Positions 1 through 29,207 of a DNA stretch of 29,207 nucleotides are shown piece by piece. The notes below the pieces were generated by a model. The model was not told where the DNA came from. It saw only the letters and a program-made list of their open reading frames with translations, and made no database searches. Origin of the DNA: a virus. The translations under genes were made by a program, and so were the position numbers. The DNA is taken from positions 1 through 29,207 of IMG/VR virus record IMGVR_UViG_3300020424_000019; one strand, 5' to 3'. Position 1 is the stretch's first letter, and each line of letters begins with the position of its first letter.

Positions 1-3000
1 GTAACTGATTCTGGGATAGCAATAGCTTCTGTGTATTCTGATATTTTTGCTAGAAATGGATCAAAGGATGTGGATACTTTTGTGACAAGTGTGTCTCCAA
101 ACCCAGAAAAATCTATGTTTTCAACTCCTGTAAATAAGGAGTCAAATGCAGAAGAATCTAGACCCTCTACATTACTAAATGGACCAAAAACAAGATCTAT
201 ATACTCTTCCTTAGATAAACTCACTGAAAAGATTGTGGACAGTTGATCATCTAAGGATGCATTGAATGATTCATTGCTAATGCTGATGCTGTCAAAAAGA
301 TCAGTTATTGAACTATTGATACTGGTATTGTCTATAGAGACATTATCAATCATGCTTGTGAAAGATGAGGTAATTGCTCCTGAAGATACAGATATATTGT
401 CAACTGGTAAAAACAACAGAGCTAAATAATCATCATCACTAATAATATCCATTCCAATGATTGGTGTGAATATATGTGTCAAGTAGCTGATCGGCTCTAC
501 TGAAGAAGGCAATGGATCTGTCAAATAATTTAGATAGTTTTCAAATCCAACAATGATGTTATCAAGAGGCTTCATCAAGTAATTTAGGTACTCCGCTTCT
601 GTCAGAGTTACATTGATTGTACCTGTTCCTATGCCACCTGTATCACCTGTGCCACCTATTCCACCACCACTACCAACATCTACTCCTGTTGTGTCAATTC
701 CTGAGAAGACCTCTGTAGGCTCACCGAATATCTCTGTAAAGGTTGCAGCTAAAGAAGGATCTAAATTTGAGCCTGTTAATGAATTATAAACTGATGATAT
801 TTCAGGGTCTGTTCCTCCAGTTAATCTGTTACCTGTTATATTTGAAATAGCATCTACTAAGTCATAGTTATAGTCTCTTCTTGCAACAACACCTCCATTT
901 TGATACTTGGCAATACCAATCTTATTTAGATTATCTAAATTCTTAATTCCTATATGAGAAGCAGAAGTTTTATTGATTACATACTCTCCTCCTTCTAATT
1001 CTATATCAACTCCACCCATTGAATGAGATGGCCCAACTATTTTCCCACCAGTTTCTCCTCTTGCTTTTGCACGTTCAAGATACATTGAATATAGTGCTCC
1101 TCTAAATACATTATCACCACCATATGGGCCTCCTATTTTAATTTTATTTGGATTAAAATTCATCAAATCATAAGGCATGTATTCAGGGAACCCTGTTGCT
1201 CTTCTATAAGCATCTCCTCTTGCAACATCAATGACGTTATGTAAAAAAACATATTTATCAAACCTGTTACTACCAAAGTCACTATAAGAATCATAAAACT
1301 TTTGTCTAAGATCACCCCTATAATTACTAGCTGTAAAACCTCCTGGTAAAAGTGAGCTACCCTTTCTACCAAATATTTCTGAAAACTTACCTGTCTTTGA
1401 AGGAATTGAAGCTGAACCTAATGAACTATATCCTAAATATCCTCTTCCTCCACTGTAACGATAACCTGCATGTGAATAACTAGGATGAGATGCTCCAAAT
1501 GTGTCAGGAATTCCAAAAAATTCAGTAGCAGTTTTAACTCCAGATCCTGCATAACTGGTATACCGATTATCTTCAGCAGTATGGAATGGATTTCGATTAT
1601 AAGTTATCTTTTGATCTTGAGAGCCATATGATCCAGAAGTTGGAGATAAATGGTTATATGGATAACTTAAACTATTTCCTGCATAATAAGTATATGGTTG
1701 ATTGTAACCATCTGGACCAGCAAAAGCATTTCTTACAGCAATTCCCCCAATAATTGCTTTCTTTAAAATAACTAATTCATGTTCAACATTTTTTTGTGAA
1801 TAACTATACTGATCCATCCATGATTTCATTTCAGACATAAATCCACCTGAAATTTCAGATGAACTAGATCCATTTTGTCTATTTGTTAAATCAATTCCAC
1901 TAGGATTAGAAGTTACAAAAGCAAAAAGTCTGTCAACTCTATCAGATATTTCATTAACTGCTTCATTTGAAACGGAACTTTTCAATATTGCTCCAATTCT
2001 TGCATCTCCAGCACCACCACTAAACAAATCTAATATTTCTGCACCTATTTCATAAACACTATCCCAAGATATTTCTTTTGTAGTTGTTGTTGTTGTTGAT
2101 CCTGTAAGTCCAAATAAGGTAGAAACCCAATTAAAGACTGTGTTTGTTATTGTTGATATAACACTATGAACATTTGATATTAAAAGATTAACAGCATCAT
2201 TTATTTTTATAACAATATCGGAAATAATTTCACCAACTGATGAAGCAATATCCATAACTGTATTGCCAAGATTTTCAATCATTTCCTTTATTCCTGGTGG
2301 GAACCCTTTGTATGGAGTATATGCAAAATTGAATATTCCCTCAGTAAGACCATCAACAACTCCCATTTCCAACTTGACACCACCTAATAAAGATTCACTG
2401 CTGCCTTCTTGGATTCTTAATAAAAGGTTAGGTATTGAGTTAGATTTATTTTGTAAGGTGTTTGCTCTTGATCTATCTGCTGGTGTTTTAACAAGTCCAC
2501 CACTAGAGAACATACCACTACCACCATAACTTGCAGATCCACCACCTGGATAAGGATTTGATAATCCAAGTATCTGGAAAATGCTTTGAATTCCAGCAGG
2601 GACCGTTACAGAACCAAAACCCTCATGGAGAGATCTTGGCAAATTCACACCTAAATCTACTCCTACATCACCACCAAGTATCTGAGATATTGTACCACCT
2701 GTTTTTGCTTCAAAATCTAAAAGCTGAATATTTGCTAATTGTGAAACAAAATTAGGATCAGTTAATCTTCGTTTATTTATATCATTTTCAGAAAAACCAG
2801 CACCGCTATATGCATCTGCATAAACATTTGTATAACCACCATTAGCAAACATTGGCCTAAACTCTTTATTAAGCTCAGGTGGCTTATCCTCAGTTTTCAT
2901 TCTGCCAATATTGTTTATAAAATCCAACGCTGGAAGACCTAATGCTGCTACTGATCTTTTATTAATAATATACTCTCCTCCTTCCATTTCTATAGGAGCA

Positions 3001-6000
3001 CCATTTACTGTTGCTTTAATTCCTCCTTGAGCATGAGAAGGACCTTTTAGCATCCCACCATCAGAAAATTCTGGGACTGCTCCTCCCTCTCCAAATTCAA
3101 TTAAATATTTTGGTGTCTGTGGCAAAAATTGATGAAATGGATTAGGTAGTAATGGAATGCCGCTAAAAACTGTCGCAGTTAAATTACCTAATTGAGTTCC
3201 CAGCCAATCCCCTAAATCAAAAGATCCTCCTGTCAAAAGATTTGTTGCTGCAGTGGAAAGTTTAGAAACAAAATCAAATGAACTAGTTGTAAAATCAAAG
3301 GCAGCACTATATAAGGAGTTACCCAATGACTGAAGACTGTAAGGACTCCCTCCAGAAAAAGCCTTACTTATTAAATCAGATGCTAATGTTGTGAGAGTCA
3401 TTGCTCCACTTGTCAAATTGAATGCATAGTTGATCAAACTATTTGCCAAGTTTTGGAAAGTCATTGCTTGCCCACCACCAAAAGCCATCCCCAGTATATC
3501 TTGAGCAAGTGTAAGTAAGGCCATTCCTCCTGTTGCCTGGAATGCCATCTTGACAAGATCTTCAGCAAGTTTTGTCAATGACTGTGCAGTTCCACTTCCG
3601 AAAGCCATATCTAACAAGTCTCTTGCTAATGTTGCCAAAGACATTGCTGAACTTGTTAAATTAAATGCATAGTCTATTAAAGCATCTGCCAATCCTTGAG
3701 GGGTAAGTGCTTGACCTCCTCCTCCAAAGGCCATATTCAAAATATCTTGAGCCAAGGTTGCCAAAGCCATTCCACCTGTTACCTCAAAGGCCTTTGAAAT
3801 CAAATCTTCTGCTAAAGATGTTAAAGACTTTGCCGTTCCTTCCCCAAAAGCCATGTCTAACAAATCACCAGCAAGTGTAGATAAAGACATTGCTGAACTT
3901 GTCAGATTGAAGGCATAATCAATTATTGTATTTGCAAGATTTTCAAATGTTAGTGGCTGACCTCCTCCAAAAGCCATTCCTAGTAGATCTTCTGCAAGAT
4001 CCAGCAAGGCCATTGCTCCAGTTACTTCAAATGCTTTTGTGATTAGATCTTCTGCTAAGTCTTTCAGTGATTTAGCAGTACCTGAACCAAAAGCCATGTC
4101 AATTAGATCAGAATATAAATCAACCAATGTCATTGGATTCAACATATCAAATGCAATATTGATTAATTTATTTGCTAAATCTCCAAGAGGCTGTGCTACT
4201 CCTGTAAATAACTTATTTAAAAGATCTTCAACAGCCTTACCCATCCCGACTGCATCACCTGTAAATAATGCACCGAAAAAGTCCTGTAGGAATACATTAT
4301 AATCTACTGCTATATCTGTGATTGGTTTTAAGAGTTTTGCAATAAATTCATTGTAATCAACAGTAAGGCCAATAATCGGTTTTAGAACTGTATCCAAAAA
4401 TTCAGTTGCAAATACTTCTATCCCAGTAATTGCATCTTCTATGATTTTACCTATATCTATACTTGTCACATTTGTAAGAACGGAATCCAGAAGATTCTCT
4501 ATATACGCTACAAAATCTATTGCCTCTGCTGGTAAAAAACTCTTGATGGCCTGTGACAATAAATCTCTTATGTATGAAACAAAGTTAATTGCTTCACTGC
4601 TAACATCAAATGCCTTTCCTAGAAGATCTAATGCTGCATCAACAAGAGGCATACTTTCTCCAGAAAATAAATCCTCAATCAAGTTGACTGCAGCCGTTGC
4701 CAAATTCATTGGTGTGCCAGCAAAAATTTCTGACATAAATTCACCAGCAGCATCCATCAAATCCTTAGGTGTTCCTGAAAAGATATGATCAAATAAATCT
4801 GATATAAATTGTGTTATGGTTACAGCAACTCCTGTGATTGGTCTGAAGATTCTGTCTAAGAAATCAATTGTTCCTATTGTAAAACCACTTAGGAATGAAA
4901 ACAGATTATTTAAAAATGTGGTAACTGATACATCAAGACCAGAAATTGGTTTAAATAATTCTGTTAAAAAGTTAGTTACTGTTATTCCAAGATTTGAAAG
5001 AGGTTCTTTAATAACACTTGAAATCCAATCAACTGTTTCAACAGATATTTCTGATATTGGTTTAAGAATTCCATTTAAAAATTCTGCAACATCAATGTCA
5101 GCCATTTTTTCAATAGGACCAAATATACCTGTAGGGCTATTACCAAACAGATATTTCAATGGATCTATTTGAGCCATATCCACTAATGGCTGAAAAATAT
5201 TTGTAATGAACTGACCAATAGAAACAGTAAGTCCTGCTAAGGGTTTAAATAATTCATCTAAAAACTTATCAAAATCTATGCCTGTTATTTTACTCAGAGG
5301 ATCTGTTATTTTCTTTAAAAACTCATCTACATTTATATCAAGCCCAACAATTGGCTTAAATAGTTCTGTTAGAAAATCATTGTAATCAACAACAAGTCCT
5401 ACAATTGGATTAGTAATCTTTGATACAAAATCACCAGCATCTATTTCTGTAATTGTGCTGAGTGGATCTGTAAGAACCTTCTGTATAAAAGTAGCAGCAT
5501 CTATTTTTGAAAGATTATCAAGAGGAGAAAGGAGTGCATCAATAATAGAATCTGTATTTATCCCTGTAATGTTTTTAATTGGATCAAGAATAATATCCAT
5601 AAATGAAGTAGCATCTATAGATAAATTTTGAAGTGGGTCAATTAAAATATTCTGAGTCCAATCAGCAATATCCAAACTACCTATATTTGATATAGGCTTT
5701 AGTATTTCATCAATAAAGTCAGCAACATTTAGTTGACCAAGAGTTCCAATTGGATCTGTGATTACAGATTTTGTCCAATCTCCAATATCTAAAGAACCTA
5801 GATCAGATATAGGTTTAAATACTGCATCCAATAAATCTTGGAAACTGCCACCTGTTAGTTTGGTGATTGGCCCAAGAACACCACCATTCCCATCTGTCCC
5901 TGTTAGGAATTGAGAAAATGATGTGGTTAAATTACTGAAGGGTTCTGTCAGCTTATTGATTAGATCATCACCTGTAATTCCAGTGATACTAGTAATTGGT

Positions 6001-9000
6001 TCTAATACGACAGACAAGAAGTCATCAATCAGCAGTTCTCCCATTCTGAGAATAGGATTTAGGACTGCAGAAATGTATGAACCAATATCAATTTCAGAAA
6101 TGGTAAGGATGGGGTACAGAACAGAGGTGAGGTAATCAACAATATTAATTGATAAATTCCTGAGAGGTTCTATCAGAACACTAGAAACCCAGGACACTAA
6201 ATCTACATCTCCCATACTGGTAATCGGGTCAACTAAAACTGCAGTCACCCAATCCCCAACATCAACCAGTATTCCGGTTATGGGCTGTAATATGCCAGCA
6301 AGGAAATCAGCACCTAGTATTTTCCCAACTAGTGCAGTGATTGGAGCAAGAACTCCATTTGGACTATTCCCAAATAAATAGTGGAGAGGATTTAAATCTA
6401 ATTTTAATATTGGAGTAAAGAGATATGTAAGAAAATCTCCTATACTCGTTGCCATATCTGGGATGAAAGAAAACAGACCATCTAAAAAGTCTTGGAAACT
6501 TGGTCCAGTAAAGATACCAAATAAATTTGTAAAGAAACTTTCTACGAATGTGACAAATTGACCATTGCCAACTATATCAAATAGTCCTTGAAAAAGAGCT
6601 TCAAGAAGTGCTGTAAAGTTACCGTCTGCACCTTTGAAAATTGAAAAGAACCCAGTAATAAACTCGTTGATAAATGTCAGGAAATTACCAGTCAATCTAA
6701 GAATTGGGTCCATTATGAATTTCAAAAATTCTGCAAATGTCCCAAATATTGTTTCTAAAAATTCTTTAATCCCATCTATTACTGCTTGTACCAAACTTCC
6801 CAAAATACCAGCAAGGTCGATACCAGTAAGATCTGGTCCTGTTCTTAACTTTACTGCCCCTGACGGATCTATATCCCCAATTTCTGGCCTAATACCACTC
6901 TGAAATCCTCTCCCTGTGTCAATTTGAGCTAAATCTTGTTCCAATGTAGTTGAACTAATTGCCTGCCCTCTCATTTCTGCATATCTAGCAAACTCAGCAC
7001 CAACATCAATATTCCCAAACTCTGCTATTTCTCTTAGCTCTATATCCTTGTCAATTTGGTCTATTTTATAGGACATAAAATCAATTAGCCCCATAAATTC
7101 AATAGTTCCTTCTCTATACTTATCAACAATTTGGTCAATAGAGGTAGCTAAATCAGAACCTGCAATTTTAAGATCAAATGCTCCTGCTTGAAGTTTTGCT
7201 GTAACCTCATCACCAAGCTCATCAACAAAGTCATCAGTTACACTAGTTATATCTGCAATGACCTTATTATAAATTTCTTGATATTTTGATGATGATTTAA
7301 ATATATCTTGGGATTGTTGAAGAAATTCTTTTGCAAATGCAGAAAATTCATCAAATTCTTCACTGTCCGCTCCTAATGCAGATGCAGCAGCATATAGCTC
7401 ATTATATTTTTCTGTTGCTGTTTCAAGTTTTACGGTTGGTGCAGCAAGATTCAGTGATGAGTTGACAATATCAAAAAGAACATCATCTATCTTTTGGAGT
7501 ACATCTCCAACACCAGATAAGGCCTCTTCAATATCTGTTAGTGCATCTCTTTCTGCCTCAAGAAGTGAAAGGCTCTTATATCCATCATCTACCGTTCCGG
7601 TTAAAAATCCTAAAATTCTGCCTAATATGTCAGTAAGTCCACCTATTAACTGGTCAAAAACAACAAATAAAGTTTGAAGAAATGCAGATAAATAAATAAT
7701 TGCTGGAGTAAGAGATTCAAATGCCCGTGAAAGAGGATCAAATATTTTGGCAAATGATTTAAAAAGCATCCTTCTAAAACCATTAAAAACCTTTAATAAT
7801 TGATATATAGGACTGAATACAGAACTTATTGATAATGCAAGATCTGCAATTCCATCTGCAACAACTTCAATACCTTTTTCATATCCTGACTGCTCTATTG
7901 CTCTCTGCATGGACTCATTTTCCATAACAGCATCTGTCAGATCTGAAAAATATTTTATTAAAATAAGATTAGTTACAGACATTCCTGCACTTACACCAGC
8001 ACCTACGGCAGCACCTGCTTCATCTATAGAGGCAGAAGCAAAAGAGGATGCTTTTTCACCAAAACTTTGTTCTGGGGCTGGGTCATAACCTGAAGGTCCA
8101 GTGTATTCTCTACTCCCAGGTGGTCTCGTTCCTCTTGGATCTAACGAAACTGGTCTTTCATATGCTTTATCAAACTCTTTAATAAATTGGCCTAATATGC
8201 TATTAGCACCGATTACATCATTGTAAAATTGTTTAAAGAAACTATCTGGCTTTTTAGACTCATTAGTTAATTTAATCTGTAATTTTAATGTTTCTTTTAG
8301 AAGATCTATTTGTTGTTCAAGTCTTTTAAGATCTGATTCTTCTAATCCTAAATCAAAAAGTTTGCTAGGATCTATTTTAAGAATTGTTGCTTCTATATCT
8401 CCAAAACTTTCATTGATTTGATTTATAGAATCCCTGCCAATGTTATTGTTTCTTGCAAACTGGATAATACTTTGATTGTATTGCTCAACGGCAGACATGA
8501 CTTCAGGGTTAACAAAATTAGAAAGAACCTCTCTGGATCTTCTTAAATTTGAAATCTTAACTTGTGTTAAAAGAAACTGATCACTGTAGTCAAAAATACC
8601 TTTTTCTAAGTCTAAGGCTATTCTCCTTTGTTCATTTAATTCTATTAATTGCTTTTTAGCAGCCTCTCTTTTATCAAATTGTTCAATTGCCTTATCAAGA
8701 GCACCCTTATCAAGTATATCTTCTTGTACTTTTGAAATATAAGACTCCCTCCTTAAGGAGCTTTCTAAATCAAATATCTCTAATCTTTTTCTGAGTCCAA
8801 CTACTCCGTTATTAATAAGATCGACCTCTTTTTCTGCAGATGCGACCTTATTTATTTCCTTAACTGTTTTAAGCCTTTCTTTTTCTGCAAAGTTTATGTC
8901 TTTGGTTACTTTCTTTTGTTCAAATATATTTTTTGAATAAAGCTCTTCTACTTGAAGTCTTGCAATTGAGTTTATATACCGATCAAAATCTATTTCACCA

Positions 9001-11765
9001 CTCTCAAACTCAGCCTCTATCCTTTTTCTGGCAAGATCAAAAATCTTACCCATTTTTTCTATTTCTATATTGTGAAGATCTACAGCACCCCTATGTTCTT
9101 CATTTATCTTTTTTAGTATTTCTAAATTTACCTGCTGCTCACTATGATACTTGAGTATCTCAATTCTTTGCTTTTCTATTTCTTTTGTTATTTCAATATT
9201 TTGATCAACTAAATCTTCATATATCTCATCAATAAGTTTGTATCCTTCCTGTTTTAGCTTCTCCATTGATCTAATTAAAGATGTATCTAAAACCTCACCA
9301 TCCTTAATTTCAACAACAGGTAAAATTCCTTTTGAAGCGTCACCTTTTCTTGCAACATTCTCTATTTCATTTACAGCATTTATAAGTGTCTCTTTAATTG
9401 TTTTTCTGACGGTATCGGGATTAAAGATAAGATCACCCAATACATTTCTTTCAAGGTTTACTGATTTTAGAGAATTAAAAATAACATCTGGTAATGATGC
9501 AAATTTGAAATCCTTGTCCTTAAACTCTCTATCTATCCCCTTGTTTAATAAATCTGCTATTTTAAATGCCACATCAGCAAGTTGTTCTATTTTAGGTGTA
9601 TCTCTTCTTACATCTAATATATTTTCTAGCCTAATACTGCTTACTTCTTTTACGACTTTCCTTCTGCTTTGTAAAACCTGTTCAAGTCTGCTTGTCTCAT
9701 TCCTTATTGATTGAAGCAAAATAGATTGTGCAACATCTTCAGTGTTACCCTTATTTATTTGTCCTTCCTGCTCCTCTTTTAATTTTCTTAATTCTTTTCT
9801 TCCTTCTATCAACTTATCAAGTCTTTCTTGAAGTCTTTTAGCAGTTTCAGGTGCAATCATATCAGAAAGACCTAAAAACAAATCTTTAAAGAACTCATTT
9901 ATTTTTAAACCAGGATCAAACCCCAAGAATTTCTTAAAAAAGTCACCTAATGCCTTATCAGCAGAAGGCCTATTTTTAATAGTTGGACCGACTTCCATTG
10001 CATTTGCTGCAGCAGTGCCAAAGTCTAAAAATATTTCAGCAATAAATTCTCTAAGTTTATTAAATTGTTTTTTTAGATTTTCTACACTAAAGAAACTAAA
10101 TTCTGTAGGTGCATTATTTAATTCTTCTAGTCTATTTTTAACATTTAGTATTTCTGCATCTATATCCTTTAACTCATTACTTGCTATTCTGATGTTATCA
10201 CTAAATGCATTAAACTTAGCTACAGATTTTTCAGTTGCCGTAGCATTCTCATCTAAATTATCATTAACGCTTTTAAGTACAGCCTCTGTTGTCCTTGCAT
10301 TGCTATTTACATTTATAAATCCTTTTGCTAAACGATCTGTCTCACCAAAAAATCTTGAAAAAACAACTCCACCTACTGTTGCTAACCCAATAACTGCCTT
10401 TAATGGACCAGAAAAAGCTAAAAGTGCAGCTTTAGCTGCAAGTAATCCTTTTATAAGTCCTGCAGTTCCAAGAATACCAATAAATCCTGCTATAAATGAT
10501 GTTATCTCTATAATATTATCAGCCAAAAATTGAAGAGCCTTACCTAAAGCATTAATTACTCCAGCATTTTCCAACTTCATAATAATTCTTTCCAATCTTT
10601 GGAAAGAAGATACCAATTTTTGATTAGCCTTTATGACCTCAGGATTTCCTGCTATAACAATCCCCAAAGCAGTTTTTATATTAGTAAATGCTTGAGTAAT
10701 TGTTACATCAATTTTTCTAAAGTCTTTATCAATTGTTTGCTGTGCCTCTTGAATTGCTGAAACCAAAACTTTTGTGGTAATTAGCCCTTCTGATGCAAAC
10801 TTACGAAGCTCACCTAGAGTGATTCCTAAAGATTTAGATATTTCTTGTGCAAGATTTGGAGCTAATTCCAAGATGGAACGAAGTTCATCACCTTGTAATC
10901 TACCTGAAGCTAAGGCCTGAGATAGCTGAACAATTGCATTTCTAGATTCTTCTGCAGTTGCTCCAGCAATTTGGAAGGATTTTGAGATTGTAGATACTAC
11001 ATTTGATAAAGCAATTGTGTCTTTTGCCAACTCTCTAGAATTTCTACCAACCCTAGAAAATAAATTACCAATAGTGAAAAGTGGTTGTCTTGTCTCTAAA
11101 GCAATCCTTTTTACTGATTCAAAGTTTGCCCTAAATACACTAGTATCTTGATTTACTAAACGAATTCTATTTTGGATTAAAATAAACTGATCTGTAATTC
11201 TTATCAAAGCTCCTATTAAGTTCACCTTGATAAATCCAATAACTGCTGCTTGTAACTGATAAAAAAGATATTCATTTCTCTTGATAATATCACCAAGACC
11301 CATCTGTTTCTTTTTTAAATCATCAGTCGCTTTTGTAGCCTTTGCAGTAGCTTTAGTTACTTGTGTTGTAGCAGTTGCATTTGTTACAGATTGCCTAGAA
11401 AGACTTTGCATTCTTTGCTGCAAGTTAGCAATATGACCCTGCTGTTTTTTCAGTGCTGTATTTAGTTTTTGTATTTGACTTTCTAGATTTTTGTTGTCTG
11501 TCCTTAGTTGATTGATTAGTTTCCTGTATTTGGACAGAGAACCCCCTGCCAGTTTTGTCATGATTTTTTCCATCTTGACAATCGGGGCTACTGCCTTGTT
11601 GACAGCTTGTTCAATACGATCTAAGGAGTTTTCTAGACTTTTGAGGGATTTATTGGACTTTTTGGAGGATTTCTCAACATTTTCAAGACGTTTGTCTAAA
11701 TTATTGAGGCCTTTTGCAGCTTCCTTGGTATCTACGAAGATATTCATCAAGGCACTATAGGACAT
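1..11765 (-). CDS. giant tail tape measure protein (C-terminus outside window)
   Basis: This ORF is open from the ATG at 11765 to the left edge, at least 3,921 residues with no stop. The tape measure protein sets tail length and is threaded inside the tail tube. Residues about 200-340 carry the classical tape-measure N-terminal domain (GRLQGDELRSI near 288, followed by LAQEISKSLGITLGELRKFA). Before it lies a coiled coil (about 10-140). A hydrophobic helix region sits at about 415-445, and charged coiled coils fill about 500-1150. A Gly/Ala-rich hydrophobic stretch is near 1250. Residues about 1780-2490 are degenerate 19-residue repeats and 2490-2820 are 40-residue repeats. Two copies of a GGEY(I/V)INK module lie near 2907 and 3577, and repeat-like units return near the edge. 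An AGAGG ribosome site precedes the start, two codons after the chaperone stop. Function is confident; the true length is unknown. Confidence 0.93.
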   Translation of the reverse strand, partial: MSYSALMNIFVDTKEAAKGLNNLDKRLENVEKSSKKSNKSLKSLENSLDRIEQAVNKAVAPIVKMEKIMTKLAGGSLSKYRKLINQLRTDNKNLESQIQKLNTALKKQQGHIANLQQRMQSLSRQSVTNATATTQVTKATAKATKATDDLKKKQMGLGDIIKRNEYLFYQLQAAVIGFIKVNLIGALIRITDQFILIQNRIRLVNQDTSVFRANFESVKRIALETRQPLFTIGNLFSRVGRNSRELAKDTIALSNVVSTISKSFQIAGATAEESRNAIVQLSQALASGRLQGDELRSILELAPNLAQEISKSLGITLGELRKFASEGLITTKVLVSAIQEAQQTIDKDFRKIDVTITQAFTNIKTALGIVIAGNPEVIKANQKLVSSFQRLERIIMKLENAGVINALGKALQFLADNIIEITSFIAGFIGILGTAGLIKGLLAAKAALLAFSGPLKAVIGLATVGGVVFSRFFGETDRLAKGFINVNSNARTTEAVLKSVNDNLDENATATEKSVAKFNAFSDNIRIASNELKDIDAEILNVKNRLEELNNAPTEFSFFSVENLKKQFNKLREFIAEIFLDFGTAAANAMEVGPTIKNRPSADKALGDFFKKFLGFDPGLKINEFFKDLFLGLSDMIAPETAKRLQERLDKLIEGRKELRKLKEEQEGQINKGNTEDVAQSILLQSIRNETSRLEQVLQSRRKVVKEVSSIRLENILDVRRDTPKIEQLADVAFKIADLLNKGIDREFKDKDFKFASLPDVIFNSLKSVNLERNVLGDLIFNPDTVRKTIKETLINAVNEIENVARKGDASKGILPVVEIKDGEVLDTSLIRSMEKLKQEGYKLIDEIYEDLVDQNIEITKEIEKQRIEILKYHSEQQVNLEILKKINEEHRGAVDLHNIEIEKMGKIFDLARKRIEAEFESGEIDFDRYINSIARLQVEELYSKNIFEQKKVTKDINFAEKERLKTVKEINKVASAEKEVDLINNGVVGLRKRLEIFDLESSLRRESYISKVQEDILDKGALDKAIEQFDKREAAKKQLIELNEQRRIALDLEKGIFDYSDQFLLTQVKISNLRRSREVLSNFVNPEVMSAVEQYNQSIIQFARNNNIGRDSINQINESFGDIEATILKIDPSKLFDLGLEESDLKRLEQQIDLLKETLKLQIKLTNESKKPDSFFKQFYNDVIGANSILGQFIKEFDKAYERPVSLDPRGTRPPGSREYTGPSGYDPAPEQSFGEKASSFASASIDEAGAAVGAGVSAGMSVTNLILIKYFSDLTDAVMENESMQRAIEQSGYEKGIEVVADGIADLALSISSVFSPIYQLLKVFNGFRRMLFKSFAKIFDPLSRAFESLTPAIIYLSAFLQTLFVVFDQLIGGLTDILGRILGFLTGTVDDGYKSLSLLEAERDALTDIEEALSGVGDVLQKIDDVLFDIVNSSLNLAAPTVKLETATEKYNELYAAASALGADSEEFDEFSAFAKEFLQQSQDIFKSSSKYQEIYNKVIADITSVTDDFVDELGDEVTAKLQAGAFDLKIAGSDLATSIDQIVDKYREGTIEFMGLIDFMSYKIDQIDKDIELREIAEFGNIDVGAEFARYAEMRGQAISSTTLEQDLAQIDTGRGFQSGIRPEIGDIDPSGAVKLRTGPDLTGIDLAGILGSLVQAVIDGIKEFLETIFGTFAEFLKFIMDPILRLTGNFLTFINEFITGFFSIFKGADGNFTALLEALFQGLFDIVGNGQFVTFVESFFTNLFGIFTGPSFQDFLDGLFSFIPDMATSIGDFLTYLFTPILKLDLNPLHYLFGNSPNGVLAPITALVGKILGADFLAGILQPITGILVDVGDWVTAVLVDPITSMGDVDLVSWVSSVLIEPLRNLSINIVDYLTSVLYPILTISEIDIGSYISAVLNPILRMGELLIDDFLSVVLEPITSITGITGDDLINKLTEPFSNLTTSFSQFLTGTDGNGGVLGPITKLTGGSFQDLLDAVFKPISDLGSLDIGDWTKSVITDPIGTLGQLNVADFIDEILKPISNIGSLDIADWTQNILIDPLQNLSIDATSFMDIILDPIKNITGINTDSIIDALLSPLDNLSKIDAATFIQKVLTDPLSTITEIDAGDFVSKITNPIVGLVVDYNDFLTELFKPIVGLDINVDEFLKKITDPLSKITGIDFDKFLDELFKPLAGLTVSIGQFITNIFQPLVDMAQIDPLKYLFGNSPTGIFGPIEKMADIDVAEFLNGILKPISEISVETVDWISSVIKEPLSNLGITVTNFLTELFKPISGLDVSVTTFLNNLFSFLSGFTIGTIDFLDRIFRPITGVAVTITQFISDLFDHIFSGTPKDLMDAAGEFMSEIFAGTPMNLATAAVNLIEDLFSGESMPLVDAALDLLGKAFDVSSEAINFVSYIRDLLSQAIKSFLPAEAIDFVAYIENLLDSVLTNVTSIDIGKIIEDAITGIEVFATEFLDTVLKPIIGLTVDYNEFIAKLLKPITDIAVDYNVFLQDFFGALFTGDAVGMGKAVEDLLNKLFTGVAQPLGDLANKLINIAFDMLNPMTLVDLYSDLIDMAFGSGTAKSLKDLAEDLITKAFEVTGAMALLDLAEDLLGMAFGGGQPLTFENLANTIIDYAFNLTSSAMSLSTLAGDLLDMAFGEGTAKSLTSLAEDLISKAFEVTGGMALATLAQDILNMAFGGGGQALTPQGLADALIDYAFNLTSSAMSLATLARDLLDMAFGSGTAQSLTKLAEDLVKMAFQATGGMALLTLAQDILGMAFGGGQAMTFQNLANSLINYAFNLTSGAMTLTTLASDLISKAFSGGSPYSLQSLGNSLYSAAFDFTTSSFDFVSKLSTAATNLLTGGSFDLGDWLGTQLGNLTATVFSGIPLLPNPFHQFLPQTPKYLIEFGEGGAVPEFSDGGMLKGPSHAQGGIKATVNGAPIEMEGGEYIINKRSVAALGLPALDFINNIGRMKTEDKPPELNKEFRPMFANGGYTNVYADAYSGAGFSENDINKRRLTDPNFVSQLANIQLLDFEAKTGGTISQILGGDVGVDLGVNLPRSLHEGFGSVTVPAGIQSIFQILGLSNPYPGGGSASYGGSGMFSSGGLVKTPADRSRANTLQNKSNSIPNLLLRIQEGSSESLLGGVKLEMGVVDGLTEGIFNFAYTPYKGFPPGIKEMIENLGNTVMDIASSVGEIISDIVIKINDAVNLLISNVHSVISTITNTVFNWVSTLFGLTGSTTTTTTKEISWDSVYEIGAEILDLFSGGAGDARIGAILKSSVSNEAVNEISDRVDRLFAFVTSNPSGIDLTNRQNGSSSSEISGGFMSEMKSWMDQYSYSQKNVEHELVILKKAIIGGIAVRNAFAGPDGYNQPYTYYAGNSLSYPYNHLSPTSGSYGSQDQKITYNRNPFHTAEDNRYTSYAGSGVKTATEFFGIPDTFGASHPSYSHAGYRYSGGRGYLGYSSLGSASIPSKTGKFSEIFGRKGSSLLPGGFTASNYRGDLRQKFYDSYSDFGSNRFDKYVFLHNVIDVARGDAYRRATGFPEYMPYDLMNFNPNKIKIGGPYGGDNVFRGALYSMYLERAKARGETGGKIVGPSHSMGGVDIELEGGEYVINKTSASHIGIKNLDNLNKIGIAKYQNGGVVARRDYNYDLVDAISNITGNRLTGGTDPEISSVYNSLTGSNLDPSLAATFTEIFGEPTEVFSGIDTTGVDVGSGGGIGGTGDTGGIGTGTINVTLTEAEYLNYLMKPLDNIIVGFENYLNYLTDPLPSSVEPISYLTHIFTPIIGMDIISDDDYLALLFLPVDNISVSSGAITSSFTSMIDNVSIDNTSINSSITDLFDSISISNESFNASLDDQLSTIFSVSLSKEEYIDLVFGPFSNVEGLDSSAFDSLFTGVENIDFSGFGDTLVTKVSTSFDPFLAKISEYTEAIAIPESV
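955..1040 (-). other. GGEYVINK module, copy 2 (tape measure residues about 3577-3602)
   Basis: The peptide GPSHSMGGVDIELEGGEYV is followed by INKTS. It matches copy 1 but lacks that copy's short insert. It is in frame with the ATG at 11765, which also supports one unbroken reading frame across the region. Confidence 0.7.
2950..3050 (-). other. GGEYIINK module, copy 1 (tape measure residues about 2905-2938)
   Basis: The peptide runs GPSHAQGGI, then a short insert (KATVNGAPIEM), then EGGEYIINKRS. It is Gly-rich and occurs again about 670 residues later in the same protein. I recognise this motif as common in the C-terminal parts of tape measure and other virion proteins of environmental phages. 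Its function is not known to me. Confidence 0.7.
3290..4290 (-). repeat. tandem 40-residue repeats inside the tape measure gene
   Basis: About 120-base units alternate between two types, giving a super-period of about 243-246 bases. One type reads like GGGQ-LTFQNLANSLINYAFNLTS, the other like GSGTAQSLTKLAEDL. Both share an LAxDLLxMAFG core. The shared CCAAAAGCCAT-like string recurs near 3487, 3604, 3730, 3850, 3973 and 4093. An 18-base string near 3637 recurs at about 3883. The high DNA identity suggests recent unit duplication. Confidence 0.85.
4810..6420 (-). repeat. degenerate 19-residue (about 57-base) repeats in the tape measure gene
   Basis: The protein repeats a pattern like I-D-x3-F-L-x3-x-x-P-(L/I)-x-x-(I/L)-x-x-I about every 19 residues, for example ITDPLSKITGIDFDKFLDEL followed by FKPLAGL. 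On DNA the proline/glycine turn recurs near 5299, 5352, 5405, 5463, 5520, 5581, 5637, 5693, 5749 and 5810, a spacing of 53-61 bases. Tape measure proteins are known to carry periodic aromatic or hydrophobic repeats. A Pro-punctuated 19-residue version this long is notable. Confidence 0.75.
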
Positions 11766-11768
11766 TTC

Positions 11769-12269
11769 TTACCTCTTCTTTGTATTTAGACTAGCCGTTC
11801 TTCTAGGAATAGGCCGAGAATAATTCTTTTGGGGACCAGCATTTGCTGATTTTGCAGAATTCTTTTTCTTTTCTCTTTCTTGTTTGTCTTTCTCTTCCTT
11901 TTGTCTATGGGAAAATAATTCCATTTCAATCTGGAAGATCGTTTCGTAGATCTCTGTTTCATTGGCCCCATAGCGTGTCAAGTGCATGTCTATGGCCTCC
12001 TCTCTCAAAGGAGTTTCACCAAATCCCCGATCTCTTCCTGTCACATCCAGATACTTCCATCTTTCTAGACAGAATGCATTAAATGGATTGATCTCTTTTT
12101 CGTTAAGTGGACAAATATGGCAGGGAGGACCAGATTCCTCATCCTCCCAAATGTCAGCAAACTGACAACACCATTCCATTCTAAAAGCATTATCTGCATG
12201 GATTCCATGTATCGGAGAATCTGCTTCGTAGTAGACTTTCCTGGTATGAATATCCAGCAGAAACTTTAG
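11769..12269 (-). CDS. tail assembly chaperone T-extension, made as a -1 frameshift fusion with the upstream gene
   Basis: This frame has no good start of its own until an ATG at 12179, which lacks a ribosome site. It is open right from the frameshift site of the preceding gene. After slippage the protein continues L-K-F-L-L-D-I-H-T-R-K-V-Y-Y-E and then through MEWCCQFADIW to the stop at 11769. That adds 166 residues and makes a 287-residue fusion. It contains four cysteines near the junction (CC, then PPCHIC) that could bind a metal, and ends in a highly charged Lys/Glu-rich tail. In lambda-like phages the G and GT proteins load the tape measure and recruit tube subunits; position between tube and tape measure genes fits exactly. 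If the 136-residue ORF from 12179 were instead translated alone, it would be an unknown small protein; I think this less likely. Confidence 0.85.
   Translation of the reverse strand, partial: LKFLLDIHTRKVYYEADSPIHGIHADNAFRMEWCCQFADIWEDEESGPPCHICPLNEKEINPFNAFCLERWKYLDVTGRDRGFGETPLREEAIDMHLTRYGANETEIYETIFQIEMELFSHRQKEEKDKQEREKKKNSAKSANAGPQKNYSRPIPRRTASLNTKKR
12237..12263 (-). promoter_or_regulatory. candidate frameshift-stimulating hairpin
   Basis: Five bases after the slippery heptamer the minus strand can fold as TTTC (TG bulge) CTGG (A bulge) TA, loop TTCA, TACCAG, GAAA. The spacing is within the usual 5-9 bases for stimulatory structures. The stem is modest (10 pairs with two bulges), so it is a candidate only. 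Confidence 0.5.
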
Positions 12270-12631
12270 TTTTTTTCCTGAATCCCTAACTGCTCCCTAG
12301 ATTTGTTTTCCAGTTCTGCAAGAAGTTCTTCAATCAAAGGTTGCAAAGCAGGATTTCGGAACCATTCCTTTTTGACTTCCTCTGTGCATTCAACAGTTAC
12401 CCCTGACTCATCCACAACATTGGACCAGCCTACACAACAACGAACCCACTGATCTTCTAAGAAGTTGGAAATTCCTTTGTTGTTTTTTACTCTGCGCTCA
12501 TAAATCCTTGACATCTCATGTCGAGTAAGTGGACGCATTTCAAAATAAACGTCTTCAAGCTCCTTATTGGTTTCAGCACCAGGGCATTGAATCAGAAAGG
12601 TTTCTTGAAGTTTACTTGGAACAAAAGACAT
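12266..12631 (-). CDS. tail assembly chaperone (lambda G-like)
   Basis: This 121-residue protein lies between the tube genes and the tape measure gene, the standard place for the tail assembly chaperone. It is acidic and mostly helical, with conserved-looking stretches FEMRPLTRHEMSRIYERRV in the N-terminal half, WSNVVDESGVTVECTEE in the middle, and a C-terminal helix EELLAELENKSREQLG. It ends exactly at an A AAA AAC slippery site, so a minority of ribosomes should produce the longer GT-type fusion. The assignment rests on position, frameshift and size; the sequence family itself I recognise only weakly. The start is the ATG at 12631 with a GGGG-containing weak ribosome site. Confidence 0.82.
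   Translation of the reverse strand: MSFVPSKLQETFLIQCPGAETNKELEDVYFEMRPLTRHEMSRIYERRVKNNKGISNFLEDQWVRCCVGWSNVVDESGVTVECTEEVKKEWFRNPALQPLIEELLAELENKSREQLGIQEKN
12269..12275 (-). promoter_or_regulatory. programmed -1 ribosomal frameshift slippery heptamer A AAA AAC
   Basis: The upstream chaperone gene ends GAA AAA AAC TAA on the minus strand. The heptamer A AAA AAC is in the correct zero-frame phase and abuts the TAA stop (12268-12266). Slipping by -1 enters the 166-codon open frame that ends at 11769. This is one of the most efficient bacterial slippery sequences, and it lies in the gene pair where such sites are conserved. Confidence 0.88.
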
Positions 12632-12655
12632 AAATTACCCCATTTTTAGTTAGAT

Positions 12656-12692
12656 GCCCCATTAGTATTAGAAGGAGACACAAGGATGGGGC
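12656..12692 (-). other. inverted repeat in the chaperone leader
   Basis: A 7-base perfect inverted repeat GCCCCAT/ATGGGGC brackets a 23-base loop in the 78-base gap upstream of the chaperone. A third ATGGGG lies just before the chaperone start, so the 5' arm could alternatively pair with the ribosome-binding region. No T-tract follows, so it is not a plain terminator. Confidence 0.4.
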
Positions 12693-12709
12693 AACCTTGA
12701 GGACCGATC

Positions 12710-12892
12710 CTAGTCTCCAGCTTTTTCCTCAGAAATTGAATGAGTAAAGAAAGGGAAGACAAAAGGTGTCAATCCCCAATGATACTTATATCCATAGATA
12801 TGAGAATCATCTACTTTCTTCTTTTCTGAAGAATCCTTTGACTTATCCATTACTGGATTAGTCATCCTATAAGAAAATGAACCGGAAAACAT
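12710..12892 (-). CDS. small hypothetical protein, tail region
   Basis: The 60-residue product starts at an ATG that overlaps the preceding gene's stop in a TAATG junction, a sign of translational coupling. The N-terminal half is basic and polar with a Lys/Ser-rich patch (DKSKDSSEKKK). The C-terminal half is aromatic-rich (YGYKYHWGLTPFVFPFF). There is no clear membrane segment, and I do not recognise it. Its position between tube protein and chaperone genes suggests a tail assembly or tube accessory role. The same spot in other siphoviruses often holds unnamed small proteins. Confidence 0.6.
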   Translation of the reverse strand: MFSGSFSYRMTNPVMDKSKDSSEKKKVDDSHIYGYKYHWGLTPFVFPFFTHSISEEKAGD

Positions 12893-13188
12893 TATTCGTC
12901 ATCTTCGTCAGAAGATGCAGAGCTTCCCCAACTTGTTCCACTTGAAGAACTTGAAGTCGATGCTGGATAAGGATCTTCGGAAAATGAACAAGCTCCATGC
13001 TTGTAAATTCTCTGAATAAAATCATCAATGGATGATGAGTCACTCATGATCTTTGAAAGTAATGCCCATGCATCTGGACTTGCATATCCAGTAGGAGTAC
13101 TCATTGGTTTCCCAGCAGTATTTTCTGCATAGAAATTATAAGAAACCTTGCTATCTCCTACTTGGATTTTGTAAGAATACTTGTTCAT
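12892..13188 (-). CDS. small hypothetical protein with Ser-rich acidic tail
   Basis: The 98-residue product overlaps the tail tube stop in an ATGA junction and is itself coupled to the next gene by TAATG. The N-terminal 75 residues look folded, with beta-like MNKYSYKIQVGDSKVSYNFY followed by helical ALLSKIMSDSSSIDDFIQRIY. The last 25 residues are a low-complexity Ser/Thr-rich stretch ending in the acidic DEDDE. I do not recognise a family. The tight coupling to the tube gene suggests stoichiometric or regulatory linkage to tail tube assembly, which is inference. Confidence 0.65.
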   Translation of the reverse strand: MNKYSYKIQVGDSKVSYNFYAENTAGKPMSTPTGYASPDAWALLSKIMSDSSSIDDFIQRIYKHGACSFSEDPYPASTSSSSSGTSWGSSASSDEDDE

Positions 13189-15029
13189 CTGTACCTCAAG
13201 AAAAATTTGTTAGCATCATCAGTTTCACCAAGATTACCACGAATCACAGTGAAGGGGATGTCAATTTGGGTAGCACCATCTGCATCAGCAGGAGTAGGCA
13301 CTTCAAAGAATGCTGAAGCAGCACCCATCTCAATAATTTTCCCATCAACACTTCCTGCTCTCACACCAATAGATCTCCGTGGCTCTTCACGCAAGGAATT
13401 CATAAACTGGAAGTCTTTTGGTCTAAGCAAAAGAGTAACTGATCCAGTAATTGTTGGCTCGTTGATAACATAGCTTGCAGCAGGAAATTCTTCTCCAGAC
13501 ATTTCTGTCAAAGCAGGAGTAGTAATTGCTCTATCGAAATCAAAGTTTACAGATGTAACATCCAACGCATTACCAAGATTGAATAAGTGACTTGTTGTTG
13601 CTGAAGTAGCCGATGCTAAGGCATTTGCATCTGTTACATTAGCAGTCCCTGGATTATAATGTAGAAGATCATTGCCTGTATCTTTTACTGCATCTGCAAT
13701 AAATACTTGAACTTTTCTTTGATCCAAGACAGTTGTGCTTAGAGCAGCATCTGGCATATGAGGTATCAAATAAAAGGCTTCTGATGATGCTGCAGCAATA
13801 GTGTCTGTACTGTCTGAACCACCAAGAGTGACAATATCTCCAGAAATAGCTTTTACTTCATAGGGACCATGATCTGTGTCACCTTGAGCAGCTGATTTTC
13901 TTCTTATTTTTACAAATGATCCTGCAGTAAAACTTCCTGCAACTGTTTGTGTGTAAAGAACATCACTAGCATTCACTGCGCTATCCTTGAAGTGCCTTTT
14001 CGGAGCAGTTACTTTTACATTAAAAGTTCCACTTGAGTGAATTGTCTCTACTATATTCGTATCAGCAGTAGCACTACCACCCTCACCTGTTATTTCAGCG
14101 GTTCCTGTATAAAAAACTCTATTTGACTGGAATCCACTTGTATAGGTTACAGCACCATCTTTTGCAAAAGTAACACTAAATGATGTTGGTAATGCACCAG
14201 TTGCTGTGTACATCTGAATTGCATCTTCAGTAAATTGACGGCTATGGACAGTCAAAGTCTGAGAGATGTTTTTAAGAAAATAAGAAACAACTGTGCAATT
14301 TGATCCAGTAATTGCTGTATTACCAGATCCAGAAGTTGTGCTTGATGATCCAGAAGCATACCCATTATGAGCAAAACTCATAAATTTTGTTCCTCCAAAA
14401 CATCGACTAAGAATTACATCTTCTTTTGGAAGGGCCATCACAACTTTTGAAACTTGAGCAGTATTCCCACTCATATTTAAAGAGGTAGCAGCAACTTTTG
14501 CTAAATAACTAATAGTTGGTGAAGATCCAGATAGTGAGACAGCATGGACCATAAATGTTCCATTAGCATTTACATCATTAGTTCCACTAACTACAATAGT
14601 GTCACCTACAGCCATCCCATCAAATTTTCCTGCACCAGAAGCAGTGAGTGTTACAGTAGCCAACCCACCAACATCAGCACCTTCTGTGGGAGTGCAGTTA
14701 CCAATACTTGCTGCCGTTATAGAAGTAGTTCGTCCACCTGGTTTTGCATAATATTCTAAATCAAAAGTAGAATACTCCATGTAGTTTAGTACACGGTCAG
14801 TGGTGATCAACTCAGGGCCAATCTCACTGGTATCTGAATAGTTACCCTGCTGACCAATAACAGGAACTGTTACAAGACCAAAGGCATCTGTGTCCGTATC
14901 TGAAAGGTGTTTTGGTCTTTGTGGAAGTTCATTGGTTGCATCAGTAAAAATAGTTCCATTGACTGACTCTGGAACTAAAAACACAATTGCCGACCTGGAC
15001 CTATTTAATCCTAAATCTGCTAAAGCCAT
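13185..15029 (-). CDS. major tail tube protein with large inserted beta domains
   Basis: The 614-residue protein builds the tail tube around the tape measure. The family core is split. Residues 1-97 (ending near STFDLEYYAKPGG) and 196-222 (ALPKEDVILSRCFGGTKF) flank an insert at about 100-195 containing VGDTIVVSGTNDVNANGTF. A second extra region at about 310-425 includes FTAGSFVKIRRKSAAQ. The C-terminal part, about 480-614, is typical tube sequence (SVNFDFDRAITTPALTEMSG, then VTLLLRPKDFQFMNSLREEP) and ends in a beta strand. Common tube proteins are 200-400 residues, so this one is enlarged. The inserts probably decorate the tube surface. A strong AAGGAG ribosome site lies 7 bases before the ATG. 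Neighbours are the tail terminator upstream and chaperones downstream. Confidence 0.88.
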   Translation of the reverse strand: MALADLGLNRSRSAIVFLVPESVNGTIFTDATNELPQRPKHLSDTDTDAFGLVTVPVIGQQGNYSDTSEIGPELITTDRVLNYMEYSTFDLEYYAKPGGRTTSITAASIGNCTPTEGADVGGLATVTLTASGAGKFDGMAVGDTIVVSGTNDVNANGTFMVHAVSLSGSSPTISYLAKVAATSLNMSGNTAQVSKVVMALPKEDVILSRCFGGTKFMSFAHNGYASGSSSTTSGSGNTAITGSNCTVVSYFLKNISQTLTVHSRQFTEDAIQMYTATGALPTSFSVTFAKDGAVTYTSGFQSNRVFYTGTAEITGEGGSATADTNIVETIHSSGTFNVKVTAPKRHFKDSAVNASDVLYTQTVAGSFTAGSFVKIRRKSAAQGDTDHGPYEVKAISGDIVTLGGSDSTDTIAAASSEAFYLIPHMPDAALSTTVLDQRKVQVFIADAVKDTGNDLLHYNPGTANVTDANALASATSATTSHLFNLGNALDVTSVNFDFDRAITTPALTEMSGEEFPAASYVINEPTITGSVTLLLRPKDFQFMNSLREEPRRSIGVRAGSVDGKIIEMGAASAFFEVPTPADADGATQIDIPFTVIRGNLGETDDANKFFLRYR

Positions 15030-15040
15030 CTCAAATCTCC

Positions 15041-15451
15041 TTAAATTGAGGAATACACATAGAAATCAACCGAGACAGGTATTTCAAAATGAGGTCCCGA
15101 ACCAACACCAACACCTACCTCTAACGGTGAAAATGAATAGGAATAGTTAGCAGTGCTAATATCCTTTTTGCTGAAGAGAGTCCGAAGAGTCTCTACATAA
15201 GTATTCACTGCGCTGGTTCCTGTATTCTCCTTCAAGAGAAGATTGAGGCCCATTGCATAATCCCTACGAACAGCCCCGCTTTCCGCAGGAGTTTCCAGAA
15301 TCACAGAATCTAAAGCCCTTAGTAAAGGTACAATGTACTCTGTATCTGAAGAATATTTGACAACCACATTGAAGTATTGCCAAGAAATTGTTGGAGTTTG
15401 GGTCCAGTTTGCAGAAAAATGTTGAAGAATTTCTCTTTCAAGCTGGAGCAT
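15041..15451 (-). CDS. tail terminator protein (DUF4128-like)
   Basis: The 136-residue protein resembles the phage tail terminator fold. It has an N-terminal helix (LEREILQHFSANW), a short strand after W-Q-T, and the C-terminal beta segments PLEVGVGVGSGPHFEIPVSV ending in DFYVYSS. Such proteins cap the completed tube as a hexameric ring and join it to the head. It begins at an ATG overlapping the stop of the gp10-like gene (TAATG), with AGGA eight bases upstream, and sits directly before the tube gene, as terminators normally do. The family name rests on pattern recall and position. Confidence 0.78.
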   Translation of the reverse strand: MLQLEREILQHFSANWTQTPTISWQYFNVVVKYSSDTEYIVPLLRALDSVILETPAESGAVRRDYAMGLNLLLKENTGTSAVNTYVETLRTLFSKKDISTANYSYSFSPLEVGVGVGSGPHFEIPVSVDFYVYSSI

Positions 15452-15891
15452 TAGGTTTTCCTAATTCTCATGGTGGAGAGTTTATTTTCCATTTTTTTAA
15501 TGGAAGATTTAATCCAGAATTGATTCTGGCTATGTGTTTGCTCTAACACCCCAATATAAGGAGTAGGATTTCTAAAAAGAAGTCTTTCTCCAAATCCATT
15601 TTTTCGTAAAATTCTTATCACCTGTTTCCCATCTTCAATGACAATCATTTTACTACGATAAGGCCCACCTGTTTTTGGTGGAGCTTGCTCTCCTCTTGTA
15701 TCACCAAAATGAACTCTCCAATTTGAAGCTGCATATCCTGTTTTTACAGGGGTATTGTTCACTATCTCAGTAAATCCTTCATCAATCACCTTTGCAGCTT
15801 CTGCATATAGTTTCTTTTTTATTTCAGCAAAGACACCAGTAAGGTTCAGTTCTGCTTTTTTACCTTTTGCACCAGTTCTTCTTCTTATCAT
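15451..15891 (-). CDS. HK97 gp10-like / minor tail protein Z-like neck protein
   Basis: The 146-residue basic protein carries the hallmark of this family. An N-terminal helix (FAEIKKKLYAEAAKVIDEGF) leads into NNTPVKTGYAASNWRV at about 50-65, where the TPVxTGxxxxNW signature is typical. A second half ends with NPTPYIGVLEQ and a C-terminal helix. Family members act at the head-tail junction or in completing the tail. It is followed immediately by the terminator gene. The upstream region has no clear ribosome site, only an AT-rich leader of about 19 bases after the previous gene. Confidence 0.82.
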   Translation of the reverse strand: MIRRRTGAKGKKAELNLTGVFAEIKKKLYAEAAKVIDEGFTEIVNNTPVKTGYAASNWRVHFGDTRGEQAPPKTGGPYRSKMIVIEDGKQVIRILRKNGFGERLLFRNPTPYIGVLEQTHSQNQFWIKSSIKKMENKLSTMRIRKT

Positions 15892-15910
15892 AATTAAATC
15901 AAATTAAAAT

Positions 15911-16330
15911 TTAACCTACTGCCTTTAAAATATAAATTAATTTGTTCGGACCAAGGTCCTTTGATTCAATTGACATTACCTTATATGTTTTTTCTTCAAG
16001 AATCAACTCATCGTCTATACCCTGGGATGGTAAAACTCCAGTTATTGGCACAATCATGAATTCAAGATAATCACTATATGCTGTTGTACTCCTTGTATCC
16101 GTTACTGATGATCTGTCATAATCACCAACGGCTGTGCCAGATATTGACTCTTTCTTAATTACCTTGATTGTGTGGTCAGTTATATCCTGTGTAATTGAAC
16201 CTGTAATCGGACTATAAGTTCCTGCTTGTACTGACCGATATACTCCATCAACTGAAACTGTGATTCCTCTTATCAAAGAACCATCGAAAACCTTCATGAC
16301 CAAATTTACCATATCATCATTAAAGGCCAT
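15911..16330 (-). CDS. putative head closure (stopper) protein
   Basis: The 139-residue protein is predicted to be mainly beta. It has an N-terminal helix (DDMVNLVMKVFDG), then strands around GITVSVDGVYRSVQAGTY, and a small barrel-like half EFMIVPITGVLPSQGIDDEL followed by EKTYKVMSIESKDLGPNKL. This order of helix then barrel, and its place between the adaptor and the gp10-like gene, matches head-tail connector stopper proteins, which bind under the adaptor ring and close the DNA exit channel. The assignment is from gene order and secondary structure impression, not a clear family motif. Confidence 0.6.
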   Translation of the reverse strand: MAFNDDMVNLVMKVFDGSLIRGITVSVDGVYRSVQAGTYSPITGSITQDITDHTIKVIKKESISGTAVGDYDRSSVTDTRSTTAYSDYLEFMIVPITGVLPSQGIDDELILEEKTYKVMSIESKDLGPNKLIYILKAVG

Positions 16331-16332
16331 GT

Positions 16333-17133
16333 CTATCTCTTCAATGCAATTGGGATTCCGCTACCTGTCTTTAAAAGAGGTCCAATAAAATTCATGATGT
16401 TTCTATCTATTGCTCTTGGAATCGCATTCTTATTAAAATCTACAGAAAGAACTCCATCAATAGACACCCTTTCAAATTGACGAACAGACGGATCACCTAA
16501 TAATTCTGTATCTCCTAATAACCGTAAGGCCAATTCATAGGTTGCAAATAAAACTCTATCTGGAATTACATTTTTGTCAAAATAGTCAGATCGTAACCGA
16601 AAGGCCTGTCCAAAATATACTGCAGCAGCATCTGGATTCGGTAAAAAGTCTCTTGGAAAAGAAAGTTTTTGATTGGTGACTGTTCTTTCTCCCAGATAAT
16701 CTAACTGGTCCAAGTATCTTGTTGCCATTATTAAGGCCTTGTCCCGATCTGTATTGCCAGAACGATCCAAATAACTTATTGAAGATACTGAGCTTTGATT
16801 TCCTGAAACTAAATACTTAAAAGAAGTTGAAGAAATAATCTTGTTTACAAAATGTAATCCATCAGCCCCAGCAACATCAGTCAATATTTGGATTTGATCT
16901 CCAACTGCTAATGCAGGACTCAATGCTACAACTCCTGCAACTGTTATCTCTGTTTGATCATCTGAAGAACTGTATACTCCAGAAATACTTGCACTTCCTG
17001 TCAGTGACATGATCTCATCACCAATGGAATTCCAAGAATCAGCACCTAAACGATCAGCAAAGTAAGCATTTGCTTGAGCAACTGTTGCAAAAGAATTAGA
17101 AGAAGTACCTTTTACGGTAGCATCTAAGGCCAT
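16333..17133 (-). CDS. head-tail adaptor (DnaT-like ssDNA-binding family) with inserted beta module
   Basis: This 266-residue protein belongs to a family often labelled putative DnaT-like and used by siphoviruses as the ring adaptor beneath the portal. Its core is SSNSFATVAQANAYFADRLG at 11-30, then DKALIMATRYLDQLDYLGER at 131-150, then QKLSFPRDF near 155. The normally adjacent halves are separated by about 85 residues (41-127) of beta-rich sequence with VVALSPALAVGDQIQI and an FVNKI strand, similar in style to the inserts in the tube protein. A long C-terminal helix ATYELALRLLGDTEL follows. The start overlaps the preceding stop (TAATG). A replication role is unlikely in this context. Confidence 0.8.
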   Translation of the reverse strand: MALDATVKGTSSNSFATVAQANAYFADRLGADSWNSIGDEIMSLTGSASISGVYSSSDDQTEITVAGVVALSPALAVGDQIQILTDVAGADGLHFVNKIISSTSFKYLVSGNQSSVSSISYLDRSGNTDRDKALIMATRYLDQLDYLGERTVTNQKLSFPRDFLPNPDAAAVYFGQAFRLRSDYFDKNVIPDRVLFATYELALRLLGDTELLGDPSVRQFERVSIDGVLSVDFNKNAIPRAIDRNIMNFIGPLLKTGSGIPIALKR

Positions 17134-17303
17134 TACTCAGAACCTGTGTCTTCTTTCTTTTGATAATTGTATGATCGTTTTTTAGAAGGAGTTTCCTTTT
17201 CTGGTTTTTCTGCTTTGTATTTACCAGAACCTAGCATCTCAACCATCTGTGACTGATTGACTTTGTAAGGATTCCCATTTTCATCATAAATAGTAATCAA
17301 CAT
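17133..17303 (-). CDS. small hypothetical protein after the capsid gene
   Basis: I choose the ATG at 17303 (56 residues, beginning MLITIYDENGNPYKV). It has GGAG six bases upstream, whereas an upstream in-frame alternative at 17339 would place the start inside a very stable hairpin. The product has a short beta-like N-terminus (LITIYDENGNPYKV), an amphipathic stretch QSQMVEMLGSGKYK, and a basic low-complexity tail (EKPEKETPSKKRS). I do not recognise a family. Small proteins at this spot between capsid and adaptor genes can be head accessory or decoration proteins, but nothing here proves that. It is coupled to the adaptor gene by TAATG. Confidence 0.65.
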   Translation of the reverse strand: MLITIYDENGNPYKVNQSQMVEMLGSGKYKAEKPEKETPSKKRSYNYQKKEDTGSE

Positions 17304-17320
17304 TATTTTCTCCGGTGAAG

Positions 17321-17338
17321 TGCGGCCCGAAGGCCGCA
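17321..17338 (-). other. hyperstable C(UUCG)G hairpin just after the capsid gene
   Basis: A perfect 7-base stem TGCGGCC / GGCCGCA closes a TTCG tetraloop on the minus strand, starting 13 bases after the capsid stop. No T-tract follows: CTTCACCGG leads directly into the next ribosome site. It is more likely a 3'-end stabiliser, processing site or partial attenuator that lets capsid mRNA outnumber downstream messages than a full terminator. Confidence 0.75.
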
Positions 17339-17351
17339 ATTAAACTAATTA

Positions 17352-18647
17352 TCAACCACCAGTAGAAGGAACTCGTACACCAAGTCTTCCATCAACTGCG
17401 GCAGCACCTACTAAACAATCCACAGAAATTAGATCACGTTTCCGTAGATGATCGTAAGTTTGCATTACACGGAGACTCATTCCGTTATAATTGACAGTTG
17501 AAGAACTTGTGCCTGGTCCCATTGGATTAGGCTGTGGAACAAATACCATCTGGAATGCACTTGGATGGAAAGCAGCACCAACTGTATAGCTTAGAACAGA
17601 ACTACTACCACCAATTACAGAAATCACATTATCTGCGCTAACAACTTTATTGATTCCTGTATATCCACCACTACTTGCATCAACAGCATCAGCAACAATG
17701 CCATACAATCCAGGAGTGATCTGTACATTAACCACTCCAGTTGTAATGGTCGCTGCACTTGTAACAGCATGATCACGAATCACACCATCATCATAAGTAA
17801 TTCTTAGTGTATCACCTGCAGCAATCTGATCATTTTGATTAGCACCAGAAGTAACAATTGATCCTGTTTGAGCTAATTGCTTAACAGCTACTGTTGTTGC
17901 ACCTTCTGATAAATTAGCATTGGCTGCACCAACTAGATCAATGTTTGATTTAGCAAGAGCATTACCCACTGTATGAATTGGGAGAGTTTGGGACATCAAT
18001 AGATCCATTCCCATGAATCGTCCTAGTGAGGCTTCTTCAACTGGAGAAGTTGCTGCTCCACGGAAGTTGGCCCGTACAAACTCTTCAATACTAAATAGTG
18101 CTGATTGCATTGCAGGAGAAACAATCATTTTCCTGTTTGTCATAGGAATTTTTTGATTGTTCATTTTTTCAACAATTGCAGCCATATCTGCTAGTGAATT
18201 CGGTGCAGCAAAATCAGCTTCTGCTAAACCACCAAGATCAACCATTTTTGAAAGTGCATATTCATCAATCTTTTGTGACAATGCACTCATTGCTGGTCGA
18301 AGTAGTCGCTCGTTAAAATCATCAACTGCGAATGCAAGTTCCTTGGATGATACTTCAAAGGAAACATCAAAATGCTTTTCAATTTGTAGATTAACACTTG
18401 TCTCTACAGCATCCTGAATTTTTACGGAGGTGGCTGATCCAGCAGAATCAGAAAATGTATCAACACCAAAAAAAGCTGGTCTTCGGATACGAATTGTATC
18501 ACCAACTTTTGCACCAGTGTATTCTGCAGTTGCAGAACTAGACATCACTTGAGGTGCAACAATGTTGTTTTCAAGAATTAGGAGGGCTTCCCGTGCAATT
18601 ACATCGGGGGTAAGAAAGGTATTTTGAACACCAAAACTAGTTGCCAT
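17352..18647 (-). CDS. major capsid protein, P22 coat-like (HK97 fold)
   Basis: The 431-residue protein is about the length of P22 coat. Its N-terminus contains NTFLTPDVIAREALLILENN at 9-28, followed by AEYTGAKVGDTIRIRRP at 41-57, the recognisable start of the P22 coat family. Residues about 90-225 form the spine and axial part (KHFDVSFEVSSKELAFAVDD). Residues about 226-345 are beta-rich (GDTLRITYDDGVIRDHAV), at the place where P22 coat carries its inserted domain. The C-terminus has FQMVFVPQPNPMGPGTSSS and MSLRVMQTYDHLRKRDLISV. The ATG has AAGGAA five bases upstream. It has its own promoter and a structured leader, and the scaffold gene precedes it, as expected. Confidence 0.93.
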   Translation of the reverse strand: MATSFGVQNTFLTPDVIAREALLILENNIVAPQVMSSSATAEYTGAKVGDTIRIRRPAFFGVDTFSDSAGSATSVKIQDAVETSVNLQIEKHFDVSFEVSSKELAFAVDDFNERLLRPAMSALSQKIDEYALSKMVDLGGLAEADFAAPNSLADMAAIVEKMNNQKIPMTNRKMIVSPAMQSALFSIEEFVRANFRGAATSPVEEASLGRFMGMDLLMSQTLPIHTVGNALAKSNIDLVGAANANLSEGATTVAVKQLAQTGSIVTSGANQNDQIAAGDTLRITYDDGVIRDHAVTSAATITTGVVNVQITPGLYGIVADAVDASSGGYTGINKVVSADNVISVIGGSSSVLSYTVGAAFHPSAFQMVFVPQPNPMGPGTSSSTVNYNGMSLRVMQTYDHLRKRDLISVDCLVGAAAVDGRLGVRVPSTGG

Positions 18648-18684
18648 TTGTTTTCCTTACTAAATAGAGTAATCATTTAAGCGG

Positions 18685-18709
18685 GGGATCACTCCATGCA
18701 GGGTGTCCC
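18685..18709 (-). other. stem-loop in capsid mRNA leader
   Basis: On the minus strand GGGACACCC, loop TGCAT, then GG(A)GTG(A)TCCC makes nine pairs with two single-A bulges. It ends about 38 bases before the capsid ATG. No T-run follows, so it is not a terminator. It could stabilise the message or hold a regulatory protein site. Confidence 0.55.
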
Positions 18710-18758
18710 TAAAAGTTATAAGGCCACTCCACTCCTGCGAAGAAAGGCAAAAACAATC

Positions 18759-18780
18759 ATTACTACCGTCTGGAAGTAAT
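18759..18780 (-). promoter_or_regulatory. palindromic stem-loop at the predicted capsid transcript start
   Basis: ATTACT-T-CC, loop AGAC, GG-T-AGTAAT is a 22-base near-perfect inverted repeat. It begins about 7 bases after the -10 element at 18788-18793, so it would sit at the extreme 5' end of the capsid mRNA. Such 5' stem-loops are known to protect mRNA from decay. As DNA it could equally be an operator overlapping +1. Confidence 0.6.
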
Positions 18781-18787
18781 ATCGAAT

Positions 18788-18816
18788 AGATTATTAAATC
18801 AAAAAAATGATGTCAA
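18788..18816 (-). promoter_or_regulatory. sigma70-like promoter for the major capsid gene
   Basis: Perfect TTGACA (18816-18811) and TAATCT (18793-18788) are separated by exactly 17 bases in the 187-base gap between scaffold and capsid genes. The predicted start near 18781 gives a leader of about 135 bases holding two hairpins. An extra promoter here would raise capsid protein, needed in hundreds of copies, over its neighbours. Confidence 0.72.
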
Positions 18817-18834
18817 GAGTTTCAACAACAATTT

Positions 18835-19653
18835 TTATCTAATAACTCCTTGTTCTCTCAACTTTTTATAGTCTCCTACAGACATATTTTTAATTTCATC
18901 AGAAGATACTCCAGTATACCTTCTAGTATTACCGACACTTCCAACTGCACCACTTCCTGTGGATTGTAAAAATAATTCAGGCTGATCCTCTCTAAGAGTA
19001 TCAACTAATTCAGCTACTTGCATGGGCTGACCGTCCTTCCCATATCTAATTCCACCATCTTTATCCTTAACGAGAACCATGTCTGTTTCTGCATCAAAAA
19101 CAATTTCATCCCTAACCTGAGCACTCATGGCCTTATAATATCTAGGGTTTACACCTGAAATTGTGCATCCATCAATTATAGACTTATCCATTTCACGGGC
19201 TTGATATTTTTTTACATAGCTCTCTGCCTCATTTTGCCATTTGTCTCTTTCTTCTTGCATGATCTTTATTTGATTTGCATGATCCTGTCTAGCACGATTC
19301 AATAAACGATCATTATATTTTTCACGATCCCCAGAAGTAAAAAGACGAAGTTCTTCATCTTGATCAATCTTTGATTTTAGTTGTTGAAGTTGGCTGACTC
19401 CTTCTTCACCACCTAAAGACTGAACAAGATCATTATACTCTTTTAGACGATCCTGGACTTTCTTCTTTTCATCCTTCAAGGCCTGGTTGTTACTTTTCAA
19501 TCCTACAATTTCACTTTTCAATGCATTTTGCACAATGTCTTGAACTTGCTCTTTTGTAAAGGACTCTGCATCACCAAGATTTATTTCTGGTACTTCGACT
19601 TGGGATTCTTTTGCTTGAGGGACTTCTTGCGTTGCCTCTGTTTGTTGTTCCAT
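18835..19653 (-). CDS. scaffolding protein
   Basis: The 272-residue, highly charged protein lies directly upstream of the capsid gene, the standard scaffold position. It starts with an acidic, Gln-rich disordered stretch. A long coiled coil of about residues 30-150 follows (SEIVGLKSNNQALKDEKKKV, later QIKIMQEERDKWQNEAESYV). Next is a small folded part around SGVNPRYYKAMSAQVRDEIV. The basic C-terminus (IKNMSVGDYKKLREQGVIR) resembles the coat-binding ends of scaffold proteins. It would direct shell assembly and leave before or during packaging. The ATG has a strong AAAGGAG site nine bases upstream, although this start lies inside the end of the previous gene. Confidence 0.82.
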   Translation of the reverse strand: MEQQTEATQEVPQAKESQVEVPEINLGDAESFTKEQVQDIVQNALKSEIVGLKSNNQALKDEKKKVQDRLKEYNDLVQSLGGEEGVSQLQQLKSKIDQDEELRLFTSGDREKYNDRLLNRARQDHANQIKIMQEERDKWQNEAESYVKKYQAREMDKSIIDGCTISGVNPRYYKAMSAQVRDEIVFDAETDMVLVKDKDGGIRYGKDGQPMQVAELVDTLREDQPELFLQSTGSGAVGSVGNTRRYTGVSSDEIKNMSVGDYKKLREQGVIR

Positions 19654-19922
19654 TGTTTTCTTCTCCTTTCTAGGAAATGTATTTCTTTCTCATCGGATAG
19701 AACAGGCCAATATGAGAAAGCATTTACTATGGTATCACTGACCACCAGAACACCATAGTTTACCTCATTTTCAAATGAGAATAAGATTAAAGAACCTAAG
19801 CGCTTTGCTACTAACTCTGCAATATTAGGATCTTCATAATTTTTATAAGCAAATCCATTTTGCTCCAGAGATTCCAATAGTTTTAGTGATTCACTTATTG
19901 GATCTACCTTAGAATTTGACAA
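19581..19922 (-). CDS. hypothetical protein overlapping the scaffold start
   Basis: The 113-residue frame starts at TTG 19922, overlaps the previous stop by 14 bases and runs 73 bases into the scaffold gene. Residues 1-85 look like a compact alpha/beta protein (ISESLKLLESLEQNGFAY, then LGSLILFSFENEVNYGVLVV). The last 28 residues are a Lys/Arg/Gln-rich tail that is an out-of-frame reading of the scaffold N-terminus and its leader, so the tail may be an accident of the overlap. I do not recognise a family. The well-formed N-terminal part and the otherwise empty space support a real gene. The start codon is uncertain because no ribosome site is evident. Confidence 0.55.
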   Translation of the reverse strand: MSNSKVDPISESLKLLESLEQNGFAYKNYEDPNIAELVAKRLGSLILFSFENEVNYGVLVVSDTIVNAFSYWPVLSDEKEIHFLERRRKQWNNKQRQRKKSLKQKNPKSKYQK

Positions 19923-20157
19923 GTATGGGATTCTTTACATATCCAGAAACTATTCTTGTTTTAGGATTTGGTTTATTCGATAGGGAACACCCAAAATCCT
20001 TATTACAATAAATTGTCATCCTTACAGGAGGATAGAATCTGTGGTGTAAATCATTAGTATACTTAAATTTATGAAAGCCTAAATACTCATATGGATCAAA
20101 TTTCTCTTTCTTTCTAAAATTAGAATATTGATTTGAATAGCTAATTTCGTAAATCAT
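19909..20157 (-). CDS. small hypothetical protein between minor head protein and scaffold
   Basis: The 82-residue product begins one base after the stop of the minor head gene. It is rich in aromatic and basic residues (SNQYSNFRKKEKFDPYEYLG, then FHKFKYTNDLHHRFYPPVRM) with two cysteines (YCNKDFGC). It has no membrane segment. The ribosome site is weak, so translation is probably coupled to the upstream gene. I do not recognise it. The position in the head block suggests a head assembly accessory, or a short C-terminal piece that once belonged to the minor head protein; the latter is speculative. Confidence 0.55.
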   Translation of the reverse strand: MIYEISYSNQYSNFRKKEKFDPYEYLGFHKFKYTNDLHHRFYPPVRMTIYCNKDFGCSLSNKPNPKTRIVSGYVKNPILVKF

Positions 20158-20158
20158 C

Positions 20159-21100
20159 TTACTTTGATGTTATTGAGTTATTTGATGTCCTTGAACCAGA
20201 GAAATCAAATATTTGAGAATACGAATAGTTTTTGTTTTTATAAAGATTAAATCTCTTTTCCCCTAATACTTCTTTCTTGAAAGAATCACTTTTTTCTCTA
20301 AACCAATCCTTTAAATTAAAATTAGCAAAATTATTAAGATTGTAAAAGGGGATTTGTGTAAGAGGGGAGTTGAAATGAAGGAGAACCCCTTTCCAAGGCT
20401 TAGAATCTTTCTGAGGAGAAAAATCTATAGTTGAATAAACTCCAAGGGGTTCTTTCTTCTTTCTAGTAGGAGGTTCTTCAAAAGGGATTGCTTCTGCATA
20501 ATAGTTGAAAACATGACTATTATGAATAAAAAAATATAATCTAGTCTCAGATGAGTGAGATATAAAAATATTTTTAAACAGTGTCTTTAGTTTATTACGA
20601 TAATTTGTAAAAATACTATCCTTATATGAAAACTGAGGGGTCCCTCTAAACTTTGAAAGAAGATAAGAATCTGGGTGATTGTAAGAGATTGATATCTTGT
20701 AGTTAGAAGTTATGTCTTTTTTAAGAGAATTAAGGATTCCTCTAAGATGTTCTTTGTAATCAACACCAAAAAGATCATATTGATGTACTCTTCTTTTTTT
20801 GTAGGATAGGTTCTTAAATAAATTTCCTAAAAAATTCAATTCACTGGAAAAAAGAATGTCAGCATTTTCTTCTATTGAGGTTTCAATCCTTTGAATCAAC
20901 TGAGAAAACTTGATGTGCATTTTCTCTAGAAAACGATCTAACCTATTTACTGAAGTAAAATAAGGAGAATCCCTAACGTCTAAAAGAAAGTCTGCAACTA
21001 ATTCATTCCTAAACCCATCAAACTCTTTAATTATTGAATTTGCTGCATAATTAGAAAATTTTATAACTTTTATGTGTCTTGTTAGAATAGAGTCAATCAC
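20159..21100 (-). CDS. minor head protein, Mu F-like (head morphogenesis)
   Basis: I place the start at GTG 21100, which overlaps the portal stop (GTGATTGA) with AGGA four bases upstream, giving 313 residues. An upstream ATG at 21199 would overlap the portal gene by 107 bases and has no ribosome site. The C-terminus carries the signature of phage minor head proteins: NLKDWFREKSDSFKKEVLGE then KRFNLYKNKNYSYSQIFD (compare the usual W-x5-F-x3-LG-x-x-R-x-x-L-x-x-G). The N-terminal half is helical (ELVADFLLDVRDSPYFTSVN; LIQRIETSIEENADILF). Position right after the portal gene fits. These proteins bind the portal, and some enter the host with the DNA. Confidence 0.68.
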   Translation of the reverse strand: MIDSILTRHIKVIKFSNYAANSIIKEFDGFRNELVADFLLDVRDSPYFTSVNRLDRFLEKMHIKFSQLIQRIETSIEENADILFSSELNFLGNLFKNLSYKKRRVHQYDLFGVDYKEHLRGILNSLKKDITSNYKISISYNHPDSYLLSKFRGTPQFSYKDSIFTNYRNKLKTLFKNIFISHSSETRLYFFIHNSHVFNYYAEAIPFEEPPTRKKKEPLGVYSTIDFSPQKDSKPWKGVLLHFNSPLTQIPFYNLNNFANFNLKDWFREKSDSFKKEVLGEKRFNLYKNKNYSYSQIFDFSGSRTSNNSITSK

Positions 21101-22592
21101 CTCTTCCTGAGGGGGATAATTCCCTTCGTAGTTTTTCTTGCTCGCTTGTTCGGAGAACTTCACTTCTGTTGTCTTCAGGTCCATCTTCTGTTGGTCCATG
21201 ATCCATCTCTATTTTATCTCGTTCATCTTGAATAGAGACATCATCTGGTATCACTTCCCCTTGCTTCAGATTATGCAATAGAGTATCCATTGATATTCCC
21301 CCCATCTGATAGGCCTGTACTAAAGAAATGATCTCTTGGTGGGGAATGCGAACGTCCACAAAATCCATATTTAATTCTAAATGGACTTCGTTTTCATCAA
21401 GACCCTCCCAACGAGCCATATATTTCAGTACCTTACGAAGACCGTTTTGTAGGGTGACCGCAATATGGGACAGAATACTGGTTTCAATATTCTGACGGAT
21501 TCTTGATGTCTCAGCACTTTCCACACCTCTCTTGGATTCTAGTAATCTAGCACCCACAATTGCCATCATTGATTCTTTTTCTCGGAGAGCATTCTCCAAA
21601 GAACCTAATCCTTGACCAGAAAATTCTAAATATCCTAGCCTAGCAGTATCACTTGGGAGAATCCAAGCAGTGCTCCCTCCAATGTGAAGACCACCTTTAA
21701 ATTCATCTGGGTCCACCCCTGTGATCCATGCTTGTGGAAGAGAAGTAAAATGTCTTCCATTCTCTAAATCTGCTGAAGTACGATAGTGGGAAAGAGAAAT
21801 ATTTGCAAGATCGACTAGCGGAGGAGGGGCCAAGTTGTCCAATCCAAGACCTACTGAATTAAATGCAAAAACAGGTAGTTCTCTAAGAGTTTCCCCTCTG
21901 AACGAAGGATACGTTTCATGGATAATTTCAAAGCTGTTTTTGTCTTCGTCTTCATTTAAGTTTTCATCTTCATCTGGTATCTTTCTCATGGCAACTCTAA
22001 TTCTTAGAGCATTATCCTTATCAAAATCATATACTCTAAATTGCTCATGAAGTTCATGCTCAAAACCATCATCTGATACATTTACCTCTTCTGCAAAGAC
22101 AGCCATAATTGGATTTGATTGCTCAAATCTCCAGTTGATATTGGACTCTGCAGAATAGCAAGTTGCATAACACCTACTATTTTCTGCTCTATCTACAACA
22201 ACAATGATTCTTCCTGTTATCAACAACTCTGTCAGTAATTTCTGAAGCATCTCTTGGAATGTCATTCCCATCATATTCATATCTTCAAGATACGGCTCCA
22301 TCTTTGAAGGAACTTTTATAATAGGACTCTTTCTCAAGGATGCACCAACAAGGCCGTGAATTGTTCTTCTCATCACATTTAAGAATATGGCCCTGTTTTT
22401 ATAATTGTAGTATTCTGTGGACTCCTGCATCGTAAGAAAAGGTAGATACCTTTGGTTTTTACTTTTTACTGCTTCTTCACCACGATAGCAATCCCTGCAC
22501 TTTTCCCAAAGTGACAAATATTCTCTAAACTCAGGATGCTCTGCTCCATATTGAACCTGAGAAGGAACATTTCTAGTATTGTAGTAATACAT
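21093..22592 (-). CDS. portal protein (DUF4055-type)
   Basis: The 499-residue protein forms the dodecameric ring through which DNA is packaged and ejected. Recognisable DUF4055 features are YNYKNRAIFLNVMRRTIHGL at about 61-80, followed by LVGASLRKSP, then PPPLVDLANISLSHYRTSAD and LENGRHFTSLPQAWITGV in the middle. A long helical stem region includes LREKESMMAIVGARLLESKR. The C-terminus is acidic then basic (ending LSPSGRGD) and overlaps the minor head gene. The ATG follows the terminase stop by one base, with AGGA upstream. Gene order terminase-portal-minor head is canonical. Confidence 0.9.
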   Translation of the reverse strand: MYYYNTRNVPSQVQYGAEHPEFREYLSLWEKCRDCYRGEEAVKSKNQRYLPFLTMQESTEYYNYKNRAIFLNVMRRTIHGLVGASLRKSPIIKVPSKMEPYLEDMNMMGMTFQEMLQKLLTELLITGRIIVVVDRAENSRCYATCYSAESNINWRFEQSNPIMAVFAEEVNVSDDGFEHELHEQFRVYDFDKDNALRIRVAMRKIPDEDENLNEDEDKNSFEIIHETYPSFRGETLRELPVFAFNSVGLGLDNLAPPPLVDLANISLSHYRTSADLENGRHFTSLPQAWITGVDPDEFKGGLHIGGSTAWILPSDTARLGYLEFSGQGLGSLENALREKESMMAIVGARLLESKRGVESAETSRIRQNIETSILSHIAVTLQNGLRKVLKYMARWEGLDENEVHLELNMDFVDVRIPHQEIISLVQAYQMGGISMDTLLHNLKQGEVIPDDVSIQDERDKIEMDHGPTEDGPEDNRSEVLRTSEQEKLRRELSPSGRGD

Positions 22593-22593
22593 C

Positions 22594-23826
22594 CTAAATT
22601 CCTGTTATTTGTGTGATGGCTGCTTCTTGCTTATTAACTGGGTATAAGTATTCAATTAGATAACCCATACTGTCTGTTATGTGAGAAAGATCATTCTCTC
22701 CACCCTTTTCAGGTAGGTTTGTTCCTCTTTTGTAAGAATGTCTTTCTAGTGCATGTATTGCTCTCTTACATCTTTTGTTGATTAATACTTTTCTGCTACC
22801 ATCTGCAGAACAAAGTGCAGAATTTACTGCATTGATACGATCCCTTATCAAAGGATGTTTCCTCCTAAATTTACACTTAAATCCATAACTTTGCAAAATA
22901 GAAAGGTCAGTCCTTCCACCAGCAGAAGTCCTTGACTGAACACAAGCTGGATCTGGATAAATCGTAATTTCATCACTAGGATACCTGCAAAGTATTTCTT
23001 CTGCCATTTCATCGGTATTAGAACCAAATATTTCAATTTCATCTACCAAGAAAAGTGTACCATCATTTCTGTCAATTTGAAATACTGTTGCAGTCATAGG
23101 ATCTATATTAAAATCCATGCCAATCATTACAGGTTCGTTTTCTTCGTAAGAACGATCAACTACATTTTCATCAAAATCAAACCCATAGTATACTAATCCT
23201 GTATATGTAACAAATTCTGCCTCATACTCTTGTTCAAATGTTCTTTGATCTAGATTTCTTCTTGCTGCTTCAACTTCTTCGGGAGGAACATTACCACCTT
23301 CCAGTGTAGTAAATTGCCAAGATTCCCAATCCTCTTCTTCATCATTTCTTGCTGTATTCCAAATATCGTAAAACCAATTTCTCCCAGATGGACTAGAAAT
23401 AAATAAGGCCCCACCTTGTTTATCGGATAAGGTGGGACGTAAGACTTCTGTCCAAACCCTCTCATCTAGATAGGCAGACTCATCCATTACTAAATAATCC
23501 AATCCTATTCCTCTTAAAGAGTCTGGATTATTGGCCCCTTTCAAAGAAATGACAGATCCATTCACAAGATGTGCTTGCAAGGCCACTTCATGAAAGGATT
23601 TAGCCCATCCAAAACGCTGTAACTTTTCTTTAAGGTAGGACCACATAATATTCTTTGCAGCAGAATAAGTAGTTGTCACATACCAAACTTGTCTATATGG
23701 ATGTCTTGCAACTCTTGCCATTAAGGATAAAGAGAGGAAGCTCTTACCAAATCTTCTTCCTGCAGCAACGACCTTAAATCTAGCATTGGATTCAGCAATG
23801 TCCCGTTGGGCTGGAGTTAGTGGCAC
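22594..23826 (-). CDS. terL: terminase large subunit (packaging ATPase/nuclease)
   Basis: The protein drives ATP-powered packaging and cuts DNA. Numbered from a possible TTG at 23838: Walker A AGRRFGKS at 26-33, the tyrosine-rich VWYVTTTYSAAKN near 51-63, Walker B YLVMDES with acidic pair D119/E120, and coupling motif SSP at 148-150. The RNase H-like nuclease has acidic residues in GMDFNIDP (D242), YPDPA (D296) and ENDLSHITDSMGY (D383/D389). All expected catalytic motifs are present, so it should be active. I prefer GTG 23826 as start because it overlaps the small-subunit stop (TAGTG) with GGAAG upstream; the TTG start adds four residues. Confidence 0.93.
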   Translation of the reverse strand: MPLTPAQRDIAESNARFKVVAAGRRFGKSFLSLSLMARVARHPYRQVWYVTTTYSAAKNIMWSYLKEKLQRFGWAKSFHEVALQAHLVNGSVISLKGANNPDSLRGIGLDYLVMDESAYLDERVWTEVLRPTLSDKQGGALFISSPSGRNWFYDIWNTARNDEEEDWESWQFTTLEGGNVPPEEVEAARRNLDQRTFEQEYEAEFVTYTGLVYYGFDFDENVVDRSYEENEPVMIGMDFNIDPMTATVFQIDRNDGTLFLVDEIEIFGSNTDEMAEEILCRYPSDEITIYPDPACVQSRTSAGGRTDLSILQSYGFKCKFRRKHPLIRDRINAVNSALCSADGSRKVLINKRCKRAIHALERHSYKRGTNLPEKGGENDLSHITDSMGYLIEYLYPVNKQEAAITQITGI

Positions 23827-24335
23827 TAATCTTCCCAAGGAAGAACAGTCATATCTTCTTTAGTCTCTTCATCCATTCCATAGGCCTTTCTTTTCCCAAG
23901 GTATCCTATTGATAATGTTTCCATTGTAATCTTACAACACTTTAAATATTGAAAGACAATATCAGACTCTTCCTTGTCTAAAATAATCTCATTAGTGTTT
24001 TTGTCCCTATTTTTGACAAGTCTTGTATGAAATCCAATAGTCATGGCCCTTATCCTTTCTGAATCCTGAATAAAATTTTCAGTCTCTCTCAAGGACCTTT
24101 CCACTCTGTCAGAAACAACAACTTGTTTTTCCCTATCTGCTGCTCTCTGTATTACCTCATCCTTTCTAATACCCTTTTCCCAAGCATTCCTTTTTACATG
24201 GTAGCGAACGGCATTTTCAGAAACATCTATCTCTTCAGCAATGGATTTAATCGTTTCTCCTGCTTCTACCCTGGCCTTTATTTTACCCAGATCTTCTAAA
24301 GTTAATTTTTTCTGAAAATTATTTTCCTCTTCCAA
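23826..24335 (-). CDS. terS: terminase small subunit
   Basis: The 169-residue protein lies immediately before the large subunit. Residues about 10-50 form a helix-turn-helix (LGKIKARVEAGETIKSIAEE then IDVSENAVRYHVKRNAWEKG), the DNA-recognition part that selects packaging sites. Residues 60-150 are helical and charged, fitting the central oligomerisation core, and the C-terminus (KEDMTVLPWED) would contact the large subunit. The start is a TTG directly after the ParB-like stop (TAATTG). It is made convincing by GGAGG five bases upstream, located in the ParB-like gene's last codons, so translation of the two genes is coupled. Confidence 0.85.
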   Translation of the reverse strand: MEEENNFQKKLTLEDLGKIKARVEAGETIKSIAEEIDVSENAVRYHVKRNAWEKGIRKDEVIQRAADREKQVVVSDRVERSLRETENFIQDSERIRAMTIGFHTRLVKNRDKNTNEIILDKEESDIVFQYLKCCKITMETLSIGYLGKRKAYGMDEETKEDMTVLPWED

Positions 24336-25247
24336 TTATTCCTCCATTAATGCTTCTTCTTTTTGACACATTTCAATTACTTTTTCTGCTGCCTTATTAC
24401 CTAAAACCTTCTTGACAAGGACAGCCTCTTCACCAGTAAAAGTTAAATAGAGTCTAAAAATATCATTATCCTTACGCAAGGCCTGTCTTTCTTCTGCAGT
24501 CTTTGCTTCTGCAAGTTGTTTTTCTCTTTCTCTCTTTCTTTCCACTGCAGCAATCGAAGAGGCAGCAGCCACTGTTCCGGCCCCACCACTTTCTATCTCA
24601 TGAGTCTCCGTAGTAGTCTCAATGTCATTTTGGACATCTACCTCTCTGTCATCAGAAGGCTCCCAGGCCTCGGACCAATCCTCTCCTGCAAGTGCATCTG
24701 GTGCAGGGATGTCTTCCAGTAACTTATTTAGTTCAACATCATCTAACATTAAAGAGTCTTGTGCCCAATCCAAGGCCCCCAGTTTTTCAAGATCCCTTAA
24801 AAGTTCTGCTGTTAGGTCAATATCTTCTGATCCTCTGGCCCGATTGTGACGAAGAGTTGCAATTTTGGCCTGTTCTTCTGTCATCGGAGTGATCACAACA
24901 GGAATCTCATCATAACCAAGGCTATGGGCCGCTCTCCAACGGTGTTCTCCATCAACAATCTTTACTTGGTTGTGTTCATTACGGATACATACAATTGGTT
25001 GGGTAAATCCATCTTCTGACATGGACTTCAACAATAGTTCAAAGTCATGATCGCTTTGTCGATTAGGATTCCATTCATTTGGGATCACATCATTTACACC
25101 TACATATTCAATATCTAAAGTAGATAAGGCCTTGTTCTTCTTTTCGACAGTTCGTTTACCCTTCTTTTTTACTTTTTCTGTAACTCTATGTTGAGTCTCT
25201 GCAGGTGTAGTGTTTACTGCAATTTGTTCTTCTGGTTTTTCCACCAT
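24336..25247 (-). CDS. ParB/Srx-type nuclease-domain protein (IbrB-like)
   Basis: The 303-residue protein has a basic N-terminal tail (1-42) and a ParB N-terminal domain at about 46-165. Within it are VIPNEWNPNRQSDHDFELLL, the QPIV strand, and the hallmark VDGEHRWRAAHSLGYDEIPV at 98-117. The usual GERR is GEHR, as often seen in phage and DGQHR-type members. The C-terminal half is acidic, then a charged helix ERKREREKQLAEAKTAEERQ. No ParB DNA-binding HTH is apparent, so partition is unlikely. ParB-fold domains bind or hydrolyse nucleotides or nick DNA. Its neighbour is a PAPS-reductase-like gene, the same pairing as IbrA/IbrB, and it is translationally coupled to terS. Confidence 0.82.
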   Translation of the reverse strand: MVEKPEEQIAVNTTPAETQHRVTEKVKKKGKRTVEKKNKALSTLDIEYVGVNDVIPNEWNPNRQSDHDFELLLKSMSEDGFTQPIVCIRNEHNQVKIVDGEHRWRAAHSLGYDEIPVVITPMTEEQAKIATLRHNRARGSEDIDLTAELLRDLEKLGALDWAQDSLMLDDVELNKLLEDIPAPDALAGEDWSEAWEPSDDREVDVQNDIETTTETHEIESGGAGTVAAASSIAAVERKREREKQLAEAKTAEERQALRKDNDIFRLYLTFTGEEAVLVKKVLGNKAAEKVIEMCQKEEALMEE

Positions 25248-25260
25248 ATGTATCCATTAG

Positions 25261-26400
25261 TTAAAAAGTAGGTTTACCTTGCCATTTTCCACTGCCTGGT
25301 CTGAAAAACTCAGGCTCCACCATTGGCAAAAAGGAGGCCTTTGATGAAAATGGGTCCCCATTGTATAATGATAAGGCCATTTTCTTCCAAGAAGCAATAT
25401 TCCCAGTGCAACTCATGCAAGGATGAACTTCTGGAAATTCAGTTGTAGAGTGTTTTGCATGTCTCCTCATATATACTTCTTTCGTTTTTAGAGATCTTTC
25501 TCTAATCCAATCCGGTGCCTCATCAATGCAAGTTCTGTGAAAACACTCTTCCCATGTTTCACCATACTTTCTTGTTGGTGTCAAGGCATGCATACCAAAC
25601 TTTACACCTGTTCTAATCCCCTGAAGTCTTTGGCAAGCTCTGTCAAACCACTTAGGCCATGCAACTGATGCCATTTTTAGGGTTTCTATACCATAAGGAT
25701 TCATTGTTGGTGGCCCAATCCTCATAACGGGTAAGGTTATTCTATTTCTCAACATGACATCGTAGGCCCGATTGTAATCCAGATTCAATTCTTTTATTAA
25801 TTTCCACACATCCTTGTTTGTCCAATCGTAAATTGGACGAATATTCGCAACCTTATACCTATTAGGTTTTGTTATATATCCACCAGAAGTAAATAATCCA
25901 TACAAACGGTGTCTGGATTCGTCCGTTCTTAGACCAATTGCAGCGTAGAGCTTTTGTCCTGCTTCAATTGGGAAACGGTCAGGATGAGTCATGGCTTCGA
26001 TGTGTTGCTCTTTAATGTTTTGTGCCCAACTCGGAGGCTCTCTCATCCAATCACTAGGACTTAAACTTGGGTCCATTACCCAAAAGTAAGGGTTGGCCCT
26101 GTCATATACATTAATAATCGGTTGATTAGCAACAAGCCATGTCATCCGAACTTCTGGTCTTTGAGCAGTTCTCTCTGCAAACTCATAAGTACCAGGAAAC
26201 ATCAACTCTTCATCACGCAAGACAACATCTACTGGCAAATTCCCTGTCATTTGAGCAGCCATTATACAGACTTCCAACAAGACCGTGGAGTCCTTACCTG
26301 TAGAAAAAGAGACCACAATACGGTGACCTTCTTCGTAAATTGTAGCAACTCGGTTGATTGCCTCATCCAGTACAGTGCTGCCTGTTTTTTTCCTTGGCAT
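25261..26400 (-). CDS. PAPS reductase-like PP-loop protein (IbrA/DndC-like)
   Basis: The 379-residue protein has the PP-loop ATP pyrophosphatase motif SFSTGKDST at 31-39 and VDVVLRDEELMFPGTYEF in the next strand. The family's AIGLRTDESRHR lies at about 154-165 and NIRPIYDWTNKDVWKLIKEL at 186-205. The C-terminal part has paired cysteines (C287/C291 and HPCMSC at 326-331) that could hold a metal or Fe-S cluster. Family members activate a substrate as an adenylate or act on sulfur, in PAPS reduction, tRNA thiolation or DNA phosphorothioation (DndC). True assimilatory PAPS reductase is shorter and ends differently. The gene sits between the methyltransferase and ParB-like genes with gaps of 13-17 bases, indicating a cassette. 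The actual substrate is unknown. Confidence 0.85.
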   Translation of the reverse strand: MPRKKTGSTVLDEAINRVATIYEEGHRIVVSFSTGKDSTVLLEVCIMAAQMTGNLPVDVVLRDEELMFPGTYEFAERTAQRPEVRMTWLVANQPIINVYDRANPYFWVMDPSLSPSDWMREPPSWAQNIKEQHIEAMTHPDRFPIEAGQKLYAAIGLRTDESRHRLYGLFTSGGYITKPNRYKVANIRPIYDWTNKDVWKLIKELNLDYNRAYDVMLRNRITLPVMRIGPPTMNPYGIETLKMASVAWPKWFDRACQRLQGIRTGVKFGMHALTPTRKYGETWEECFHRTCIDEAPDWIRERSLKTKEVYMRRHAKHSTTEFPEVHPCMSCTGNIASWKKMALSLYNGDPFSSKASFLPMVEPEFFRPGSGKWQGKPTF

Positions 26401-26417
26401 TTTTGGCCCCGTAAAAA

Positions 26418-27221
26418 TTACAACTTTTTGACAATAGTTAGATAATAAGAGCAGTCAGCTTTTTCAGGACCTCCTATTCTTGGGTTGTAGTTCATCAAAC
26501 TCTGTTCAATGTCTTCTTGAATTCTGTTGATGTGGTACGATTTTAAGTCTTCTTCATGATTGCCTACATTCTTACGGACATACCCCTCTTTATCTGGCTT
26601 TGAAAAAGGGTAGATTCTATGGTCCTCCGAATTTGCAAGGTCCCTTGTCCAAGTCCAAAGAACAGATCCCTCCACCATAGTGTATGGGTAAGTGTCTACT
26701 TTTATTAGTTTGTGAACACTGGTCTCTCTTTCCTCGGGCTTCAACGTCCCATAGGTCATCACTAGCAATGTGCCCCCTTTTTTGACACAGGACCAGAGAT
26801 TTTTAATGGCCTTTTTCATACTATATCTACTTAGACAATTTAAGCCCGCATTGAGGCTCAACACTAGATCGAACTTTTCAGAAAAGAGCAGGTGGTCATC
26901 TAAAAAACTCATTTGGTAGAGCCGATTTGTAACCTCATCATTCTGATCACGATACTGAGGCCATTTCGTCTTAAACTCCAAGAGCATATTTTTAGAAATA
27001 TCATATCCCACATAATTGTGGACATCCCAATTTAGTCCATAACAATAGTCCATAAATAGTCCTGTACCACAGCCCGCATCAAGCACAGCCCCTTTTACAA
27101 GACCTTCATCGTATAGAAAATTAAAAAGCACATGATCTTCTGCCCGCATAACGGGCAAGACTGTATTTTTGTCATATTTACTAGCAACCTTATCGTAATA
27201 TTCTTTTGGGCTCATCGGCAT
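26418..27221 (-). CDS. class I SAM-dependent methyltransferase
   Basis: The 267-residue protein begins YYDKVASKYDKNT, a common UbiE-type opening. Motif I is AVLDAGCGTGLF at 45-56, the acidic strand II end is YVGYDISKN at 70-78, and motif IV region is FDLVLSLNAGLNCLS at 117-131, followed by VKKGGTLLVMTYG. There is no DPPY/NPPY or PC motif of classical DNA adenine or cytosine methylases, so a small-molecule, RNA or protein target is more likely than standard DNA methylation. It is first in the leftward series, about 40 bases from a candidate promoter. An ATG at 27215 is an alternative start; neither has a strong ribosome site. Confidence 0.85.
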   Translation of the reverse strand: MPMSPKEYYDKVASKYDKNTVLPVMRAEDHVLFNFLYDEGLVKGAVLDAGCGTGLFMDYCYGLNWDVHNYVGYDISKNMLLEFKTKWPQYRDQNDEVTNRLYQMSFLDDHLLFSEKFDLVLSLNAGLNCLSRYSMKKAIKNLWSCVKKGGTLLVMTYGTLKPEERETSVHKLIKVDTYPYTMVEGSVLWTWTRDLANSEDHRIYPFSKPDKEGYVRKNVGNHEEDLKSYHINRIQEDIEQSLMNYNPRIGGPEKADCSYYLTIVKKL

Positions 27222-27262
27222 CTACATCTCATACTGTCAGTTTATAACAAATCTCTACCTGG

Positions 27263-27291
27263 ACTTTAACTTGTTTGTGGAAACCTGTAAA
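27263..27291 (-). promoter_or_regulatory. candidate leftward promoter for the late gene series
   Basis: On the minus strand TTTACA (27291-27286) and TAAAGT (27268-27263) are 17 bases apart and would start transcription near 27256, about 35 bases before the methyltransferase ATG. Each hexamer matches the sigma70 consensus at four of six bases, so this is a weak or activated promoter at best. Confidence 0.4.
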
Positions 27292-27353
27292 GCACAAAGA
27301 CTTTTTCATCAAAAACCCCCCATTTTCGGCAATCTCTTTGTAGTTTCTTTCAC

Positions 27354-27389
27354 AAAACGAAAGACTTTTTGGCAAAAACGAAAGACTTT
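27354..27389. repeat. direct repeat AAAACGAAAGACTTT, period 21
   Basis: Two perfect 15-base copies lie at 27354-27368 and 27375-27389, one start every 21 bases (two DNA turns). An imperfect copy (CACAAAGACTTTTTC) is at 27293-27307, just upstream of the leftward promoter candidate. Spacing on one face of the helix suggests binding sites for a regulator of the late genes. Confidence 0.6.
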
Positions 27390-27479
27390 CTCAAACACTT
27401 TGACAATCAAAACCCTTCCGATCCGATTCCGATTCATCGTTTCGGACTGAACTATCCTAAACTTAGCCTCAAAACGGGC

Positions 27480-27506
27480 AGAGCCTGCGGCTCTCTTTTA
27501 TTTCTT
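27480..27506 (+). terminator. rho-independent terminator, rightward
   Basis: AGAGCC-TGC-GGCTCT gives a six-base stem with a three-base loop, followed by CTTTTATTTCTT. It terminates rightward transcription, yet no rightward gene lies to its left. It may end a short untranslated RNA or block antisense readthrough into the promoter region. Confidence 0.6.
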
Positions 27507-27522
27507 GCCATGAAATGGCCTC

Positions 27523-27549
27523 TTGGTTCCCTTGGTTCCTGTTGGTTCC
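27523..27549. repeat. three TTGGTTCC direct repeats
   Basis: Copies at 27523-27530, 27532-27539 and 27542-27549 start 9 and 10 bases apart, nearly one helical turn. A short GCCAT-GAA-ATGGC inverted repeat lies just to the left (27507-27519). Confidence 0.6.
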
Positions 27550-27699
27550 ATGATAAATGAGCTAAGACCGTATTGAGTCTAGCCTTTTTTAGGTGAGCCT
27601 TGCTTATTTTTGGAGGGGTGCTTTTGAAATAGTGCTGGCTATGGGGGTTGGTGGGGGTCGATGTATTAAGGTAATGCATAGGGTGTACCACCCACACCC

Positions 27700-27760
27700 A
27701 GGGGTAAATATTACCTACCTTCTAGGAAATTATTACCTAGTACCAGGAAAATATTACCTA
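27700..27760. repeat. three near-palindromic operator/iteron sites ending ATTACCTA
   Basis: Sites at 27700-27717, 27724-27739 and 27745-27760 end 22 and 21 bases apart. They fit a palindromic core like AGGWAATATTACCT; the middle one is bounded by CTAGG and CCTAG. A half-site AAGGTAAT is at 27668-27675. They lie 45-100 bases upstream of the rightward promoter, as expected for repressor or activator operators, or for origin iterons. Confidence 0.65.
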
Positions 27761-27803
27761 CCAATCCTTGTAATACGTTTGTAATACAAACAAAATATCT
27801 ATT

Positions 27804-27831
27804 TTGTTGAATGGTACGCTAATTGTATTAT
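27804..27831 (+). promoter_or_regulatory. rightward promoter for the small-gene set
   Basis: TTGTTG (27804-27809) and TATTAT (27826-27831) are 16 bases apart. A perfect TATAAT follows at 27833-27838 but has no -35 at normal spacing. Transcription would start around 27838-27845, giving a leader of about 80 bases that folds into two hairpins before the first gene. Confidence 0.5.
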
Positions 27832-27838
27832 CTATAAT

Positions 27839-27854
27839 AACCCAAAAAAGGGTT
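27839..27854 (+). other. AACCC/GGGTT hairpin at the rightward transcript start
   Basis: AACCC-AAAAAA-GGGTT forms a five-base stem with an all-A loop at or near the predicted 5' end of the rightward mRNA. It is followed by AAAAG, not a T-run, so it is not a terminator. Confidence 0.45.
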
Positions 27855-27858
27855 AAAA

Positions 27859-27901
27859 GACACAAAAACGGGTAGCATGGGGCCACCCGAATAATTGTGT
27901 C
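27859..27901 (+). other. two-tier stem in the leader of the first rightward gene
   Basis: GACACAA (27859-27865) pairs with TTGTGTC (27895-27901), and inside it CGGGT (27869-27873) pairs with ACCCG (27885-27889). The apical loop contains GGGGCCA, a string also found in the intergenic hairpin modules of the next two genes. The structure ends 19 bases before the ATG, next to the AAGG ribosome site, so it may control translation. Confidence 0.55.
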
Positions 27902-27920
27902 CAAAATTTAAGGTGCAAAA

Positions 27921-28349
27921 ATGGAAACTTATTTGAACAACAAAGTACTAAAATGCGAGGTTGCTGTTTTCGGTATCAGAGGGATCGTTCACAGTAACGG
28001 ATTATTTAATGAGATGTTCAATTCAAAGAACATAAAAATGCAATTAAACAAAGTTTATGAAACTTTATCTGATATTACAGTAAAAGTATCATTAGATGAG
28101 TTTAGCGTATTCACTGAAATAATTTGGAGAAATAAAACTATCCTTAACTTTAAAGGATATCCAAATTCAACGCAATTGCATAAACTGGAGGATCTTGAAT
28201 TCAATGCAGGAGAAAATGGGTATTCACAACCTTTTAAAAGCAAAAAACTGTATATATCAAAAAGTATAGCATTCAGGTTTTTTATTGATGAGAAAGAAGC
28301 AGATTACGAGTGGGATGCAAACAACCAAGTTAACTGGGAAAATAAATAA
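27921..28349 (+). CDS. hypothetical protein, first rightward small gene
   Basis: The 142-residue product opens METYLNNKVLKCEVAVFGIR and is a soluble alpha/beta-looking protein without a signal peptide or membrane segment. The middle holds alternating hydrophobic strands (DITVKVSLDEFSVFTEIIWR), and the C-terminus is acidic and Trp-containing (KEADYEWDANNQVNWENK). I do not recognise a family. AAGG lies nine bases before the ATG and a long structured leader precedes it. It is transcribed away from the virion genes, so it is probably an early protein for host takeover or regulation, which is inference from position only. Confidence 0.75.
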   Translation: METYLNNKVLKCEVAVFGIRGIVHSNGLFNEMFNSKNIKMQLNKVYETLSDITVKVSLDEFSVFTEIIWRNKTILNFKGYPNSTQLHKLEDLEFNAGENGYSQPFKSKKLYISKSIAFRFFIDEKEADYEWDANNQVNWENK

Positions 28350-28353
28350 CAAC

Positions 28354-28381
28354 AAAGGCCCCAATGGGGCCATGAAAGGAA
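28354..28381 (+). repeat. 28-base hairpin/RBS module, copy 1
   Basis: The module reads AAA, then GGCCCC-AAT-GGGGCC (six-base perfect stem), then ATGAAAGGAA. Copy 2 at 28770-28797 differs only in the hairpin loop (ATT). The AAAGGA is the ribosome site of the following gene. The ATG inside it opens an eight-codon mini-ORF overlapping the real start. Confidence 0.8.
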
Positions 28382-28384
28382 TAT

Positions 28385-28762
28385 ATGAAAGTTAAATGCG
28401 ACAAACTAAAAAAACTAGCAACAAATAGCTATATCGTTTGGGTTTCCAATTACTACAGAGAACGTAGTAATGGGAAGGAGGTTAGAATTGTTCTTTTTGG
28501 TGATGTTTTTCATGTATATTTTGTTGAGTATGACAAAGTAGAAGGAAGTTTTTCAATTGAATTGCAACATTATTTTTCTAAGGAATACGGTAAAACTGTT
28601 GAACCAGTAAAGGGTTCAAAACAATTGCTATTGCAAGAATACGAATACGGAAAGAAAAAAGTTCATGAGTTGAGAGGAGGGTTTGATGAAAAAGATTTTG
28701 AATTTAAAAGGACCAATTTGGATGTTATTTTAGATAACATCTTCGATGGCCCACTATATTAA
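28385..28762 (+). CDS. hypothetical protein, second rightward small gene
   Basis: The 125-residue product starts at ATG 28385, four bases after AAAGGA of the hairpin module. A basic N-terminus (MKVKCDKLKKLATNSY) leads to hydrophobic strands (KEVRIVLFGDVFHVYFVEYD), then a charged middle (QEYEYGKKKVHELRGGFDEK) and a C-terminal helix ending NIFDGPLY. No known motif, signal or membrane segment is visible. The strand-rich first half suggests a small beta or alpha/beta fold. Expected to be co-expressed with its two neighbours from the promoter near 27804. Confidence 0.75.
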   Translation: MKVKCDKLKKLATNSYIVWVSNYYRERSNGKEVRIVLFGDVFHVYFVEYDKVEGSFSIELQHYFSKEYGKTVEPVKGSKQLLLQEYEYGKKKVHELRGGFDEKDFEFKRTNLDVILDNIFDGPLY

Positions 28763-28769
28763 TAATTTA

Positions 28770-28797
28770 AAAGGCCCCATTGGGGCCATGAAAGGAA
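28770..28797 (+). repeat. 28-base hairpin/RBS module, copy 2
   Basis: This copy reads AAA, GGCCCC-ATT-GGGGCC, ATGAAAGGAA, one base different from copy 1. The GTG start of the next gene follows five bases after AAAGGA. The internal ATG opens a five-codon mini-ORF whose TGA overlaps that GTG. Confidence 0.8.
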
Positions 28798-28801
28798 CAA
28801 A

Positions 28802-29041
28802 GTGAGTATACCGAAAGAAGTATTTCAGAAGGAGTTTGTCGAGAATAAACTTCGGAATATACAAAATAAAAATATCGTAGTTGAAAGAAACTACAAAAAG
28901 AAAACAGTTTTTTATTTTGTTTCAGGTGTTGCAATATTCATTGCAACACTAATTTACTCAGAAGTGTTGCATGGTGCAATACGAAAGGTTTGTCCAAAAT
29001 ACTTGGACAACGGAACAAAAGTATACTTGAGATGTAAATAG
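28802..29041 (+). CDS. small single-pass membrane protein, third rightward gene
   Basis: The start is GTG 28802, supported by AAAGGA five bases upstream. The 79-residue product has a charged N-terminus (residues 1-34, rich in Lys/Glu/Asn) and one hydrophobic helix VFYFVSGVAIFIATLIYSEV at about 36-55. A short C-terminal part with two cysteines follows (VCPKYLDNGTKVYLRCK), which could form a disulfide if outside the cytoplasm. Basic KKK just before the helix predicts N-terminus inside. It could be a phage inner-membrane effector such as a lysis or superinfection-exclusion factor, but there is no motif to prove that. Confidence 0.7.
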   Translation: MSIPKEVFQKEFVENKLRNIQNKNIVVERNYKKKTVFYFVSGVAIFIATLIYSEVLHGAIRKVCPKYLDNGTKVYLRCK

Positions 29042-29130
29042 TAACCTTACAGTGTAGGGTTACATCGTAACCTTACACTGTAAGTGCAATGTAAGTGCAG
29101 TGTAACTGTAACTGTCAGGTTACACCTTGC
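29041..29130. repeat. cluster of GTAACC/TTACA direct and inverted repeats
   Basis: Immediately at the stop of the last gene, 29041-29063 forms a 10-pair hairpin: GTAACCTTAC, loop AGT, GTAGGGTTAC (one G-T pair). GTAACCTTAC returns at 29067, within which CTTAC-ACT-GTAAG is a second palindrome (29071-29083). GTAAGTGCA occurs twice, then GTAACT twice and a final GGTTAC. No T-tract is present. The array looks like multiple binding sites or a replication/recombination element rather than a simple terminator. Confidence 0.7.
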
Positions 29131-29207
29131 CTATCATCGGTGTGTGGACATGCCGAACTATCAACATCTGATCTCTTGCCTCTATGCCCTTGCCTCTCGA
29201 CCTTGAT

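What the first reader, a model, noticed from the sequence alone, without database searches (positions are those of the whole stretch)
24336..27221. Methyltransferase + PAPS-reductase-like + ParB-like cassette coupled to the terminase genes
A PP-loop PAPS-reductase-like protein next to a ParB-domain protein is the IbrA/IbrB arrangement known from E. coli prophages. It also echoes DndC (PP-loop) and DndB (DGQHR) of DNA phosphorothioation; the ParB-like protein here reads DGEHR. A SAM methyltransferase is added in front and terS is translationally coupled behind. A sulfur- and methyl-based modification of DNA, nucleotide or RNA that protects or marks phage DNA at packaging is possible, as is a transcriptional role like Ibr. 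No cysteine desulfurase, DndD or DndE is in the window, so a complete Dnd system is not present here.
Basis: partly seen in the sequence, partly recalled or inferred. Interest (0 to 1): 0.72.

Follow-up and report, generated by a model that had tools for sequence, protein, structure and literature searches.

The report
Terminase-linked phage DNA-modification gene cassette
Just ahead of its DNA-packaging genes this bacterial virus carries three genes (a methyltransferase, an ATP-dependent "activating" enzyme and a ParB-like DNA-binding switch protein) that stay together in dozens of very different viruses, which suggests an unstudied way of chemically marking viral DNA, although the mark itself has not been seen.

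Summary
The three genes are real, lie where stated and form one operon with terS-terL-portal. The unit is conserved. Of 85 distinct loci found with the PAPS-reductase-like gene alone, the methyltransferase lies just upstream in 69 of 72 with enough sequence, the ParB-like gene downstream in 77 of 78, and a terminase large subunit within 6.5 kb in 51 of 58. This holds beside four terminase groups with no detectable sequence similarity to one another. Optional cassette genes are a glucosyltransferase family, DNA methyltransferases, an acetyltransferase, a cupin-like protein and a small protein. One contig fuses the glucosyltransferase to ParB; Microbacterium phage Leaf fuses the small protein to the methyltransferase.

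The PP-loop protein is related to IbrA but is a separate clade without the DUF3440 tail. It lacks the CysH catalytic motif. Only one cysteine is nearly invariant, and IbrA-type homologues lack it, so sulfur chemistry (Dnd, PAPS reduction) is not supported. The methyltransferase lacks DNA-amino-MTase motifs.

Best model: a DNA hypermodification cassette. The PP-loop enzyme adenylates a group on DNA, ParB presents the DNA, and the methyltransferase and variable transferases decorate it. No modification was measured; the chemistry is unknown. New variant of a known kind: solid observation, inferred mechanism.

The parts
26418..27221 (-). Class I SAM-dependent methyltransferase (267 aa), first gene of the leftward late operon; no DNA-amino-MTase motif
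   Evidence: Pfam Methyltransf_25 E=1.5e-11; homologue just upstream of the PP-loop gene in 69/72 loci; 0 of 85 homologues carry [DNS]PP[YFW]; nearest solved structures are small-molecule/O-/N-methyltransferases
25261..26400 (-). PAPS-reductase-like PP-loop enzyme (379 aa), IbrA-related; PP-loop SFSTGKDS, GLRxxESxxR, RPIYDW
   Evidence: Pfam PAPS_reduct 6.6e-15; PHROG 2302 E=5e-50; AlphaFold model pLDDT 79.6, PP-loop core matches FAD synthase (Z 16.1), ATP sulfurylase and APS/PAPS reductases; no DUF3440
24336..25247 (-). ParB-like (IbrB-type) protein (303 aa) with VDGEHRWR and HNRARGSED motifs and an extra C-terminal region
   Evidence: Pfam ParB_N 6.8e-15; profile of this family matches E. 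coli IbrB at E=7e-34; N-domain folds like Noc/ParB/SerK/sulfiredoxin
23826..24335 (-). terS (helix-turn-helix), directly abutting the ParB stop codon
   Evidence: synteny with terL; HTH_38 E=3.9e-6; TAA-TTG junction
22594..23838 (-). terminase large subunit
   Evidence: Terminase_6N 5.6e-15 and Terminase_6C 9.1e-6
27222..27920 (.). Divergent intergenic region in front of the cassette, with three 21-22-bp-spaced direct repeats at 27703-27762; likely control region of the operon
   Evidence: weak promoter-like sites not above shuffles

Best explanation
A phage DNA hypermodification cassette at the head of the late operon. Proposed steps: (1) the ParB-like protein, an NTP-binding switch, engages phage DNA and recruits the enzymes; (2) the PAPS-reductase-like PP-loop enzyme uses ATP to adenylate a group on a base (or the backbone), so that a nucleophile can be joined; (3) the methyltransferase adds a methyl group to the new or precursor group; (4) in many relatives a glucosyltransferase, acetyltransferase or cupin-like protein, and separate DNA methyltransferases, add further decoration. 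Expression with terS/terL would mark replicated DNA before or during packaging and so hide it from host nucleases. Shown here: gene order, conservation, families, fold of the PP-loop core, fusions. Inferred: that DNA is the substrate and every chemical step. The nucleophile (amine, sulfur or other) is unknown.
For: Conserved unit across loci selected only by the PP-loop gene: MT upstream 69/72, ParB downstream 77/78, terL within 6.5 kb 51/58, beside four terL groups with no BLAST similarity and different Pfam families (Terminase_6 versus TerL_ATPase/TerL_nuclease) and several terS families. Optional neighbours belong to nucleic-acid decoration: a family in which 14/14 tested members match PHROG 854 'glucosyltransferase', present in 25 of 85 loci, and N6/N4 DNA methyltransferases with the DPPW-type motif (21/22) in 20 of 85. 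Single loci carry a C5 DNA methyltransferase or a GNAT acetyltransferase. Fusions: glucosyltransferase-ParB in L065; small c4 domain fused to the methyltransferase in Microbacterium phage Leaf, whose genome runs GT-family gene, acetyltransferase, c4-MT, PP-loop enzyme, then across the linear ends ParB x3, DNA-binding protein, terminase. Isolated phages in the other PP-loop clade also place PP-loop + ParB beside the terminase, some with a methyltransferase. Precedent: in Synechococcus phage S-B43 a SAM-derived handle on cytosine is activated by an AMP-forming amide ligase of the asparagine-synthetase type, and such phage clusters often carry ParB-domain genes (PMC12783734). DpdB, a ParB-like ATPase, acts in 7-deazaguanine insertion (PMC12839542).
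Against: No modified nucleoside has been measured, and none can be inferred from sequence. The methyltransferase does not look like a DNA methyltransferase and could act on a small molecule, RNA or protein. No precursor-making enzyme (e.g. thymidylate-synthase homologue, DpdA, CmoA) was recognised in the window, which is a fragment. The window itself has none of the optional decorating genes. Many IbrA/IbrB pairs elsewhere sit away from the terminase, without a methyltransferase. 'Glucosyltransferase' for PHROG 854 is a library name, not a tested activity.
Confidence: 0.5

Rival explanations
1. Ibr-like regulator: the PP-loop/ParB pair switches on late (packaging and structural) genes, as IbrA/IbrB were reported to co-activate prophage gene expression; the methyltransferase modulates it.
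For: ParB is IbrB-type (profile match to E. coli phage IbrB E=7e-34). The cassette is the first element of the late operon and sits behind a repeat-bearing control region.
Against: The PP-loop clade is split from the IbrA-type set (support 1.0, long branch) and lacks DUF3440. ParB has no recognised HTH in Pfam. Regulation does not explain recurrent glucosyltransferase, acetyltransferase and DNA methyltransferase neighbours. The Ibr phenotype could itself be indirect.
Confidence: 0.15
2. Packaging control: the ParB-like clamp loads near the terS/pac region and, with the enzymes, marks or protects the packaging site or times terminase cutting.
For: Adjacency to terS-terL persists with unrelated terminases; likely translational coupling of ParB to terS.
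Against: Adjacency can be explained by late co-expression or by a tolerated insertion spot. Related pairs exist far from the terminase. No packaging site was located, since the window is a fragment.
Confidence: 0.12
3. Modification of a small molecule, tRNA or virion protein rather than DNA; ParB is an NTPase sensor.
For: The methyltransferase's nearest solved relatives are small-molecule O-/N-methyltransferases and an mRNA-cap methyltransferase; PP-loop enzymes commonly act on tRNA or metabolites; the fold core is closest to FAD synthase.
Against: ParB domains and DNA methyltransferases recur in the cassette and ParB is fused to the glucosyltransferase once, which points to DNA.
Confidence: 0.13
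4. Dnd/Ssp-like DNA phosphorothioation with a host cysteine desulfurase.
For: Shared PP-loop family; weak DndC and BrxP/SspD profile hits (BrxP E=3.5e-11, DndC 3.5e-5); one cysteine (C291) 97.5% conserved in this clade.
Against: DndC match limited to the PP-loop; no DndD/DndE/SspC recognised in the conserved unit; the CxxC pair is lost in many members and C291 is absent from IbrA-type homologues.
Confidence: 0.06
5. Auxiliary metabolic cysH: boosts host sulfate assimilation.
For: This is how databases and several papers name such genes (PHROG 2302/424; PMC10434257; PMC6145125).
Against: No catalytic ECGxH motif in any of 86 homologues; CysH models score far below cut-off (34.9 versus 154 bits); almost always paired with ParB.
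Confidence: 0.02

Closest known systems
IbrA/IbrB pair of E. coli and other (pro)phages
   Same: PP-loop PAPS-reductase-family protein next to a ParB-domain protein with VDGxHR and NRARG motifs; shared PP-loop, GxRxxES and PI-DW motifs
   Different: Separate PP-loop clade without DUF3440, larger ParB, extra methyltransferase, fixed place before terS/terL, no other link to regulation
PP-loop/ParB clusters of mycobacteriophage B1, Arthrobacter phage Shrooms, Microbacterium phage Leaf, Bacillus phage 031MP002
   Same: Also beside the terminase; Leaf has MT, GT homologue and ParB in the same order across the linear genome ends
   Different: PP-loop proteins belong to the other side of the deep split; Philly lacks the methyltransferase; Shrooms and 031MP002 use a shorter, different methyltransferase (PHROG 11826); several have two or three ParB genes
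CmoA-CmoX-CmoY cytosine hypermodification of Synechococcus phage S-B43
   Same: Logic: SAM-dependent enzyme plus AMP-forming activation, ParB-domain genes often in the cluster (PMC12783734)
   Different: Different enzyme families: no C5-MTase or asparagine-synthetase-type ligase in the core here; chemistry unknown
Dpd (7-deazaguanine) and Dnd (phosphorothioate) systems
   Same: ParB-superfamily partner (DpdB, DndB) with a DNA-modifying enzyme; DndC is a PP-loop PAPS-reductase-like protein (PMC12839542 and PMC10853773)
   Different: No DpdA, cysteine desulfurase, DndD or DndE recognised; conserved redox cysteines missing
FAD synthase PAPS-like domain / ATP sulfurylase CysD / APS reductase
   Same: Fold of the PP-loop core, residues 4-243 (Z 13-16)
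   Different: Catalytic context differs; a shared fold says nothing about substrate

Membership tests
IbrA (PAPS-reductase-like co-activator) | PAPS_reduct domain with PP-loop | tested here: met
   Pfam 6.6e-15; motifs aligned with E. coli phage IbrA
IbrA (PAPS-reductase-like co-activator) | C-terminal DUF3440 | tested here: not met
   E. coli and Streptococcus phage IbrA score 4.7e-33 and 1.8e-52; window protein has no hit at E<=1
IbrA (PAPS-reductase-like co-activator) | Falls in the IbrA clade | tested here: not met
   Separate clade, split support 1.0 (only 16 outgroup sequences)
IbrB / ParB-superfamily | ParB N-domain with GxHR phosphate motif and NRARG motif, gene next to IbrA-like | tested here: met
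ParABS partition protein | ParA gene next door and central HTH | tested here: not met
   Pfam finds only ParB_N in the protein; the flanking genes in the window are PP-loop and terS, not ParA
PAPS/APS reductase CysH | Catalytic ECG[ILM]H motif | tested here: not met
   0 of 86 homologues
Dnd/Ssp phosphorothioation | DndC-like protein with DndD/E or SspB/C partners | tested here: not met
   PADLOC hits weak; DndC only over the PP-loop; the conserved unit holds MT, PP-loop, ParB and terminase only. The rest of the phage genome is unseen
Dnd/Ssp phosphorothioation | Phosphorothioate in DNA | not testable with these tools
   needs mass spectrometry
DNA-amino methyltransferase (MT gene) | (D/N/S)PP(Y/F/W) motif IV | tested here: not met
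   0 of 85 MT homologues, against 21 of 22 of the separate N6/N4-type neighbour
Phage DNA hypermodification cassette | Co-conserved DNA-acting and group-transfer enzymes in one operon | tested here: met
Phage DNA hypermodification cassette | Cassette-dependent modified nucleoside in virion DNA | not testable with these tools
   needs nucleoside mass spectrometry of virion DNA

The most novel reading that the evidence does not exclude
A widespread, undescribed phage DNA hypermodification system with new base chemistry: a ParB-family NTP switch feeds DNA to an IbrA-related PP-loop adenylating enzyme, and a dedicated methyltransferase plus interchangeable transferases finish the adduct, coupled to terminase expression across unrelated packaging modules.
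Probability: 0.35. Interest if true: 0.85.

Novelty: new variant of a known kind. Interest (0 to 1): 0.62.

Why it matters
Genes of this family are commonly labelled phage 'PAPS reductase' and read as sulfur-metabolism genes. Here the label does not hold: the catalytic motif is absent and the gene comes with ParB, a methyltransferase and often a glucosyltransferase, beside the terminase. If the unit modifies DNA, it would add a widespread class of anti-restriction DNA chemistry, give a biochemical meaning to IbrA/IbrB, and offer new DNA-modifying enzymes. Cultured phages of laboratory hosts (Microbacterium phage Leaf, Arthrobacter phage Shrooms, M. smegmatis B1 phages) make it directly testable.

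Tried and rejected
Direct homologue search for the window methyltransferase: no match in the phage collection and no pattern match in viral contigs; it evolves much faster than its neighbours (35-51% against 78-89% identity in close relatives), so it was found by synteny and profile instead. Dnd membership: rejected as above. CysH/AMG: rejected. ParB C-terminal region as a relic of the second ParB of actinophages: hhalign probability 12%, not claimed. c4 small protein: no Pfam or PHROG match. Cupin-like gene: only sub-threshold Pfam hits and no solved-structure match. Promoter scan: not above shuffles. GT family in solved structures: no credible match. ParB AlphaFold model is of low confidence outside the N-domain (pLDDT 64.6), so nothing is built on it. 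Literature: the phage DNA-modification survey of Iyer et al. 2013 is not held; no held paper found describes the MT-PP-loop-ParB-terS unit, but subscription papers and preprints were not searched.
Full report
What is there. On the minus strand the window carries, in order of transcription, a class I SAM methyltransferase (26418-27221), a PAPS-reductase-family PP-loop protein (25261-26400), a ParB-domain protein (24336-25247), terS (23826-24335), terL (22594-23838) and a portal gene. Gaps are 17 and 13 nt. The ParB stop is followed directly by the terS TTG, with GGAGGAA just before. The cassette opens the leftward structural operon; the region in front of it (27222-27920) is divergent and holds three direct repeats spaced 21-22 nt. 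The record is an IMG/VR virus contig of 29,207 bases.

Is the unit conserved? Loci were collected with the PP-loop protein only, so the neighbours were not selected for. The first scan gave 14 contigs; wherever there was enough upstream sequence the methyltransferase was found, including in two GC-rich contigs whose PP-loop protein is only 45-50% identical. A profile scan gave 80 viral loci, and 5 more came from bacterial genome contigs. Among 85 distinct loci the methyltransferase lies just upstream in 69 of 72 with at least 750 bp of upstream sequence, and ends within 60 bp of the PP-loop start in 57. ParB lies downstream in 77 of 78, and terL within 6.5 kb in 51 of 58. These counts are not independent events: at 80% identity the PP-loop set collapses to 37 sequences. 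They do, however, span four terL groups without BLAST similarity, two of them confirmed by Pfam as different terminase families, and several terS families, one of which Pfam names terminase small subunit. So common descent of one packaging module does not explain the linkage.

What else joins the cassette. Between the PP-loop gene and ParB, or just after ParB, many relatives carry extra genes: a small protein 'c4' (39 of 85), a family that matches PHROG 854 'glucosyltransferase' in 14 of 14 tested members (25 of 85), and an N6/N4-type DNA methyltransferase (20 of 85). Single loci have a C5 DNA methyltransferase or a GNAT acetyltransferase, and four have a cupin-like gene. One contig (L065) encodes the glucosyltransferase fused to ParB in one 493-aa frame; as a single metagenomic case it needs confirmation. 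Microbacterium phage Leaf, whose PP-loop protein lies on the other side of the deep split, has the c4 domain fused to the methyltransferase, a homologue of the same glucosyltransferase family and an acetyltransferase. Its gene order, read across the linear genome ends, is MT, PP-loop, ParB, ParB, ParB, DNA-binding protein, terminase. Bacillus phage 031MP002, Arthrobacter phage Shrooms, mycobacteriophage Philly and phage PJN03 also place the PP-loop/ParB genes at the terminase. Other IbrA/IbrB pairs do not.

The PP-loop enzyme. Residues 4-243 of the AlphaFold model (pLDDT 79.6) have the PAPS-reductase/FAD-synthase/ATP-sulfurylase core (FAD synthase Z 16.1, rmsd 3.2 A over 177 residues). Invariant residues include the PP-loop SxGKDS, GxRxxES and RP-x-x-D. 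The catalytic ECGxH of CysH is absent from all 86 sequences. The C-terminal CxxC occurs in about 69% of full-length members, and only C291 is nearly invariant (78 of 80). In the alignment with 16 phage homologues of IbrA type, C291 and CxxC are absent, while the PP-loop, GxRxxES and DW motifs are kept. The common denominator is therefore ATP-dependent activation (adenylation), not redox or cysteine-relay sulfur chemistry; sulfur transfer within this clade through C291 is not excluded. The E. coli and Streptococcus phage IbrA proteins carry DUF3440 and the window protein does not.

The ParB-like protein. It keeps the Arg of the phosphate motif (VDGEHRWR) and the NRARG box shared with IbrB. Its N-domain resembles Noc, ParB, SerK and sulfiredoxin structures. 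A survey found that such domains bind CTP, ATP or GTP and are often fused to methyltransferases in phages (PMC12704722). One contig (L008, seen again as L026) carries an intein-like insertion inside the conserved EDGF/TQP stretch of ParB.

The methyltransferase. It has the SAM motif VLDAGCGTG but none of 85 homologues has the DNA-amino-MTase motif, and its nearest solved structures are small-molecule O-/N-methyltransferases and an mRNA-cap enzyme. It is the fastest-evolving member.

Mechanism. The most economical reading is a DNA hypermodification operon: ParB engages DNA with an NTP-driven switch, the PP-loop enzyme adenylates a group so that something can be joined, the methyltransferase modifies the product, and variable transferases decorate it further. 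The best precedent is the S-B43 system, where a SAM-derived carboxymethyl on cytosine is adenylated and joined to glycine, and where ParB-domain genes are frequent in the gene clusters (PMC12783734). The Dpd system also uses a ParB-like ATPase for base insertion (PMC12839542). That DNA is the substrate is inferred from the company kept (ParB, DNA methyltransferases, terminase), not shown.

Comparison and novelty. It works like, and is related to, IbrA/IbrB, but it is not an IbrA by the DUF3440 and clade tests. It is not Dnd, not CysH and not ParABS. No held paper found describes the four-gene unit. I file it as a new variant of a known kind: IbrAB-related PP-loop/ParB pairs, and phage DNA hypermodification cassettes. 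The conservation is strong evidence of a real functional unit; the chemistry is open.

Noticed in passing
L008 (= L026) 2648-4369; L008 4906-7188; L009 4292-6574: ParB gene of L008 is 573 aa with an intein-like insertion (starts CVAAHTP, ends AMHN before T) in the conserved EDGF/TQP stretch; terL of L008 and L009 is 760 aa, about 346 aa longer than relatives, also suggesting an insertion.
   Followed up: partly
window 27703-27762: Three direct repeats of about 17 nt (GGtAAATATTACCTAcc) spaced 21-22 nt in the divergent region ahead of the cassette; possible operator or binding-site array.
   Followed up: partly
window 26418-27221: The methyltransferase is 35-51% identical to its counterpart in contigs whose PP-loop and ParB proteins are 78-89% identical; unusually fast divergence for a conserved cassette member.
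   Followed up: no
L013, L049-L051, L054-L056, L076-L079, L085: In a marine-type group two opposite-strand genes (about 160 and 345 aa) sit between ParB and terS; from their sequence they look like a gamma-glutamylcyclotransferase-like and an amidoligase-like protein. Identity not tested.
   Followed up: no
L107 9763-10987 (Fusobacterium phage phiFN37): Besides the IbrA/IbrB-like pair, a second ParB-like gene lies directly before a gene annotated queuine tRNA-ribosyltransferase, a further ParB/DNA-modification pairing.
   Followed up: no
L020, L016, L109, L108: Actinophage, Bacillus and Rhizobium clusters carry two or more ParB genes: one IbrB-type and another with a different C-terminal domain (pattern Y-LxFxxxxQ...FLxxLK).
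   Followed up: partly
window 3-11765: Tape-measure-like gene longer than 3,900 aa, cut by the contig end, in a genome with a P22-type coat protein gene (17352-18647).
   Followed up: no
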